Source of the DNA: Hyphobacterium sp. CCMP332
GTDB lineage: Bacteria; Bacteroidota; Bacteroidia; Cytophagales; CCMP332
Assembly: GCA_014323545.1 (NCBI GenBank)
Contig: CP058647.1
Span: 2,520,001 to 2,584,000, forward strand
DNA length: 64,000 nucleotides
Reading direction: 5' to 3'
Below the pieces are notes generated by a model, which had not been told where the DNA came from, made no database searches, and was given only the letters and a program-made list of their open reading frames with translations. Both the position numbers and the translations under genes were made by a program. Positions 1 to 64,000 of the stretch are shown one piece after another; position 1 is the stretch's first letter; each line of letters starts with the position of its first letter.

Positions 1-1
1 T

Positions 2-436
2 TTAGATGCTGAACGTCCCTTTTATAAAGAAATCGCAGACTCTAAAAATATAGATCTGAATATTGAATGCAATAATTCTATTATTGTAAAAGTGGATCAG
101 GATCAGCTGAGAATAGTGCTCCGAAACCTGGTCAACAATGCTATTAAATTCACCAATCAAAGTGGAAAAATTGAAATAAAAGCAGAGGAAAACGGTGATA
201 TTGTAAATATTTCAGTTAGTGATAATGGTGTCGGTATTGAGCCTGAGGATATTGACAAATTATTAAATTCAGAGCAATTCACTACTACCTATGGAACGAA
301 TGGTGAAAAAGGTACTGGCATAGGATTAAAACTCTGTAAGGAATTGATAGAAAGAAACAAAGGCTCTCTTCAAATTTTCAGCGAACGCGGAAAGGGCAGT
401 GTATTTAAATTTAGTTTAAACTCGTCCTTGAATTAA
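2..436 (+). CDS. Sensor histidine kinase, C-terminal fragment (5' end outside window)
   Basis: The frame is open from the first bases of the window to a TAA at 434-436, so only the C-terminal ATPase part of a larger kinase is visible. It shows a HATPase_c fold: N box NLVNNAIKFT, G1 box DNGVGIE and G2 box GTGIGL, which bind ATP and phosphorylate the dimerisation histidine located upstream of the window. A GTG at position 92 could serve as a start, but it would leave an incomplete ATPase domain, so reading in from the left edge is preferred. The signal it senses and its partner regulator cannot be told from this fragment. Confidence 0.9.
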   Translation, partial: LDAERPFYKEIADSKNIDLNIECNNSIIVKVDQDQLRIVLRNLVNNAIKFTNQSGKIEIKAEENGDIVNISVSDNGVGIEPEDIDKLLNSEQFTTTYGTNGEKGTGIGLKLCKELIERNKGSLQIFSERGKGSVFKFSLNSSLN

Positions 437-482
437 AGCATTAGGTAATAAGGTTTGACTATCCTTTTATTTTATTGATAGA

Positions 483-2171
483 TCATTGAACCAATACTTT
501 AATGATGGAGCTTTTTATTCCATTAAATTGAAATAAATACAGTCCGGAATTAAGATTTCTCAAGTCAATTTTTTTGCTTTCTGAAATCGTATGAATGTCA
601 ATAATGCGTCCATAGATATCCCTGATTTTTAATTCATAAGATTCTAAGTCAGAAATTTTAATTGTTACAACATCAGTAATTGGATTGGGGAATACTTTAA
701 TATTTTCAATTTTACCGGCTGTTTCCAAGTCACTTATGATCACGTTAAAGAATAATTCAGATCTGCCGCCCAAGGAAGTATCATTGTGATATATGATTAA
801 GGTATCATTGGCAAGATTTAGGGGGGTCCACTTTAAGGAAATTGCTTTGGAATTCAGGGCTTTAATCATTATGTCTTCTATAGTATCAAAATGAATTACA
901 GCGTTGTTATTTATAAAATCTAAACTATCGATAATAAGTGGGGTGGGCCCAAGGTTTCGTACGGTAAAATTGCTAGAGATTGTATCATTGGAGGAAGGAT
1001 TGGTATAACTAAACTGATTTCTTGATTGATGATAAATCGGTTTTTCAATAATAGGTAAAAGGGCTGCAAAGGGCCCTCCGTAAATACCCAGATCATTTCT
1101 AATCGTGGACTGTGAGGGAAATAGAGCATTTCCGGGATTGGATTGATCTTCAAAATCATTGCGAAGAGAATCGGGATTTCCACTGTCCAATGAAGCACCC
1201 CCTGAAATGGCTAAAAAAGACGAATCCCTGAAAGCAGGATTAAAATTGTAATTGATACCGCTTAATGTACCACCTGTAGTATTGTAGGATGTCTGGAAAA
1301 ACTGTCCGTTTGAATTGGCAATTTCATCACCAAATTTCTGATAATTACCGTATATAATATTGTTTTCTAAAATAGTATTATCGCAATCTATGTTAAATAG
1401 CCCCCCTGCACTTCCGGCAAAACCGCCAAACCCGGTAATTGCCAGGTTTGACACAATGGTATTATTAATTACTCTGCATGAAGTGGAATCAACCGTACAG
1501 AAAACCATAATACCACCACCTCCAAATTGACTGGCTCCCCGATTATTATAAACCAGATTATTACTAAAAATACCTTTTGAATTATTCAGTACGATACCAT
1601 TACCATACAAACCGGTATTTCCTTCAATTATATTATTGTGAATAAAAGCGCTGTCAAAAAAAGTATGGATACCGCCGGCTCCGGAACTTATTATTCCACC
1701 TGTATTGATCAAACAGTGGTTATTGGTAATGTAATTAAATCGAATTTCAGGAGAAGAATTCTGAATTGCAATTCCTCCGCCTTCTATAAATACCTGATTT
1801 GCTGCTAAATTAAATGGTGTGCCCAATCCCGCTCTCAAAGTAAATCCCTGAAATAACATATTGCTTCCGCAGCCATTGATTATCCTAAGTACACTTGCCG
1901 TATCTGGATTTGAAGGATTGCTTCCATCAATTATTGTATTGTGTATGTCTGCAAAGTTTGAAGTGAACAAATAGTTCGAAGTCAGCAATATTTCTTTGGC
2001 AGAAATGGTAATATTTTCATAATAAAGACCATTATCCACTAATACGGTATCTCCGGTAACAGCGCTATCAATGGCAAGTTGAATCGTACTGAAATTTTGA
2101 GGCACAAGCAATTGCCTTCCAGAAATATTAAAAGTTATAAATAGAAAGGTTATTAGAAGTAGTTTTTTCAA
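483..2171 (-). CDS. Secreted right-handed beta-helix protein with T9SS type A sorting domain
   Basis: The 562-residue product starts with a signal peptide (MKKLLLITFLFITFNISG), so it is exported by Sec. Residues about 30-370 have the pectate-lyase-like pattern of a right-handed parallel beta-helix: many short turns rich in Asn, Gly and Ile such as NNIIEGNTGLYGNGI and NNIIYGN. A beta-sandwich stretch at about 390-470 resembles ASH/Spd-2 type modules found before sorting tails. The last 80 residues begin with KVFPNPITDVVTI and end LNSGLYLFQFNG, a type A C-terminal signal for type IX secretion. The protein is therefore probably on the cell surface or released. A substrate cannot be named; many family members of this kind are binding or structural proteins rather than lyases. 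It stands alone, convergent with the kinase on its left. Confidence 0.85.
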   Translation of the reverse strand: MKKLLLITFLFITFNISGRQLLVPQNFSTIQLAIDSAVTGDTVLVDNGLYYENITISAKEILLTSNYLFTSNFADIHNTIIDGSNPSNPDTASVLRIINGCGSNMLFQGFTLRAGLGTPFNLAANQVFIEGGGIAIQNSSPEIRFNYITNNHCLINTGGIISSGAGGIHTFFDSAFIHNNIIEGNTGLYGNGIVLNNSKGIFSNNLVYNNRGASQFGGGGIMVFCTVDSTSCRVINNTIVSNLAITGFGGFAGSAGGLFNIDCDNTILENNIIYGNYQKFGDEIANSNGQFFQTSYNTTGGTLSGINYNFNPAFRDSSFLAISGGASLDSGNPDSLRNDFEDQSNPGNALFPSQSTIRNDLGIYGGPFAALLPIIEKPIYHQSRNQFSYTNPSSNDTISSNFTVRNLGPTPLIIDSLDFINNNAVIHFDTIEDIMIKALNSKAISLKWTPLNLANDTLIIYHNDTSLGGRSELFFNVIISDLETAGKIENIKVFPNPITDVVTIKISDLESYELKIRDIYGRIIDIHTISESKKIDLRNLNSGLYLFQFNGIKSSIIKVLVQ

Positions 2172-2263
2172 ATCAATAAAATTAAAAATGATGCGAAGAG
2201 ATTCGCTTTGAAAGGTCGGCTAATTAAAAATAGCACTATTTTTTATAAGAAATACATCATCTA

Positions 2264-2295
2264 AATAAAAAAAGCAGGAAATCATTCCTGCTTTT
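2264..2295 (-). terminator. Rho-independent terminator of the cbb3 oxidase operon
   Basis: On the minus strand an 11-bp perfect stem (AAAAGCAGGAA / TTCCTGCTTTT, arms at 2270-2280 and 2285-2295, four-base loop) is followed by a T-rich run. It lies about 30 bases after the ccoP stop codon and marks the end of the cco operon. Confidence 0.85.
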
Positions 2296-2323
2296 AGATA
2301 TAAGGTCAAAATAAATTATAAAA

Positions 2324-3325
2324 CTACATTTCCGAAGTGTCTGATTGATTTAGTGTATCAGACATTGTATCATCATCATTAATTTCTTCAGAATTTGAAT
2401 CATTTGTGGCTTCAGGTTCATATAAATCGCCCTGAGGATCTTTTGGGTTGGCCGGTGTAGTTCCAACCAAAGTTTTAATATAGCTGGCAACGCTTTGCAT
2501 TTCTCCCGGATTTAATTTTGTCTGCCATGAAATCATTCCTTTTTCGGGAACGCCGTATTTAATGGTCGAAAATATATCCGAGATAGATCCACCGTGAATC
2601 CAATAATTATCCGTTAAATTAGGGCCTACACTTCCGCCTCCGTCTGCCTGATGGCATGCTTTGCATTCCTTGAGATAAATTTCTTTACCTTGAGCTAAAA
2701 CCAATTCGTCACTGATGAATTTCACTGAAGTTTCATCGATCAGGTTAGATTGTTTATCTCTCCATTCTGCAATTGCAATTTCTGCTTGTTTTACGTCATT
2801 TTCATATTCCGTAATCTGATCCTGAATATTACCAATTCCCCATAATTGAACCAGGTAGGCAATTGCGAAAATTATAGTACCTGCAAAAATTGCAGTTAAC
2901 CATGGAGGCATTCCATAATCCATTTCCCTAATTCCATCATAATCATGATCGAGCATCATGGATGTTCTCTCTTCTTTCTCAGCATACAATTTACCGGTGA
3001 TCAGTTTTTCTTTCATTCTTTCCCAGAGGGTCGGTGGTTCAACAAATTCACCGGCCGGGGCCTTTTGTCTTTCTATCGCTCTTTGCATATAACTAACCGT
3101 ATTTACCATAAGGGTAAGCGTTATGAGCAATAGAACCATTACTGTGGCAATCAGAATTAAAACAGTTAGCAATAATGGATCCATGGACATTAATGTCTCA
3201 AAAAATCCCGGTTCTACCTGTTCCATTATCTCTTCTGATTGGGCATTCGCCGGCAAAATTGTTCCAAATCCAAGAATCAGAATTACAATTAAACTGCCGC
3301 CAATTTTATATATATTTCTAATCAT
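2324..3325 (-). CDS. ccoP: cbb3-type cytochrome c oxidase subunit III (CcoP), mono-haem form
   Basis: This is the 333-residue electron-entry subunit of the high-affinity cbb3 terminal oxidase. It has an N-terminal hydrophobic segment (about 10-28), a second membrane helix (about 52-75), then the FixP_N-like stretch YDGIREMDYGMPPWL before a third helix (about 140-162). A single cytochrome c domain follows with one CxxCH haem site (ECKACHQA) and a distal Met (GMISW). Proteobacterial CcoP carries two haems c; here only one is present. The C-tail (about 290-333) is acidic and low in complexity. The start overlaps the end of ccoQ by 8 bases, so the two are translationally coupled. Identification as CcoP is firm from sequence and operon order. 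Confidence 0.93.
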   Translation of the reverse strand: MIRNIYKIGGSLIVILILGFGTILPANAQSEEIMEQVEPGFFETLMSMDPLLLTVLILIATVMVLLLITLTLMVNTVSYMQRAIERQKAPAGEFVEPPTLWERMKEKLITGKLYAEKEERTSMMLDHDYDGIREMDYGMPPWLTAIFAGTIIFAIAYLVQLWGIGNIQDQITEYENDVKQAEIAIAEWRDKQSNLIDETSVKFISDELVLAQGKEIYLKECKACHQADGGGSVGPNLTDNYWIHGGSISDIFSTIKYGVPEKGMISWQTKLNPGEMQSVASYIKTLVGTTPANPKDPQGDLYEPEATNDSNSEEINDDDTMSDTLNQSDTSEM

Positions 3326-3515
3326 GATTGTCAGTCTTTAGGGTTTTATTTTCATTTTCATCTTCGAGAGGTAATTTTCGCATATGATCAATATAGGTTT
3401 TCGTGGTGCTAAAAGTCCAAATCAACAATAGCACGAAAAAAGTTATAAAGATCACCAGTGATATCAGCCCAAAATTTTGAGCGCCATCTATTCCTGAAAT
3501 TATATATTTATACAT
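3318..3515 (-). CDS. ccoQ: Small CcoQ/FixQ-like cbb3 oxidase subunit
   Basis: The product has 65 residues with one membrane helix (about 15-37) followed by a charged cytoplasmic tail. It sits between ccoNO and ccoP, four bases after ccoNO, and its stop overlaps the ccoP start, which is the normal place of ccoQ. CcoQ stabilises the assembled cbb3 complex. Sequence conservation in this family is low, so the assignment rests on size, topology and position. Confidence 0.8.
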   Translation of the reverse strand: MYKYIISGIDGAQNFGLISLVIFITFFVLLLIWTFSTTKTYIDHMRKLPLEDENENKTLKTDNHD

Positions 3516-3519
3516 GGTT

Positions 3520-5664
3520 TTATTCTTTTGAATTTAACATGGCCTGATCCTCATTTACTTTAATATCTGTACCCAGACGCTGTAAATAAGCTATCAGTGC
3601 AACAATTTCAGTTTCAGCAATGGTATTTATATTATCACCTTGAAGACTCTTGACAATCTCATTGGCCTGATTTATAAGGTCTTCATTTGCGCTTTCTTCA
3701 TATCCCAATTCATATGGCACACCTAATTTTCTTAGTGTACTTATTTTCGGTCCGGTTTGGCCCATGTCCACTGTTTGGGTGAACAGCCATGGATAGGCCG
3801 GCATTATAGATCCCGGTGAAATAGAACTTGGTTCTAACATATGTTGATAATGCCAGGAGTCCGGATATTTTCCTCCAACTCTATGCAGATCGGGCCCTGT
3901 GCGTTTTGAACCCCAGAGGAATGGATGGTCGTAAACAAATTCTCCGGCTTTTGAGTATTCTCCATATCGCTCCGTTTCAGATCTGAATGGACGAATCATT
4001 TGAGAATGGCAGCCTACACAACCTTCTCTTATGTAAATATCACGTCCATGCAATTCAAGCGGGGTATATGGTTTTACACTGGCTATTGTAGGGATATTGG
4101 ATTTGATCATTAATGTAGGTACTATTTCAACCAAACCACCTATAAGGATAATAATCGCTGATAAAACAGTTAACAGCATTGGTTTTCTTTCCAATAATCT
4201 ATGCCAATATGTATCATCTCCACTGAAAGTCGGATTCTTTTCAAGTGCAGGTGCTTCAGCTTCTTCATTGGCCACAAATTGTCCGGCCAAAGCTGTTTTA
4301 TACAAATTATAAGTCATCACAAATACCCCGATCAGATACAATGTACCACCCAGGGATCGTAAGAAATACATCGGTATAATTTGAGTTACTGTTTCAAGGA
4401 AATTACTGTATTTAAGAAAACCGTCGGGTGTAAATTCTTTCCACATTAAGCTCTGTGTAAAGCCTGCAAAATACATTGGCAATACCCAGAAAATTATTCC
4501 AAGTGTGCCAAGCCAAAAATGAACATTGGCCAATTTTTCTGAAAACAGTTTTGTCTTCCACATTTTTGGAACCATCCAGTAAATCATACCGAAGGTCAGG
4601 AATCCATTCCAGCCCAAAGCACCAACGTGAACGTGCGCCGGAATCCAGTCTGTATAATGCGCAATTGCATTAACATTTTTTAATGATAAAAGGGGTCCTT
4701 CAAGAGTGGCCATTCCATAGCAGGTAACGGCTACTACCATAAATTTCAGAATCGCACTTTCTCGCACTCTATCCCAGGCGCCTCTCAAGGTTAAAAGACC
4801 ATTAACCATACCACCCCAGGATGGAGCAATTAGCATAATGGAAAATACGGTACCCAATGCCTGTGCCCAACCGGGTAGAGACGTATAAAGTAAATGGTGT
4901 GGACCGGCCCAGATGTATATGAAAATTAATGTCCAAAAATGAACGATGGAAAGTTTATATGAATAAACCGGTCTGTTGGCTGCTTTTGGTAGATAGTAAT
5001 ACATTAGGCCTAAATAGGGCGTTGTCAGAAAGAAGGCCACCGCATTGTGCCCATACCACCATTGAACCAGGGCATCCTGTACACCTGCATAAGCCGAATA
5101 GCTTTTGAAAAAATTAACAGGTAATTCGAAACTGTTAAAAATATGAAGTACCGCAACAGTGACAAATGTTGCGATATAGAACCAAATGGCAACGTATAAA
5201 TGTCTTTCACGACGTTTTATAATCGTACCGAGCATATTTATACCAAAAACGACCCAAACGAGTGCTATGGCAATATCTATGGGCCATTCAAGCTCGGCAT
5301 ATTCCTTTGATGTGGTTATTCCTAAAGGCAAAGTAATGGCAGCTGCAAGGATTATAATTTGCCAACCCCAGAAATGCACCCAGCTCAATAAATCGCTAAA
5401 CATTCGGGCTTTGAGTAGCCTTTGCAAAGAATAATACACGCCCGCAAATATGGCATTGCCGACAAAAGCGAAAATAACTGCATTGGTGTGTAATGGTCTG
5501 ATTCTGCCAAACGTAGTGTATTGCAGATTAAGATTTAATTCCGGAATATAGAATTGTAGGGCTACCCATAATCCTACCGTCATTCCGACGATCCCAAATA
5601 AGACCGAAGCGATTATAAAATACTTTACAATCTTGTTATCATAGTTGAAACGTTCTATTCCCAT
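3520..5664 (-). CDS. ccoNO: cbb3-type cytochrome c oxidase, fused subunits I and II (CcoNO)
   Basis: The 714-residue protein joins the catalytic subunit CcoN (about 1-480) and the mono-haem cytochrome c subunit CcoO (about 500-714). The CcoN part has the haem-copper oxidase helices, with low-spin haem ligand region RPLHTNAVIF and the binuclear-site motifs WWYGHNAVAFF and WAGPHHLLYT. The CcoO part has a membrane anchor (about 493-512), the haem c motif GCVGCHSQMIRPF and the downstream GPDLHRVGGKYPDSWH and MPAYPWLF motifs. It reduces O2 to water at low oxygen and pumps protons in the inner membrane. The N-O fusion is common in Bacteroidota and absent in the classic proteobacterial operons. It starts three bases after the ccoS stop codon. 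Confidence 0.96.
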   Translation of the reverse strand: MGIERFNYDNKIVKYFIIASVLFGIVGMTVGLWVALQFYIPELNLNLQYTTFGRIRPLHTNAVIFAFVGNAIFAGVYYSLQRLLKARMFSDLLSWVHFWGWQIIILAAAITLPLGITTSKEYAELEWPIDIAIALVWVVFGINMLGTIIKRRERHLYVAIWFYIATFVTVAVLHIFNSFELPVNFFKSYSAYAGVQDALVQWWYGHNAVAFFLTTPYLGLMYYYLPKAANRPVYSYKLSIVHFWTLIFIYIWAGPHHLLYTSLPGWAQALGTVFSIMLIAPSWGGMVNGLLTLRGAWDRVRESAILKFMVVAVTCYGMATLEGPLLSLKNVNAIAHYTDWIPAHVHVGALGWNGFLTFGMIYWMVPKMWKTKLFSEKLANVHFWLGTLGIIFWVLPMYFAGFTQSLMWKEFTPDGFLKYSNFLETVTQIIPMYFLRSLGGTLYLIGVFVMTYNLYKTALAGQFVANEEAEAPALEKNPTFSGDDTYWHRLLERKPMLLTVLSAIIILIGGLVEIVPTLMIKSNIPTIASVKPYTPLELHGRDIYIREGCVGCHSQMIRPFRSETERYGEYSKAGEFVYDHPFLWGSKRTGPDLHRVGGKYPDSWHYQHMLEPSSISPGSIMPAYPWLFTQTVDMGQTGPKISTLRKLGVPYELGYEESANEDLINQANEIVKSLQGDNINTIAETEIVALIAYLQRLGTDIKVNEDQAMLNSKE

Positions 5665-5666
5665 AT

Positions 5667-5834
5667 CTATTTATTATTAGGTTTTTGTTCTGAATCATTA
5701 TCATCGAATAAAATTCGTATCGAGGGTGTCACCTCATCATCAAATTGACCGGTTTTTACCGACCAAAGAAATGCGCCAAGAAATATTAAGGCCATTAGTA
5801 TACTTATTGCAATCATTAGAAAAATTATTTCCAT
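5667..5834 (-). CDS. ccoS: cbb3 oxidase maturation protein CcoS
   Basis: This 55-residue ORF reads MEIIFLMIAISI at its start, with one membrane helix (about 3-24) followed by LWSVKTGQFDDEVTP, which matches the conserved CcoS signature (W-x3-GQFDD). It fits exactly in the gap between ccoI and ccoNO: it starts one base after the ccoI stop and ends two bases before the ccoNO start. CcoS is needed for insertion of haem and copper into CcoN. Its acidic tail is variable. It is easily missed by gene finders because of its size. Confidence 0.93.
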   Translation of the reverse strand: MEIIFLMIAISILMALIFLGAFLWSVKTGQFDDEVTPSIRILFDDNDSEQKPNNK

Positions 5835-5835
5835 A

Positions 5836-8223
5836 TCATTTCATTCTTAGTTTTTTGGCCATAACATTTGTTGTAACAGTTGAAAAAACAACAACGGTTA
5901 TTGAGCTCAATGGCATCAAAATCGCAGCGAATACGGGCGTTAATAAGCCCTGTACAGCAAAATATAATCCTGTAATATTGTAGGCGGCAGATAGGATAAA
6001 TCCCGCTTTAACTGTATTGACACTGAATTTGCTGAATTTTAAAACCTTTTTTAGTTTATCAAAAGACAGGCTGTCCATAATAACATCACTGGCTGGAGAA
6101 AAATGACCGGTATTATCCGTCATGGAAATTCCAACATGACTTGATTTCAATGCGCCGGCATCATTCAGGCCATCGCCTATCATTATTACTTTCTTACCGC
6201 TCTTTGAAAGTTTTGTGACAAAATTTAGCTTATCAATGGGTTTTTGATTAAAGAGCAAGTCCGAGTTTTCAGGTAATAATTCAGAAAGTAATTTTTCATC
6301 CTTATTCGTATCACCTGAACAAAGCGCAATTTGATAATCTTTAGCGAGTTCCGGAAGCTGTGTTAGACTTGCCTTTCTTAGTTTATTGTGAAAGACATAT
6401 CGCCCTTTATATTTGCCATCAATCGAAATATGTACTCCTGGATTTTCCGGCAGATTCAAATATTCTGGAGATCCGATTTTAATATTTTGACCATTAATTT
6501 TACCTTCAATTCCCTGTCCAATTTCTTCACGAAATTCCATTAAAGGCAGAATTTCAGATTCTAATATTTCATTGAGTTTTCTGCTGGCAGGATGATTGGA
6601 TAAGGCACAGAGTGATTTAGTATAAGCCAATTCCTTTTCACTTAGGTTGTCGCCAATAAATTCAATTTCAATATTATTTGTTTCTGTGAGTGTGCCGGTT
6701 TTATCAAAAACCAGAAAATTTGATTGCGCAAGTTTTTCTACTACATCGCTGTTTTTTAAATAATATCCAGCATTGCCCAGAATTCTAATTGTATTGCCAT
6801 AAGTGTATGGAATGGTTAAAGCGAGAGCACATGGGCAGGCGATAATTAATACCGCGGAAAATATTTTAATGGATTGTCCTAGATCAGGCAGCCAGAAAAT
6901 TCCGGCAAGGACCGCTGTGGAAAGAACAAATATGGTAAACCATTTGCCAATGGAATCCGCCAGTGTTTTTAAACCTGTGATTTTTTCTGTTTTAAAATTC
7001 TGTTTGTTCCACAATTCGGTCAGGTATGACTTGGATACTTCTTTGATTATTTCAATCTCCAATGATGCTCCTTCCTGCTTTCCGCCTGCGTATATAATTT
7101 CACCCAATTCCTTATAAACAGGTGTCGATTCGCCGGTTACAAAGCTGTAATCAATGTAGGCAGTTCCTTTAAGCAATATTCCATCTGCAGGAATAAGATC
7201 CTGATTACGCACCAATATTCTATCCCCCTTTTTTATTTTTTCTAAAGGAATACTGGTATGAGCATTGTTCTTTATGAGATTTGCATATAAAGGAAAATAG
7301 GATTTATAATCTCTTTCAAAAGATATGTTTTGAAAAGTTTTTTGTTGAAATGCCTTTCCCAACAATAGAAAAAAGATGAGACCTGTGAAGGAATCAAGAT
7401 AACCGGGACCCTGAGCGCTTATAATTTCATAGGAAGACGTAAGAAACAAGGTAATCATACCCAGACTCAGTGGAAAATCAAGATTTATTAATTTTCTCTT
7501 CAATCCTCCTAATGCTGATTTAAAATAATCCAGATCAGAATATAACAATACGGGGATAGCAAAAAGCAGATTGATGTAAGCGAAGTAGTCTTTGAAATTT
7601 CTGCTTAAATCTCCGGTAAAATCGAAATACTCAGGCATGCTGAAAAGCATAATATTGCCAAAGCAAAAACCGGCAACTCCAATTTGATAATATAACTTCC
7701 TGTTATGAAAAGAATTGGTTTTCTTTTTTGTATCGGCTAGAGAAAGGGCAGGTTCATAACCCAACGATGCCAGCAGTATCACAAGTTCTTTTAAACTTAT
7801 TTTGTCCAATTCGAAAGATACACTTAGCGTTTTCTTTGGAAAATTTATACTGGACTGATTAATACCTTTGTTTAGTTTATACAATTTTTCCAAAAGCCAT
7901 ACACATGAGGCACAGTGAATTTGGGGTAAAAAAAATTGAATTCTAGCCTGATTATCATTTTTGAAGTCTAGAAGTTTTGAGATTATTTCCTTGTCGTCCA
8001 GGTAATCAAATTTTTCAGATGATTTTATTTTTGGGTTTATTCCTGGGTTAGCATCAATATTGTAATAGGTGCATAAATCATTTTGATTTAGTATCTCATA
8101 CACTGTTTTACAACCCCTACAACAAAAGTTTTTATCATCAAATGAAACCGCACCTGATGAACTGCATACATCACCACAGTGGTAACATTTATTTTTTACC
8201 TGAATATCAGTAATTGGTTTCAT
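5836..8223 (-). CDS. ccoI: Copper-translocating P-type ATPase CcoI (cbb3 oxidase copper loading)
   Basis: The 795-residue P1B-type ATPase has an N-terminal cysteine cluster (CYHCGDVC and FCCRGCKTVYE, residues about 13-45), a heavy-metal-associated domain with the site CASCVW (about 104), eight membrane helices, the transport motif ACPCALALT, the phosphorylation motif DKTGTLT and the hinge GDGLNDAGAL. The N-terminal zinc-ribbon-like cluster before the HMA domain is typical of the CcoI/FixI branch. It delivers copper for CcoN assembly. It is the first gene of ccoI-ccoS-ccoNO-ccoQ-ccoP; an FNR-like site lies 62 bases before its start codon. The usual partners ccoG and ccoH are not seen in this operon. 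Confidence 0.95.
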   Translation of the reverse strand: MKPITDIQVKNKCYHCGDVCSSSGAVSFDDKNFCCRGCKTVYEILNQNDLCTYYNIDANPGINPKIKSSEKFDYLDDKEIISKLLDFKNDNQARIQFFLPQIHCASCVWLLEKLYKLNKGINQSSINFPKKTLSVSFELDKISLKELVILLASLGYEPALSLADTKKKTNSFHNRKLYYQIGVAGFCFGNIMLFSMPEYFDFTGDLSRNFKDYFAYINLLFAIPVLLYSDLDYFKSALGGLKRKLINLDFPLSLGMITLFLTSSYEIISAQGPGYLDSFTGLIFFLLLGKAFQQKTFQNISFERDYKSYFPLYANLIKNNAHTSIPLEKIKKGDRILVRNQDLIPADGILLKGTAYIDYSFVTGESTPVYKELGEIIYAGGKQEGASLEIEIIKEVSKSYLTELWNKQNFKTEKITGLKTLADSIGKWFTIFVLSTAVLAGIFWLPDLGQSIKIFSAVLIIACPCALALTIPYTYGNTIRILGNAGYYLKNSDVVEKLAQSNFLVFDKTGTLTETNNIEIEFIGDNLSEKELAYTKSLCALSNHPASRKLNEILESEILPLMEFREEIGQGIEGKINGQNIKIGSPEYLNLPENPGVHISIDGKYKGRYVFHNKLRKASLTQLPELAKDYQIALCSGDTNKDEKLLSELLPENSDLLFNQKPIDKLNFVTKLSKSGKKVIMIGDGLNDAGALKSSHVGISMTDNTGHFSPASDVIMDSLSFDKLKKVLKFSKFSVNTVKAGFILSAAYNITGLYFAVQGLLTPVFAAILMPLSSITVVVFSTVTTNVMAKKLRMK

Positions 8224-8285
8224 AAATCAGGCTCTAAATTCTCTGTTTTATAAAATTGCGTAGATGACACATAGCAAAATGAGGC

Positions 8286-8299
8286 ATGATCTAAATCAT
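8286..8299. promoter_or_regulatory. FNR-like site in the ccoI / sensor kinase intergenic region
   Basis: ATGAT-CTAA-ATCAT is a perfect palindrome with the FNR/FixK core TGAT-N4-ATCA. It lies between the divergent ccoI (start 8223) and histidine kinase (start 8376) genes, so it could act on either. The neighbouring plus-strand operon encodes a Crp/Fnr-type regulator that could bind it. Confidence 0.6.
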
Positions 8300-8375
8300 A
8301 TTTAAAATTCGCACTGAATTCTAATGTAATTTTTGAAATTGAAGGAGAGGTATTTTCTTTGATACAAATTTCACA

Positions 8376-10412
8376 ATGGAGAGAAAAGATAATTCAGTAA
8401 TAGATCAAAAATTTGCCGGTATCTATAAGCAATTATTTGAGGCTGCGGGAGAGGGATTAATAATTAGCAACACAGAAGGTAAAATCGTATTGGCCAATCC
8501 AAGTGCTAATAAAATTTTTGGATACGAATCGGAGCATTTGGATGGAATGAAAATTGAAGATCTGATTCCGAATGAAAAAAAAGATATTCACAGAGCACAT
8601 CGAAAAAACTATAATTCGAGGCCATCTGTCAGAACTATGGGGGCGGGAATGACGCTTTTCGCAAAAAAGAAAAATGGTGATAAGCTCCCTGTGGAAATAA
8701 GTTTGAATCATTTTAAGCATGAAGGTGAGTTGTTTGTGATGGCAATGATTACAGATATTAGCAAAAAATGGGAACTGGATCGCCAACTTCATAAGGAAAA
8801 AGAAACAGCTCAAATGTATTTGGATATTGCCAGCGCGATATTTCTGGTTATTGACAGGCAAGGAAAAGTCGAGTTATTAAATAGATCCGGAGAAGAACTT
8901 TTGGGCGTTAAAGAACAGGATATATTAAGTACAAACTGGTTTGACAATTTTGTGCATCCGAAAGATGTCAAGCTGGCTAAGGCATTTTTTAATAAGGCAT
9001 TTCATCAGGAAAACCTTGAGATGCATAAGGTTGAATTCCGTGTTAAAACAAAAAACAAAGGAGAAAAGACCATCTCATGGTTGAATTCTTCATTAAAAAA
9101 TGAAAATGGAGAAACCCGTGCTGTACTTTGTTCTGGCCAGGATATTACTGATAGAATAGAAGCAAGTGAAAAACTGAAACTCTATGCCAATAAACTGGAA
9201 AAAATGGTGGAAGTTAGAACAAAAAAGCTCACAGAAGCGGTAGAGAATCTTGGAAGTGCCAATAAGAAATTAGAAGAACAAAATAAGGAAATCAGACAGG
9301 CACAGCGTTTACTTCAGGAAAGTCAGGAACTCTATAAAATCATTGCACGAAATTTTCCAAAGGGTACAATTAGCGTTTTTGATAAAAACCTCGATTATGT
9401 GTTTGTAGAAGGAAAAGAACTGTATGAACTGGGTGTAACCAGTGAAATGTTAATTGGTACTAATTTACTGGACCGGCTATCACCGGAAATTAAAGAAGAC
9501 ACCCGACTGGCATTAATGGATGTATTGAAAGGAGAAGCAAAAAAAATTGAGGTTAATCAAAAAAATAATTTCTACTTGTTAAATGCTGTACCATTAAAAG
9601 ATATTAATGGAGATATAAGCCAAATTATGGTTGTAGAACAAAATGTTACAGAATCAAAAATGGTAGAAGAAAATATTAAAAATGCACTAAAAAAAGAACG
9701 CGACCTGGGGGAATTGAAAACAAGATTTGTTTCAATGGCATCTCATGAGTTTCGCACTCCTTTAAGTACTATACTCTCTTCCGTATCATTGATCAAAAAG
9801 TATCTTGAAAACGAAAATCCGGAAAAAATCGATAAACATATTTCGAGAATTAAATCTTCAGTTTCCAATTTGACCAACATTTTGAATGACTTTCTTTCAT
9901 TGGGAAAACTCGAAGAAGGAAAAATTTCTGTAAGCAAGGAAAGAATTTCAATTCCACAACTGGCTATGGAAATTACAGAGGAAATGCAAAGTCAGGCAAA
10001 AAATGGTCAGAACATTAATTTCCAGCACAGCGGTGAAAGCGAGGATTTTGAAATAGATAAAGGTATATTGAGAAATATCATTACCAATTTACTTTCGAAT
10101 GCCCTTAAATACTCTTCTGAAAATAGCGAAATTAGAGTCAATTCTGAAATTTCAAATTCAAATTTGAAGATATCAGTTAAAGATTCCGGAATTGGAATCC
10201 CAGTTGAAGAACAAAAGTTTTTATTTGACCGTTTTTTTAGAGCAAAAAATGCGTCCAACATACAAGGAACTGGATTGGGTTTAAACATTGTAAAGAAATA
10301 TGTTGAATTAATGGGTGGGCAAATTAGCTTTACAAGTAGACCCGAAAAAGGTACAATTTTTACAGTTATCTTTGACCAGAAAGACATAGATACCATAATA
10401 GAAGAACAATGA
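8376..10412 (+). CDS. PAS-domain sensor histidine kinase, FixL-like first PAS
   Basis: This 678-residue kinase has no membrane helix and is probably cytoplasmic. PAS domain 1 (about 14-130) resembles FixL: HRAHRKNY, then RTMGAGM and DKLPVEISL. PAS 2 spans about 145-262, a coiled coil about 262-325, and a third PAS-like region about 325-425. The phosphoacceptor is His457 in SHEFRTPLST, followed by the ATPase domain with N box NIITNLLSNALKYS, DSGIGIP and GTGLGLN. The stop codon overlaps the start of the response regulator by four bases, so the pair is coupled. Its place beside the cbb3 operon suggests oxygen or redox sensing. Haem binding by PAS 1 is only an inference from likeness to FixL. Confidence 0.92.
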   Translation: MERKDNSVIDQKFAGIYKQLFEAAGEGLIISNTEGKIVLANPSANKIFGYESEHLDGMKIEDLIPNEKKDIHRAHRKNYNSRPSVRTMGAGMTLFAKKKNGDKLPVEISLNHFKHEGELFVMAMITDISKKWELDRQLHKEKETAQMYLDIASAIFLVIDRQGKVELLNRSGEELLGVKEQDILSTNWFDNFVHPKDVKLAKAFFNKAFHQENLEMHKVEFRVKTKNKGEKTISWLNSSLKNENGETRAVLCSGQDITDRIEASEKLKLYANKLEKMVEVRTKKLTEAVENLGSANKKLEEQNKEIRQAQRLLQESQELYKIIARNFPKGTISVFDKNLDYVFVEGKELYELGVTSEMLIGTNLLDRLSPEIKEDTRLALMDVLKGEAKKIEVNQKNNFYLLNAVPLKDINGDISQIMVVEQNVTESKMVEENIKNALKKERDLGELKTRFVSMASHEFRTPLSTILSSVSLIKKYLENENPEKIDKHISRIKSSVSNLTNILNDFLSLGKLEEGKISVSKERISIPQLAMEITEEMQSQAKNGQNINFQHSGESEDFEIDKGILRNIITNLLSNALKYSSENSEIRVNSEISNSNLKISVKDSGIGIPVEEQKFLFDRFFRAKNASNIQGTGLGLNIVKKYVELMGGQISFTSRPEKGTIFTVIFDQKDIDTIIEEQ

Positions 10413-11467
10413 TCAAGATACTTCTTATAGAAGATAATGTGGATGTAAGGGAAAATACACAGGAGATATTGGAATTGGCAAATTATCAGGTGGAAACCGC
10501 AGAGAATGGCAAGATTGGAGTAGAAAAGGCGAAAACACTCATTCCCGATCTAATAATTTGCGATATCATGATGCCTGAACTCGATGGGTATGGTGTATTA
10601 TACATGCTTTCTAAGAATCCTTTAACCGCATCTATCCCATTTATTTTTCTAACCGCAAAAACCGAGAAAACCGATATTCGAAAGGGTATGAATATGGGCG
10701 CCGATGATTATTTGACCAAACCCTTTGAAGAGATGGAATTACTGGATACTATCGAATCGAGGCTGAAAAGAAGCGAATTACTCAAAAAAGAATTTGACCA
10801 GAGTTCTGAGGGAATTGCAGAATTTATTGAAGAAGTAAAGGGGATTAAAGAGCTGGAAAAACTTTCTGAAGATCGAAAAACGAGAAATTATAAAAAGAAA
10901 TCGATTGTTTTTTACGAAGGCGATTATCCTAACTCGATTTATTTTGTGAATTCAGGCAAGGTCAAAACGTTCAAAATGAATGAAGATGGGAAAGAGTTTA
11001 TCACCGGACTTTTTAAAAAAGGTGATTTTATAGGTTATATACCCATATTAGAAAATTCAAATCATCCTGATACATGCATGGTAATGGAAGATTCGGAAAT
11101 ACTGGTTATTCCTCGAATGGATTTTCTAGATCTTGTACACAGCAATAGGGATGTGGCCAATAAGTTTATTAAACTTCTTTCCTCAAATGTGATGGATAAA
11201 GAAGAACAATTGTTAAATCTTGCATATAATACTGTAAGAAAGCGCGTAGCCACAGCATTAGTTAGTCTTTTCGATACATATAAAGAAGAAGACAAAGATG
11301 AGTTTTCCATGCCTATTTCCCGAGACGATTTAGCGAGTATGGTAGGCACAACGACAGAATCTGTTATAAGAACTCTCTCCGAGTTTAAGGATGAATCTTT
11401 AATTTCTATTAAAGGAAGAAACATAACAATTCTTCAGCCCAAAGAATTAGCCAAAATTAAATACTGA
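10409..11467 (+). CDS. Response regulator: receiver domain fused to Crp/Fnr-type DNA-binding protein
   Basis: Residues 1-120 form a CheY-like receiver with the acidic pair E8-D9, phosphoacceptor Asp52 (IICDIMMPELDGY), Thr82 and Lys104 (TKPFE). Residues about 150-265 form a cyclic-nucleotide-binding-type beta-roll (VFYEGDYPNSIYFVNSGKV). Residues about 285-350 are a Crp-type winged helix; the recognition helix GTTTESVIRTLSEF keeps the Glu and Arg that read TGA half-sites. There is no N-terminal cysteine cluster as in FNR, so any oxygen signal must come from the kinase through phosphorylation. It overlaps the kinase gene (ATGA). Likely targets are the TGAT-N4-ATCA sites near 8.29, 11.47 and 60.11 kb. 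Confidence 0.92.
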   Translation: MIKILLIEDNVDVRENTQEILELANYQVETAENGKIGVEKAKTLIPDLIICDIMMPELDGYGVLYMLSKNPLTASIPFIFLTAKTEKTDIRKGMNMGADDYLTKPFEEMELLDTIESRLKRSELLKKEFDQSSEGIAEFIEEVKGIKELEKLSEDRKTRNYKKKSIVFYEGDYPNSIYFVNSGKVKTFKMNEDGKEFITGLFKKGDFIGYIPILENSNHPDTCMVMEDSEILVIPRMDFLDLVHSNRDVANKFIKLLSSNVMDKEEQLLNLAYNTVRKRVATALVSLFDTYKEEDKDEFSMPISRDDLASMVGTTTESVIRTLSEFKDESLISIKGRNITILQPKELAKIKY

Positions 11468-11476
11468 TAAAAATCA
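11465..11476. promoter_or_regulatory. FNR-like site upstream of the universal stress protein gene
   Basis: TGAT-AAAA-ATCA begins at the TGA stop codon of the regulator gene and lies 120 bases before the chosen start of the stress protein gene. The spacing would suit an activator site, although no clear promoter box can be pointed to behind it. Confidence 0.45.
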
Positions 11477-11596
11477 CCTTTTGCTTTGACTGGCCTCATC
11501 GCAGAGTAAGGTGTGTCCATTCATTTTTGTAAAGTCACAAATATGTACAAAGGTCATTTATTATTGACCTTTTTTACTATTACAAGCGATTTTTAC

Positions 11597-12415
11597 ATGA
11601 TATCAGTACTTGTACCAACAGATTTTTCAAAAAATGCATATCACGCGCTCAAGTATGCGATCTCTATGATCAATGGAAAATCTATTCATGTGATATTGTT
11701 AAATACGTATCAATTGCTTCCCTCCACAAGTGAAATGTTTATTTCAATTGACGATATCCTTCAAAAGAATTCTGAGAAAGGTTTGAAGAATGAAATTGAA
11801 ACAGTACAAAAGGAATTTCCAAAGAAAAATTTTACTTATGATTTGATTTCGCTCAGTGGCAGTCTGAAATTTGGAATAAAACAAGTGATTAAAGACCAGA
11901 ATGTTGATCTGGTCATGATGGGAACATGTGGAGCGACAGGTCTAGAAAAACTTTTTATTGGAAGCAATGCCTCCGACATAATAAAGTCCATTGGTAAACC
12001 AGTTGTCATTCTGCCGGATGAAAAAAAAATAAAAAAACTGGATAAAATAGTTCTTGCCATTGGTTACTCAGAACCGGTTGACGCAAAAATGTTGCAATCA
12101 TTAAAATTGATGGCAGAATTAAATAAATCACGTATCCATATAGTTTCCATTGTTCCGGAGGGCAAGTCTTCTGAAATTATGAAAATTTCAAACAAAGCGG
12201 CGGTCTGTGCTGAGCTGGAAGATTTCCCACATAGTTATGAATTAATAGAAGGGAGTAATGTTGTGGATTCCATCAATAGTTTTGTCCTCAAAAAAAAAGC
12301 CAATATGCTTGCTGTTATTCCGCATAAGATGGGGTTTTTCGAGAGTTTCTTTCACAAAAGTGTGAGCAAGGAACTTGTGCTACGGGCACAAATTCCAATG
12401 ATGGCCATGCATTAA
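11597..12415 (+). CDS. Universal stress protein, tandem UspA domains
   Basis: The product of about 272 residues has two UspA-like domains (about 1-145 and 150-272). The first opens MISVLVPTDFSKNAYHAL and holds the ATP-binding-type motif GTCGATGLEKLFIGSNAS; the second is more degraded. The frame is open back to an ATG at 11513, but the extra 28 residues are hydrophobic and unlike the family, and the canonical Usp start falls at ATG 11597, so that start is chosen. Tandem UspA proteins are often induced under low oxygen or energy stress. An FNR-like site upstream and the adjacent regulator fit that. The gene is convergent with the giant surface protein gene, with only 23 bases between the stops. 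Confidence 0.85.
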   Translation: MISVLVPTDFSKNAYHALKYAISMINGKSIHVILLNTYQLLPSTSEMFISIDDILQKNSEKGLKNEIETVQKEFPKKNFTYDLISLSGSLKFGIKQVIKDQNVDLVMMGTCGATGLEKLFIGSNASDIIKSIGKPVVILPDEKKIKKLDKIVLAIGYSEPVDAKMLQSLKLMAELNKSRIHIVSIVPEGKSSEIMKISNKAAVCAELEDFPHSYELIEGSNVVDSINSFVLKKKANMLAVIPHKMGFFESFFHKSVSKELVLRAQIPMMAMH

Positions 12416-12438
12416 GCTATTCATTCACAATTTCAGTA

Positions 12439-15400
12439 TTACCTTGTAATAACCATTCTCGATTTGGTAATCCCGTATTTCGGATGAGCTATTTGGACAA
12501 TATACACTCCTGAAGCCTGGTCTTTAAGATTTAGCAAGACGCTCTTTGTACCGGAATAAATTTCCTCTTCAAACACCTTATATCCCATTTGATTGTAAAT
12601 CGTCAATACTTCTTCTCCCTCAGCCGGAGCTTCAAATTCCAAGATTGAAGTTCCCTTGTTCGGATTTGGATATAATTTAAAGTTAAATGTATTTGATGTC
12701 AACTGATTTTCAATAGCGTTAGGCACCCAAATATTAGTCGTATCATCGCTTGCTACCTGATATATTTCCCTGGTTACATTGTCCTGAATAAACGCTACTA
12801 CGTAAATACTATCAGGGTTGTAAACATTGTTATAATTCCAGTTGAAATTAATGGATCGAGAATCTCCAGGCACGTTAATAGTATTGATATTTGTTCCTGA
12901 AGCTTGAGGTAAGAATTTTTTAAATGCGCTTCTAAATTCAACACCTTGAGGAATTTGAATTGTTCCACTTGAAAAAGCATTCACCGGAATGAATTTTTCG
13001 ATTACAGCTATAAATGCTGTGTACTCTCTTCCCTGTACCAGATTTTGTTTGGCAGTATAGGTAACAGTTCCATTGAGGTTGTTATTTGTTTTTGTAACAC
13101 TCAAATCAATATCAAATTTTGCGTCTTTAAGTATTCTTTGAGCCACAAATTTTTGCTTTCCATCATCCAGAATATTGGCATTGGAAACCCAGGTTGAGGT
13201 CACATTGTTGAATACGTTTCCTTCAAAAACAGTCCTCGGAATAGTAGAAACGCCGTAAAATAATGATCTGGCACCCTGCTCCAATGAATTGTCTAAATTG
13301 ACGGGATCCTGACCGGGGAAATCCGTATGATACTGAATATCCAGAATATCATATTGGTTTCTCATTGTGTTTATTAATTCATTGTGATCTTTATCGCCTT
13401 GTCTTGCATTTTGATCTGAAATGTTTGTGAAATGCTCAATCAAAGTCAGTTTATCCCTTTCCTTAATCCGAACGTTCCCAAATGCAAAGCCCTCTCTGGC
13501 TCCAACGTTCACATTAGAACTTCCAAAGGCCATTCTTAGACGAACAAATGGATTATTAGAACCAATTGGCGGGTTATTTCTTAGGGTATCTAATTGATGG
13601 CGGGCTTCTCTCCATACAGAATCCTGTATGCTCCATCCAACCTGACCCAAAGCTTGATTTCCGGGGTTTCCGGCAATAGAACTTTCATTATACCATTCCA
13701 AACCTGTTTCTTCCAATCCTACGGTTTTCCATGTTTGACCTCTGTTTTGAGAATACTGAAGAACGACCCCATCATTTACAGCCAGATCGCTGAAATAATC
13801 AAATATTATCATTGGCCGTCTTACCCTTGAAAAATCAAAACAAGGGCCTTCCACATAGGATTTCTCTTGCGAGTTATAAGAACCATTAGCATTCGTTATC
13901 CAAACCTGTTGAATACTTCCATTTGGCCCGGTGTTAATTTTTGTGCCGTTTGGAAAAGCTTGTTCCCAGCTGTATCCTGTGCTAAGTGTAGCTGGACGCC
14001 ATTCAATACTGTCATTGTCGAAATCCGAAGTATATACAGCTCCATTTGATAGGTCAATCACAGGCCGGATATCGAGTCTTAAAATCGTATCATCCGAACA
14101 ACCATAACTTGTAGCCAGATCTAATTGCATTGCATATGCTCCTGGATCATTAAATTGATAGTTAAAACCCCCACTATTGACAAATGAATCTAAAAGATTA
14201 TTTTGATTAAATGGGAATTGACTTAGTCTCCATTTGAAATCCCCACTGCCAACAGAATCTGTGTTGTCTGAATTATTTGTGAAGACAATATCAATGTCTT
14301 CGCAGATATCATTGATATTAAATTTTGCAATAGGGGGGGCACCAAAGTAAATGTCCCTATCAGTATCGTCTTCGCAGCCAATGGTATTTGTTACTTTTAA
14401 TTCTATGTTATAAGTATTCTGACCAAGCCCTATAGTATCATAATCAAAAGTTGGATTTTGAACATTTGAAAATCGATTTGGTGCTAATATCCACTCCCAG
14501 GAAATTATCGAATCGGCGGGGTTACCCGGTGTATTATTATTTAATGATGTATCAACAAAATTAATCGGATCAGTAATACAAAACTCGTTGACTTCAAATC
14601 CAGCTACCGGATCTGCATAAATATAGATATCCTGGCTGTCAGTATCGACACAGGCACCGGATTGAGTTACTAGGTCAACATACAAAGTTAATGGACCAAC
14701 CGGTTGAAACTGAGGTGTAAATACATTTCCATTTGGATTTTGGCCATTTGGAATTCTTCTGAATATATTTCCGGCCAGAAACCCATTTGGTTGATTTTCT
14801 ATAATGATATAATTACTTGGATCAGATTTACAAAATTGAGAAAGAGAACTGATGGTATCCTGTATTGTAAATTCGATATTTGGTTTGGGATATACAGTTA
14901 CTGCTTTAGATAGTGAATCAATACATCCATAACCGTTAAGAACCGTATATTTAATAGAATCAGTTGTACCCTGATCCGTAAAAGCTGCCGGAATGACCTG
15001 GGGATTAAAAGTAGCCGAATCATTGGCAAAGTTTAAGATACCCGGGCCTGAAAAATAGCCGGAATCGAAATTAGAAATCCCACCCAATCCAAAAACTAAA
15101 TCAATTGTATCATATTCACAATACCTGGGAGATGGGCTGAAACTATTGTTCGTTAATCTAGGTAAAGGATTTACGATAAGGCTCTGAAATGCCTCATTTC
15201 TACATCTTGGTGCAGTTTCAGTTTCAGTAAATGTATAGTGCAAGGTATAATTGATAGGATTTAATACACTTTGTGCGATTTCATTTGGTTTTAAAAAAAA
15301 CAAAGTATCGTTTGGCTGACCACTTACTGAATTGAAAAAGTTTTCACTTGGTAGGATTGGATTACCATTGACCTGTACAGAACCAAACCCAGACATTGTT

Positions 15401-18400
15401 GAAGTTGGCCTTATGATAAGAGTGTCTACGCTTTTGCATATTTCCGGATTGTTACCGGTTATAGTTAAAAAGGATGTATCAATTAATAAGTCTAAATTAG
15501 GTGTATCTAAAACATCTATTATAAAGGTAAAAACATCCTGACAGCCCGTATTTGAAGTATAGTTAAATTGCAATGTATGTGGTCCTGTGAGATTGGTATT
15601 AATCGGATAAAAAGTCCAAACTGTATCACTAACTCCTGGACGAATACTAGTACCCATTGTACTTCCATCAGACAAATCGGTAAATACAGATTCATTAAAG
15701 TTTACAGTTGAAGAAATCGAAGTATCATTTCTTCCAACGAAGTAAATTGAATCTCCATTAATACAAATGGGAATCGTATCATTGTTGAGATTACTAATAT
15801 TGGGTTGAGATAACACAGAATTAAATACATTAACTCCGAGAAATGGTTCGGCCTCTATGTCTACGAGTTTGCTTACACTGTCAATGCATCCAGTGACCGT
15901 ATCAGTAAAGACATGTCGAATCTCATATTGAGTACCTGAAGGAAGGGCAGAAGAGAATTGGATAGTATCATTTGTTGGAGATCCAATCAATCCACCAGGT
16001 CCGGGACCCGGATCTGGTATTATTTTATATAAACCTGTTCCTGTAATTGGTGGGCCGGGTAGGAATGAACGATAAATATTTACAGCCGGATCTTCGGTGC
16101 AAAATTTATTAAAAGTCGGAGGATCATCATTAAATGAAGACAAAGGATCACCATTTATTTCAAAATTGCTTGGTATTCCATTGACTTCAACATTTTGAGA
16201 ACTGCTGTTAAAACACCCGGTCACAGGATGTGTAAATCCATAGGTTATCGTTTTTGTCCCGGCTGAGAATGTGGAAAAGGTTTGCTGTGGGTTAAATATA
16301 GCTTCTCCACTGCCTAAATTCAATGTATTAGTGTTTGAAGATGTGTATGTACCACCATTTTGATTTCCTTTTAACAAGATATAAGTTTCATTGCTGCAAA
16401 ATCTCAAATCCGAAATTGTATCTCCAAACAGAGTATCTGTTAAAACGTAACCTACGACTGGAAGCGGACTTACAGTCATCGTAAGTGAAGCTGAATCAAT
16501 ACAAGTGTTGCCAGGGTGAAATTGTCTGAAAATATAGGTAACTATATGATTTCCAACACCTGCGGTTACAGGATTGAAAATCGCGTTTTCATTATTTTGA
16601 GAAAAAACATTTGAAAAACTTGTATTATCATTCCCAATAGGAACTGGTGAACCTGTAACACTGACTTGTGCACCATCAATGCATAATGAATCGTCAAAAA
16701 CAGAGATTCCTACTGTTGGCAAGGCATTTATTGCAGTGTTTGCAAAAACCGAATCAATACATCCAATTGTATCCGTGAATACATAAAAGAATGTATCTGC
16801 AACATTTGGTGAAAGTACGGTAACATCAAGAAGCCCACTTAAAGAGTCAATGGCAATATGTGCTGTACCCACACCTCCAAAATATCCAGTACCCACCGTT
16901 GGAATAGTGGTGCCACCTATCAATGTGTCTTGAAGACTATTAATACAATAGTCAACATCCAATCCACTAAGCGTTGCTGTTGGTACCAGATTAACAGATC
17001 TAACAGAATCAACAGAATTAGTACACCCAAATATATTTGTGTAAGTATAGGTGAAGTTTTGCGTACCCAATGTTGGAATCCCAGGAGTAAATTCAACAGT
17101 ACCAAGACTGTCATTATTACTAAGACCGGATCCTGAAAATACTCCAAAAGTTGTAACATTATCCGGTATTGGATTTCCAGTAATCAAATCTGTGACATCA
17201 TTTGAGCAATAATTTCCACTTTGCGAAAATGTCATACTCGGAGTTGGAATAGAATTCACCGTCAAACTAACAGTGCTGGTATCATTACAACCATTTGCAT
17301 CTTCATAAATATAGGTGACAATTGTGTTTCCAACTCCCGCTGTGATTGGAGCAAAATCTGCAGAGTTTCCAAAATTGCTTATCCCGCTTCCTGAGAAATT
17401 CTGTACAGCCCCACTTGAAGGAATTCCATTTAATGTTCTTACGGGGTCATTTAGACAAAATACAGAACTACCATTTGTATTAATAGAAGCATTCGGAGCT
17501 GTGTTGATTCTAATTGTTGTTGTCACGTTTAATACTGATGCACCCAATTGATAATCATACTGTAAAATATAATTACCCGGAGCAGCATTTGGATTAATAA
17601 CCCCTTGTGTCGTACTTGCTCCTAGAGGCGATAAAACTCCGGCAATAGGTACAAACCCAATGGGTGTTCCTCCCGAGGCTGGAACTCCAGTAATCGTATC
17701 CAAAGGCTCATCGCTACAATAGGCTGGTTCTTCTCCAATAATGTCACCTGAGCCTGCACTTGAGACTGTAACATTCAATAAATCAGAATCGCTACATCCA
17801 TTAGTATCGATCTGAGTATAGCTCAAATTAAAATTACCGGCACCGGTAAGTCCGGGAAAAAATTGATTTCCAAAAACACCCGGACCACCATATGTGCCAC
17901 CGGCTGGTGAACCTCCTGTAAGGGTAAATGCCGGGTCAGTGGTCAAATAACTGGTTTGATCAATAAATGAAACAGAAGTGTTTTCATTTACCGTAATATT
18001 TTCAGTGTTGGAACTGACACATCCAAATTCATTAGTGTAAGTATAGTCAATTGTAAAAGTTCCTGCTCCCGATACCAAAGGGTCAAAATCAGATATGCCA
18101 TTTCCTCCATCCGTTAAGCCAGAGCCTGCTACCAAACTGAATACACCTGTGGCTGGAAGAACAGGTGCAGGACTTGCAGAAATTGTTTGATTTCCATCCT
18201 CTATACAAATAGAATCATTGGGGATGGTTATTAAAATAGTATTCCCATTACTTATTTTTCTTTGAACTACGTTTGATGTTGCGTCATCGCCCCCTTTATA
18301 AGTTATCCTTCTAAAAAATCTAACGTTGGTATGCGGACCATTAACCGTGTATGAAGGAGAAGCTCCAGCCACAAATATTTTTGTCCATGATGCTCCATTG

Positions 18401-20754
18401 GTAGAAATTTCCCATCTAATACTATCAGCACCTGGTTCTACAGTATGACTAAAAATAACTAATGGATCAGAATTGCCATTACAAAGTGTGGTATCAAATC
18501 TACCTGCAAAAAACTCAACTTCGCCACCGATTATATTACCGGGATCATTTAATGCAACCACACCATAAACTACAACGCAAAGATTAGCATCACGAACAGT
18601 CAGTGTATAATTTCCGGCGGAAAGATTGTTGAAATTAGGACTTGTCTGATAGTTTGAACCATTATTAATAGAATAGTTGTAAGCTCCTGTACCTCCGCTT
18701 ACGGGATTGAAATTAATGAATCCATTAGACCCACCCACAAATGTTGGATCACCGGTAGTTGGAGCGGGGATGGAGATGGCGGCAGGGTTATTAATATTCT
18801 GATCAGTACCATCTAATGTACAACCGTTCGCATCTCTAAAATACACATCCTTATTTCCCGGTGTTAAAGCACTAGCAGTTGCACCATTGGCAAAAGAAAA
18901 GGGTCCGCCGGCGCCATTAATGGAAAAATCAATTGGGGCTGTTCCTCCCGATGCCAATGCAGTAATGGTACCATCATTCGCATTATTGCAAGTAATATCT
19001 GTTTTAGTGACACTATTTTCAACAATTGCATTTGGCTCGGTAATCGAAAAGGATGAGCCTGGAACACGACAACCATTGACATCTTGGTAATAAATTGAAT
19101 ACGCACCCGGACTAAGGGAGGAAGCTGTTGCGCCATTCGGGGTAGAATAGGGGCCTCCGATTCCATTGACAGAAAAGGTGATCAAACCGGTTCCACCGGC
19201 AGCAGTAGCTGTAATTGTACCATCATTGGCGCCATTGCAAACAACATGGGTTCGCACGGCAGAAGATTCGGTAATTAATGCCGGCTCATTAACTATTTCA
19301 TCCGGGCCATCCACCTGGCATCCGTTTACATCCTGAAAATAAATATCATAGGTAGCATCGCTTAAATTATTTACAGCACTACCAACATTTGTATTGAAAG
19401 GGCCTGCTATACCATTTATGGAATAGGTAATTTGTCCTGTGCCTCCACTTGCATTTGCGGTAACACTTCCGTCCGTTAATCCATTGCATGAAATATCTAC
19501 TGCTGAACCGGCCGCCGGTGCGATTGCACTTGGTTCAATGATCGTTACATCAGGTGCATCCAGCTGACATCCGTTGGCATCCTGAAAATAGATATCATAG
19601 ATAGCTGCGCCCAAATTATTGATAGCATTTCCAGTAATGGTTGAATATGGGCCACCAACACCATTAATTGAGTAACTTATTGTTCCGGTACCTCCACTTG
19701 CGCTTGCAGTTAAGCTTCCGTCAGTAAGTCCGTTACAGGAAATATCAGTTTTGACGTTTGCCGCCGGCGAAATTACTGAAGGCTCATTTATTGTCACATC
19801 GCTTCCATCAAGTTGACAACCATTGGCATCCTGAAAATAAACATCGTAAGGACCAGAGCCTAAGCTATTTACTGAAGCCCCGGAGTTAGTTGAATAAGGG
19901 CCACCAATACCACTGGTGGAATAAGTAATCGTTCCCGTTCCCCCTGTAGCAATCGCCGTTATTGTTCCGTCCGAAACACCATTACAAGTCATATCGGTTT
20001 TACTCACCGATTGTTCACTTAATACAGAAGGTTCATCAATAATAGCAACATTGCTGCTATTGGCAACACAACCAAGATTATCACGAACGGTAACAATATA
20101 TCCACCGCCAGCAAGGGAAGTAATGGGAGAGGCGGAGTAAGGATAAGTAGACCCAAAATCTATAGAATAATCATAAGGCGCATTACCGGTTGTGATGTTC
20201 ACAGTAATTGTGCCATCTCCATCACCATTACAGGTAATATCGGTTGAGGTAAGACTAATGCCAGTTAATGCTTGTCCGGAACTCAATGAACCATGGCTAT
20301 TCGCACCCGGAGCATTTGTGGCATGAGTGGCTGTACCTCCTCTATCTATATCTGCAGAAGGAAGAGCGGGGGTGGAAGTTCTAACTCTTAACCCTGAAAT
20401 GATAATGCTATCAGTACTAGTTGCACTACCAAGATTAATAGAATAAGTTATAAATACAGAATCAGGAAAAACAGTAAAAGTGCCACTTGTAAATGAATCC
20501 GATAGAAATACATTACCCGTAAATGGTTCGAATTGAAATCCGGCCGGTAATATTAATGAATAGGTAACACCTGACTCTCCGGCAAGAAAATCAGCTGGTA
20601 AAGATTCAATAATTACAATGGAATCAAGATTTACATAGTTATTATCGGGGCAAAGTTGTAAGGCTGTAGCCGGAGTGACTGTCTGTGCAAATATCGAAGA
20701 GTTGCTCAGTGTCAATAGTGTTAAGGCTACAAGAAGAAGTAGTATTTTTCTCAT
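12439..20754 (-). CDS. Giant SprB-repeat surface protein with T9SS type A sorting domain
   Basis: The 2771-residue secreted protein has a signal peptide (residues 1-23, ending SIFAQ). Residues about 170-730 hold seven SprB-like repeats of about 83 residues, each opening like DITCNGxxDGTIT and ending in an EPSxI-type motif. Residues about 730-1950 hold many Ig/PKD-like beta units with a recurring GC-x-D/S turn. A jelly-roll-like part near 2150-2330 precedes a stretch near 2340-2450 (LIEHFTNISDQNARQGDKDH) like the Omp28/thioredoxin-fold region of Bacteroidota surface proteins. It ends with a type A sorting tail (FKLYPNPNKGTSILEFEAP). SprB is the gliding adhesin of Flavobacterium; here the repeats are N-terminal and much fewer, so the role is probably adhesion or motility but unproven. 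Confidence 0.9.
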   Translation of the reverse strand: MRKILLLLVALTLLTLSNSSIFAQTVTPATALQLCPDNNYVNLDSIVIIESLPADFLAGESGVTYSLILPAGFQFEPFTGNVFLSDSFTSGTFTVFPDSVFITYSINLGSATSTDSIIISGLRVRTSTPALPSADIDRGGTATHATNAPGANSHGSLSSGQALTGISLTSTDITCNGDGDGTITVNITTGNAPYDYSIDFGSTYPYSASPITSLAGGGYIVTVRDNLGCVANSSNVAIIDEPSVLSEQSVSKTDMTCNGVSDGTITAIATGGTGTITYSTSGIGGPYSTNSGASVNSLGSGPYDVYFQDANGCQLDGSDVTINEPSVISPAANVKTDISCNGLTDGSLTASASGGTGTISYSINGVGGPYSTITGNAINNLGAAIYDIYFQDANGCQLDAPDVTIIEPSAIAPAAGSAVDISCNGLTDGSVTANASGGTGQITYSINGIAGPFNTNVGSAVNNLSDATYDIYFQDVNGCQVDGPDEIVNEPALITESSAVRTHVVCNGANDGTITATAAGGTGLITFSVNGIGGPYSTPNGATASSLSPGAYSIYYQDVNGCRVPGSSFSITEPNAIVENSVTKTDITCNNANDGTITALASGGTAPIDFSINGAGGPFSFANGATASALTPGNKDVYFRDANGCTLDGTDQNINNPAAISIPAPTTGDPTFVGGSNGFINFNPVSGGTGAYNYSINNGSNYQTSPNFNNLSAGNYTLTVRDANLCVVVYGVVALNDPGNIIGGEVEFFAGRFDTTLCNGNSDPLVIFSHTVEPGADSIRWEISTNGASWTKIFVAGASPSYTVNGPHTNVRFFRRITYKGGDDATSNVVQRKISNGNTILITIPNDSICIEDGNQTISASPAPVLPATGVFSLVAGSGLTDGGNGISDFDPLVSGAGTFTIDYTYTNEFGCVSSNTENITVNENTSVSFIDQTSYLTTDPAFTLTGGSPAGGTYGGPGVFGNQFFPGLTGAGNFNLSYTQIDTNGCSDSDLLNVTVSSAGSGDIIGEEPAYCSDEPLDTITGVPASGGTPIGFVPIAGVLSPLGASTTQGVINPNAAPGNYILQYDYQLGASVLNVTTTIRINTAPNASINTNGSSVFCLNDPVRTLNGIPSSGAVQNFSGSGISNFGNSADFAPITAGVGNTIVTYIYEDANGCNDTSTVSLTVNSIPTPSMTFSQSGNYCSNDVTDLITGNPIPDNVTTFGVFSGSGLSNNDSLGTVEFTPGIPTLGTQNFTYTYTNIFGCTNSVDSVRSVNLVPTATLSGLDVDYCINSLQDTLIGGTTIPTVGTGYFGGVGTAHIAIDSLSGLLDVTVLSPNVADTFFYVFTDTIGCIDSVFANTAINALPTVGISVFDDSLCIDGAQVSVTGSPVPIGNDNTSFSNVFSQNNENAIFNPVTAGVGNHIVTYIFRQFHPGNTCIDSASLTMTVSPLPVVGYVLTDTLFGDTISDLRFCSNETYILLKGNQNGGTYTSSNTNTLNLGSGEAIFNPQQTFSTFSAGTKTITYGFTHPVTGCFNSSSQNVEVNGIPSNFEINGDPLSSFNDDPPTFNKFCTEDPAVNIYRSFLPGPPITGTGLYKIIPDPGPGPGGLIGSPTNDTIQFSSALPSGTQYEIRHVFTDTVTGCIDSVSKLVDIEAEPFLGVNVFNSVLSQPNISNLNNDTIPICINGDSIYFVGRNDTSISSTVNFNESVFTDLSDGSTMGTSIRPGVSDTVWTFYPINTNLTGPHTLQFNYTSNTGCQDVFTFIIDVLDTPNLDLLIDTSFLTITGNNPEICKSVDTLIIRPTSTMSGFGSVQVNGNPILPSENFFNSVSGQPNDTLFFLKPNEIAQSVLNPINYTLHYTFTETETAPRCRNEAFQSLIVNPLPRLTNNSFSPSPRYCEYDTIDLVFGLGGISNFDSGYFSGPGILNFANDSATFNPQVIPAAFTDQGTTDSIKYTVLNGYGCIDSLSKAVTVYPKPNIEFTIQDTISSLSQFCKSDPSNYIIIENQPNGFLAGNIFRRIPNGQNPNGNVFTPQFQPVGPLTLYVDLVTQSGACVDTDSQDIYIYADPVAGFEVNEFCITDPINFVDTSLNNNTPGNPADSIISWEWILAPNRFSNVQNPTFDYDTIGLGQNTYNIELKVTNTIGCEDDTDRDIYFGAPPIAKFNINDICEDIDIVFTNNSDNTDSVGSGDFKWRLSQFPFNQNNLLDSFVNSGGFNYQFNDPGAYAMQLDLATSYGCSDDTILRLDIRPVIDLSNGAVYTSDFDNDSIEWRPATLSTGYSWEQAFPNGTKINTGPNGSIQQVWITNANGSYNSQEKSYVEGPCFDFSRVRRPMIIFDYFSDLAVNDGVVLQYSQNRGQTWKTVGLEETGLEWYNESSIAGNPGNQALGQVGWSIQDSVWREARHQLDTLRNNPPIGSNNPFVRLRMAFGSSNVNVGAREGFAFGNVRIKERDKLTLIEHFTNISDQNARQGDKDHNELINTMRNQYDILDIQYHTDFPGQDPVNLDNSLEQGARSLFYGVSTIPRTVFEGNVFNNVTSTWVSNANILDDGKQKFVAQRILKDAKFDIDLSVTKTNNNLNGTVTYTAKQNLVQGREYTAFIAVIEKFIPVNAFSSGTIQIPQGVEFRSAFKKFLPQASGTNINTINVPGDSRSINFNWNYNNVYNPDSIYVVAFIQDNVTREIYQVASDDTTNIWVPNAIENQLTSNTFNFKLYPNPNKGTSILEFEAPAEGEEVLTIYNQMGYKVFEEEIYSGTKSVLLNLKDQASGVYIVQIAHPKYGITKSRMVITR
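18560..20240 (-). repeat. Tandem coding repeats (about 249 bp period) encoding SprB-like modules
   Basis: Within the giant gene the phrases that encode TCNGxxDGTIT and GGPYST recur about every 249 bases, for example near 19230, 19478, 19727 and 19977. Units two to five are the most alike; the first and last are more diverged, and unit seven has lost the cysteine motif. The period is a whole number of codons, so unit gain or loss by recombination would keep the frame. Confidence 0.8.
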
Positions 20755-20814
20755 AAATAGAATGTCTTAAAGCATTTGTGGTGCTTTGTTAAGATTAATA
20801 CGGTAAAATGTGCT

Positions 20815-22083
20815 CTAAGGATTTAAAATTCCTTTATTATCTACTTTAATAGTATTAATAAGCGAATTACCCTCAAATCCTGTGTATCCAGTTATTATAT
20901 AACCACCATCTTTGGTGGGCGCAATGGCTAATGCCTCTTCATCTCCGGTACCACCGTAGGTCTTTTCCCAGTTGATCTTACCATCATTTTTAATTGAAGC
21001 GATATAATGATCAAAACCACCTCCCTGACTTAAATCACTATCGTTTGTTGTACCAGCTATTAAATAATTTTTAGTCAGATCATTAAAGACGAAATCATTT
21101 GCAATAAAATTTCCATTTTTTCGATATTCAAATGGACTTCCTCTTAACAGTTTATCATTGCCTAATTCCTGAATAAAAAATGCCTGTGAAGATTGAGAAG
21201 TACCTAAAATTGAAAATCCATCATCAATTCTAATTATTTTATTGCCTGTGCTATTTGAACCGAGTTCTAATTCCCTAAAATTATTAATGGGAATACCGTC
21301 GTTCTTATTTCTAATATTAAGAATGATCGGTTTTTCAATTCCATTTTCAACTGAATACCCTGTAAACAAAATGTTATCAAATTCATCACCGGAGAGAACA
21401 CAACTTTTGATTTCATCGTCCGATTCAAATCCGGCATTAAAATCATCCACTACCTCATTTCCGCCTTCCTGAAAAACCCTAATTGTTAAAAAATCCTTAC
21501 TGAATTTATCATTTGCTGTAGGACTTCTTGATTGAGTTGCTAATCCTGTTGAATCAGCTTTGTCTGTCGATCCACCAATAATGTATCCACCAACATTTGA
21601 ATCATCATAGAGGATGGTATTACATACTTCATTATCCATAAACTGACTAAATGTTCTTTCATTTAGCACTTGCAAATCGCTGTTTAGCTCTATAACAATA
21701 ATGTCAGAATGATTTGAATCCTCTGCGGTGGTTCCCACATTATAGGAAGTTCCTCCAATTAAAATATTACCATTTTGACTTATATCCATACCACCTGCTT
21801 TATCCTCTCCCTCACGTCCATAAGTATCTCTCCATACTTCATTACCAAATTTATCGGTCTTTATAAGGGCGATTTCAGATAATCTATCAGGATTGAGTGT
21901 TTCGATGGTTGCTAGAATTAGAAAGCTGCCATCAGGCAATTCTCTAATTTCACATCCGCTATCGTTACCGGCATTTCCATAAAGCTTATTAAAAGTCTCT
22001 GCCTGCGATTGTTCAATTTCAACCTTGTCAGCGCATCCAGCAAACAGCAATGCAATAAAAATATACCTTAACGTGTATTTCAT
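20815..22083 (-). CDS. Lipoprotein with beta-propeller-like repeats
   Basis: The 422-residue product has a lipoprotein signal with lipobox LLFAGC (Cys16), so it is membrane anchored. The rest consists of recurring units of about 45-60 residues with the pattern KTYGGTGDEEALAI-TKDGGYIITGYT, seen at the N-terminal part (LYGNAGNDSGCEI with PDGSFLILA) and C-terminal part, as in delta-60/SBBP-type propellers. No catalytic motif is visible. It follows the outer-membrane barrel gene by 16 bases and precedes the giant SprB-like gene, suggesting one transcript and a shared surface role. Confidence 0.75.
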   Translation of the reverse strand: MKYTLRYIFIALLFAGCADKVEIEQSQAETFNKLYGNAGNDSGCEIRELPDGSFLILATIETLNPDRLSEIALIKTDKFGNEVWRDTYGREGEDKAGGMDISQNGNILIGGTSYNVGTTAEDSNHSDIIVIELNSDLQVLNERTFSQFMDNEVCNTILYDDSNVGGYIIGGSTDKADSTGLATQSRSPTANDKFSKDFLTIRVFQEGGNEVVDDFNAGFESDDEIKSCVLSGDEFDNILFTGYSVENGIEKPIILNIRNKNDGIPINNFRELELGSNSTGNKIIRIDDGFSILGTSQSSQAFFIQELGNDKLLRGSPFEYRKNGNFIANDFVFNDLTKNYLIAGTTNDSDLSQGGGFDHYIASIKNDGKINWEKTYGGTGDEEALAIAPTKDGGYIITGYTGFEGNSLINTIKVDNKGILNP

Positions 22084-22099
22084 GTTATACTCTTAATAC

Positions 22100-23209
22100 T
22101 TATTCTTCCTTTTTGGTAACTTCATTTCTTTTCTTAATCAATTTTATTTTGTGAAATGAATAGGTGTAACCCAATGAGAATGAATAGTTACCCAGCTTAA
22201 AATCATCGTCAATATAATGGTACTCATACACCAAAATATTATTCTCATATCTCTTCGAAGGTCGATTTTGTTGTAAAAAATACCAGTTATGTCTAGCGTC
22301 CAGTACAATCACACCTCTTGGAATTTTAAATCTTAATCCAATTCCGGCTGTTGAGAAAAAATTGATATCATTTCTTTGTCCGGAAACATCAATAGGCGGG
22401 CCTGTAACATCCGGCAATTGGCTGGTTTCAGAATACAATCTCTCCACTATGGCTTCCGAACTGAACATATATGAAATACCTCCACCTAATCTGATATAAG
22501 GGCTGAATTTTCCCATTTCAAAGCCATAAGTTAGTGTCATAGGAAATTTGAACATTTTTTGATCTTCCTTAAATACGATATTTGCAAAGGCCAATTGATT
22601 TAGGGTTCTCTGATACCTAACATTGTTATACATCAAATCAAGATTCAACTCAAATTTTTTAGAAATATATCTTTTAACCGTTAGGCCCACCTGAAAACCC
22701 AAGCCATCATTGGAATAATCCGAAAGTTCTCTTTCTGCATTACTCAGTCCAAAGCTTTGTGTTCTTTGTCCAAATGCCATGTTGACACCTCCTAAAAAAC
22801 CAATGGAATACACCGGTGGGGCGTGGTAAGTTTTATACAACCTTAATAATTCATTCGGTGTATTCAACTCGTTAATGGTATACTCCGGATCATGACGAAG
22901 CAGTTCAATATATTTTTCTTCCGCTTGAACCGGTTGGTTATCGTATTGATATGTCAAAACCATTAATTCATAAGCTTCGGATTTTTGTTCTTTTGAAAAT
23001 CCTCCATCCATACAACTTTCCAGAACTCCTGGGACCTTTTCAATTTGGCCCAACTGATAAAATCTTCGGGCTTGATCAAGAACTTCTCCGCAGTCTTTTT
23101 CTTCACTTTTTTGGGCAAGGGTATCAAAAGCAATCATCGCCAATGCAAGAAAGAAAATCAAACTTGCTATAGCACCTCTGACGATATGTATAAATCTATT
23201 ACTTTTCAT
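22100..23209 (-). CDS. TPR-like plus outer-membrane beta-barrel protein
   Basis: The exported protein has a signal peptide (FFLALAMIAFDTLAQ), an alpha-helical TPR-like part (about 30-115, KDCGEVLDQARRFYQLGQIE) and then an outer-membrane barrel of the Bacteroidota type (about 130-368) with alternating aromatic strands such as FSPYIRLGGGISYMF and SFSLGYTYSF. The frame is open to an ATG at 23230, but the second ATG at 23209 gives a normal signal peptide and is chosen; it still overlaps the end of the nSTAND gene by 11 bases, so the two are coupled. This architecture occurs next to nSTAND-WD40 genes in Bacteroidota; the function is unknown. Confidence 0.75.
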   Translation of the reverse strand: MKSNRFIHIVRGAIASLIFFLALAMIAFDTLAQKSEEKDCGEVLDQARRFYQLGQIEKVPGVLESCMDGGFSKEQKSEAYELMVLTYQYDNQPVQAEEKYIELLRHDPEYTINELNTPNELLRLYKTYHAPPVYSIGFLGGVNMAFGQRTQSFGLSNAERELSDYSNDGLGFQVGLTVKRYISKKFELNLDLMYNNVRYQRTLNQLAFANIVFKEDQKMFKFPMTLTYGFEMGKFSPYIRLGGGISYMFSSEAIVERLYSETSQLPDVTGPPIDVSGQRNDINFFSTAGIGLRFKIPRGVIVLDARHNWYFLQQNRPSKRYENNILVYEYHYIDDDFKLGNYSFSLGYTYSFHKIKLIKKRNEVTKKEE

Positions 23210-26200
23210 TGTCGAGAGGTAAATTTTCACAAGTTTTCCTTCTATCTATATCGGTTGCAACATATCGATCCCATTCGGATTCGGTCATGTTTCTGTCCAG
23301 TTTCTCGCATAACTGATTTGCAATTTCCTCAGAGTTGATCGGATATAATCGGATAAGATTATCCACACATCCCACAACAATATTTTTATTATCAGGACTA
23401 AAGGCAAGGGTCCAAACCCAATCTGAATGGTCGCTGTATACGGTAGGTTGCTCATTTAGTTTATCCGTAAACCACATTTGGACGGTTCTGTCAAAACTTG
23501 CAGAGGCCAACATTTCGTCATTGTTTGAGAATTTGAGTTCATGAACCCTGGCTGAATGACCTTCAAGAGTATTTTCAAGACTGTAATCACTGGTATTCCA
23601 AAGTCGAATATTGCCTTGCTGATCACCTGCTGCTAGTAAAGTGCCTTCGTGATTAAAAGTCAAAGAATGGATTGTATTCCCGGCTTCTTCAAATATTTTT
23701 CTGGCAATGGTTGTATCAGTTCGATTCCAAACAAATACCTGTCCTTGCTCAGTGCCTCCGGCTACCGACTTTCCATCCTCAGAAACTGCTAAACTGATGA
23801 TTCTTGTATTGTTTTGAACAAATGGTTTACTGGTAGCTGTTTTCAAATCCCATTCAAGAATTGAACCATTATCATAACTGACCATTAAGGTATTTTCAGG
23901 AGTAAAGGACATGGACCAGGCCACTTCATCACCAAGAGATAATTCTACCGGCGGGTCAGCAAGGTGTTTTAAATCGAAAAGCTGAATGGTAGAAAACTGA
24001 GTAATGCAGGCGAGATAATCATTATTTGTATTAATTGCCAGAGCTCTATTAAGGAAAACATTCTCAATTAATAATGAGTTTAATTTTTCCTCTTTGTCCA
24101 TTTCCCACATTAAAACTTTTCCATCGCTTCCGGTAGTAAACATTCTTGTTCCGGACTTATTATAGACGATTGAACGTATTCCATCGGAGTGTCCCTTGAG
24201 CCTATTATAATCAGGTTCTCGCAAAAACTTTAAAGCATTGTATAAGCCAGCATAAACATCAGGATTGTGTTCTCCATTGTTATATTCCTTGTTAAACAAA
24301 TGAGCCTGGTAGGCTATCAAAGCTTTTTGATTGGTGTCCTTTTGGAGTTGAACCGATTTTACTGCCATGGATCTCGCAATAGACAGCATACGAAGTGAAA
24401 AGGCACGATCTGAAGCTTCCTCTGCAATGACAGTTTGTTTTTGAGCTTCTTCAGCATTTGACACAGCTTCCTCTCTCGCTGCAATTGCTTCATTCGAAGC
24501 AGTAACCGCTTGGATTCTTCTTCTTTCAGCCAAAGCCAATGCGTTTTGCGCTTTTATTTTTTCTTCTTCTGCAATTTGAGCTTGTTCTAATGCTTCTTCT
24601 TTAGCTTCTTCTGCAATCACAGCACTTTGCTGCGCCTCATCTCTGGCTTTGCGTGCTTCCTCAGCATTTTGCTCGGCTTGCCCTCTTAGTTCTTCAGCTC
24701 TTTGCCTTTCGGTTTCAGCAAAAGCTTTTTGCCTTTCCGCTTCTGCTCTTTGAAGGAAAGCAAAGGTCATAATACCCAGTGCTATTACCGCAGCTGCACC
24801 TAAGACTATTGAAAAAATCCTTGCGCGACGCAGTGATCTTTTTTGCTGTTTGATCTTATTTTCTTCCTCTAACTCGTAAGTTTCTTTGCAAGTCTCAAGG
24901 AAAACCATGGCCCGCTCAAATGCAGGGTCATATCGTTGAGCCCAGGTAAGGGTTGGTTTTTTCTTTTCTTTCCAGTTGAGCGCAAGTTGGAGATCAGGCG
25001 GCCTCCATAATGAACCTTGTCCTTTTTGATATAGAGCTGCAGCTTCAGATAATCGCAAGTAAAGCTGCACAGCATCCACTTCTTCATCCACCCATAGAAT
25101 CAATCGATCCCAAACTCTCATTAAACTTTCATGAGAAATATCAATAATTGTGTTGGGATTAATTTCTACATCAATGGAAGGATTCAAGAAAGATCTTCCC
25201 GGAATTCTAAATCGTTCGATCACTCGCATGGCCTCTTCAGGCTCACATTGAGCAATTTCAGCAATGAGCTTTACACTTGATGGATGACGGATTCCTCTAC
25301 CATCACTACCTTTTTCCGTCAGTGTTTTAAATATGCTTTCGCAAATCTCTTTTTCTCTTTCGGTTAGTTCATCGAATGCCTCATTGGCGTGTTCAGATAA
25401 TGCTTTCTCCATCCGGCCAATGGCATCATAATGCCGGATATCCATTACCTCGCCCTTATCTTTATTTTTTGACCAGTAATCCCAGGTCCGCATTAAAGCG
25501 TGTTGTAGAATTGGTAGTTGATCCTGGTTGTCTCCTACATCGTTGAGCAATTGCTGAGTTAAACGCGGAGAAATTTCACCACCACCTACTGCAACCGGTC
25601 CTAGAATGGCCTCTCTGAAATCCTCTCTGGTCATTTGAGGAATCAGATAATGACTGTCATTGATTCTTTTAGTCAACTCTGGATATTGAGCACAATCACC
25701 AATAAAATCAGACCGCATGGTCAGAACTACATAGATTGGAACTTCTGATTGAGCTATGGCTTCTAAAAGCAGTTTTACAAATGCTGCTGATTCATTTATC
25801 GAACTACTGTCATTCTTACTTCTTTTGTATCTGAATAATTCTTCAAACTGATCAACCAGTATTAAAATATTTTCTTCCTGAAATCTAAAGAGCTGTTTGA
25901 CGGCTTCTACCAAACCCAAAGAACTCGATCTTAGAACGGCTGCTGCAATTGATTTTTTAGTAAAATGCTCCTTTGAACTTAATTCAGTACTATCATCGTG
26001 AATTAAGGATTCTGCAAGATTATCAATCGGTCCTCTTCCCGGTCTTGTAGAAATTACCTTCCAACTGCTTCCCGCATCGGTAATAAAACCTCCATAAAGA
26101 ATTGGAATCAATCCGCAATACATTAATGAAGACTTTCCCGATCCGGAAGCTCCGATCACAGCAGTAAACTTATTCTCAGCAAGTTTTTTTAAGACTTCAT

Positions 26201-26330
26201 CACTTTGCCCTTCTCTGCCAAAAAACAGATGGCTTTCTTCAATTCCAAAAGGCCTTAAGCCGGGAAACGGATTAAAATATAGGCCTTCGCTTAATGTTGA
26301 TTTGTCGCTGTATGTAGTGGATTGATACAT
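23199..26330 (-). CDS. nSTAND-type NTPase with membrane anchor, coiled coil and WD40 propeller
   Basis: This 1043-residue protein belongs to the STAND class of signalling NTPases. It starts with NPFPGLRPFGIEESHLFFGR, the typical nSTAND1 lead-in, then Walker A GASGSGKSS (60-68), Walker B ILILVDQFEELF (155-166) and a sensor segment VLTMRSDF (about 205). A winged-helix part follows, then one membrane helix (about 502-523), a long Ala/Glu coiled coil (about 525-630) and seven WD40-like blades (about 690-1030, such as GHSDGIRSIVYNKSGTRMFTTGSDG). STAND proteins sense ligands through repeat domains and switch on effectors. The gene directly upstream encodes a broken TIR-like protein, the downstream one a barrel. 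It may be a sensor at the inner membrane; older databases call such proteins HatR. Confidence 0.9.
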   Translation of the reverse strand: MYQSTTYSDKSTLSEGLYFNPFPGLRPFGIEESHLFFGREGQSDEVLKKLAENKFTAVIGASGSGKSSLMYCGLIPILYGGFITDAGSSWKVISTRPGRGPIDNLAESLIHDDSTELSSKEHFTKKSIAAAVLRSSSLGLVEAVKQLFRFQEENILILVDQFEELFRYKRSKNDSSSINESAAFVKLLLEAIAQSEVPIYVVLTMRSDFIGDCAQYPELTKRINDSHYLIPQMTREDFREAILGPVAVGGGEISPRLTQQLLNDVGDNQDQLPILQHALMRTWDYWSKNKDKGEVMDIRHYDAIGRMEKALSEHANEAFDELTEREKEICESIFKTLTEKGSDGRGIRHPSSVKLIAEIAQCEPEEAMRVIERFRIPGRSFLNPSIDVEINPNTIIDISHESLMRVWDRLILWVDEEVDAVQLYLRLSEAAALYQKGQGSLWRPPDLQLALNWKEKKKPTLTWAQRYDPAFERAMVFLETCKETYELEEENKIKQQKRSLRRARIFSIVLGAAAVIALGIMTFAFLQRAEAERQKAFAETERQRAEELRGQAEQNAEEARKARDEAQQSAVIAEEAKEEALEQAQIAEEEKIKAQNALALAERRRIQAVTASNEAIAAREEAVSNAEEAQKQTVIAEEASDRAFSLRMLSIARSMAVKSVQLQKDTNQKALIAYQAHLFNKEYNNGEHNPDVYAGLYNALKFLREPDYNRLKGHSDGIRSIVYNKSGTRMFTTGSDGKVLMWEMDKEEKLNSLLIENVFLNRALAINTNNDYLACITQFSTIQLFDLKHLADPPVELSLGDEVAWSMSFTPENTLMVSYDNGSILEWDLKTATSKPFVQNNTRIISLAVSEDGKSVAGGTEQGQVFVWNRTDTTIARKIFEEAGNTIHSLTFNHEGTLLAAGDQQGNIRLWNTSDYSLENTLEGHSARVHELKFSNNDEMLASASFDRTVQMWFTDKLNEQPTVYSDHSDWVWTLAFSPDNKNIVVGCVDNLIRLYPINSEEIANQLCEKLDRNMTESEWDRYVATDIDRRKTCENLPLDNEK

Positions 26331-26336
26331 AAGGGA

Positions 26337-27741
26337 TTATTTTGATACAAGAGGAGACATCTTGGATGGAGAGAATTTATCTGTATTTTCTATAATGGTA
26401 AAATCTGATTCCTCAACTTGAGATTTCAAATCAAGATTTTTATCTGAAGCCAGGTACAAGCATTTAAACTGGAAGGCTCGACCTCTCCCATAACCGGAGC
26501 TTTGACAGGTACTCCTTTTGAGACTTTGTTTTTCCTTCATTCTGAATCTTTGTAGAAAGAAGAAGGAAAGAGCGGGTTTACAATGAAACAGGAGGTGGAT
26601 TAAACGGATCTGGTTTTGTTTGTGGATGGAACATCAGCTTTTCTTCAGTTCGAAAGTTCAGAAAGGATTTACGAACAACAGACTTACCTTTGTTCTTTCT
26701 TACCACGAGGTGACATCGTCTTTATCGCATGATCTTTTTGCCACCTCTACCTCTGATAACGACCTTCTTTGGACGTTGACTTCTGTTTTCCTGATTCACC
26801 TGACTCTTACTTTCCAGGTTGAAATATCTTCAGACTTGACGATAAAGTTTTGAACGCGGTTCAAAACGAGAAGAGATAAACTTGTTTGATTGATACAAAC
26901 TCTTCATTGGATCGTTAACAAATAAGAGTGACCGAAACGTTTCGCCTGGAGCTTGCATGAAAACACGCGCAGAGCAAGAAAGGTATCATGCGCGCTGGAG
27001 ATCGTCAACAACAGACATATCCTTTAGCACTTTTTTATCTCCGTATTTATCGCCTAATATATGAATGGACATTTCAGATTTCTCTAAATCCGACAATACC
27101 TGTTTTTTCATTAAGTCCTTTTTCAGTGGGAGAGGTGCTTCCGGTAAAATATTGTAACCGTGTCTTTGAAGATCTCTTTTGATAGCGTCTCTTACAAATT
27201 TTTGATCTGGAGTCGTTTCAGCAAGAAAAACACTTTTCGCCTTTTCTACTTTTTCTTTCTTAAGTGTTTTTGCAATATCATAGGAAAGATCTACAACTTT
27301 TAACCAATAGTCTTTGGAGTGTTCGGTTTCAAGGTCCGGATTCCAGGACTGGCCATTGGCCTGATCGCCATTGGAATAAAACTCATAGTAATTTGAACTT
27401 GTCATTTCCTCAATCGGAGATGATTTAAGTACAGTAAAATTATGAGTGTCGGAACCTTTTTCTGAAGCATAAGACTCCCAGATTTTCTGTGCGCGTTTGT
27501 CATCATTAAATGAGCCACTGAAAATATTAATAAATGCTTTTACTTCTTTTAAAAGTTTGTCATCTATTTCCTCTTCTTTAAAATCCTGGCGAAGTGATAT
27601 TTGAATATTATCCCTAAGAATTTGTGCAGTCATCAATTTAAGGACATAAGAAAAGGACTCGACCCAGCCAGGCTGATTATTTACAGATTCATTATCAGAA
27701 AGTGCATAATTGATAAATACCTGTGGGTAGCTTTCTCTCAT
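26337..27741 (-). pseudogene. TIR-like signalling gene, interrupted by stops and frame changes
   Basis: The N-terminal part (27741 down to 26986) is open, and an in-phase family-like C-terminus is readable at 26337-26540 (SGYGRGRAFQFKCLYLA, then FTIIENTDKFSPSKMSPL). Between them, about 26541-26985, no single frame is open, yet family-like scraps appear in different frames: CDKDDVT near 26715, FYKDSE near 26540-26560 and MKSLYQSNKFI near 26890. The total of about 468 codons would suit an intact TIR-like protein. The simplest reading is one gene damaged by several small indels, or a stretch of poor assembly. It ends 6 bases before the nSTAND start and would form an operon with it. Confidence 0.65.
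26986..27741 (-). CDS. Open N-terminal part of the broken TIR-like gene
   Basis: This 251-residue ORF opens with VFINYALSDNE, the first strand of a TIR-like fold, and continues with IQISLRQDFKEEEIDDKLL and a W-E containing helix (about 85-92). A second TIR/DUF4062-like unit starts at about residue 170 (KSVFLAETTPDQKFVRDAI, then SEMSIHILGDKYGD). The ORF stops (TGA) right after SVVDDLQ, where relatives continue with further strands. Whether this shortened product is made or folds is unknown. TIR domains can cleave NAD or act as scaffolds, but I cannot confirm the catalytic glutamate here. Confidence 0.6.
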   Translation of the reverse strand: MRESYPQVFINYALSDNESVNNQPGWVESFSYVLKLMTAQILRDNIQISLRQDFKEEEIDDKLLKEVKAFINIFSGSFNDDKRAQKIWESYASEKGSDTHNFTVLKSSPIEEMTSSNYYEFYSNGDQANGQSWNPDLETEHSKDYWLKVVDLSYDIAKTLKKEKVEKAKSVFLAETTPDQKFVRDAIKRDLQRHGYNILPEAPLPLKKDLMKKQVLSDLEKSEMSIHILGDKYGDKKVLKDMSVVDDLQRA

Positions 27742-27865
27742 AAGCGAAATAGTGGTAATTAGCTATAATTAATTCAATTCCAGTCTTAAAATTAAAAGAT
27801 TCTGAGAATTTTTTATAAATAATTGATAATGACATTGAAGGATACTAATAATAGGTGATTTTCGA

Positions 27866-29884
27866 TCAGGAAATTCTCAGTCCAATGATCAATACATCAT
27901 CGAGTTGTTCCTCATCTCCTTTCCAGTCATTAAATGCTTTTCTTATGGTTTTTTCCTGAATATCTATTGGTTCCTTCGAAACGGATGATAGTATCTTTTT
28001 TAATTGCTTTGGCATAAATTTTTTGCCATCGGGGCCTCCAAACTGATCAGTGAAACCATCGGAGAAAATATAAACACAATCTCCTTTTTCTAATTCAAAC
28101 TCGTGATTTGTAAAGGTTTTGGCTTGTGCCAATTCTCCACCACCTATGGGATTTTTATCACCCTTAATTTCAGTAAGAGCACCTTTTCTTACAAAATACA
28201 ATGGTCGATAAGCACCGGCGAATTGCAATTTATTCCTATTTTTATCTATGGAACACAATGCAATGTCCATTCCATCCTTAATTTCAGAATCTTCTTCTCT
28301 TTGACGTAATACATTAGTCACTCCTTTATTGAGCGATTCTAAAATCAAAGAGGGCTTAATTTCTTCTACATTTCGAATTGCTGAATTTAAATTGTTATTT
28401 CCTACCAATGACATAAAGGCACCTGGCACACCATGTCCTGTGCAATCAACCGCCGCAAAATTTATAAAATCCTCATTGTCCGTCACCCAATAAAAATCTC
28501 CACTTACAATGTCTTTTGGTAAATAAATAATAAATGCTTCCGGTAATATATTATTCACGTATTCTTTCGGAGGCAAAATCACTCTTTGAATTCGTTGTGC
28601 ATATCTTATGCTATCTGTAATTCTTTTTTTCTGTTCTTCGATTTCGTGATACGCCTGTTCCAAATGATGATTATTTTGAACGAGTGTATCTCTTTGCGCT
28701 TCAATCTCTTCTTTTTGCTGAGAAATTTCTTTGGTTCTTTCAATTACTTTTCTTTCCAGGTCATTGTATGATTCTTCAAGGCGCTCAAGCATGAGGTTGA
28801 ATTTCTCTGAGAGCGTTGTAATTTCATTATTTCCTACTACCTGTGCTCTTTCATTCAAGTTTCCTTCAGTTATTCGATTTACGTTCACCACTAATTTTTT
28901 TAGTGGGTCTGTTATTTTCTGCGAACGGTTAACAATAATTGATAGAAGAATTGCCATGGTAATTCCGAATATTAATAACAGGATGAACAATTCTTTTCTC
29001 AATTCAGCAATTTGTGCACTTCTGTCAGAAATAATCCTGATCGCGGCATCTTTATACAAATCGGTATTTTCACGACCCAGGTATATAAATTCTGTGACTA
29101 TGTTGCTTTCGCTATCAATTACTTTTGTCTTGGATTTTGTTTCTATTGCGTTGACATAAGCATGAATATGATCATCCGAAATCTTAGCCTCTGAAGTAAA
29201 GGAAATGGGATTTTCCTTACCTATGAAAAGATCGACTGCAACAATGCTCTCCTGTTCTTCCGCAATTCGACTTAATTGTTCTCGGAAATTTTCCAGCAGG
29301 GTAGTGGCATCATCAGAATAAACGCCTATTTCAACAATGAATTTTCCATCAAGTGTAGGTTGATAAGAGTATTTTCTTTTTCTATTGCTGTTTTTTTCAA
29401 AAGTTAGGCGTTCTGTATGGAGTTTATTTTGCTTAAAACGTTCAAGGAGGTATTCTTTAAATTTAGGCCCAAAATCAAAATAGTTTAATCCTTTATCAGG
29501 GTCAAATGTTGTATTTACTATTATCCCTTCACGATTGATTACATAAAAGTCCCATAATTCCGGATTTAATTCTAAACTTTTGCGGATTGAATCAAGTGAA
29601 AGCGATTCAATATTATCAGTGCTTTTAAGAACTTCTTCTACCAGGTATTTGCTTGTAATGGTAATTTCCTGATTGAGGTTGTCTTCAATTATATTGGTCG
29701 TAAAATCCTGAAATTCAAGAATATTCTTTATCTCTGTTGAAATCAGTTCACTTTTATTCTCACTGGCTTTTGTTAGCAAGCGATTTGTATTCACATAATT
29801 TATTACAGCAATTAAAGACAATGCGCCTGCTACGGGGAGGATCACATTTAAGATTATTTGTCTTTGAATTGTGGTTTTCTTCAT
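27866..29884 (-). CDS. Membrane sensor with HAMP and SpoIIE-type PP2C phosphatase
   Basis: The 672-residue protein has a membrane helix at about 13-30, an extracytoplasmic sensor region of about 265 residues, a second helix (about 297-318), a HAMP domain (TDPLKKLVVNVNRITEGNL, about 325-378) and a coiled coil (about 378-420). The C-terminal serine phosphatase domain of the SpoIIE/RsbU family (about 425-670) shows PKDIVSGDFYW, AVDCTGHGVPGAFMSL and SDGFTDQFGG, which hold the metal-binding Asp residues. Such proteins dephosphorylate anti-sigma-factor antagonists or similar Ser/Thr phosphoproteins in response to an outside signal. No partner kinase or antagonist gene is nearby. It follows the transporter-HEAT fusion gene by 53 bases. 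Confidence 0.9.
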   Translation of the reverse strand: MKKTTIQRQIILNVILPVAGALSLIAVINYVNTNRLLTKASENKSELISTEIKNILEFQDFTTNIIEDNLNQEITITSKYLVEEVLKSTDNIESLSLDSIRKSLELNPELWDFYVINREGIIVNTTFDPDKGLNYFDFGPKFKEYLLERFKQNKLHTERLTFEKNSNRKRKYSYQPTLDGKFIVEIGVYSDDATTLLENFREQLSRIAEEQESIVAVDLFIGKENPISFTSEAKISDDHIHAYVNAIETKSKTKVIDSESNIVTEFIYLGRENTDLYKDAAIRIISDRSAQIAELRKELFILLLIFGITMAILLSIIVNRSQKITDPLKKLVVNVNRITEGNLNERAQVVGNNEITTLSEKFNLMLERLEESYNDLERKVIERTKEISQQKEEIEAQRDTLVQNNHHLEQAYHEIEEQKKRITDSIRYAQRIQRVILPPKEYVNNILPEAFIIYLPKDIVSGDFYWVTDNEDFINFAAVDCTGHGVPGAFMSLVGNNNLNSAIRNVEEIKPSLILESLNKGVTNVLRQREEDSEIKDGMDIALCSIDKNRNKLQFAGAYRPLYFVRKGALTEIKGDKNPIGGGELAQAKTFTNHEFELEKGDCVYIFSDGFTDQFGGPDGKKFMPKQLKKILSSVSKEPIDIQEKTIRKAFNDWKGDEEQLDDVLIIGLRIS

Positions 29885-29937
29885 AAACCTAATGTGTAGG
29901 TATTAAATGCCAATTATTTAAAGGTATCATTATAAAA

Positions 29938-32900
29938 TCAGGAGAATTGTATTGCATGTCCTTCTTTAGCCAAAGTATAAATTGCGTGGGCGAGAGAATT
30001 ATGTTGATTCATAAGGTCAAAAAGGAAGTCTTCCTTTAATACAAAATAAATACAGTCACTTTCTGCAATTAATTTTACGGTTTCCTGTGTACCGACGTTC
30101 CAAATAACAGGGCCGAAAACCTGTCCTTTTTCTACGTAAACTTCGACTTTTTCGTTATGTTTTTCTGATAAGCTTCCTTCCCATAAGTAATAAAGATTAA
30201 AATGCTCAGAATCCTGACTATCCAGTACGGTAATATTTTTAAGTGATTTGGACATTTTTAATTGATCAGCCATTTTGCATATCACCGATTTATTCACCTT
30301 GGCAAATCCATTCGACTTTGAAAGAGCAAGGGTTAGGTCATAAAGCAAAGGATACCCGTATTGAATTTTTAAGGCAATAGCTTCATCAAGTATTCTTTTT
30401 TCCTTTTCCGGAATCCTATTGGTACACTCATGGTAAACTTCTTCACTAATATTATAAATAACCCATGCCGCACTTTGCCTTAAAAGAACGTCCTGATTAA
30501 AGAGTATAGCAATTAAATCATCGCTCACTTTTGGCTCTTCTAGTTTTAATACGGCCAACAATGCACATGCTTTAGTCCAACGATTAGTATAGTTGTAATT
30601 TCGGTTAATAATTTGTCTGATCAGGCCTTCTTTTGAATATTCTGCAACAGGAAAATAAGGTTCTAATTGTCTGATTTTATCTGCGAGAGAATTATCCTCG
30701 AGAATTGGGAATAATTTTGGTTTAATTTCTTCCGCGATAAAAATGTCTAAAAGTTCTATTGCATAACCAATCCCTTCGGTTGTTCCGGTTTCAATATTCT
30801 CCTGTACATATTTAATAGACTGAGGATCGTAGGCAAGTGAAAGTAATAGAAATAAAAATTCGTAATTTTCTTTAACTTCCTGTTCAAGCGCTTCTACCAG
30901 ATTCTCTGTTATTTCGTCACCTTTTAAATTCTCGAGCGCAACAAGATTCCACAAAATGTTTGAAATGGTGGTTTCGATTGTTTGGTGGATGTTTCCCCTT
31001 TTATCTGTCGCTGCTTTATAGTTGCATGATTTTAAAGCTAATAATGATTGCTTTACAATTCTTCCATCGGGATAATTTATTTTCTTTAAAAGGTATTCTT
31101 CAGCATTTTTTCCACCGATTATGCCATAAATCCTAATAATTTGTAACATCGTTTCGGCCGAATAGCCTGATTTGTAAAAGGATTGTTCGAGTGTAGGCAA
31201 TATTCTGTCGCCAATAGAAATAATGGCAGAGGTTGCAGCCTGAACGCAATCGTTATTATTGAGATTTTCTACAAGCTTGGGCCAGAGCTCGGGTAAATTG
31301 AGTTTGGCAATTGCTGCAATCGCCGCTTTTTTAACTTTTGGATGATGATCTTTTATAAGTTCGGTCATTAAATTTAAATGATCATCGAATTTTATTTCTC
31401 CCAGTATCTTTGCTGCAAATACCCTGTCTTCATATTCTCTGGAGTTAACAAGGCCATATAACATTTCTGCCTGACTTACCCTTTTGTCTGTTTCTTCAAG
31501 ACTAATGAGTACATCTTCAGCCTGCTTCTTCAGCGTGCTATTATTTGTGGATTTAATTAATTCTTTTATCCCTGATCTCAGAGATAGCAAATTATAGTCT
31601 GCAACTTTTTGCAAGGCATAGCTTTGCAATTCATTTTTTTCGCTTTGGATTAAATCTGATATAAAAATTTCAAAAAGATTCGGTTCATAATTCGCCGTGA
31701 GCTGAAGAGAACGTATAATTTTATCTGATGACTCAGTTTGTAATTCGCCCTTTATTAAAGATCGTATCCTGGCCTCTCCTTTTACCGAGCCAGATGATTT
31801 GGAGCCACGAGAGAGAGAGTCCTGTAAGGTGCTTTTGTAATAATTATAAAGCTTTACGGTAATATAAATCCAGATCGAAATTATTAAAATGAGAGAATAG
31901 GAAAAATGAATGAGTTCAATAAATTCCAAAAGGCTTAGTCCCAATAATATTAAACCGGCAAGTACTGCAGAAGACTCATTGACAATTCCGTCAATTCTGG
32001 CCTGAACATCGTATCGGATTTTCTTTGGAAGTGGCTGATATAATATTTTAAAGGCCGGGACTTCTAAAGAGTTTTTAAGAGACAATGAAAATAATTGGCT
32101 TAAGGCAATTAGAATAAAAAACAAGGTGAAATTAACCGACGTGGCTTGCGTAAATCCAAAAACTGTACCGACAATTGAAGCCGAGATGGTTATAATAAAA
32201 AGCAGTATCGGAAGAATGATCAGTACTACTTTAAGGCCATACATCTGTATTAGCCTACTGTATAGAAACGTTTTGAATAGAAAGCTAAATATCATTACCA
32301 TGGATATAAAAAATCCGAGGAAATTTGTAAGGTCTCTTGATTCGGGAAACTGATCTTTAGTCACCGTTAAGAATGAATTGTAAATAAAGAAGACGGTAAT
32401 AGTAGATAAAACCACAAAAAACACCATGAACTGGATGTATGAGCTTTTAAGGAATTTATAGCTTTGTTCATTATCATCAATTTGATCATCAAGGTCCAAG
32501 GATTCTACAATTTCCCCGCCGTACCTTTTGTTGACTAAAAATTGCAAAATTAATGTCACCAAAATACTACCTGAAGAAATGACAAGGAGGTCTTTGGTGT
32601 CCGGCAAAAACTGCATGATCAATACAGTAGAAAACCCAATGAGTATTGCACCAAAGACCTGTCCTGAATCGATTAATCCAAATAGTCTTTTTCCCTGCCT
32701 AAGCGAAAATACCCGGGATGCCATTCCCCAAAATCCTAAAAATGCAATAACCTTTAGCGGACCCATGAAAATGAATACAAGGTAAATTAGCATGGGGTCA
32801 TCCGTGAAATTAAAGCTATAGCGCAACAGAATGGTTAGCACACTTATAACAAAAAGATTAATAAGACTTAGATTTTTAAATTTTATAGACCTTTGGAGAC

Positions 32901-33117
32901 TTGTGAAAATGGTTGTAAAAACCACTCCTGCTAATCCCGAAATAATGAAAGCTTTCGGAAGATCAGATTGATTGAAATATTCAAGAAAAAGTGAAGTTGA
33001 GCCAATTTCAAATGTAGAAATGAATACTCCAATGAAAAATGACTGTAAAGTAAAAAGGATTACTTTGTTAGTTTCTCTTTCTTCAATTTCAAGAGTAGTA
33101 CCTAAATTGAAGGCCAT
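29938..33117 (-). CDS. Transporter-like membrane domain fused to HEAT repeats and a cyclic-nucleotide-binding domain
   Basis: This 1059-residue protein has about 12 membrane helices in residues 20-435, with the layout of MFS or ADP/ATP-translocase (TLC)-like carriers (GKRLFGLIDSGQVFGAILIG is a loop typical of the latter). Residues about 440-870 are HEAT-like helical repeats (AAKILGEIKFDDHLNLM, HHPKVKKAAIAAIAKL). Residues about 910-1050 are a cNMP-binding beta-roll (DSEHFNLYYLWEGSLSE, VEKGQVFGPVIW). A nucleotide carrier with a regulatory module is the closest known idea, but the transported substrate cannot be told from sequence. The next gene encodes a SpoIIE-type phosphatase on the same strand. 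Confidence 0.8.
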   Translation of the reverse strand: MAFNLGTTLEIEERETNKVILFTLQSFFIGVFISTFEIGSTSLFLEYFNQSDLPKAFIISGLAGVVFTTIFTSLQRSIKFKNLSLINLFVISVLTILLRYSFNFTDDPMLIYLVFIFMGPLKVIAFLGFWGMASRVFSLRQGKRLFGLIDSGQVFGAILIGFSTVLIMQFLPDTKDLLVISSGSILVTLILQFLVNKRYGGEIVESLDLDDQIDDNEQSYKFLKSSYIQFMVFFVVLSTITVFFIYNSFLTVTKDQFPESRDLTNFLGFFISMVMIFSFLFKTFLYSRLIQMYGLKVVLIILPILLFIITISASIVGTVFGFTQATSVNFTLFFILIALSQLFSLSLKNSLEVPAFKILYQPLPKKIRYDVQARIDGIVNESSAVLAGLILLGLSLLEFIELIHFSYSLILIISIWIYITVKLYNYYKSTLQDSLSRGSKSSGSVKGEARIRSLIKGELQTESSDKIIRSLQLTANYEPNLFEIFISDLIQSEKNELQSYALQKVADYNLLSLRSGIKELIKSTNNSTLKKQAEDVLISLEETDKRVSQAEMLYGLVNSREYEDRVFAAKILGEIKFDDHLNLMTELIKDHHPKVKKAAIAAIAKLNLPELWPKLVENLNNNDCVQAATSAIISIGDRILPTLEQSFYKSGYSAETMLQIIRIYGIIGGKNAEEYLLKKINYPDGRIVKQSLLALKSCNYKAATDKRGNIHQTIETTISNILWNLVALENLKGDEITENLVEALEQEVKENYEFLFLLLSLAYDPQSIKYVQENIETGTTEGIGYAIELLDIFIAEEIKPKLFPILEDNSLADKIRQLEPYFPVAEYSKEGLIRQIINRNYNYTNRWTKACALLAVLKLEEPKVSDDLIAILFNQDVLLRQSAAWVIYNISEEVYHECTNRIPEKEKRILDEAIALKIQYGYPLLYDLTLALSKSNGFAKVNKSVICKMADQLKMSKSLKNITVLDSQDSEHFNLYYLWEGSLSEKHNEKVEVYVEKGQVFGPVIWNVGTQETVKLIAESDCIYFVLKEDFLFDLMNQHNSLAHAIYTLAKEGHAIQFS

Positions 33118-33197
33118 AAGCTCACATTATTTTTCAATTAAGATTTGAATATAATAAGATTTATAGTCAAAAATTGAATTAACGCTAATATTAAAGT

Positions 33198-34121
33198 CTA
33201 TAAAAATTGGAGATAAGGCCCCATTCTTGTTATAAAATCAGAATCTATAATTTTTATTTGCTTTAATTCTTCGAGACGCTCAAATTTTCCATGCTGTTTT
33301 CTATAATTAATAATTACCTTACAGGTGTTGTAATCCATATAAGGGTGTTTGAGCAGTTCTTCAAAAGAAACAGTGTTTAAATTGATTTTATAAATCGCTG
33401 AATCTTCATTCAAAGTTGTATTTGAAATGAGATTATTGAAAACGATACTATCGATTCCGTAAACTTCCTTTAGTTGTGTAATATTTTTAAATCCACCCAG
33501 CCTATTTCTGTATTTGATTATTCTAGAGGCCCGTTTAGGTCCAATCCCTTTTATGAATAATAGATCGGAAGAATCGCATTTATTTAAATCTGGCAATTGT
33601 TCATGAATGTTTGGGATTTCAGATTTTTTTTTGAATCTGTTTTTATTGAAATTATTATTAAAAGCGCTGTATCTTTTTTTGGATGGCTCGATGTGGGCTA
33701 TGGCTAAATATGAATCAATTTCATTATAAATTGAATCGTTTAAACCGTATATTTTTTTCAGGTCTTCTTTAATGATAAATCTTCCCCCATTCAAACGAAA
33801 AGAGATAATTCTGTCAGCCAGTATTTGGTCTAATCCTATATTTCTCCAATCCATAAAACTCATGGTATTTGGATCGGAAACGGTCTTTTCATTAAGACTA
33901 TTTCTTTGAGTTTGACTTAATTGACGAGGGACTTCTTTTATATAATCCTGAATTTTTATCGAATTGGTGTTGTGCGAAATCTCAGGCTGAAATACCAGAT
34001 CAGGTAAAAAATTGGATAGAATAAAAAAGACTAAAACCAGCAAAAAGAATATGATAAAACCCTTACTTTCGGATTGACTGAACCCAAAGACTTCTATCAA
34101 ATATTTTCGCAGCTTTTTCAC
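33198..34121 (-). CDS. Membrane-anchored helix-hairpin-helix (ComEA-like) protein
   Basis: The 307-residue protein has one N-terminal membrane helix (about 21-43) and then at least three helix-hairpin-helix units: MDWRNIGLDQILADRIISFR (about 90), LLFIKGIGPKRASRIIKYRN (about 188) and a more diverged one near 255 (YMDYNTCKVIINYRKQHGKF). Such ComEA-type units bind DNA without sequence specificity or mediate protein contacts. The membrane anchor points to a periplasmic DNA-binding role such as uptake, as ComEA does, but no other competence gene is close. It starts three bases after the AGCS symporter gene ends. Confidence 0.8.
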   Translation of the reverse strand: MKKLRKYLIEVFGFSQSESKGFIIFFLLVLVFFILSNFLPDLVFQPEISHNTNSIKIQDYIKEVPRQLSQTQRNSLNEKTVSDPNTMSFMDWRNIGLDQILADRIISFRLNGGRFIIKEDLKKIYGLNDSIYNEIDSYLAIAHIEPSKKRYSAFNNNFNKNRFKKKSEIPNIHEQLPDLNKCDSSDLLFIKGIGPKRASRIIKYRNRLGGFKNITQLKEVYGIDSIVFNNLISNTTLNEDSAIYKINLNTVSFEELLKHPYMDYNTCKVIINYRKQHGKFERLEELKQIKIIDSDFITRMGPYLQFL

Positions 34122-34124
34122 ATC

Positions 34125-35654
34125 TTAAAAATATTTTTTGATTTCTCCACTTTTGATTCTTCTGATGTAATCGGCAAGATCTTTTTTTACTTCAGGCGCC
34201 AGTATATAAAGCCCCATAACATTTGGGAAGGCCATGGCAAAGATCATAGCATCGCTAAAATCAAAGACCTTCTGCATGTTCATGGCTGAACCCAAAACAA
34301 CGAAGGTGCAGAAGATAACTTTATAGCTTACATCGGTATACTTGTTATCGCCAAATAAATAGGTCCAGCTTTTCAAACCATAATAAGACCAGGAAATCAT
34401 GGTTGATAAGGCAAACAAAATAACTGCGATGGACAAAATGTATGGAAACCATGAGATTACAGACCCAAATGCTTTTGAGGTCAACTCAACGCCTTGACTG
34501 GCTCCCGGATCTATATTTCCTGTTATTATTATTACCAATGCTGTCATTGTACAAACCACGACGGTGTCAATAAATGGCTCTAATAATGATACAATTCCTT
34601 CACTTACAGGTTCGTCAGTCATAGCGGCACTATGGGCAATTGAAGCTGATCCCACTCCGGCTTCATTTGAAAAAGCCGCTCTTCTAAAACCCTGAATTAA
34701 AACACCGAGAAATCCTCCAAATGCAGCATCAGCAGAAAAGGCACCTTTGAAAATGGATGCAATGGCCCAAGGGATATCAGTATACTTAAAAACTAAGACG
34801 ATTATGGCGGCTGCGATATAAATGCCAACCATAAATGGAACGATTTTGTCGGTTACTTTGGCAATACTTTTAATTCCTCCGATGATGATCATGCCAACAA
34901 TAATTGCCATTAATAAACCAAATAACCATTCACGTCCGTATAGAAAGCTTTCTGTTCCCCCGGAAATGTTGACAAATTGCTTTGTGGCTTGATTAATCTG
35001 TGCCATATTTCCACCTCCAAAGGATCCACCGATGCAAAAAAATGCGAATAAAGCCGCGGCGATTTTACCAAAAACCGGCCAACCTTTATTGGCTAATCCC
35101 CGGCTTAAATAATACATAGGACCACCTGAAACTACACCGTCTTTTTTGACAATTCTATATTTAACACCAAGCGTGCATTCGACAAATTTTGAAGTCATTC
35201 CTAAAAGACCGGCTAATATCATCCAAAAAGTGGCACCCGGACCTCCCACAGAAACTGCAATGGCAACTCCTGCAATATTTCCCAAGCCAACAGTTCCTGA
35301 TAAAGCGGCTGTTAAAGCCTGAAAATGAGTAACCTCACCAGGATCACTGGGATCATCGAAACGTCCCCTCGCTACATCAATTGCATGTTTAAAGCCTCTA
35401 AAATTGATAAATCGCATGTATATTGTGAATATCATTGCGCCTACCAAAAGCCAGATAATCACAAATGGCATTTCATGCCCGCCCCCAAGTGGTACCGGGA
35501 AAAATATAGCATCAGATATTATTTCAAGATAAGGTCCGATCGATTTTCGTATAACATTATTGATTTTTTCTTCAAAACCGGAATCTGCAAAAGCAGCAGT
35601 ACCGGAACCTATAATAAATATTCCCAACAATACGTATCCCTTCAAATTTTTCAT
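34125..35654 (-). CDS. Alanine/glycine:cation symporter family protein (AGCS)
   Basis: The 509-residue inner-membrane protein has the AGCS family hallmarks: the region [20 protein letters not shown], then [20 protein letters not shown], and [11 protein letters not shown]. About 10-11 membrane helices are predicted from hydrophobicity. It probably imports alanine or glycine with sodium. The N-terminus ([24 protein letters not shown]) looks like a signal peptide, and a helix of about 40 residues comes before the first core helix, a feature of many Bacteroidota members. The length is normal for the family. Confidence 0.9.
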
Positions 35655-35714
35655 TCAATAATATTTACGTAAAACTCTAAAAATATAAAATGACTTTTAC
35701 CTTTCGTTATGTGA

Positions 35715-36626
35715 TTAGCTATTCTCAGTTTGTCGGGCAATAATCTCAATACCCTCGGAAAATGAATGTGGCTTGTAATTCAGCTCTTTCATGGCTTTAT
35801 CCAAAACGAATCCTGTCTTTGGAGGTCTTTTGGCTGCCTGCTTAAAAATACTTCCATCCACCTCTTTAATTAGGTTTTTGTTCAGCTTAAAATAATCAGC
35901 AGTTAAAATTGCCATATCGTAAGGTGTCAAAAGATCAGGTCCGGAAATATTGAAAACGCCTTCAGAATTATTTTTGCAAATTAGATAACAGCCTTTAGCT
36001 AAATCTTCAGCTAAAGTTGGCGTTCTCCATTGGTCATTCACCACATTTATCGATTTTCCTTCTTCGAGACTTTTTTTAACCCAGAGAATAATATTTGATC
36101 TGGACATTTTGTGAACAATGCCAAAAACCAATACGGTTCGGACAATAGCCCATTTCGTTTTTGATTTTTTTACTACGTTTTCAGATCTCAGTTTCGACTC
36201 TCCGTAATAACTTATGGGATTTGCAATATCATTTTCTTTGTATGGTCCGTTTTTACCATCAAAAATAAAATCTGTTGAGAGATGAACCAGATGGCAGTCG
36301 GACAGTTCACAAGCTTCAGTCAGGTACTCTACAGATTTTACATTTAAGAGATCACATTGCTCTTTATTTGTTTCACAGTCGTCGACCTGAGTCATTGCTG
36401 CAGTATGTATCACATAATCGGGTTTTTCTGAACTAATTACATTCAGTACTTCATCTCTTTTTGTAATGTCCATTTCCGAAAATTTCATTTCGGGATATAT
36501 TTCTTTAATTCTATTTTCACCACGGGCTGTTGCAATTAGATCGTACTCATTTTCTTTTAAAATCAGACTTACCAATTTTTGCCCCAGGAGTCCGTTGGAT
36601 CCTGTAATCAGAATTTTTTTTCTCAA
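35715..36626 (-). CDS. NAD(P)-dependent sugar reductase, RmlD-like SDR family
   Basis: The 303-residue extended short-chain dehydrogenase has the nucleotide-binding motif GSNGLLGQK near the N-terminus, the active-site pair YYGESK (Tyr and Lys) and HLSTDFIFDG, as in dTDP-4-dehydrorhamnose reductase (RmlD). No RmlA, B or C gene is nearby, so the true substrate could be another nucleotide sugar. It ends the run of genes holB, cyclophilin and this one, starting two bases after the cyclophilin stop, so they are likely co-transcribed. Confidence 0.85.
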   Translation of the reverse strand: MRKKILITGSNGLLGQKLVSLILKENEYDLIATARGENRIKEIYPEMKFSEMDITKRDEVLNVISSEKPDYVIHTAAMTQVDDCETNKEQCDLLNVKSVEYLTEACELSDCHLVHLSTDFIFDGKNGPYKENDIANPISYYGESKLRSENVVKKSKTKWAIVRTVLVFGIVHKMSRSNIILWVKKSLEEGKSINVVNDQWRTPTLAEDLAKGCYLICKNNSEGVFNISGPDLLTPYDMAILTADYFKLNKNLIKEVDGSIFKQAAKRPPKTGFVLDKAMKELNYKPHSFSEGIEIIARQTENS

Positions 36627-36628
36627 GA

Positions 36629-37381
36629 TTATTTTTTTGTTGTTGCTTGATCTACTGGAGGATAAACATAATTATAAAGCTTCGTGATTTTCTTCTTTTT
36701 CATCTCTTCCTCCTTAATTTTCATATAAATATTATCATATGGTCGTTTTGCTGAATTGACTCTGACATTTGAAATCGAGTCGATGACATTCATACCGGAA
36801 ATAATTTCTCCAAAGACGGTGTATTCACCATCCAGATGAGGAGTTCCACCCAGCTCATTGTATATCTTGATTTGATCAACCGAATAATCCTGTTTCATAA
36901 AAGAAGAAAGGCGTTTTAATTCATCATTGGAAACAGGCCTACCCTGAACTATGTAAAACTGAGATCCACTCGATTCCTTTTTTGGATTTATGGCATCGGG
37001 TTGCCGAGCAGCTGCAAGGGCTCCTTTTTTATGGAATAGTTTGGAATTGAATTCTGACGGAATGGTGTATCCGGGGCCACCTAGCCCATCGTTGTTTGGA
37101 TTAGAATCTTTACTGTTCGGATCACCACCCTGAATCATAAATTGATTGATGACCCGATGAAATGTGGTGCTGTCGAAGTATCCTTTTTTAACCAATTTAA
37201 TGAAGTTCTCTTTATGAAGAGGTGTTGCTTCATAAAGGATGAATTTCATATCTCCATATTTAGTACTTATCGTAATTATATGATCGCTATTATTTTTGGT
37301 TTTTGCGCTGGAACCAGGGAAAATGAAAGCCCCAATAATTATCGCAAGTGTGAAGGATAAAAGAATGATTTTAATTTTCAA
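36629..37381 (-). CDS. Secreted cyclophilin-type peptidyl-prolyl isomerase
   Basis: The 250-residue protein has an N-terminal hydrophobic segment (about 4-20), so it is exported or anchored. The catalytic domain shows FHRVINQFMIQGGDP, where the Arg and the Gln are active-site residues, then SGSQFYIVQG and HLDGEYTVFGEII. A Lys-rich insert and tail (about 215-250) are beyond the standard domain. It speeds proline isomerisation during folding of envelope proteins. Confidence 0.92.
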   Translation of the reverse strand: MKIKIILLSFTLAIIIGAFIFPGSSAKTKNNSDHIITISTKYGDMKFILYEATPLHKENFIKLVKKGYFDSTTFHRVINQFMIQGGDPNSKDSNPNNDGLGGPGYTIPSEFNSKLFHKKGALAAARQPDAINPKKESSGSQFYIVQGRPVSNDELKRLSSFMKQDYSVDQIKIYNELGGTPHLDGEYTVFGEIISGMNVIDSISNVRVNSAKRPYDNIYMKIKEEEMKKKKITKLYNYVYPPVDQATTKK

Positions 37382-37401
37382 TTTCTTGGTTTTTTACATT
37401 T

Positions 37402-38517
37402 CTAACTTCTAAAAATTGCTGAAATTAACATGGAAGAGTCCAAAAATACAATTTTCGGATAAAGATTTCTTTCCAAATGGTAGTATGATTTGTTTAGTTC
37501 TTCCGCTATTCGCGCAATTTTTTCCCAACCATTTTTTGATAGTTTATTTATAAATACTTTTTGATTTTCAGGCACATTAATGAGTTTTTCATGGCCGCTG
37601 GTGGCTACCATAGTTTCTCTAAGTATCGATAATGCCAATCTCAAAAATGCCTTTTGCGCTTCTCTTCCCCATTTTTGAAACTCATCGGCCTTGTTAACCA
37701 AAGCCAGTGCATCATTTTTATAGCAATCCAAAAACCATTCCCTTATAAGAAGATGTTGATTGTTTTCAACCTCAGAACAAATATTGAGTGCTTCATTTAA
37801 ATTACCTTGTGATATTTGTGCAGCCGTCTCAGCTTTATCTTGCTCAATCCCGTATTTTTCCCGAAGGATATCGCTTAATGTTTCTACATTGTATGGCGCT
37901 AATCTAAGCACTTGTGTACGTGAAACGATTGTCGGAAGTAATTTTTCAACATTTTCAGTAATCAGAATAAAAACGGTTTTTGTGGGCGGCTCTTCCAATA
38001 TTTTTAATAAGGCATTGGCAGAATAAACGTTTAGGTATTCTGGAAGCCAGATCAAATTGATTTTGTATTCTCCTTCAAAAGCTTTCATGCTTGATACGGC
38101 TAATATCCTTTTACTTTCGTCTTTTGAAATAATTAGCTGTTTGTTTTCAGCCCCAATGAAATTTCCCCAATCGACCCAGGTGCCATAAGGATGTTTCTGC
38201 ACGAATTCCCTCCATTCTTTTAAGAATAATTCTCCTAATGGTTTCTGTTGACTTTTAGTACTTGTTAATGGAAAAAAGAAACTTAAATCAGGATGAATTA
38301 ATTTATCAATTTTATGACATGAAGGACATTTACCGCAAGAGTCAGTTTCATGTTTATTCTCACAATTTAAATATGTTGCATAAGCTAAGGCCATTTGCAA
38401 TCCTGCACCACCTTCATTAGCCGAAAACATAAGAGCATGTGCCACATGTCCGCTTAATACACTTTTGCACAACTTTTCCTTGATGTCTGAATAGGCGTAT
38501 ATCTCTGAAAACCTCAT
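37402..38517 (-). CDS. holB: DNA polymerase III subunit delta prime (HolB)
   Basis: The 371-residue clamp-loader subunit has the AAA-like fold with a degraded P-loop (ANEGGAGLQ, which explains loss of ATP hydrolysis), a zinc module (Cys residues in CENKHETDSCGKCPSCHK), the SRC-like sensor (SRTQVLRL) and IWLPEYLNVYSANALLKILEEPP, a strongly conserved HolB stretch. It helps load the sliding clamp at replication forks. Its start overlaps the end of the GlmU-like gene by four bases. Confidence 0.93.
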   Translation of the reverse strand: MRFSEIYAYSDIKEKLCKSVLSGHVAHALMFSANEGGAGLQMALAYATYLNCENKHETDSCGKCPSCHKIDKLIHPDLSFFFPLTSTKSQQKPLGELFLKEWREFVQKHPYGTWVDWGNFIGAENKQLIISKDESKRILAVSSMKAFEGEYKINLIWLPEYLNVYSANALLKILEEPPTKTVFILITENVEKLLPTIVSRTQVLRLAPYNVETLSDILREKYGIEQDKAETAAQISQGNLNEALNICSEVENNQHLLIREWFLDCYKNDALALVNKADEFQKWGREAQKAFLRLALSILRETMVATSGHEKLINVPENQKVFINKLSKNGWEKIARIAEELNKSYYHLERNLYPKIVFLDSSMLISAIFRS

Positions 38518-39710
38518 TCCCAGTTTCTGTATTTCTTAGTACTTCTGAAAATCATTTCGAGAATATCTTCATTTGTTTTATCCAGAGTTTTATTACGTCT
38601 TGACATTACTATTCTGGCGGTTTCCAGCATTTTGTTAATTGTAAATGTTGCTTTTCCCTGAGGGCCACCCCAAAAAAATGAAGGAATGAAATTAGCAGGA
38701 AATCCTGAGCCAAAGATATTGGCGCCAACTCCTACACTTGTGCCGGTATTGAACATTGTATTAATACCACATTTCGAATGATCTGCCATTATCAATCCAC
38801 AAAATTGTTCACCTGTTTTTATAAATCTTTCTTTTGAATAATTCCAAAGTTTAACTTCGTCATAATTGTTTTTAAGATTAGATGTATTAGTGTCTGCACC
38901 TATATTGCACCATTCGCCTATCACCGAATTTCCAAGGAAACCATCATGGCCTTTATTCGAATAGCCGAATATTACTGAATTACTTATTTCACCTCCTGCT
39001 TTTGAATATGGCCCGATTGTAGAATCGCCCCTGATTTTAGCTCCGGTATTTACGAATGACCCTTCGCATAGTGCAAATGATCCCCGTATAATGGCGCCTT
39101 CTTCTACAGTCGCATTTTTACCAATATAGATGGGCCCGTTTTCAGCATTTATTATTGCTGCTTTAATTGTGGCACCCTCTTCTATAAATACATTTTCTTC
39201 ATTATAGATAATGCTGTGAGGGTCTTTTAAAGGTTGAGATTTCCTTCCTTCGGTAATGAGTGAAAAGTCTGACTTAATTTGACTAGCATTGAATTTAAAT
39301 ATATCCCAGGAATTACATATTAATTCTGCTTGACCAAAATATTCTGATTCTTCAAACATATTCTTAGTTGACAGATTTTCAGAATCCAGGTTTTCAGTGC
39401 TTTTATAAGCGATCAAAATATCATCGCATTGAAGTCCCTGTGAATCGTTAAGCTCATTAATTTTTTCAATCAGCTCTTTTCCGGGTAAAACAGATGCATT
39501 GATATACAATTTTGGCCCTTTAGGCAGTGGTTTGTTTAAAAAGCGATCGAGAGGGGCTGCACATATGACATGAATATTTCCGGCTATGGATTTTTGCCAC
39601 TTTTCTCGAATTGTAAGTATTCCACATCGAATATCGGCAATTGGGCGGGTATAGGTAAGAGGTAAGAGGTCTGCTCTTATATCTTCATGATCGAATAGAA
39701 CTATTGTCAT
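38514..39710 (-). CDS. GlmU-like putative sugar nucleotidyltransferase (Bacteroidota type)
   Basis: The 398-residue protein opens MTIVLFDHEDIRADLLPLTY with an N-terminal region like an altered nucleotidyltransferase, followed by left-handed beta-helix hexapeptide turns (about 175-330) such as IYIGKNATVEEGAIIRGS and ADHSKCGINTMFNTGT. This arrangement matches a GlmU-related family found in Bacteroidota. The classic GlmU N-terminal pyrophosphorylase signature is not seen. It probably acts on nucleotide sugars for cell-wall or surface polysaccharide synthesis. The exact reaction is unknown. Confidence 0.8.
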   Translation of the reverse strand: MTIVLFDHEDIRADLLPLTYTRPIADIRCGILTIREKWQKSIAGNIHVICAAPLDRFLNKPLPKGPKLYINASVLPGKELIEKINELNDSQGLQCDDILIAYKSTENLDSENLSTKNMFEESEYFGQAELICNSWDIFKFNASQIKSDFSLITEGRKSQPLKDPHSIIYNEENVFIEEGATIKAAIINAENGPIYIGKNATVEEGAIIRGSFALCEGSFVNTGAKIRGDSTIGPYSKAGGEISNSVIFGYSNKGHDGFLGNSVIGEWCNIGADTNTSNLKNNYDEVKLWNYSKERFIKTGEQFCGLIMADHSKCGINTMFNTGTSVGVGANIFGSGFPANFIPSFFWGGPQGKATFTINKMLETARIVMSRRNKTLDKTNEDILEMIFRSTKKYRNWE

Positions 39711-39725
39711 GGCATCAAAAATAAA

Positions 39726-39753
39726 AAAGTCTCTGAATGATTTCAGAGACTTT
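39726..39753 (-). terminator. Rho-independent terminator after the L31 gene
   Basis: Stem arms AGTCTCTGAA (39728-39737) and TTCAGAGACT (39742-39751) with a TGAT loop; on the minus strand the stem is followed by TTTTTTATTTTT. It lies 27 bases after the L31 stop codon and before the GlmU-like gene. Confidence 0.85.
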
Positions 39754-39779
39754 CTTCTTTATGACAAATAAAAACAGAA

Positions 39780-40025
39780 TTAACTCTTTTTATATTTCTT
39801 ATTAAACTTCTCAACTCTACCAGCAGTATCAACAAATATTTTCTTACCTGTAAAGAAAGGATGTGAAGCTGAAGAAATTTCCACCTTTATTAAAGGGTAT
39901 TCATTTCCATCTTCCCACTTAATAGACTCCTCTGAGCCCATAGTAGATTTTGTAAGAAATTTAAAATCGCTTGCTGTATCGTGAAATACTACATTGTGGT
40001 ATTCCGGATGAATTTCTTTTTTCAT
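39780..40025 (-). CDS. rpmE2: 50S ribosomal protein L31, type B
   Basis: The product of about 81 residues starts [16 protein letters not shown], the standard start of type B L31, and contains the family blocks [13 protein letters not shown] and [20 protein letters not shown]. The frame is open five codons further to an ATG at 40040, but the family start falls at 40025. The CxxC zinc-binding pairs of type A L31 are absent, so this is the zinc-free type B form. A promoter box is seen just upstream and a terminator just downstream, so it is a monocistronic gene. Confidence 0.95.
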
Positions 40026-40048
40026 TGTCTTTCTGTTCAAAAGGGTTG

Positions 40049-40079
40049 CAAAAATAATAAAGCTTCAATCTAAATACAA
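40049..40079 (-). promoter_or_regulatory. Bacteroidota-type promoter of the L31 gene
   Basis: On the minus strand, TTG (40077-40079) is followed after 20 bases by TATTTTTG (40049-40056), matching the TTG-N19-21-TAnnTTTG consensus of the Bacteroidota primary sigma factor. It ends 23 bases before the ATG. Confidence 0.6.
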
Positions 40080-40098
40080 GACTTTAGGGAAAAACATC

Positions 40099-40126
40099 AA
40101 AAAAGCCCTCATAAAATGAAGGCTCT
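40099..40126 (-). terminator. Hairpin with T-run between L31 and the upstream intergenic region
   Basis: Minus-strand stem AGCCTTCAT / ATGAGGGCT (one mismatch, three-base loop) followed by a TTTTTT run, upstream of the L31 promoter. What transcript it ends is unclear, since no convincing gene lies between it and 40485. Confidence 0.6.
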
Positions 40127-40129
40127 TTT

Positions 40130-40484
40130 CAATAACAAACAAAAGTGTATGAAAACTGCATGAAAAATAAAGCTATTGCTAGCTTTCTTTTACTCAAAGT
40201 TAATAATACTTCTAAAAATAACAACCTTAAAATAATACAATTTTCACGATTTCTTAACAAATAAGAAAGACCGGTATAACAATACCGGCCTTTACTAGGC
40301 AACAACAAACAAAAATTCTTAACAGCTTTTTTAAATTTTATTTCTTTACTTATACAGCGCCAATATGTTGCCAAATTTAAATAGTGCTTATATGGCCTTT
40401 TAACGATGTTTTTAGAATCTAAATGTCTTGATTTGGGAAATTAATTCCCAAATTGGGAATGATTTTTTTCAATGTATTTATAAA
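40130..40484. other. Gene-free intergenic region with two hairpin modules
   Basis: No convincing protein gene is seen in these 355 bases. There are two blocks with the same minus-strand pattern: TTTTGTTTGTT followed at a short distance by a GC-rich hairpin. Block one has its motif near 40304-40315 and hairpin CCGGTAT / ATACCGG at 40266-40293; block two has its motif near 40133-40144 and the hairpin at 40099-40126. The region may encode one or two short RNAs. Confidence 0.45.
40432..40452. promoter_or_regulatory. Palindromic operator-like site before the TauE-like gene
   Basis: TTTGGGAA-N5-TTCCCAAA is a perfect 8-bp inverted repeat, followed at once by a third half-site TTGGGAAT (40453-40460). 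It ends 32 bases before the ATG at 40485, a place where a repressor could block transcription or translation starts. Confidence 0.5.
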
Positions 40485-41258
40485 ATGGAATACATAATTC
40501 TTGCGGTTGTTGGTTTTTTAACCTCTTTACTTACTTTTTTTAGTGGTTTTGGGCTTGGAACTTTACTGACACCTGTATTTATTTTCTTCTTCCCTTTGGA
40601 TCTGGCAATTGCAATGACAGCGATCGTTCATTTCATCAATAATTTGTTTAAACTCTCATTGCTATATCGATATATCAGTTTAAAAGTCTTATTGTATTTT
40701 GGCCCATTTTGCATTATTGGAGCATTTTTTGGGGCATTCTTATTGCTTGAATTGAGCGATGTTAAACCTTTTTACAATCTCAATATTTTCGATTCCGAGT
40801 TAAGTTTAAAACCCCTTAATTTATTAATAGGAACAGTGATGATTAGTTTTGCGATTTTGGAATTTAATACCGGTTTTGCCTTAAAAAATATCAGTACAAA
40901 ATTTCTATGGTTAGGTGGATTGCTGAGTGGTTTTTTTGGAGGTCTGAGTGGACATCAGGGAGCACTTCGATCCATGTTTTTGATTAAAAGCAATCTTGGT
41001 AAAGAACAATTTATTGCAACCGGAGTTGCCATTGCATGTCTGGTCGATGTTACAAGAATCAGCATATACTCCGAGAAATTAGTTTTATTAGATTCGACTG
41101 AAAATTTATTGATGATTATGGCAGCTTTGATCCCTGCACTATTGGGAGCTCTTCTGGGAAAAAAGCTATTGAAAAAAGTAACTTTAGAAATTATTCATAA
41201 ATATGTAGCATGGATGCTCATTTTCATTTCGATAGGAATTATTTCTGGACTGTTTTAG
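40485..41258 (+). CDS. Sulfite exporter TauE/SafE family membrane protein
   Basis: The product of about 257 residues has seven to eight membrane helices with the TauE/SafE layout: an N-terminal loop SGFGLGTLLTPVF and the internal repeat GGLLSGFFGGLSGHQGALR. Relatives carry sulfite, sulfoacetate or other sulfur compounds and anions; the substrate here cannot be told. An ATG at 40428 also opens the frame, but the hydrophobic core begins just after ATG 40485, which is chosen. The palindromic site lies just upstream of this start. The gene overlaps the next by 49 bases. Confidence 0.8.
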   Translation: MEYIILAVVGFLTSLLTFFSGFGLGTLLTPVFIFFFPLDLAIAMTAIVHFINNLFKLSLLYRYISLKVLLYFGPFCIIGAFFGAFLLLELSDVKPFYNLNIFDSELSLKPLNLLIGTVMISFAILEFNTGFALKNISTKFLWLGGLLSGFFGGLSGHQGALRSMFLIKSNLGKEQFIATGVAIACLVDVTRISIYSEKLVLLDSTENLLMIMAALIPALLGALLGKKLLKKVTLEIIHKYVAWMLIFISIGIISGLF

Positions 41259-42007
41259 CATTTTTCATCCTCACATTTATTACGGCTTGTGCTGTACCTG
41301 AGAGAGAATCAAAGACTCGTCCTATTTCTCATAATTTATGGACAGAGGTTTTGCAGGATATTGTTATGCAAAATGGTAAGGTAGATTATCAGAGACTAAT
41401 AAATAATCCAAAAAAGTTTAATGCATACATTAATACACTCAAGGAAAACCATCCGGATAGAATTATCTGGAACAGTGAAGAAAAGCTGTCCTACTGGATC
41501 AATGCCTACAATGCTTTTACTTTACAACTGATAATTGATAATTATCCGCTGTCTTCAATTAAAGATTTGAATTCATCAATTTCAATACCATTTGTGAATA
41601 CAATTTGGGATAAACCATTTATTCTTATTTCTGATTTTTCATACTCTTTGAACGATATAGAACATGGAATACTTCGAAAACAGTTTAATGAACCCAGAAT
41701 CCATTTTGCGATCAATTGCGCATCGGTTTCTTGTCCAAATTTGCGAAATGAAGCTTATACAGCAGAGAATCTGAACAGACAATTAAATATGCAATCAAGA
41801 CTTTTTATAAGTGATGAAACTAAAAATTTGATTGACAATCAAAATTTAAAAATTTCAAAAATCTTTTCCTGGTTTGGCAGTGATTTTACAAAAAATGGAA
41901 CCTTAATTGAGTTTCTTAATAAGTATTCGGATGTGGAAATTAATGAAAATGCTGAAATTTCCTATAATGAATACGATTGGTCTTTAAATGATTCAAATGG
42001 ACATTAA
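41210..42007 (+). CDS. DUF547 domain lipoprotein-like protein
   Basis: The 265-residue product starts with a charged leader and a hydrophobic stretch ending in ITAC, a possible lipobox, so it may be a lipoprotein. The rest is the DUF547 domain with the family motifs SYWINAYNAFTLQLII, NDIEHGILR, FAINCASVSCP and LNKYSD. DUF547 proteins are widespread and their biochemical role is unknown. The gene begins inside the TauE-like gene (49-base overlap), and no later start codon would keep the hydrophobic leader. It overlaps the Kir channel gene by 20 bases. Confidence 0.82.
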   Translation: MDAHFHFDRNYFWTVLAFFILTFITACAVPERESKTRPISHNLWTEVLQDIVMQNGKVDYQRLINNPKKFNAYINTLKENHPDRIIWNSEEKLSYWINAYNAFTLQLIIDNYPLSSIKDLNSSISIPFVNTIWDKPFILISDFSYSLNDIEHGILRKQFNEPRIHFAINCASVSCPNLRNEAYTAENLNRQLNMQSRLFISDETKNLIDNQNLKISKIFSWFGSDFTKNGTLIEFLNKYSDVEINENAEISYNEYDWSLNDSNGH

Positions 42008-42944
42008 GGGAATTTTTAACTTTAGCAATGATCCCGGTTTTGGACAAAAATTCAGTTCAAAAACCAAAAGGGTCATTAATAAAGACGGTAGTTTTAATGT
42101 AAAACGAGTTCCTCCAAAAGGAAAAACAAGGAATTATTATCACCGTCTGATTAGCATGTCATGGAGCAGATTTCTATTGCTCAATTTATTAATATACATA
42201 CTGGTCAACGTCTTTTTCGCTTTGATCTATATGTTAATTGGGGTTGAAAAAATATCCGGTTTAACCCGCGGGAGTCTGATTGATGACTTTGCCAATTCAT
42301 TTTTCTTTTCAGTACAAACCTTAACCACCGTAGGATATGGAGTTTTGAGTCCAACCGGATTTATGGCGGGAATGGTAGCTTCTTTGGAGGCATTGTCCGG
42401 ATTGCTCTTAGTAGCACTTGCTACGGGTCTGCTATACGGTAGATTTTCAAAGCCATCGGCAAAAATTATTTTTTCAGACAATGCTATTATTGCACCATAT
42501 AATGATATTAATGCTTTGGAATTTAGAATTGCAAATCTAAGAAGCAATACACTGATTGACATGGAAGCTAGTGTAATGTTTACCAGAAATTATAAAAATG
42601 AAAAAGGTGAGTGGGTTAGAAATTATTATACTCTCGAACTGGAAAGAGATCATATTCACTTTTTTCCTTTAACATGGACTGTTGTTCATCCGATTTCAGA
42701 AAGTAGTCCTCTCTTTGGTTTGAACCGAAAACAATTACTTGCCCAGAATGCCGAAATTTTAATTTTGATTAAGGGTTTTGATGATACTTTCGCACAACAA
42801 GTTCATTCGAGATATTCTTACCTGGCTGGGGAGGTGATTTGGGGAAGGAAATATGAAAAAGCGTTTTCAGCTAATGTACAAGGAGATTTGGTTGTTGAGC
42901 TCGGTAAAATTAATGATACAATTGAAGCAGATTTAAATGGATGA
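41988..42944 (+). CDS. Inward-rectifier-type potassium channel (KirBac family)
   Basis: The 318-residue protein has the KirBac layout: an N-terminal slide-helix region, first membrane helix (about 60-83), pore loop with the K+ selectivity filter TVGYG (residues 114-118), second helix (about 126-148), and a cytoplasmic Ig-like domain (about 155-310) with family blocks FRIANLRSNTLIDMEA and FPLTWTVVHPISESSPLFG. It would let K+ pass the inner membrane. A second ATG at 41997 is an equally possible start. Its end overlaps murF by 8 bases. Confidence 0.93.
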   Translation: MIQMDIKGIFNFSNDPGFGQKFSSKTKRVINKDGSFNVKRVPPKGKTRNYYHRLISMSWSRFLLLNLLIYILVNVFFALIYMLIGVEKISGLTRGSLIDDFANSFFFSVQTLTTVGYGVLSPTGFMAGMVASLEALSGLLLVALATGLLYGRFSKPSAKIIFSDNAIIAPYNDINALEFRIANLRSNTLIDMEASVMFTRNYKNEKGEWVRNYYTLELERDHIHFFPLTWTVVHPISESSPLFGLNRKQLLAQNAEILILIKGFDDTFAQQVHSRYSYLAGEVIWGRKYEKAFSANVQGDLVVELGKINDTIEADLNG

Positions 42945-44217
42945 GCAAAAGCAACTAGATTTCCTTTATGAAAAATTTAAAAATTCTAATGGAGTTAGCA
43001 CGGATTCCAGAAGTATAAAACCCGGGATGATCTATTTTGCTCTTAAAGGCGAGCATTTCAATGGAAATAAGTTTGCAAAGGATGCAATTGTAAAAGGGGC
43101 TAGATTAGCAGTGGTTGACGATCCGGATATCAGGGGTGAGCATTTTTTGCATGTTAAAAATTCTCTAGAAAGTCTTCAAAAATTAGCAAGTTTTATACGG
43201 TCAAAATGGACTTTTCCTGTTCTGGCGATTGCCGGTTCGAATGGTAAAACCACTAGTAAAGAATTAATTAGCGCTGTCTTATCAAAGAAGTATAATGTAT
43301 TTAGTACTCCGGGTAATTTTAACAATCATATCGGACTTCCCTTAACTATTTTAATGGTCCCTGATAATTGCAATTTTCTGGTTTTGGAAATGGGGGCCAA
43401 TCATATCGGAGAACATTCATTTTTATGTACAATCGCTAAACCCAATTATGGACTTGTCACCAATAATGGGATGGATCACCTTGAAGGCTATGGTAATCTG
43501 GAAAATGTTATCAAATCCAACGCAGAATTGATTGACTATCTCAAATCTAATAAGGGGAAAGTTTTTATAAATGCCGACGATGAGCAAATGATACAACACT
43601 CAAGCGGTGCAGATGTATATAGCTATGGTTTTGATAAAAAAGCAGATTTTAAAGCCGGGAGAATAGAAAAGGATTTATTTGCTGCAATTAAACTCGAATC
43701 ACAAGCTATAAATTCAAATTTGGTTGGAAAGTTTAATGAAATAAACATTCTGGCAGCTTCGGCGATTGGTCATTATTTTGAAGTCGATTTTAATTCCATC
43801 CGCGCTGCAGTTGAATCTTATAAACCTCAGTTAAACAGATCTCAATTAATTGATTTTAAAAAATTCAAAGTAATGCTTGATGCATATAATGCTAACCCCA
43901 CTAGTATGCATCTTGCCATTAAAACGATCGAAGAATCATCCTTTGCAAAAAAAATGGTGATTCTCGGTGGAATGCTTGAATTGGGAATATATACTGAAAA
44001 AGAGCACAAAAAGATTATAGATTATTTGAACACGCTTCCATTAGACCATATCTGGTTGGTAGGAAAAGAATTCAAAGCATTTCAAAACCTCGACACAATA
44101 AAGCATTTTGAATCTACTGAAGACTGCAGTGAAGCATTCAAATCATTGGATTTTGAAAATGGAGTTGTTCTCATTAAAGGGTCAAGAAAGTATCAATTGG
44201 AAAAACTAATTGAATAA
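42937..44217 (+). CDS. murF: UDP-MurNAc-tripeptide--D-alanyl-D-alanine ligase (MurF)
   Basis: The 426-residue Mur ligase adds D-Ala-D-Ala in peptidoglycan precursor synthesis. It has the N-terminal substrate domain (VSTDSRSIKPGMIYFALKG), the ATP-binding P-loop AGSNGKTTSKE, the ATPase motifs LEMGANHIGE and NNGMDHLEGYG, and the C-terminal domain with LDAYNANPTSM and LIKGSR. The length is usual for MurF. It is the last gene of the overlapping chain; other mur genes are not nearby. Confidence 0.95.
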   Translation: MDEQKQLDFLYEKFKNSNGVSTDSRSIKPGMIYFALKGEHFNGNKFAKDAIVKGARLAVVDDPDIRGEHFLHVKNSLESLQKLASFIRSKWTFPVLAIAGSNGKTTSKELISAVLSKKYNVFSTPGNFNNHIGLPLTILMVPDNCNFLVLEMGANHIGEHSFLCTIAKPNYGLVTNNGMDHLEGYGNLENVIKSNAELIDYLKSNKGKVFINADDEQMIQHSSGADVYSYGFDKKADFKAGRIEKDLFAAIKLESQAINSNLVGKFNEINILAASAIGHYFEVDFNSIRAAVESYKPQLNRSQLIDFKKFKVMLDAYNANPTSMHLAIKTIEESSFAKKMVILGGMLELGIYTEKEHKKIIDYLNTLPLDHIWLVGKEFKAFQNLDTIKHFESTEDCSEAFKSLDFENGVVLIKGSRKYQLEKLIE

Positions 44218-44241
44218 AAGAAAAGGAATGGAGGAAAATTA

Positions 44242-44249
44242 TATTTTTG
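44242..44249 (+). promoter_or_regulatory. Candidate -7 box (TATTTTTG) of the porin-like gene
   Basis: TATTTTTG fits TAnnTTTG and ends 19 bases before the ATG at 44269. The nearest TTG lies 29 bases further upstream, beyond the usual spacing, so the -33 element is weak. Confidence 0.45.
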
Positions 44250-44268
44250 TCGGCCTAAGGAAAAAAAC

Positions 44269-45006
44269 ATGAAAAAAATAATACTAATATTTTGTCTAAT
44301 AACAGTTTATAGTGTTTCAAATGCGCAAGAACTTAGCGGAGGTGCTAAAGCAGGAATCAATGCTTCATCCATTCTCGCATCGCTTGGAAATTCATCTGAT
44401 GAAGTTGGAATGCTTGCCCCCACATTTCACATTGGAGGCTATGGAAGAGTACAGATTGCTCATTTTTTCAGATTTCAACTTGAGGTTTTGTATTCTCAAA
44501 GAGGAGGAAAATTTGACAATTTATCGGGCAATAAAATTATTGCAGGTAATACTTATGATATCAATTATACAGATAAGTTAAATTATCTGGATATACCTTT
44601 AGTTTTTATGTTGCATGGAGGAATGTCAAGTTTTCAAATTGGTGTCCAACCCTCTTTTTTAGTAGGTCAATCAACTGAAGTAGAAGGAACCATACTCGAC
44701 CAGAATAGTAATAGTGTAACGCTTGAGCAGCAATTTGGTGGAGATATTGAGAACTTCCGAAGTTATAGCAAAAACGATTTTTCCTTCCTCTTCGGCTATT
44801 TGATCGATTTGCCTGTGGGAGTCAATGTAGGGTTCAGAATTCTTTACAGTTTGGGAAATATATATGACATTGATCGCTCTGTTATTGATGCCTATGTTGT
44901 CGATTCGGGAAATAATCAGGATAATTTTGACAGATTTTACCGTTTTGATGATGCCAGAAATGTCCAGGCACAGTTTTCTATAGGCTACACTTTCAAGAAA
45001 AAGTAA
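44269..45006 (+). CDS. Porin-family outer-membrane beta-barrel protein
   Basis: The 245-residue protein has a signal peptide (ending VSNAQ) and a PorT/OMP_b-brl-type barrel: ELSGGAKAGINAS opens the first strand, with later strands such as FFRFQLEVLYSQRGGKF, LNYLDIPLVFMLH, and the final AQFSIGYTFKKK, which ends in the lysine-rich tail usual in this family. It probably sits in the outer membrane as a small barrel of unknown cargo. A hairpin and T-run follow the stop codon. Confidence 0.85.
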   Translation: MKKIILIFCLITVYSVSNAQELSGGAKAGINASSILASLGNSSDEVGMLAPTFHIGGYGRVQIAHFFRFQLEVLYSQRGGKFDNLSGNKIIAGNTYDINYTDKLNYLDIPLVFMLHGGMSSFQIGVQPSFLVGQSTEVEGTILDQNSNSVTLEQQFGGDIENFRSYSKNDFSFLFGYLIDLPVGVNVGFRILYSLGNIYDIDRSVIDAYVVDSGNNQDNFDRFYRFDDARNVQAQFSIGYTFKKK

Positions 45007-45020
45007 AATGTAATCTCTAG

Positions 45021-45060
45021 CAATGGAATTAGATTTTAATTATTCCATTGGTATTTTTTT
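45021..45060 (+). terminator. Terminator of the porin-like gene
   Basis: Stem CAATGGAAT / ATTCCATTG (arms 45021-45029 and 45042-45050) followed by a T-rich run. It overlaps the end of the converging DUF6702 gene and may serve both directions. Confidence 0.65.
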
Positions 45061-45541
45061 TATTTAATATCAGGCTTTTGGTTTTATCCCTAATCTGATA
45101 GTGGATAATATTGCTTTGTTCGGGAATTTCTTCGACCAATAAGTCACAATTGATTTCAATCGAGTCGATATTAGGTTTTACTGAATCAATGGTAAAATAA
45201 ACCTCAGTAACATCAAAAGCTGTTTCTATGCCGACTAAATTGAGATTGGAAGGCACGTCTGAAATATTTATTCGAAAATGACTTTTTAAATAATCTGAGA
45301 TAATGGAATCGGCTTTTTTAGTATTGCTGGAATGATAAAGATTTAAGATTTTGCCGGAATCGTATTTTATGCCGGTCTCCAAATCGTCGGTAAATATCTT
45401 AAAAGTAAGCTCCAGACAATTGGTCTTTAGGTTGTGATTCACATGGATTATGCTGACATAAAAGGGATGATTTAAATGCTTTTCCGCAAATATTTGATGA
45501 AATGCAAAAAATAGAAAAAATGTAACCACAAAATATCTCAT
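45029..45541 (-). CDS. DUF6702 family exported protein
   Basis: The product of about 170 residues starts MRYFVVTFFLFFAFHQIF, a signal peptide, followed by the family block HPFYVSIIHVNHN and ELTFKIFTDDLE. The frame is open to an ATG at 45607, but the 22 extra residues precede the signal peptide and would overlap the HupE-like gene, so 45541 is chosen. DUF6702 proteins are often next to HupE/UreJ-type membrane genes, as here. The function is unknown. Confidence 0.8.
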   Translation of the reverse strand: MRYFVVTFFLFFAFHQIFAEKHLNHPFYVSIIHVNHNLKTNCLELTFKIFTDDLETGIKYDSGKILNLYHSSNTKKADSIISDYLKSHFRINISDVPSNLNLVGIETAFDVTEVYFTIDSVKPNIDSIEINCDLLVEEIPEQSNIIHYQIRDKTKSLILNKKNTNGIIKI

Positions 45542-45580
45542 CTTATTTAGATTCACTGCCCATTTAAAATTTGAAAATTC

Positions 45581-46156
45581 TTGAGCATTTTTGAAACATA
45601 CCTCCACTTAGGCTTAAACCATATTATGGATCTAAATGCCTATGATCACATGGTATTTCTTTTAGCCCTTTGTGCCTTTCAGGAAATAAAGCAATGGAAA
45701 AATCTTTTAATATTAATAACTGCTTTTACTATCGGGCATTCATTTACACTCATACTGGCAGCATTGAAAGTAATTGTCTTCCCGGTTGAGATCATCGAAT
45801 TTCTAATTCCCTGTACCATCTTTGCTACTTCAATAAGTGCATTTTTTAAATCAAAGTATGTCCTGCGCACAAATATTCTGTTTTTACTGATTGTTGTTTT
45901 CGGCTTAATTCATGGAATTGGCTTCTCAAATTATCTTTTACAGCTCTTGGGCAATGCTCCTTCGATTATACTTCCATTGTTCTCTTTTAATGTTGGAATT
46001 GAACTGGGACAGATCTTCGTAGTTGTAATTATATTGCTTTTAAAAACCATCATAGAGACAATACCCAATCTTAATGTACAAAAATTTAGATTTTGGATTA
46101 GTGGACTAACGGCCGGTATATCTATAATTTTGATGATGGAAAGCAGCTTTTGGTAA
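45581..46156 (+). CDS. HupE/UreJ family membrane protein
   Basis: The 191-residue protein has six membrane helices and the HupE/UreJ_2 signatures: YLHLGLNHIMDLNAYDHMVF and ITAFTIGHSFTL, plus FGLIHGIGFSNYL with conserved His. Relatives move metals, often Ni or Co, or act in cofactor assembly; the ion is not known. The start is a TTG at 45581, since the conserved N-terminal block MSxFxxYLxLGxxHI lies before the first ATG at 45626. It is divergent from DUF6702, with 39 bases between. Confidence 0.82.
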   Translation: MSIFETYLHLGLNHIMDLNAYDHMVFLLALCAFQEIKQWKNLLILITAFTIGHSFTLILAALKVIVFPVEIIEFLIPCTIFATSISAFFKSKYVLRTNILFLLIVVFGLIHGIGFSNYLLQLLGNAPSIILPLFSFNVGIELGQIFVVVIILLLKTIIETIPNLNVQKFRFWISGLTAGISIILMMESSFW

Positions 46157-46228
46157 ACTTTAAAAATCGGGATATCTTTTATTAATCAAACTTAACAATG
46201 CTTTTCGATTGTAAATTTCGAACCTGAA

Positions 46229-46255
46229 ATTGGAATATGATTCAGCAATTCCAAT
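46229..46255. promoter_or_regulatory. Inverted repeat upstream of the small exported protein gene
   Basis: ATTGGAAT (46229-46236) and ATTCCAAT (46248-46255) form an 8-bp inverted repeat around 11 bases. It lies 43 bases before the next start codon and could be an operator; no binding protein can be named. Confidence 0.3.
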
Positions 46256-46298
46256 GATTGACTTTTATCTTTTTGTATCTTCATAAAAAGAAAATATC

Positions 46299-46646
46299 AT
46301 GGTCAATAGAAAAATAATTTTTTTTGGAATAGCAGTAATTCTTGCGCTGGTGTCATTATCATTTTCAGTATTTTCATTTGATGATTCCAATCCTGAGCAA
46401 CATATAATGCTAGAAATTTATGAGGTACCGGCATATAATGCCAAGGGGATTCACATCTATTATGGAAACAATCAATCAGAATTCATCCCATTTAGAAAGC
46501 TTAAAGAAGAAAATCAGGAAAAAAATGGCGATTTGATCGTAACCACAATTAATAAACTCTCAAAAGAGGGATTTGAAATCACGCATGTTGGGAGTGGTCT
46601 TTCGAATAATGGAATGATCACAAAAATATTTATGACAAGGAAGTAA
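46299..46646 (+). CDS. Small exported protein, paralogue of the 62.1 kb gene
   Basis: The 115-residue protein has an N-terminal hydrophobic segment (about 6-26), then a compact domain: IHIYYGNNQSEF, EKNGDLIVTTINKLSKEGFE and VGSGL. The same pattern of GIxxxYxNxxSE, KNGxxIxxxxNxLxxEG occurs in the minus-strand gene at 62062-62403. Family members appear to be exported. No known function. The gene is flanked by the HupE-like gene and a convergent DUF1624 gene. Confidence 0.7.
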   Translation: MVNRKIIFFGIAVILALVSLSFSVFSFDDSNPEQHIMLEIYEVPAYNAKGIHIYYGNNQSEFIPFRKLKEENQEKNGDLIVTTINKLSKEGFEITHVGSGLSNNGMITKIFMTRK

Positions 46647-46665
46647 ATGCTTTGTTTTCAACAAT

Positions 46666-47844
46666 TTAGAAATAACTAAGCCACCACTTTTGTCGATTGT
46701 TACTTTTGTAATTATAGTACCATACACAGACCGGATATAGTCCTATCAATAGCAGTATCCAAATTAAATAAACCACCCATAAATTAAATCCGTAGCCCTG
46801 TAATTGGGGCTCTAATGTAACCCATAGTGTGATTTGCATATCAGACCACTCGAAGCCCTGAAATTTTGCAGTGAAAAGTGCAATAAAATGGATTACGTAA
46901 ATATGAACGATGTAATAAAACATCGGCACTCTTCCAATTACAACAACTCCATCAAAAATCCTACCTCGCCATTTTTCAGCGAATGCCAGAAGAATGATGG
47001 AAGGTCCAATTGTCATCATTAGGTATAAAAGAGAGGGAGGGTATTTAGTTAAGTTTAGAAATGAAAGTATCGTAAAAGAAAGATTATCCATTGCTTCCCA
47101 ATGGTATGGATCTCCATATAAATTAAGAGATCGAATTAAGATAAAAGACAGTGATGTAACTATGCCAAGTATTAATAAGTCCTTAAATCTTTTGGATTTA
47201 CTGACTTCCGGAGAATATAAAGAGCCAATATGATAGCCCAGTGGCATAAGAAAAATCCAGGGGATCAAGGGATAGGCAACAAAAAATTGAATGTCTGAAA
47301 TAGCAATTGGTTGAAATTTGTGAAGGAATATCCAAATACCTGAAATCATTTCATTTGAAAATGAAATACCATCAAATGCATTATGGATTGCAATTCCAAT
47401 TACACAAATTAAAATGCACCATTTTTTTGGCAAATGGATAAAGACGGCTAAAACTATCATTGAAATTCCCAATGCCCAAATAACCTGAAGTGTATTGACC
47501 GAATAGTCCAGTTTAAAATTCCAGGCAAATTTAATAATGGTTAATTCCACAATTACCAACCAAATTCCTCTTTTAACAAGCCAATTGGAAAGTGCAGATT
47601 TGCCTTTTCTTTTTCCAACAAAATATGCCGATGTGCCCGCTAGAAATACAAATACAGGAGCACAGAAATGTGTAATCCAGCGTGTAAAAAATAATATTTC
47701 ATTACTTTGACTCAAATCGGTGGCATCATAGAAAAAAGCATCGTAATGAAAATAATCCCGTACATGGTCAAGAGCCATTATTATCATTACCAGACCACGT
47801 AGAAAGTCGATTGAAGAAATTCTTGAGGATGATGAGCTTTTCAT
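46666..47844 (-). CDS. DUF1624 / heparan-alpha-glucosaminide acetyltransferase-like membrane protein
   Basis: The 392-residue multi-pass protein starts SSRISSIDFLRGLVMIIMALDHVRDYF, the hallmark of DUF1624 and the related heparan N-acetyltransferase family. About ten membrane helices follow, with a late block FYYIVHIYVIHFIALF. Relatives transfer acetyl groups across the membrane onto sugars; activity here is inferred from the family only. It overlaps the DUF985 gene by 4 bases. Confidence 0.85.
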   Translation of the reverse strand: MKSSSSSRISSIDFLRGLVMIIMALDHVRDYFHYDAFFYDATDLSQSNEILFFTRWITHFCAPVFVFLAGTSAYFVGKRKGKSALSNWLVKRGIWLVIVELTIIKFAWNFKLDYSVNTLQVIWALGISMIVLAVFIHLPKKWCILICVIGIAIHNAFDGISFSNEMISGIWIFLHKFQPIAISDIQFFVAYPLIPWIFLMPLGYHIGSLYSPEVSKSKRFKDLLILGIVTSLSFILIRSLNLYGDPYHWEAMDNLSFTILSFLNLTKYPPSLLYLMMTIGPSIILLAFAEKWRGRIFDGVVVIGRVPMFYYIVHIYVIHFIALFTAKFQGFEWSDMQITLWVTLEPQLQGYGFNLWVVYLIWILLLIGLYPVCVWYYNYKSNNRQKWWLSYF

Positions 47845-48335
47845 ATTCGGGTGAGTTGGACTATTAATTCCCTATACTGAGGATATTCCTTAATAAGCTT
47901 ATCTCTATTGGCTAATTCATAATCCTTAAAATCAAAACCGGGGGCAACAGTACATCCTGCTAGTGAATAGTCCTGGTTATTAAGAACTCTTGATGCAAAC
48001 CAATTGCCACCTTTAACAACACATTGTAATAGCTGACCTGTAAAAATATCGGGGCCAATAATAACTTTCTCCAGTTGCCCTTCTTTATCCAGAACAAAAA
48101 GTTCAATTGCTGCGCCCAGATAAAAATGCCAAATCTCATCCTGTTTTAATCGATGAAATGCCGAAAAATTTCCAGCCCTAAGCATAAAGTAAATGCTTGT
48201 TGAAAAAGCCCTTTTGCCAGTATAAGGTTGAGATAAACTTACATCCTCTGCACTTCGGTAGATCTCTTTGTAATAGCCTCCTTCAGGATGTTCTTCGAGA
48301 CCCAATTTTTTAATAATTTTTTCCCAATCTTTCAT
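47841..48335 (-). CDS. Cupin domain protein, DUF985 family
   Basis: The 164-residue cupin has the family start LGLEEHPEGGYYKEIYRS, then TSIYFMLRAGNFSAFHRLKQDEIWHFYLG and GCTVAPGFDFKDYEL. It has the histidines of the cupin metal-like pocket. Family members are small single-domain cupins of unknown substrate. It precedes the DUF1624 gene with a 4-base overlap, so they form a pair. Confidence 0.88.
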   Translation of the reverse strand: MKDWEKIIKKLGLEEHPEGGYYKEIYRSAEDVSLSQPYTGKRAFSTSIYFMLRAGNFSAFHRLKQDEIWHFYLGAAIELFVLDKEGQLEKVIIGPDIFTGQLLQCVVKGGNWFASRVLNNQDYSLAGCTVAPGFDFKDYELANRDKLIKEYPQYRELIVQLTRI

Positions 48336-48417
48336 TGCAAAATGAATTGCAATATAAGATTTTGGATCAAATGATGATTAGAAGAAAATTATTGAAATAA
48401 CTTGAATTACTTTTTAA

Positions 48418-49284
48418 TTAGCTGTAGCCTGGATCGAGACTACTTTTTCTAATTATTTTTTTGCTTTCTGCTCCTTTTTGTGGCCCTTTTTCTTTGTCCA
48501 TCCAGACGATGGCCCCGGTAGGACATCTCTCAATTGGAATTCTTGTTTGATGATTTAGTGAATAATCAATCACAGGAATATTATCAATTATTTTGATCAA
48601 ATTACCTGGAGCATCCATTTCACATTTACCACAAGCCGTGCAACCGACTTCGCAATCTTCGAGAACATCATCGCCATGTTCCAGGTTTTTACAAGCCACC
48701 CAAAGTCGTTCTGTTATGGAATGAAGTGAAAAAAGATCTTTCGGACATATTTCTACACAATCCCCACATGCGGTGCATTTATCTTCATCTACCACAGGGA
48801 TGTTAAACTCATTCATTTGAATGGCATCAAAATCACAGACTCTTTCACAATCGGCCAAGCCCAAACAACCCCAAAAACATCCTTTTCCACCACCTGAAAC
48901 CAATGATGCGGCCCTGCATGTTTCAATACCTGAATAATTAGCTTTATTTCTTGCTACATTAATTCCTCCCGCACAGGCCAGACGTGCAACCCGTTTATCT
49001 TCTAAGCCCAGATCGACCCCAAGAAATGAGGCGATTTTTTCTCTCCCTTCTTCACTACTTACAGTACACTTTCCGGGAAGCACCTCTTCTTTGACCAGTG
49101 CTTCTGCAAAAGGACGACAGCCTGGATAGCCACAGGCACCACAATTGGCATGAGGCAACATATCTTCTACCTGATCTATTCTAGGATCTTCGTAAACATA
49201 GAGCTTCTTATTTGCTATTATGAGCATGATTGCCAATAACAAGGTTAGTCCGCCTAAGGATAATATTGCTGTTAAAATGGTCAA
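48418..49284 (-). CDS. rnfB: Rnf complex subunit RnfB
   Basis: The 288-residue subunit has an N-terminal membrane helix (about 4-24), the RnfB Fe-S motif CGACGYPGCRPFAEAL, and several ferredoxin-like clusters: CLGLADCERVC, CTACGDCVEICP and CEVGCTACGKC, then ERCPTGAI. It takes electrons from ferredoxin and passes them into the Rnf complex. It is the last gene of the operon, 4 bases after the ferredoxin-NADP reductase gene. Confidence 0.93.
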   Translation of the reverse strand: MTILTAILSLGGLTLLLAIMLIIANKKLYVYEDPRIDQVEDMLPHANCGACGYPGCRPFAEALVKEEVLPGKCTVSSEEGREKIASFLGVDLGLEDKRVARLACAGGINVARNKANYSGIETCRAASLVSGGGKGCFWGCLGLADCERVCDFDAIQMNEFNIPVVDEDKCTACGDCVEICPKDLFSLHSITERLWVACKNLEHGDDVLEDCEVGCTACGKCEMDAPGNLIKIIDNIPVIDYSLNHQTRIPIERCPTGAIVWMDKEKGPQKGAESKKIIRKSSLDPGYS

Positions 49285-49288
49285 TTCA

Positions 49289-50146
49289 TTAATAAATTAT
49301 TTCTGCCCATTTTTTTCCTGCTATCAATTCTGCCTTTCGGGTCATCCACTTTTCTTTGGATCCCAAAATGTTTGAAAATGCCTTGTCCAAATTGTTTTTT
49401 ACTTTTTCATAGCCTGCGATATAGACATAGGTATTCGTTGAACCCAATAATTTTTTAAGTTCTGCAGATTTGGATTCAAGTGTCACATCCAATTCTATTG
49501 GGTCTGACCAGTGTGGCCTAGGACTTAAAGCATGGAATGCTTTGAAAGTGGATTCGTCATAATAATTCTTAAGATCGCCATCTTTATCATTGAGGTAAAG
49601 TAGTTCCAGGCCACTATTAGCTCCATAAAAGAGGCGAATTTTTCCTTTCCAATCTTTTACATTTTTATAAATGTGTTTGATGAATGCACGGAATGGCGCT
49701 ATACCGGTTCCCATTCCGATCAATATCAGATTGGCATTTTTATCATCCGGGACTGCAAAAGGGAGTTCAAAAGGCCCGGTGATTGTAATTTTATCACCTT
49801 CGCGTCGGTCACATAAAAAGTTGGATCCAATTCCGTCGTATTGTTCCCCGTTAAATTCATCAACATAAAAGCACCTTTTAACCAACATGGTAATTTGAGT
49901 CTTGCCATTCTTTGTTCCGGGTAAATCCGCTACGCTATATAAGCGATGATGAAGTGAGTTTCCAAATTCTCCTTTGGCAGGTACTAAAACCCCGAAACTC
50001 TGATCTATTTCACAATTAAAATCTTTTTCATTGACCTCGAGAAGTATTTCCCGCACTTCATCAGTTTCTTTTGGAGTGAGCCTTTTTGTTTTTTTTACAA
50101 TTGCCTCAAACTGTTTGTCAATATTGTAATCCGAAAGATTTGCCAT
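49289..50146 (-). CDS. Plant-type ferredoxin-NADP(+) reductase
   Basis: The 285-residue flavoprotein has the FAD motifs RLYSVAD and GIGSNFLCD, the NADP motifs GMGTGIAPFRAF and LFYGANSGLELLY, the block YVYIAGYEKV and a C-terminal Tyr (WAEIIY), as in plant-type FNR. It would exchange electrons between ferredoxin and NADP(H). The frame is open to 50239, but MANLSDYNIDK at 50146 fits the family and the spacing after the small gene, so it is chosen. The gene sits inside an Rnf operon, between rnfA and rnfB, which is unusual. Confidence 0.88.
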   Translation of the reverse strand: MANLSDYNIDKQFEAIVKKTKRLTPKETDEVREILLEVNEKDFNCEIDQSFGVLVPAKGEFGNSLHHRLYSVADLPGTKNGKTQITMLVKRCFYVDEFNGEQYDGIGSNFLCDRREGDKITITGPFELPFAVPDDKNANLILIGMGTGIAPFRAFIKHIYKNVKDWKGKIRLFYGANSGLELLYLNDKDGDLKNYYDESTFKAFHALSPRPHWSDPIELDVTLESKSAELKKLLGSTNTYVYIAGYEKVKNNLDKAFSNILGSKEKWMTRKAELIAGKKWAEIIY

Positions 50147-50156
50147 GATTTCTGCT

Positions 50157-50351
50157 TTAATTATTTCTATTGTTTTTTTCACAAATACTACCACAACCAC
50201 AATTTCCACAAGAGTTGCGTCCTGCAAGGGCATCATCATCTACCACATGATCTTTAAAGGTGTTTTTCCAAATATTTTGAACAAAAACCCAGATTATCAT
50301 CAAGAAAATTATGCCGAGTATGGCTACTGCATATGTGATTATTCTTTCCAT
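50157..50351 (-). CDS. Small Cys-rich membrane protein (NqrM-like)
   Basis: The 64-residue protein has one membrane helix (about 8-29) and a Cys cluster near the C-terminus: SCGNCGCGSIC. It resembles NqrM in layout, a factor needed for iron insertion into the Na+-NQR complex, and also FeoB-associated Cys-rich proteins. The operon position between rnfA and the reductase favours a maturation role for the Rnf complex, but this is an inference. It overlaps the rnfA stop by one base. Confidence 0.7.
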   Translation of the reverse strand: MERIITYAVAILGIIFLMIIWVFVQNIWKNTFKDHVVDDDALAGRNSCGNCGCGSICEKNNRNN

Positions 50352-50932
50352 TAATTTCCAAGTCCTGAAAACCCCATAAATGAAAGCGACAATATTCCTG
50401 CAATCATTAATGTGATAACCGTTCCTTTAACTACTTTAGGTACTTCCGCAAATTCCAGTTGTTCTCTTAATCCTGCTATCAGCAATAAAGCCAATGTAAA
50501 TCCGGCACCCGCACCAAGTGCATAAACAATACTTTGGCCCAGGCCATAACCTTTACTTGTTTGAAATAGGGCCAGACCTAGGATTGCACAATTCGTGGTT
50601 ATCAATGGAAGAAATATGCCTAAAGCTTTAAAGAGTGTCGGGCTCATTTTTTTAATAAACATTTCCACCAATTGCACAGTAGATGCAATGACAACAATAT
50701 AGCTTATCAATTGTAAAAAGGGGGCATTAACCATGATTAAAAAACTATGTATTCCATAAGCACATAAGGAACTTATGAGCATCACGAAAGTCACCGCAGC
50801 ACCCATTTTGCTGGCAGTTTCAACTTTTCCTGACACTCCAAGGAAAGGACAAATTCCAAGGAAATAAGCCAAAACGAAATTGTTGACCAGCGAAGCATTT
50901 ATAAATACAGACCAAAGGGATTCGGTATTCAT
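50351..50932 (-). CDS. rnfA: Rnf complex subunit RnfA
   Basis: The 193-residue integral protein has six membrane helices and the RnfA/NqrE-family blocks NNFVLAYFLGICPFLGVSG, TNCAILGLALF and GAGAGFTLALLLIAGLREQL. It forms part of the membrane core, with a Cys-containing iron site shared with RnfE. It begins 2 bases after the rnfE stop. Confidence 0.95.
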   Translation of the reverse strand: MNTESLWSVFINASLVNNFVLAYFLGICPFLGVSGKVETASKMGAAVTFVMLISSLCAYGIHSFLIMVNAPFLQLISYIVVIASTVQLVEMFIKKMSPTLFKALGIFLPLITTNCAILGLALFQTSKGYGLGQSIVYALGAGAGFTLALLLIAGLREQLEFAEVPKVVKGTVITLMIAGILSLSFMGFSGLGN

Positions 50933-50933
50933 C

Positions 50934-51566
50934 TTAGTTGTTTTTTGATTGAATTAAATTGAACAGCAATAACCACAATGCAAGTGTGAAAAAACCACCT
51001 GCCGGAAGTATCATTACTATCCATTCCTGAAAATTATTACCAAAGAGATTGAGTCCGAAAAAAGATCCGTTGCCAAGAATTTCTCTTACCGCTCCCAGAC
51101 TGAATAATGCAATGGTAAAACCAAGCCCCATTCCCAAAGCATCCAAAATGGACTTGCCTAATGTATTTTTTGAGGCAAAGGCTTCAGCGCGACTTAATAT
51201 CAAGCAATTCACCACGATCAATGAAATAAATGCACCGAGGCTTTTATGTAAATCAACGCTAATAGCCTGAATAGTATAATCGGTAATGGTTACAAAAGTG
51301 GCAATGATGAGTATATAAGAAGCTATTCTTACCTGTTTAGGTATAAAATTCCGAAGTGCTGAAACCAAGATATTTGACATAAGAAGCACAAAGGCTGTCG
51401 CTAACCCCATGGCAAGCGCATTTAATGCCGTATTTGAAACTGCAAGCACAGGACACATTCCCAATACCTGAACAAAAACGGGATTGTCTTTCCAAATTCC
51501 TTTAATAAACTCATTTGTAGATGGAATTTGATGTTCTTTGGCAATATGATTTGAATCTTCTGTCAT
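50934..51566 (-). CDS. rnfE: Rnf complex subunit RnfE
   Basis: The 210-residue integral protein has six membrane helices and the RnfE/NqrD blocks WKDNPVFVQVLGMCPVLAVS, VNCLILSRAEAFA and GMGLGFTIALFSLGAVREIL. The Cys residues in MCPVL and NCLIL match those of the shared iron site. It begins 4 bases after the rnfG stop. Confidence 0.95.
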   Translation of the reverse strand: MTEDSNHIAKEHQIPSTNEFIKGIWKDNPVFVQVLGMCPVLAVSNTALNALAMGLATAFVLLMSNILVSALRNFIPKQVRIASYILIIATFVTITDYTIQAISVDLHKSLGAFISLIVVNCLILSRAEAFASKNTLGKSILDALGMGLGFTIALFSLGAVREILGNGSFFGLNLFGNNFQEWIVMILPAGGFFTLALWLLLFNLIQSKNN

Positions 51567-51569
51567 TAT

Positions 51570-52232
51570 CTAAAATTCATCAGAATTAGCCTTAATTATC
51601 GGAAGCCAGTGATTTGCACTTTTATCCAAAATGTCACCAATTGCTCTCGAAGAAATCGTTGCACCTGTTATTCCATCTACTTCCCAGGAATTATTTTTTG
51701 TACCACTTTTTACAGTAACTATGGAGTGAATCAATTTTGAGTTTTCCTCATTCATTTTGACATCTAAGGCTATAAAATTTTGCCTGAAGTTTTCGTCTTT
51801 CTCAATTTTATCGCCGAGTCCCGGTGTTTCTTTACTTTCCAGCACGTACATGCCAATTATTGTTTGTTTTTTTGGTTCATATCCGTAAAGTATTCTAATG
51901 ACATCGGCATAGCCCTGACCTTCGGCAGGTATGGCAAAGCCAATTAATTCATCACTGTCGTTATAACCGGCGTATAAAATAGGCCCATCGGATTTCTTTT
52001 CTTTAAGTTCAGCAAAGCTTCCATCTTTTAATTCAAAACTTTTAGTAGTTGTGATTCCGGGGATCACTTTAAATATTGCTTCCTGAAGGGCATTTTCTTT
52101 TAAAGTTTGTATTCTTGAAAATGTGGATTCGTAGGTCAATACAATTAAAAATGCACATACAGCGCCAATGCCCACCATTGCTCTGAGCATTTTAGTATTT
52201 GATTTTTTCGCTATTTGTTCTGTGTTGGACAT
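51570..52232 (-). CDS. rnfG: Rnf complex subunit RnfG (FMN-binding)
   Basis: The 220-residue protein has an N-terminal membrane helix (about 15-33) and an FMN-binding domain. The flavinylation motif DGITGATISS places the covalent FMN on Thr192. Other family blocks are KETPGLGDKI and GFAIPAEGQGY. No apbE flavin transferase gene is in the window, so it must be elsewhere. The start overlaps the rnfD stop by one base. Confidence 0.95.
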   Translation of the reverse strand: MSNTEQIAKKSNTKMLRAMVGIGAVCAFLIVLTYESTFSRIQTLKENALQEAIFKVIPGITTTKSFELKDGSFAELKEKKSDGPILYAGYNDSDELIGFAIPAEGQGYADVIRILYGYEPKKQTIIGMYVLESKETPGLGDKIEKDENFRQNFIALDVKMNEENSKLIHSIVTVKSGTKNNSWEVDGITGATISSRAIGDILDKSANHWLPIIKANSDEF

Positions 52233-53239
52233 TATTTTTTAATTGTGCCGTATACTCTGTTTTGAATCAATTTGTCAATCTGAGGTGATAATGCATTTCC
52301 CAATAATATAGCATACATAACACCCTCGGGTAATCCTCCCCAAACACGAATGATGAATACAAATCCGCCAATTATTATTCCGTAAATAACGACTCCAATG
52401 GAAGTGATTGGAGATCCTACCATATCGGTGGCCATAAAGATAGCACCTAACATCAGGCCACCTGAGAATAACATAAACAATGGATGCGGATAGCTGACAT
52501 TATCAATCAGATAAAAAATGGAACTGAGAATAAACACTGTGCTAAGAATTGCAAGGGGAATTCTCCAGTTCATCATGTTTCTAAGTATTAAATAAATACC
52601 ACCTAATATTATCAAAGCCGAACAGGTCTCACCAATTGATCCACTTATAAGGCCAAGAGCGAGGTCAGTTGTTTCAGTATTTACACCATCAAATTTGAAT
52701 GCCGAGAGCGGGGTAGCCCCCGACTGAATATCTACTTCTGCTTTCATAAAAGGCAAAGTCAGTACTGAAGATGATATTTCAGTAAATCTGTTACCAAGAA
52801 AAGATGGATACCAGGTTGTAATAGCAACGGGAAAAGCAGCCTGCAATACAGCTCTTCCTACCAAAGCCGGATTAAAAACATTATATCCCAGGCCGCCAAA
52901 AAGAAATTTTCCAAGCGCTATGGCAATAACTCCACCCAGGAAAGTCATCCATAGAGGAAATATAGGTGGCAAAGTAAGACCCAAGAGAATACCAGTAATG
53001 GCTGCCGAGTTATCCCCAATAGTTGTCTCCTTATTTGAAAGTATGCATAATAAATGCTCTGTCAATACACAGGCAAAAACGGAGGTTATTATTACCAGAA
53101 ATGCATTTATTCCAAAAGCAAAAACAGCAAAAAATACTACAGGCAGCATAGCATAAATCACATTTAACATGATTTTATCTGTGCTTATACCAAGTTTGAT
53201 ATGCGGAGATGTGCTAATATTTAGGGTTTTACTAAGCAT
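52232..53239 (-). CDS. rnfD: Rnf complex subunit RnfD (FMN-binding)
   Basis: The 335-residue integral protein has nine to ten membrane helices and the family blocks TGILLGLTLPP and NPALVGRAVLQAAFP. The flavinylation motif SGATPLSAFK places covalent FMN on Thr176. A short N-terminal segment binds the inside face. The start overlaps the rnfC stop by 8 bases, so they are coupled. Confidence 0.95.
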   Translation of the reverse strand: MLSKTLNISTSPHIKLGISTDKIMLNVIYAMLPVVFFAVFAFGINAFLVIITSVFACVLTEHLLCILSNKETTIGDNSAAITGILLGLTLPPIFPLWMTFLGGVIAIALGKFLFGGLGYNVFNPALVGRAVLQAAFPVAITTWYPSFLGNRFTEISSSVLTLPFMKAEVDIQSGATPLSAFKFDGVNTETTDLALGLISGSIGETCSALIILGGIYLILRNMMNWRIPLAILSTVFILSSIFYLIDNVSYPHPLFMLFSGGLMLGAIFMATDMVGSPITSIGVVIYGIIIGGFVFIIRVWGGLPEGVMYAILLGNALSPQIDKLIQNRVYGTIKK

Positions 53240-54584
53240 GTTCCTTTAATTGCCTTTCGGTATTTCTTTTTCTTACAATGGCTTTTGAAAGCCTGAAATA
53301 TTGAACCAATGGAATATTGGATGGACAAACATAGGAGCAGGATCCACATTCAAAACAGTCCATTAGGTTATAATTATTAGCCATTTCATCATAAGCTTCA
53401 AATTTTGCCAGAATTCCTAACCGTGAGGGATTAAGTAAAATCGGGCAGGCTTCAACACAAGCCGAACATTTAATGCAGGGATAAACTTTTTTTGATCGCT
53501 TTATATCTTTTTCTGAAAATGCGACTATTCCCGATGTCCCTTTTACTATAGAAATATCCAGGTTTGATACAGCGACCCCCATCATTGGGCCTCCCATATA
53601 CACTTCACTTAAACTCTCATTGATACCGACTTCTTCTAAAACAAAGCGAAGTGGCGTACCTATAGGAATAAGATAATTTCCTTTCTTCTTAATTCCCGGA
53701 CCTGTTATAGTAATAACTCTTTCCTGAATTCCTCTACCATGGGGCAAGAGTCGGCCGATTTCTGCGGTTGTAGCAATATTTACAACCACAACGCCAACTT
53801 CAATTGGTAAAGAACCTGATGGTACTTCTTTTCCTAAAATTGAAGTGATCAGCATTTTTTCAGAGCCCTGGGGATATTTTACAGGAACAACCTTAATTTC
53901 TAAATTCAGATCATTTGGAATTTTACTTTGCAAATGTTTTGCTGCATCTGTTTTATTGGCTTCAATTCCTATGATTGTATGTTTGGCACCCGTCGCTTTA
54001 AGTAAATACCTAATCCCCATAAAAATATCATCAGCTTGCTCAAGCATCACACGATGATCCGTGGTGAGGTATGGCTCGCATTCGATTCCATTAAGAATCA
54101 AATATTCACATTTCTTATCCTCAGGCACTTTGAGCTTTACATGGGTTGGAAATGCAGCGCCTCCCAATCCTACGATTCCCGCATCCTGAATTCCCTGTAG
54201 AACTTCTTCTGCTGTTGCAGTCTCTACATTAATAGGTTCTCCCTCAAGCACCTCCTGACCCGATGCGGGGTAGGGTTCAATATAAATCCCAGGAACCATT
54301 TTTCCGGATATGGTAGGAACATTTTTGATCTTTCTTATTTTACCGCTGACAGGCGAATGAAGAGGGACCGACATGTATCCGTTTTTTTCTGCAATCAATT
54401 GACCCCTTAAAATTTCCTGTCCTTCTTTAACAATTATTTTTGAAGGAGCGCCGATGTTTTGGACCGAAGGGAGAATAATTATGGGTGCAAAAGGAAACTG
54501 CCGAATTGCCAGACCATTTGTTTCACTTTTATTCTCCGGAGGATGGACCCCGTGTTTGAAGCTATGATTATTGAATTTTAGCAA
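53232..54584 (-). CDS. rnfC: Rnf complex subunit RnfC
   Basis: The 450-residue peripheral subunit has the FMN/NADH-binding SLBB-type fold (GLGGAAFPTHVKL, GIECEPYLTTDHR) and two [4Fe-4S] clusters at the C-terminus: CIKCSACVEACP and CFECGSCSYVCP. It exchanges electrons with NAD(H). It begins 3 bases after the PFOR stop, so PFOR, Rnf and the reductase appear to share one transcript. The HPPENKSETNG N-terminal block fits the family start. Confidence 0.95.
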   Translation of the reverse strand: MLKFNNHSFKHGVHPPENKSETNGLAIRQFPFAPIIILPSVQNIGAPSKIIVKEGQEILRGQLIAEKNGYMSVPLHSPVSGKIRKIKNVPTISGKMVPGIYIEPYPASGQEVLEGEPINVETATAEEVLQGIQDAGIVGLGGAAFPTHVKLKVPEDKKCEYLILNGIECEPYLTTDHRVMLEQADDIFMGIRYLLKATGAKHTIIGIEANKTDAAKHLQSKIPNDLNLEIKVVPVKYPQGSEKMLITSILGKEVPSGSLPIEVGVVVVNIATTAEIGRLLPHGRGIQERVITITGPGIKKKGNYLIPIGTPLRFVLEEVGINESLSEVYMGGPMMGVAVSNLDISIVKGTSGIVAFSEKDIKRSKKVYPCIKCSACVEACPILLNPSRLGILAKFEAYDEMANNYNLMDCFECGSCSYVCPSNIPLVQYFRLSKAIVRKRNTERQLKEHA

Positions 54585-54587
54585 GAC

Positions 54588-57500
54588 TCAATTAAATTTT
54601 TCAGCCCTTTTAATCCATTTTTCCATGTCTTTTTCCGTCTTATCTTTTGGTAACCCGGGATGAATCACCTGAGCTGTACATTTTTCTGCCGCTTTTACAA
54701 GATCTGAATAAGGTCCTCCATCCGGATTCTTTATAAAGGCTTTTTTATCGCCATTGTACTCAAAAATGTTGGAATTGAGTTTGATACATTCATCACATGA
54801 GGTACATTCTTCCGTTTCTAACCAGGGAGCCATATATCCATTATCGGATTCTGAAGTAGAATTAGCCGGAGTATCAGTTTTTGAATCCAGCGGTTTTGAC
54901 TCTGAAATTTCGATGGTATCTAAATCGGAAGTCTGCCCTCCTGCCAATTTCATAAGACCCTGAGATAATTTTGCAATAATTTCCCCTCTTATCTTTCCTT
55001 CGAGATCTTCAGGTTCTTCAACTTCTTTCAAGTTTATGCCGGCAATTGACCTGAGCATAATCCAAAAATCACGTCTTTCTTCACAGGATTCGACTATTCT
55101 TTTTGCAACTAAAACACGATTTAATTTTTGTTGTCTGTCTACTGCCCATATAAAAGGAAATTTACCTTCTCTTTCATCTTCAGACAATTCCAGAAATTCT
55201 GACAAAACAATCATATTGTCATTCCAGGTATCCCTTGGGGCTTTTCTGAAATGCTTTCTAAATCGCGCTTCTGTGATTGCAAAATCGGCAAATGTCATTG
55301 CTAAATCCATTGATTTTTCACGACCATTTTCAATGTATTTTAGCTTATAACTTGGCCAATTATCTTTCATTGCAGGATTTCCTGACAAATCAAATGCTTC
55401 TTCCGGCTTGATTCCAAGATCCGGATTGTATTTGAAAAGTGGATAAGCTCTTGATTCTACAGCGAGCTTAGCCTGATGTACACCAAGATCATCGGCTACA
55501 CCGTGTTCCGGTTGGCAAGTAGTGTATAAATTAAATAAAGCCGGTCTTTTGGTATTGAGTCCATCGATGAAGCCTTCGATCATTTGACTTGTATTTGCCA
55601 ATGTTGCCTGCAGTACGTAGGTATTTCTATGTGCCATAGCAATTAGACCAATTTCTTTCCTCGGTTCAGATTTACCCTGCCAGGCTTTTCCATATTGAGC
55701 CATATCCGAAACTTGCCCAATAAAACCTGAAGTACAAGCTTGTCCACCCGTATTGGAATACACCTGGGTATCGACAACAACAACCTTGATCGGTTTTCCG
55801 GAAGCCATCAATCTTGAAAGATTTTGAAAACCTATATCATACATGGCACCATCGCCACCCAGGGCTACAACCGGTGGACATAAGAGCCATTCTTCTTCGC
55901 TAAAGTTATTCCAATTGAAATAGGTGAAGAAATCATTGTGTTCACGAGGATTATATTTTCCCTGTAATTCCAATTCTGCTTTACGAATGGTTTTGAATCC
56001 TTCAGCCATTTTGGCCATATGACCTTCAAAAATACCCATAGCCATTGAGGTTGAATCCTGGAATAAATGGTTTGCCCATGGGAAAGGATAGGGATTGAAA
56101 GGGTATGTGCTACCCCATACAGAGGTACAACCCGTGGCATTGCTCATTCCCATTTTTGATCTCCCTTGACCGGTAACTCCATCCGTGTACTTCCATTTGA
56201 GCTGTTTTAATTTCGCAAGAATCTGACTTACATCATTTAACCATTCCTGATCTATTGGTTTTGAACCTTTTTCCTTTTCTATCTTTTCTGTAATTCCCGC
56301 TATGGTCAAATCGGAATCATGCACCTCTGAAATAATTTTAGAAATAGTAGCAGCATCGGTAATATTAACATCAGACATTAATTTATTCTGAATATGCTTT
56401 TCCAGATCTTCAATTAATTTTGAAATATGTGCTACATGTTTTTCTATCCGGGCTTGCATTAAAGATTCTACTGTGGCGATAAAAATATGGATCACTGATT
56501 TTTCAGAACATCCCAAACAGGCTCCATCTCCACTCGCGAAATTTAAGTAGGCATCTTTGTTTAATAGAATTGTTTCTAAAGGGCCTATTTTTTCATTCAG
56601 ATCATCAATTCGATTGAATTTTTTTGGAGTATTTGGTAAATCTGTCCAGAAATCCCAATCTTTTCTCAAACGCGCTACAGTTCCCTCAGTCTGAATTATT
56701 GGTCTTAATGCATCGTCTTCGCAAACAGCAACACATTCCATACAGCCTTTGCAGGTATTTGGATTGATATTAATGCTGAATAAACCTCCACTATTTGCTT
56801 CTTTCTTTTCGTGCAAATCATAGTAAGGTCTGGTTAAAGCGAATTGAAAATCGCCGAGTTCTTCTCTAAACCATTCCATTTCTTCAGCCAGACCATTGCT
56901 GTTGTTTGATTCTTTCAGCACGTCATCGATGGCATCGTTGATCAAATTATTTACTGTAGCCCCCTCATGCGCTTCATTGAAAAGTTTTCTTGTTTTGCTT
57001 TCAATTTGCCTTATCGATTTTGGTAAATACTCAAGCTTCGCATGATCCTTTTTTACTCTTTTTAATACGGTATCCATTACATCTGAAAGTTCACTCACCA
57101 ATCCGGGAATGGCCGTGTCAGGACATACTGTATAACAATCACCACAGGCTGTACAATTATTGGCTATCCATTCCGGATGTTCAAAACGAATCCCTGTCAT
57201 GTCTCTGAAAAGAGAAGTGGTCGCCGGCATCAAACTCAAACCTATGAATGGATCAGTCAGGTTATCATTTCCCATGCCCTGCAAGTAAAAATTGCCTGTT
57301 TGTTCCCAAAAGCGATGAATATCACTGAGTTTAGATTGACTTTGGGGAAGTTCTTTTAGCATCCTTGGCAATTCTAAGGTCTCCTGAACTTTTGCGAGCT
57401 CGACAGTTTTATCTTTTACCACTTTTTCAGTGATTTCATGTATCTCATCAAAGCCTCTCTTGACCACACGCATATTGTCATCGACCACGCGTTGTCCTTT

Positions 57501-59510
57501 TCCGCCAAACTTATGCTGGAGTTGATCCTCAATTGCTTTGAGAAGAGTTTCATCGGTCAAACCGGCATTTTTCATAATAGGTGAAGCGGCAAAAAATGCA
57601 CCCTGGAATGCAATTCCCTGCATTCTTAGTTGCAATTCGGGATCGCTGGCTTCTTCTCTGGCAATTTTAAATCCATCGATATAAAAAATATGGATATCAT
57701 TATCGACGATAATTTTTTGATATTGTTTTGGAATGTCATTCCAAACTTCTTCAGGTTTCTTTTTGTCACTTTGAATGATGAAGCAGCCACCTTTTTTTAA
57801 TCCTGCCAGTGCATTGGTATGTTTAAAAACGTTAGGATCTGGTGATAATACTACATCGACAAAAAAGTATTCGCAATTAATTCTTATTGGCTCAGGTGCA
57901 GCTGCCAAATAGTAGGTAGTTGGCTGACCTTTTTTTTCAGAACCGTATTTAGGATTGGCTTTTATATCATATCCTAAAAGCTCAAAAAGGGTCATTGCAA
58001 GATTCTTCCCGGTGGTTATGGCACCCCATCCACCAATTGAGTGAAATCTCACTGTTACAGCATTTTTAGGCATCAAATTTGGATTCTCAGAACCGCGAAT
58101 TGACAATTCTTTGACCTTGGGATAGGCATCCTGAATGTTTTCCTGATAGGCTCTTTGTTTTGGTGTAAAGGCAGTTTCTCTTACAAAATCAATGGATAAA
58201 TAGAATTGTTTTTTATGTTTTCCAGTCGGGAGCATATTTTCTATGGCTCCAATTAGACCTTCTGGTTGTAAATCGCGGCTTCCCATTCCAAATGAGCCCG
58301 AATAAAGTGCAGGAGATTCACCATTTTTATAAATAGCGAGTTCTGGGAAAGGAGGATTTTTAGGATTTTGACCGTTCTCAATGCATTTTGCGATGGTAGC
58401 TCGCGTTTCGCGCATTATAGGCGAATCAACCGCCAAAGGTTGATCCAGTCGTTCTAGAATTGTAACTCCTTTTTTACCTTTTAAAATTTTACTGATCAGG
58501 TCGGCGGGGAAGGGTCTGAACATCACGAGATCTACAACACCAACTTTGATTTTTTTGGTTGTTCTCAAATAATCGACAACTGCTTCTGCACTTGGAATTA
58601 CACTTCCCTGGCCTAAAATAAGATAATCTGCATCTTCTGCCTTATAGGTCATGACCCTCTCGTATTTTCGACCTGTAAGCTCATAGAATTCATCAAAAGC
58701 CTGATCCGTTAATTCTTTGATATGATCAAAAAAGAAAGGCCTTTGAGCAGCAACACTCTGCATATAAGAATCCTGATTTTGAACGATTCCCGCCATTACC
58801 GGATTATCTACATCCCATAATTCCGGAATTCTTCTCCTGTTTTCACCATAAATTATTTTTTGAGCCGGAGTAGGCGTTTTTATAATATCATCGGGTTTTC
58901 CGAGATACTCTTTTATTAATTCTCTTTCGGGAAGATCAAGGGATTCAATTAAATGCGTAGTTAAAAATCCATCCTGAGCAATTATTCCCGGTGTCAGCGC
59001 TAATTCTGCAATTTTATGAGCGATGATATTTAAATCAGCAACATGTTGTGCTTTCTTGGCAAAAAGTTGGAAAAAACCGGTATCGTCCACAGCGTGATAA
59101 TCATCATGACCGGCATGAACGTTGAGCGTTGATTTGGTCATGGCCCTGGCACCGATATTTAACACATAGGTCAATCTCTTTCCAACTGCGGCATACAAGG
59201 ATTCATGCATATATGCAATGCCCTGACCACTGGAAAAATTTGAAGCGCGAAGGCCAGTCATAGAGAGTCCTGCTGTAACGGCCGCCGCCGCATGTTCACC
59301 TTCAGGCTCTATAAAAATTAATGGTCTATCTGAAATATTCAAATGTCCTTTAGCTGCTTCTTCAGCCCAGTATTCACCCATTTGTGTGGAAGGTGTAATA
59401 GGGTAGGCTCCGGCTGCATCGGAAGATTCTCGTTCACACATAATGGCAGCGGTATTGCCATCCATGGCTACTCTATTGCCCGGGTATTTAAATGTTTTTT
59501 TACTTCCCAT
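54588..59510 (-). CDS. nifJ: Pyruvate:ferredoxin oxidoreductase, extended, with C-terminal ferredoxin domain
   Basis: The 1640-residue enzyme oxidises pyruvate to acetyl-CoA and reduces ferredoxin. It has the fused domains of NifJ: substrate domain (about 10-250, ITPSTQMGEYWAEEAAKG), CoA domain, gamma domain (about 460-650, FHSIGGWGAITTGKNLA), [4Fe-4S] sites CTACGDCYTVCP (about 786) and CKGCMECVAVCE (about 918), cluster Cys in GDGACLGCSEKS (about 993), and the TPP site GGDGAMYDIGFQN (about 1216). Usual NifJ has about 1170-1200 residues; here there are added helical inserts (about 815-880 and 1020-1110) and a C-terminal ferredoxin-like unit ECTSCDEC (about 1566), with a final Cys in EKCTAQVIHPG. 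It is coupled to a 46-residue ORF upstream. Confidence 0.93.
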   Translation of the reverse strand: MGSKKTFKYPGNRVAMDGNTAAIMCERESSDAAGAYPITPSTQMGEYWAEEAAKGHLNISDRPLIFIEPEGEHAAAAVTAGLSMTGLRASNFSSGQGIAYMHESLYAAVGKRLTYVLNIGARAMTKSTLNVHAGHDDYHAVDDTGFFQLFAKKAQHVADLNIIAHKIAELALTPGIIAQDGFLTTHLIESLDLPERELIKEYLGKPDDIIKTPTPAQKIIYGENRRRIPELWDVDNPVMAGIVQNQDSYMQSVAAQRPFFFDHIKELTDQAFDEFYELTGRKYERVMTYKAEDADYLILGQGSVIPSAEAVVDYLRTTKKIKVGVVDLVMFRPFPADLISKILKGKKGVTILERLDQPLAVDSPIMRETRATIAKCIENGQNPKNPPFPELAIYKNGESPALYSGSFGMGSRDLQPEGLIGAIENMLPTGKHKKQFYLSIDFVRETAFTPKQRAYQENIQDAYPKVKELSIRGSENPNLMPKNAVTVRFHSIGGWGAITTGKNLAMTLFELLGYDIKANPKYGSEKKGQPTTYYLAAAPEPIRINCEYFFVDVVLSPDPNVFKHTNALAGLKKGGCFIIQSDKKKPEEVWNDIPKQYQKIIVDNDIHIFYIDGFKIAREEASDPELQLRMQGIAFQGAFFAASPIMKNAGLTDETLLKAIEDQLQHKFGGKGQRVVDDNMRVVKRGFDEIHEITEKVVKDKTVELAKVQETLELPRMLKELPQSQSKLSDIHRFWEQTGNFYLQGMGNDNLTDPFIGLSLMPATTSLFRDMTGIRFEHPEWIANNCTACGDCYTVCPDTAIPGLVSELSDVMDTVLKRVKKDHAKLEYLPKSIRQIESKTRKLFNEAHEGATVNNLINDAIDDVLKESNNSNGLAEEMEWFREELGDFQFALTRPYYDLHEKKEANSGGLFSININPNTCKGCMECVAVCEDDALRPIIQTEGTVARLRKDWDFWTDLPNTPKKFNRIDDLNEKIGPLETILLNKDAYLNFASGDGACLGCSEKSVIHIFIATVESLMQARIEKHVAHISKLIEDLEKHIQNKLMSDVNITDAATISKIISEVHDSDLTIAGITEKIEKEKGSKPIDQEWLNDVSQILAKLKQLKWKYTDGVTGQGRSKMGMSNATGCTSVWGSTYPFNPYPFPWANHLFQDSTSMAMGIFEGHMAKMAEGFKTIRKAELELQGKYNPREHNDFFTYFNWNNFSEEEWLLCPPVVALGGDGAMYDIGFQNLSRLMASGKPIKVVVVDTQVYSNTGGQACTSGFIGQVSDMAQYGKAWQGKSEPRKEIGLIAMAHRNTYVLQATLANTSQMIEGFIDGLNTKRPALFNLYTTCQPEHGVADDLGVHQAKLAVESRAYPLFKYNPDLGIKPEEAFDLSGNPAMKDNWPSYKLKYIENGREKSMDLAMTFADFAITEARFRKHFRKAPRDTWNDNMIVLSEFLELSEDEREGKFPFIWAVDRQQKLNRVLVAKRIVESCEERRDFWIMLRSIAGINLKEVEEPEDLEGKIRGEIIAKLSQGLMKLAGGQTSDLDTIEISESKPLDSKTDTPANSTSESDNGYMAPWLETEECTSCDECIKLNSNIFEYNGDKKAFIKNPDGGPYSDLVKAAEKCTAQVIHPGLPKDKTEKDMEKWIKRAEKFN

Positions 59511-59640
59511 GATTTAGGTAATTATTAAATTTTTTTATTGCGGTTTGACTTTGGAAAAGCTTATCTTTCTTTGATTGATCGATCAAAACAGAATAGAAAT
59601 GTCCCTTCAAAATGGCCAGTTGGATGTTATCTTGGTTCAT
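59500..59640 (-). CDS. Small 46-residue protein, translationally coupled to PFOR
   Basis: This ORF begins MNQDNIQLAILKGHFYSVLI and continues with a Lys-rich helix. Its start overlaps the stop of the HEPN-like gene (ATGA at 59637-59640), and its stop overlaps the start of the PFOR gene by 11 bases. Such tight coupling on both sides is strong evidence that it is translated. No known family is recognised. It is too short for most gene finders. Confidence 0.65.
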   Translation of the reverse strand: MNQDNIQLAILKGHFYSVLIDQSKKDKLFQSQTAIKKFNNYLNHGK

Positions 59641-60005
59641 TTGTATACCTTCATCACCAAATCTTTTGTCTGTTGAGTCAAGTCGACAAATTCATTTACT
59701 TTATCTAAACTCATCCAGACTTCATCCGTCACATTGGCATTGAATTGAGGCTCCAGCTTGAGATCATTAAATCTTGAATCGGTTTCCCTGCATTTTGCAA
59801 GAACAGAGGCTAGATTTGCGTTCTCTTCAATTTCTACTCTTTTATGAAGAAGATAACTTTTTAAATACAGTATTGAGGCTTTATAGAGTGTATGGCAAAC
59901 AACATAAGTTACTACATCTTCTTCCGGCTTGCATAAATGCTCATTTGCGGAATCAAACAATTCATTGGCCTGATCCCATGCGCTTTTTACTTTTTGATCG
60001 ATCAT
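59637..60005 (-). CDS. HEPN-like helical protein, first gene of the PFOR-Rnf operon
   Basis: The 122-residue all-alpha protein has long amphipathic helices (KVKSAWDQANELFDSANEHL; YVVCHTLYKASILYLKSYLL; LASVLAKCRETDSRFNDL), a layout like HEPN domains, but the RX4-6H nuclease motif is not seen. It lies first in the operon, 104 bases after the FNR-like site, and overlaps the 46-residue ORF by 4 bases. It may be a regulator or assembly factor for PFOR. This is an inference from position. Confidence 0.65.
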   Translation of the reverse strand: MIDQKVKSAWDQANELFDSANEHLCKPEEDVVTYVVCHTLYKASILYLKSYLLHKRVEIEENANLASVLAKCRETDSRFNDLKLEPQFNANVTDEVWMSLDKVNEFVDLTQQTKDLVMKVYK

Positions 60006-60109
60006 TATTTATCTCTTTTAATTGAAAATTCTAAGGAATTTCATCCTCGTGAACATCCAAACTATTTAAATTGATAAGAGACTGTTATGAGAAGGGTCAA
60101 GTGTGAAAA

Positions 60110-60121
60110 TGATTTAAATCA
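60110..60121. promoter_or_regulatory. FNR-like site upstream of the PFOR-Rnf operon
   Basis: TGAT-TTAA-ATCA, with AA on both sides, is a near-perfect FNR/FixK-type palindrome. It lies 104 bases before the first start codon of the operon (60005), in the 262-base gap between that gene and DUF885. No other gene starts in this gap, so it can only serve the PFOR-Rnf direction. Confidence 0.6.
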
Positions 60122-60267
60122 AAGTGTGTCAATAATAACAGGGAATAATGCAAGTCGGAAATATAAATGTCATTAAGTCTGCTGTAGTGAATACAACTTT
60201 CAGATTGACTTAAATTTGTAGTAAGATATTGTACACCGGAGGCTAGAAAAAAACAAAAAACCTCTTC

Positions 60268-61950
60268 TTATTTTGAAAGTATGTCAACAAGATGATGATT
60301 TTTTCCAGCCATTTCCCAATGTCCAAGTGCAATTGGTATACATCCCATTGAATTCAATTCATCCATGAATTCTTTTAATTCAAACTGTTCAGATTGCTCT
60401 TCTTTCATTTTTGCATAATCGGCCATAGCTGCCTCTAGAAGATATTTACCAGTGATATAGCTGGTGCCATACCCCGGTTGCCTCATGTACAAATGCTGCT
60501 CAAAAATCAATAAATTTTCATCGGTTCTTACCCAGCCCCGAGGCGTGTATTCCGAATGAATTTTACCTGCTTCTTTCATGGTCATAATGTTGGCATGAGC
60601 ATAAAGAGAACCTAATCCTCTGGCGGCTCTTTGCGCGATCATGATATACACTATTTCACGGCTCCTGGGATTATCTTCATAAAGTCCGGCTTGCATAAAC
60701 ATCTCTTCAACAGCCGTTGCCGTACCTTCATTTCTCGAATCAAAAATATTGTAGAGCAGCGCATTTTTTCGAATGATATTTTCATGTGGTTCATTATCCA
60801 TTCGGGCCAATTCAAACCAATGGTAGAAATGGGAATACAATGGCCTTGGATCGATGTGCAGGCCAATGTGAAAGAAATGGCGCTCTTCTCTGGGAACAAA
60901 TGATCCCAAATGTTTGCGCAAAGCAGGTTCCCAATACTCTTTAACTGTAACAATATCCTGATTTTTAAGGAAGTCCATAATGCTTTTTGCTGCCTTTTCG
61001 GTGAGGGTATCAAATGCCAATTGAGAGTTGGCATCCTGTTGAACTGCGAGATTTCTATTGCGATGTTCCTCCAGTTTTAAGGATGACCATGCCCTTGCCA
61101 GTTCTCTTTTTAATAGCAACACTTCATCTTCCCAGGTCATAGGTATCAGGTGAACATTTTGCTGATACCAGGTATAATTTTCTTTACCGATGCCAGATGG
61201 ACCGGTTTTAAATTTTGCCTGTATTTTTAACCAATTGCAAAATTTATCTGAAGATATTGCGGCAATTTCAATATGCTCTAATATTTCTTGATCCTCAGCT
61301 ATACCGGGATAATCAATAATCCTTTCAAGATTTTTTCTTTGGCCTTCAATATGCCTTATTCCGGCGAGCCATAGCTCTTTGGCGTTTCCTGTAAGATTTA
61401 ATTGGGCCTGCTCGTTTAAAGGCGGTATTACTTTTAGATCACTTATCAACTGTAATCTGTCCAGTGAATCCAAAGGGAACTTATAATTCCAAACTTCGCA
61501 GGTGCGATGGTGCGTTGGTCCTTCATGGGCCGGAACATCACTTCTGTAGTGATAAACCGATCTGTAAAATGATGGATCTCTTTCCCAGGGTTTTAAAATG
61601 CCTTGATTGAAATCATAACCGTTCATTTCTGCCCAAATAATATACCAATCAACCTTTTGTGCTACAGTCCAATTGCTGGTGTCTATTTGAAGCAAAGTTT
61701 TTTGAATACGTTCGAAATCGGGCCGTCTTTTTTCAAAGGTCTCTTTTCTATAGTCGGGCGCACCCTTGTACATTGGTGGTGTTTCAAATTTCCGCCATTC
61801 TATAAAAAGATCGCTTAATGACTTGGATTCAATATCAACTTTTCCCTGTTTACTATTAGTTGCTGCAATTGAACGAGCAGACATGACTGTTAATAATAAA
61901 TAAAAGATTATGATATAAAAGGGTAAACTAAATTTTAGGGCTGGACGCAA
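60268..61950 (-). CDS. DUF885-like exported protein
   Basis: The 560-residue protein has a signal peptide or anchor (about 8-28) and a long alpha-helical body as in DUF885, which includes zinc peptidase-like proteins. It has the C-terminal DUF885 blocks RNEGTATAVEEMFMQAGLYED, split as R-NEGTATAV and EEMFMQ, RQPGYGTSYITGKYLL and FMDELNSMGCIPIALGHWE. The usual HEGxPGHH zinc motif is not in its place; there the sequence reads YSHFYHWFELARM. A HEGPTHH string occurs far upstream (residues 142-148). Function is therefore uncertain. Confidence 0.75.
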   Translation of the reverse strand: MRPALKFSLPFYIIIFYLLLTVMSARSIAATNSKQGKVDIESKSLSDLFIEWRKFETPPMYKGAPDYRKETFEKRRPDFERIQKTLLQIDTSNWTVAQKVDWYIIWAEMNGYDFNQGILKPWERDPSFYRSVYHYRSDVPAHEGPTHHRTCEVWNYKFPLDSLDRLQLISDLKVIPPLNEQAQLNLTGNAKELWLAGIRHIEGQRKNLERIIDYPGIAEDQEILEHIEIAAISSDKFCNWLKIQAKFKTGPSGIGKENYTWYQQNVHLIPMTWEDEVLLLKRELARAWSSLKLEEHRNRNLAVQQDANSQLAFDTLTEKAAKSIMDFLKNQDIVTVKEYWEPALRKHLGSFVPREERHFFHIGLHIDPRPLYSHFYHWFELARMDNEPHENIIRKNALLYNIFDSRNEGTATAVEEMFMQAGLYEDNPRSREIVYIMIAQRAARGLGSLYAHANIMTMKEAGKIHSEYTPRGWVRTDENLLIFEQHLYMRQPGYGTSYITGKYLLEAAMADYAKMKEEQSEQFELKEFMDELNSMGCIPIALGHWEMAGKNHHLVDILSK

Positions 61951-62061
61951 AACAGTAAAATTGTTTTTTAACGATTATCTGGATTTGAACTTTTATATTT
62001 TATTTATCGGATTTGGCAGGATATTTTTTTATCCATTTTTTTTGATCTGGAATAAAAGAGA

Positions 62062-62403
62062 CTATTTTTTGAATAGATATCTTTTGCTGTTGTCACCACC
62101 GCAGGAATTTTCAAGTATCCATCCTTCGGAGTACAACTGATTAAATTTTTTCGTGATTATCGCACCATTTTTTTCTATGCTTTCTTTACCCACCAATCCG
62201 TTTAATGAAATGATTTCTGACTTGCCATTGGGGTAACTTAAATAAATACCGGAAACATCCATTCCACCATCAAATGAAAAAATTACTTCAACGACGAGGA
62301 TTTCAAAATCTTTCTGAGATTTTTGCCCATAACTGTCAAGACTTGTTGACAGAATTAAAGCGAATAGCAAAAATAAAACATAAGGTCTTAAAGCTGATTT
62401 CAT
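62062..62403 (-). CDS. Small exported protein, paralogue of the 46.3 kb gene
   Basis: The 113-residue protein has a signal peptide (LFLLFALILSTSLDSYGQ) and the same compact domain as the gene at 46299-46646: GIYLSYPNGKSEI, EKNGAIITKKFNQLYSEGW and CGGDNSKRYLFKK. The shared pattern extends over about 70 residues. No known function. It is divergent from the protease gene to its right. Confidence 0.7.
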   Translation of the reverse strand: MKSALRPYVLFLLFALILSTSLDSYGQKSQKDFEILVVEVIFSFDGGMDVSGIYLSYPNGKSEIISLNGLVGKESIEKNGAIITKKFNQLYSEGWILENSCGGDNSKRYLFKK

Positions 62404-62544
62404 AATCTTATTTTTTGAGGAGCTGATAAATCTGCATTTTTACATCTCAATATACAAGATATTCGTAATATTATGAACTGACTGAAATTAGCTCAGGTTA
62501 TCAATTGCAAGATTAAAAACAATAATCGTTCTTATTTCGGAATT

Positions 62545-62552
62545 TATCTTTG
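62545..62552 (+). promoter_or_regulatory. Candidate -7 box (TATCTTTG) of the protease gene
   Basis: TATCTTTG fits TAnnTTTG and ends 18 bases before the ATG at 62571. No good TTG is present at the usual -33 distance, so only half of the promoter can be supported. Confidence 0.5.
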
Positions 62553-62570
62553 GAATTACACCAACTCCTT

Positions 62571-64000
62571 ATGAAGAATAAAGCTCTAATAACTTTATTA
62601 TTTCTTTCAATCCTGGTCTTGTTTAACTCAGGCAAGCCCGAATTCACTGATCAAAAAGATCAGATACTCCTTAAATTAGTTTACAATAGTTTAAATGCTA
62701 ACCACTACCAACCCAGAGATGTTAATGACAACTATTCAGAAGACGTTTTCGACTTATACCTCAAAAGGTTAGATTATAGTAAAAGATTTTTTCTAGAGGA
62801 GGATATAGACAAGCTGAAATCATTCAGAACGGACATTGATGATGAAATCAAATCTTCGGAATACAAATTTCTCGACCTTTCCATAGAACTGTTGAATAAA
62901 AGAATTGATGAGGCAAAAAGTTATTATGAAGTAGCATTAAAAAAGCCTTTTGATTATTCCCAGAATGAAAATTTTGAGACCGACTCAGACAAACGCTCCT
63001 ATGCTAAAACCAAAAAAGAATTAAAGGAAAGATGGTTTTACAGTATGAAATACGAAACACTCATTCGTCTTAATTCCACTTTCACAAGTAACGAAGATAA
63101 AGTCAAAGAAGAACAGAAAAGCTTTGCTGAATTGGAAGAAAAGGCCAGAAAAAAGGTTTTGGACAACACGGAAAAATGGTTTGATCGCCTGGCTAAGCAA
63201 GAGCGGGAGGATTGGATTTCATTATATATAAATACGCTGGCCAATGTTTATGATCCACATACCGGGTATTTCCCGCCAAAAGATAAGGAGGATTTTGACA
63301 TCGAAATGTCCGGGCGATTTGAAGGAATTGGAGCACGCCTTATGCAAAAAGACGATTACATAGAAATCACTGAAATTATTCCGGGCAGCGCAAGCTGGAA
63401 ACAAGGCGAATTAGAGGCCGGTGATTTGATCCTGGAAGTTGGCTCGGGTGATGAATTAATCGATGTGGTAGGAATGAGGGTGGATCATGCTGTAAAATAT
63501 ATACGCGGGCCTAAAGGCACTGAGGTTCGTCTTACGGTCAAGAAAAAAGACGGAGTCATAAAAATTATTCCGATTATTCGAGATGTTGTTGAACTTGAAC
63601 AAACCTATGCTCGCTCAAGCGTATTAAAAAATCCTCAGGTGGAAAATGGGGTAGGCTATGTTTATTTGCCAAAATTCTATGCAAATTTTAATAGCGAAGA
63701 TGGCCGAACTTCTTCGGGAGATGTTAAGGCAGAAATAGAAAAACTAAAAAAAGAAAACGTATCAGGAATAATCATTGACCTGAGAAATAATGGTGGTGGC
63801 TCATTACAGGACGTTGTTAAGATTGCAGGACTATTTATTGAAAGCGGACCTATTGTTCAGGTTAAAGCCAGAAACCGGCCCCCATATATATTGAGAGATA
63901 CAGATCCTGAGGTAGTTTATGATGGGCCATTGGTAATAATGACCAACTTTTTTAGTGCATCTGCCTCTGAAATTCTGGCAGCTGCAATGCAGGATTATCA
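62571..64000 (+). CDS. prc: Carboxy-terminal processing peptidase (Prc/Tsp, S41), 3' end outside window
   Basis: The first 476 codons of a periplasmic S41 protease are visible; the gene runs off the right edge. It has a signal peptide, the N-terminal Tsp helical domain (about 25-225; LDYSKRFFLEEDIDKL), YDPHTGYFPPKD, a PDZ domain (about 245-335; GIGARLMQKDDYIEI and IRGPKGTEVRL), and the catalytic core with IIDLRNNGGGSLQDVVKIAG and FFSASASEILAAAMQDY, which includes the nucleophile Ser. It cleaves proteins with unstructured C-termini and helps control wall enzymes. The catalytic Lys follows Ser by 25 residues in the family and may be out of view. Confidence 0.95.
   Translation, partial: MKNKALITLLFLSILVLFNSGKPEFTDQKDQILLKLVYNSLNANHYQPRDVNDNYSEDVFDLYLKRLDYSKRFFLEEDIDKLKSFRTDIDDEIKSSEYKFLDLSIELLNKRIDEAKSYYEVALKKPFDYSQNENFETDSDKRSYAKTKKELKERWFYSMKYETLIRLNSTFTSNEDKVKEEQKSFAELEEKARKKVLDNTEKWFDRLAKQEREDWISLYINTLANVYDPHTGYFPPKDKEDFDIEMSGRFEGIGARLMQKDDYIEITEIIPGSASWKQGELEAGDLILEVGSGDELIDVVGMRVDHAVKYIRGPKGTEVRLTVKKKDGVIKIIPIIRDVVELEQTYARSSVLKNPQVENGVGYVYLPKFYANFNSEDGRTSSGDVKAEIEKLKKENVSGIIIDLRNNGGGSLQDVVKIAGLFIESGPIVQVKARNRPPYILRDTDPEVVYDGPLVIMTNFFSASASEILAAAMQDY

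Follow-up and report, generated by a model that had tools for sequence, protein, structure and literature searches.

The window, the whole 64,000-nucleotide stretch of DNA that was analyzed, probably carries a low-oxygen two-component switch in which a FixL-like kinase phosphorylates a fused protein consisting of a FixJ-type receiver and an FNR/FixK-type DNA binder (probability of about 0.75). In the original prediction, the kinase phosphorylates the regulator, which then binds TGAT-N4-ATCA sites. This regulon model is supported by the conservation of the sites, by their bias toward intergenic DNA and by the tracking of their paired form with the regulator across genomes. The operator is a 22-bp tandem of sites and not one core. 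In the proposed mechanism, a drop in oxygen would lead the PAS kinase, whose first PAS domain probably bears heme, to phosphorylate Asp52 of the receiver. The regulator would be a DNA binder of the FNR/FixK family in which the receiver serves as the input in place of the FNR-type cysteines. Phosphorylated dimers would bind two TGAY-N4-RTCA palindromes placed 22 bp apart from center to center, which is two helical turns, and would activate transcription from a proximal site approximately 41 bp and a distal site approximately 63 bp before the transcription start.

Genes of the Window

The sensor histidine kinase is encoded at 8376..10412 on the plus strand and contains three PAS boxes (three sensory_box stretches), a HisKA domain and a HATPase domain. 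The response regulator gene (10409..11467, plus strand) overlaps the kinase gene by 4 bases and encodes a receiver (amino acids 4-115), a cNMP-binding fold (159-245) and an HTH_Crp_2 domain (278-350). These Pfam assignments agree with the earlier description of a kinase beside a receiver-Crp/Fnr regulator. A universal stress protein gene is placed at 11599..12415 on the plus strand; the proposed ATG start at 11599 is more likely than the GTG at 11513 of the ORF list, and the Usp family is detected by Pfam at 1.4e-24 in the 11513 frame.

The cbb3 oxidase genes and the gene for a heavy-metal P-type ATPase lie to the left of the kinase, all on the minus strand. The ATPase (5836..8223) is CcoI/FixI-like by position and family, and Pfam identifies a CcoN-CcoO fusion (COX1 and FixO, 3520..5664) and CcoP (2324..3325). 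The PFOR-Rnf operon is found at the right end of the window, also on the minus strand. Its first member is a 122-amino-acid ORF (59637..60005) that matches no Pfam family, followed by pyruvate:ferredoxin oxidoreductase (54588..59510) and RnfC, D, G, E and A (50351..54584), with RnfG slightly below the NCBIfam cutoff. The identities proposed earlier for the cbb3 genes near the kinase and for the PFOR-Rnf operon were thus confirmed using Pfam and NCBIfam.

Tandem Operators in the Window and in the Genome

The core TGAT-N4-ATCA is present at 8287-8298, 11465-11476 and 60110-60121, as predicted. The count of three was too low, since two additional cores appear at 59095 and 61604, both inside ORFs. 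The description of the three predicted sites as lying between genes holds for 8287 and 60110; at 11465 the core overlaps the regulator gene, whose stop codon is the first TGA. The prediction had rated the number of cores as weak evidence and this is correct, with 5 observed against 3.22 expected (sd 1.60) and 19 of 100 shuffles reaching 5. Raw core counts (5 in the window, 166 in the genome) were set aside as uninformative.

All three intergenic cores are accompanied, at a distance of exactly 22 bp, by a partner site of the form TGA-N6-TCA, located at 8265 (5/6 fixed positions), 11487 (6/6) and 60088 (6/6). No such partner is found for the two cores inside ORFs, where at most 2/6 fixed positions match at this distance. 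The tandem operator in the interval between the P-ATPase and kinase genes (8265..8298, strand unassigned) consists of TGACACATAGCA at 8265-8276 and TGATCTAAATCA at 8287-8298. The operator 5' of the universal stress gene (11465..11498, plus strand) consists of TGATAAAAATCA at 11465-11476 and TGACTGGCCTCA at 11487-11498. For the operator 5' of the PFOR-Rnf operon (60088..60121, minus strand), the distal site is TGATTTAAATCA at 60110-60121 and the proximal site, in plus-strand letters, is TGAGAAGGGTCA at 60088-60099. Unlike the core count, the 22-bp partnering of the three intergenic cores exceeds chance.

Strict 22-bp tandems number only 5 in the 3.33 Mb of the genome, 2 of them in ORFs; the Usp and PFOR pairs account for 2 of the 5, and the window for 1.9% of the genome. 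A complete check of this genome for tandems with at most one mismatch returned 11, of which 6 are inside ORFs. Three of the 5 outside ORFs are operators of the window (Usp, PFOR and kinase/P-ATPase), and the other two are divergent Usp-Usp promoters. That the window cores are chance matches, as their number would allow, is very improbable given this pairing and the enrichment in orthologous regions described below. The reversed pattern is a poor control, containing stop codons, and was replaced by other spacings. Tandems with at most two mismatches gave 122 matches on both strands, which were examined as a sample; 42 loci or stretches were looked at together with 30 single-core loci, a survey that covered only sites with one strict TGAY-N4-RTCA. 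In this genome the regulator probably controls the kinase-regulator operon and the ccoI-like gene divergent from it, the PFOR-Rnf operon, ccoG, a YceI gene and five universal stress genes.

Conservation of the Site near Regulator Relatives

The window and 80 loci carrying relatives of the regulator were searched for gap-4 palindromes in intergenic DNA. Among the 256 ranked palindromes, TGAC is first (44 vs 1.1 expected) and TGAT is second (91 vs 5.5). Deduplication at 80% regulator identity reduced the 81 sources to 65, and in these intergenic TGAY-gap-RTCA occurs 179 times with a gap of 4 and 9, 2, 7 and 8 times with gaps of 2, 3, 5 and 6, respectively. The intergenic enrichment of TGAY-N4-RTCA over neighboring gap lengths is therefore about 20-fold or more around the 80 relatives. 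Conservation of the sites in related species was a check named in the prediction, and 221 intergenic sites were found beside regulator relatives, with at least one in 71 of the 81 sources and none in the other 10. The sites are not equally common in coding DNA: with near-copies removed, the 1.09 Mb contains 179 sites in intergenic DNA, which makes up 8% of it, and 92 in genes.

The 22-bp spacing is conserved as well. Successive sites within 120 bp form 44 pairs, of which 27 are spaced by 22 bp, 5 by 23 bp and 2 by 21 bp. A degenerate partner (at least 5/6) is found at 22 bp for 46% of the 147 unpaired sites and for at most 3.4% at any other offset from 13 to 44, which further argues against chance.

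The genes next to the sites include the kinase itself and those for cbb3 oxidase, FixS, CcoG-type, radical-SAM HemN-like, glutamyl-tRNA reductase and universal stress proteins. A ScdA-hemerythrin gene is also among the neighbors. The 228 neighboring genes include divergent ones that are possibly not targets; 66 fall outside any cluster, and the clusters are named from single representatives. An operator is located within 350 bp upstream of the paired kinase gene in only 34 of 75 cases, and within 120 bp behind the regulator in 22 of 79 loci.

Tandems in Genomes with and without the Regulator

Tandem counts were compared in 59 related genomes. The 25 genomes with the regulator contain 100 tandems spaced by 22 bp and the 34 without it contain 18 (p = 6e-8, kinship ignored), corresponding to densities of 0.70 and 0.15 per Mb, respectively. 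A spacing of 23 bp was dropped as a control (36 vs 8, p = 1.5e-4), as it resembles a minor real variant. The 27-bp spacing that was brought in after this failure showed no difference (25 vs 29, p = 0.71). The comparison was repeated on fresh genomes of the same class from a phylum-wide draw, in which 57 tandems were found in 14 genomes with the regulator and 4 in 10 without it (p = 0.0045, kinship ignored). The strict tandem is absent from 1 of 25 regulator-bearing genomes in the first set and from 3 of 17 in the phylum-wide draw, and 3-4 tandems are present in some genomes scored as lacking the regulator (G046, G047, G050 and G075). One genome (G041) was scored as having the regulator despite an internal stop in its copy. 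A tblastn search of plasmids found the regulator with 80% coverage or more in at least six records, from three Hymenobacter, one Runella and two Spirosoma.

Upstream of ccoN, a single core is as frequent with the regulator (14/22) as without it (12/20), and a lone core is therefore not assignable to the fused regulator; the claim was narrowed to tandems. The 22-bp tandem is found there in 10 of 22 genomes with the regulator and 2 of 20 without it (p = 0.017). Of 43 matched genomes, 42 entered these counts; G001 was excluded because it is split across two contigs. G057 was scored as lacking the regulator on a weaker match (3.6e-66), and its locus L056 contains a diverged receiver-Crp/Fnr gene and a PAS kinase. 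One of the two tandem exceptions at ccoN may therefore be no exception; the counts were kept as first made.

The same half-site would be read by other proteins as well, probably FNR types of the standalone kind. The sites of the window could then be read by a standalone FNR or another Crp/Fnr protein instead of the adjacent fused regulator, and the single cores before ccoN in 12 of 20 genomes without the fused regulator fit this, as does the recognition helix of the standalone FNR-like proteins in related genomes, which is very similar to that of the fused regulator. This explanation is quite improbable here, because the tandem follows the fused regulator both at ccoN and genome-wide. Only two other HTH_Crp_2 proteins are encoded in the genome (98.4% complete). 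In these the recognition Glu is replaced by Q or V, and neither has the E-x-x-x-R pair, which leaves the fused regulator as the single candidate reader of the tandems.

The Regulator and Its FNR Relatives

The regulator belongs to the Crp/Fnr superfamily by its domains, with cNMP_binding at 4.4e-23 and HTH_Crp_2 at 8.8e-19, both over the cutoff. It scores 77.3 bits with the curated NCBIfam FixK model, below the cutoff of 300. The receiver matches Response_reg at 5.2e-28; D52 and K104 are invariant and T82 is conserved in at least 90% of 24 aligned proteins. The recognition helix is TESVIRTLSEF; the Glu and Arg of this helix are conserved in every protein compared, 23 standalone and 24 fused. 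FNR binds its iron-sulphur cluster through a CxxC pair at the N-terminus, a third Cys and one internal Cys. The N-terminal CxxC is missing from the fused proteins, which contain 1-4 Cys each; a CxxC occurs in 1 of the 24, within the cNMP-binding part. In the standalone proteins, the CxxC pair is present in 23/23 and 22/23, and the internal Cys is found in 23/23, compared with 4/24 of the fused proteins. E. coli CRP contacts cAMP through Glu72 and Arg82, the Glu being part of the GEL stretch. Tyr210 is invariant in the fused proteins where, by eye, this Glu falls.

An unrooted tree, built with one standalone FNR-like protein per genome and weaker paralogues omitted, places the fused and standalone groups on opposite sides of one branch and does not fix the direction of the exchange between FNR and receiver. 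Standalone FNR-like proteins (E < 1e-31) were listed for 4 of the 25 genomes that have the fused regulator and for 19 of the 34 that lack it (p = 0.003, kinship ignored). Lineages would mostly have one or the other. Weaker standalone FNR-like matches appear in some other genomes. A literature search by title or listing, with subscription journals largely uncovered, returned no paper on a receiver-Crp/Fnr regulator in Bacteroidota.

Promoter Geometry

The positions of an exact TAnnTTTG box (the -7 box) peak at +29 (8 sites) and +51 (14 sites) from the site center, together 22 of 97 oriented, deduplicated sites. In the window, the Usp and PFOR operators both have their best -7 match at +29. The candidate box for the Usp operator is CATTTTTG (11522..11529, plus strand) and that for the PFOR operator is TAGTTTGG (60057..60064, minus strand, coordinates by hand); each has 5/6 fixed bases and is 29 bp past the center of the proximal site. 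The best match in the kinase promoter is at +34/35 instead, and the two divergent Usp-Usp promoters of this genome gave no -7 match. The -7 box tends to follow the proximal site by 29 bp, which would be a class-II-like activator position, and the regulator presumably activates rather than represses. Class II activators bind a site whose center is close to -41; such a placement here depends on the position that we assume for the -7 box relative to the transcription start.

The Sensor Kinase and the Proposed Oxygen Signal

The first PAS domain of the kinase (approximately amino acids 10-130) was compared with PDB sequences and matches DosP (1v9y, 2e-11) and FixL (1d06, 4e-9). The kinase N-terminus gave 17 distinct PDB matches, 13 of them to DosP or FixL. 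His72 of the kinase is located at the heme-ligand position of DosP and FixL. Among 75 aligned paired kinases, His is found in 59 of the 61 having a residue at this position; the other 14 are gapped in the His column, ten by a receiver-like stretch and four by a short upstream ORF. An unlinked PAS kinase of the same genome has His at the same place by eye, and the His alone is therefore no proof of heme. The FixL-like stretch IGIGRE occurs in six paired kinases, and L125, the single paired kinase of the FixL type that was tested, gave a match to solved FixL at 8e-31. By these resemblances, the first PAS of the window kinase probably holds heme in the manner of FixL or DosP.

We infer oxygen as the signal from the neighboring genes and from the heme-PAS-like kinase. 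The same system could instead respond, through a PAS without heme, to nitric oxide, a ligand or a different redox cue. The His shared with the unlinked PAS kinase would fit this, as would Met in the window kinase where FixL has its distal Arg, which we take to be Arg220, the apparent receiver that replaces the PAS in ten of the 75 paired kinases, and the neighboring ScdA-hemerythrin gene, which would also suit nitrosative stress. A cue other than oxygen is nevertheless unlikely in view of the DosP and FixL matches, the IGIGRE-containing kinases with the close FixL match of one of them, and the cbb3 oxidase, FixS, CcoG-type, HemN-like and glutamyl-tRNA reductase genes that adjoin the sites.

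Comparison with Known Systems

The proposed oxygen switch resembles FixL-FixJ-FixK of rhizobia and Caulobacter in its PAS histidine kinase, phospho-receiver and Crp/Fnr-family DNA binder, and in the cbb3 oxidase, FixG- and FixS-type assembly and P-ATPase genes that adjoin the sites. FixJ has its own DNA-binding domain. FixJ and FixK are separate proteins, whereas the receiver and the FixK/FNR-like DNA binder are in one chain here, by which one transcription step would be skipped. The main target of FixJ is fixK (PMC4999443). FNR of Proteobacteria and the FNR-like proteins of Cytophagales share the fold and recognition helix with the fused proteins, which differ in lacking the N-terminal CxxC, in the added receiver and in the 22-bp tandem operator. 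The first PAS of the window kinase is similar to those of DosP and other heme-PAS oxygen sensors, although DosP itself is not a histidine kinase.

NmpRSTU of Myxococcus xanthus includes a sensor kinase that depends on heme, and its hypoxia regulon covers HemN as well as cbb3 oxidase and the P-type ATPase belonging to that oxidase; universal stress proteins are named 12 times in the paper (PMC11841059). The likeness extends to a heme-dependent kinase (predicted here), cbb3 oxidase, P-type ATPase and HemN-like genes; NmpRSTU differs in having an NtrC-like regulator and a protoglobin sensor, and the proteins are unrelated. In F. psychrophilum, low oxygen strongly induces the cbb3 oxidase, and by word count the main text of the paper lacks words that begin with Fnr or Crp (PMC9723704).

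A tentative extension, somewhat less probable than its opposite, is that the FNR-type regulator of one Bacteroidota class swapped its iron-sulphur sensor for a phospho-receiver under a FixL-like heme kinase. The recognition helix and overlapping targets would have been kept, and the operators would have been doubled to 22-bp tandems because the phosphorylated receivers of neighboring dimers touch and binding is cooperative. Such a change would represent a natural rewiring experiment, in which the DNA code stays largely the same while the sensor chemistry and, with it, the operator differ. For a group of environmental bacteria, the analysis provides a testable low-oxygen regulon with a regulator, a target list and an operator grammar of two TGAY-N4-RTCA sites spaced by 22 bp and a -7 box 29 bp on.

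Operator Cores and Their Conservation

The original prediction placed TGAT-N4-ATCA cores at 8287–8298 (before the cbb3 operon/kinase genes), 11465–11476 (before a universal stress protein, or Usp, gene), and 60110–60121 (before the PFOR-Rnf operon), and all three are present. Their number alone was considered weak, in agreement with a count of 5 in the window against 3.2 expected; the 3.33 Mb genome contains 166 copies. The statement that the cores fall between genes largely holds for these three, but two more (59095 and 61604) lie within ORFs. The 11465 core opens with the TGA that ends the regulator's reading frame, an overlap also found in loci L079 and L087 (3 of the 79 sources examined, a source being the window or one collected locus). 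The proposed kinase (8376–10412) and receiver-Crp/Fnr regulator (10409–11467) have the expected Pfam domains: PAS, HisKA, and HATPase_c in the former and Response_reg, cNMP_binding, and HTH_Crp_2 in the latter.

Eighty loci were collected on the basis of the protein, and not of the sites: each encodes a close, nearly full-length relative of the regulator and was taken with flanks of up to 10 kb per side. Seventy-six of the 80 come from groups that we take to be Bacteroidota; L064 is from an uncultured bacterium, and L073, L095, and L112 carry other phylum names and are probably mis-binned. According to a simple ORF caller, 8.3% of the 1.42 Mb in the window and these loci is intergenic. In this intergenic DNA, each of the 256 four-base palindromes with a gap of 4 was counted, with expectations from half-site frequencies. 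The top two by z were TGAC-N4-GTCA (44 vs 1.1 expected) and TGAT-N4-ATCA (91 vs 5.5 expected). In the same DNA the TGAT palindrome at gaps of 3, 5, 6, 7, and 8 shows no excess, with counts at or below expectation. At least one intergenic TGAY-N4-RTCA site is present in 71 of the 81 sources, so the site is conserved in relatives, and its frequency in coding DNA is not equal (221 intergenic vs 126 genic). After removal of sources with regulators at least 80% identical, 65 sources were left with 179 intergenic sites spread over 56 of them, against 9, 2, 7, and 8 for intergenic controls at gaps of 2, 3, 5, and 6. A or C is preferred before the site and T or G after it.

The 22-bp Tandem

Among 44 successive intergenic site pairs within 120 bp, 27 are spaced at 22 bp, 5 at 23 bp, and 2 at 21 bp. 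Of the 147 sites that lack a strict partner 20–24 bp away, 46% have, at exactly 22 bp, a partner that matches 5 or more of the 6 fixed bases; the figure for each of the other offsets in the range 13–44 lies between 0 and 3.4%. In the window, the 11465 and 60110 cores have partners at 11487 and 60088 (6/6 fixed bases each) and the 8287 core has one at 8265 (5/6). The ORF-internal cores at 59095 and 61604 have no partner at 22 bp (at most 2/6 bases). The whole genome contains only five strict tandems, including the 11465 and 60110 pairs. With up to one mismatch there are 11 places, six inside ORFs and five outside; the latter are the three window operators and two divergent Usp-Usp promoters. 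Among the two-mismatch tandems sampled in this genome, one, with a −7 box at +29, precedes ccoG at 2515461 (its product exceeds the cutoff of the CcoG model), and another, with the box at +51, precedes a YceI gene at 1566956. Five of these seven operators fall within 70 kb.

Fifty-nine genomes of the window's order, presumably Cytophagales, were compared. A regulator orthologue over nearly the whole length was found in 25, one with an internal stop. These 25 contain 100 strict tandems (at least one in 24; 0.70 per Mb), against 18 in the 34 genomes without it (9 have one; 0.15 per Mb). The Mann-Whitney p values, which ignore kinship, are 6e-8 at 22 bp, 1.5e-4 at 23 bp (36 vs 8), and 0.71 at the 27-bp control spacing (25 vs 29), where no difference is seen. 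In a draw of 118 genomes from the phylum, the regulator occurs in 17, every one in the window's class. Within that class, the 17 genomes with the regulator contain 78 tandems (at least one in 14) and the 12 lacking it contain 6 (at least one in 3), p = 0.001; without the genomes used earlier, the numbers are 57 in 14 vs 4 in 10, p = 0.0045. The other classes contain 36 tandems in 89 genomes.

A single site upstream of ccoN, the cbb3 oxidase gene, shows no link to the regulator (14/22 with vs 12/20 without), whereas a 22-bp partner there does (10/22 vs 2/20, p = 0.017), which suggests that the half-site is common to a wider protein group. Judged from these distributions, the pairing of sites is the mark of the fused regulator, and the half-site alone is not. 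One exception is genome G043 (L195, L233), with a strict tandem upstream of ccoN and no full-length fused regulator among the matches listed.

Standalone FNR-like Proteins

The best FNR-like protein without a receiver was taken from each of 19 genomes lacking the regulator and 4 that also encode the fused protein (n = 23). The recognition helices of the standalone and fused proteins are very alike (e.g., GTATESVIRLLSEFK and GTTTESVIRTLSEFK), with the Glu and Arg kept in 23/23 and 24/24, respectively. In CRP and FNR, the Glu-x-x-x-Arg pair reads the G of TGA. The two further HTH_Crp_2 proteins of the window's genome have the helices SRQTVTTVL and SRVVISRLL, and thus neither has this pair. In seven genomes (G008, G022, G028, G037, G043, G050, and G051) the standalone gene is no more than about 7 kb from ccoN. 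Standalone proteins keep Cys at the first (23/23) and second (22/23) N-terminal positions and internally (23/23). The 24 fused proteins have 1–4 Cys each, with the internal Cys in 4 and a CxxC in one, located in the cNMP-binding part. In a tree of the shared domains, with the receiver trimmed off, one branch splits the fused from the standalone group (support 89/85), and a single change between them is retained in each of the 200 bootstrap trees.

Promoter Geometry and Adjacent Genes

The −7 box of Bacteroidota is TAnnTTTG. Across 97 oriented, deduplicated sites it occurs at +51 in 14, at +29 in 8, and at any other offset within 120 bp in at most 2. The two peaks are 22 apart, as expected if the distance between the proximal site and the box is constant. 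With the first T of the box near −12, as we assume, the site centres would fall at about −41 and −63. The best boxes for the window's Usp operator (CATTTTTG) and PFOR operator (TAGTTTGG) are at +29, as is that for the P-ATPase side (4/6 bases); the best one for the kinase promoter is at +34/35. No −7 box was found at the two Usp-Usp promoters elsewhere in the genome.

Clustering was applied to the 228 genes that lie no more than 350 bp from an intergenic site in the loci, and 66 of them fell in no cluster; names come from one representative each (HemN by reading). The largest groups are the paired kinases (40 genes, 33 being the kinase next to the regulator relative itself) and Usp (32); the other named groups include P-ATPase (10), CcoNO (10), radical-SAM HemN-like (8), FixS (6), glutamyl-tRNA reductase (5), DoxX-like (5), ScdA-hemerythrin (3), Hsp20 (3), and FixG-type (2) proteins. 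A family of 11 genes adjoining operators (119–187 aa; e.g., L097:4584–4973) is a possible regulon member, and a second small family of 5 genes (e.g., L089:1869–2249) is also beside operators; one representative of each gave no Pfam match.

CcoN and CcoO form a single fused polypeptide at 3520–5664 (COX1 and FixO), and the PFOR operon opens with a 122-aa ORF of no Pfam family (59637–60005). A ribulose-phosphate 3-epimerase fused to a CBS domain (L018:1597–2616; genome 342046) has a core upstream with a weak 22-bp partner. By reading, a 2771-aa secreted-looking protein (12439–20754) has many SprB/Ig-like repeats and a T9SS-like C-terminus.

The Kinase and the Protein Pair

Residues 1–267 of the kinase matched 17 distinct PDB sequences (E 0.001), 13 of which are DosP or FixL. 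The top match is 10jx, a histidine kinase PAS (7e-12), with best values of 2e-11 for DosP and 4e-9 for FixL. His72 aligns opposite a DosP His that we take to be the heme ligand, and by numbering it presumably corresponds to FixL His200. The His is present in 59 of the 61 paired kinases with a residue in this column. By eye, another PAS kinase of this genome has His at the same place, so the residue is only suggestive of heme. Twenty residues further, at what we assume to be FixL Arg220, the 75 rows include 22 with Arg and 21 with Met, and the window kinase has Met. Six paired kinases have an IGIGRE stretch; the one checked (L125) matches FixL structures at 8e-31. In 10 of 75 (L064–L067, L074, L076, L082, L096, L102, and L115; 7 from Pontibacter, Rufibacter, or Adhaeribacter) an apparent receiver, by reading, replaces the PAS, and the input therefore differs between relatives. 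This suggests that the input was swapped in Pontibacter and its relatives.

No best stretch spans both halves of the regulator in the best 60 of 253 PDB matches, and none of the best 25 of 105 NCBIfam models reaches its cutoff. We infer the involvement of heme and oxygen, phosphotransfer, binding, and activation. On the sequence evidence, the regulon-like pattern is real and has a well-defined operator, and the protein pair is a new combination of known parts: a FixL-like kinase and a FixJ-like receiver fused to an FNR/FixK-like putative binder.
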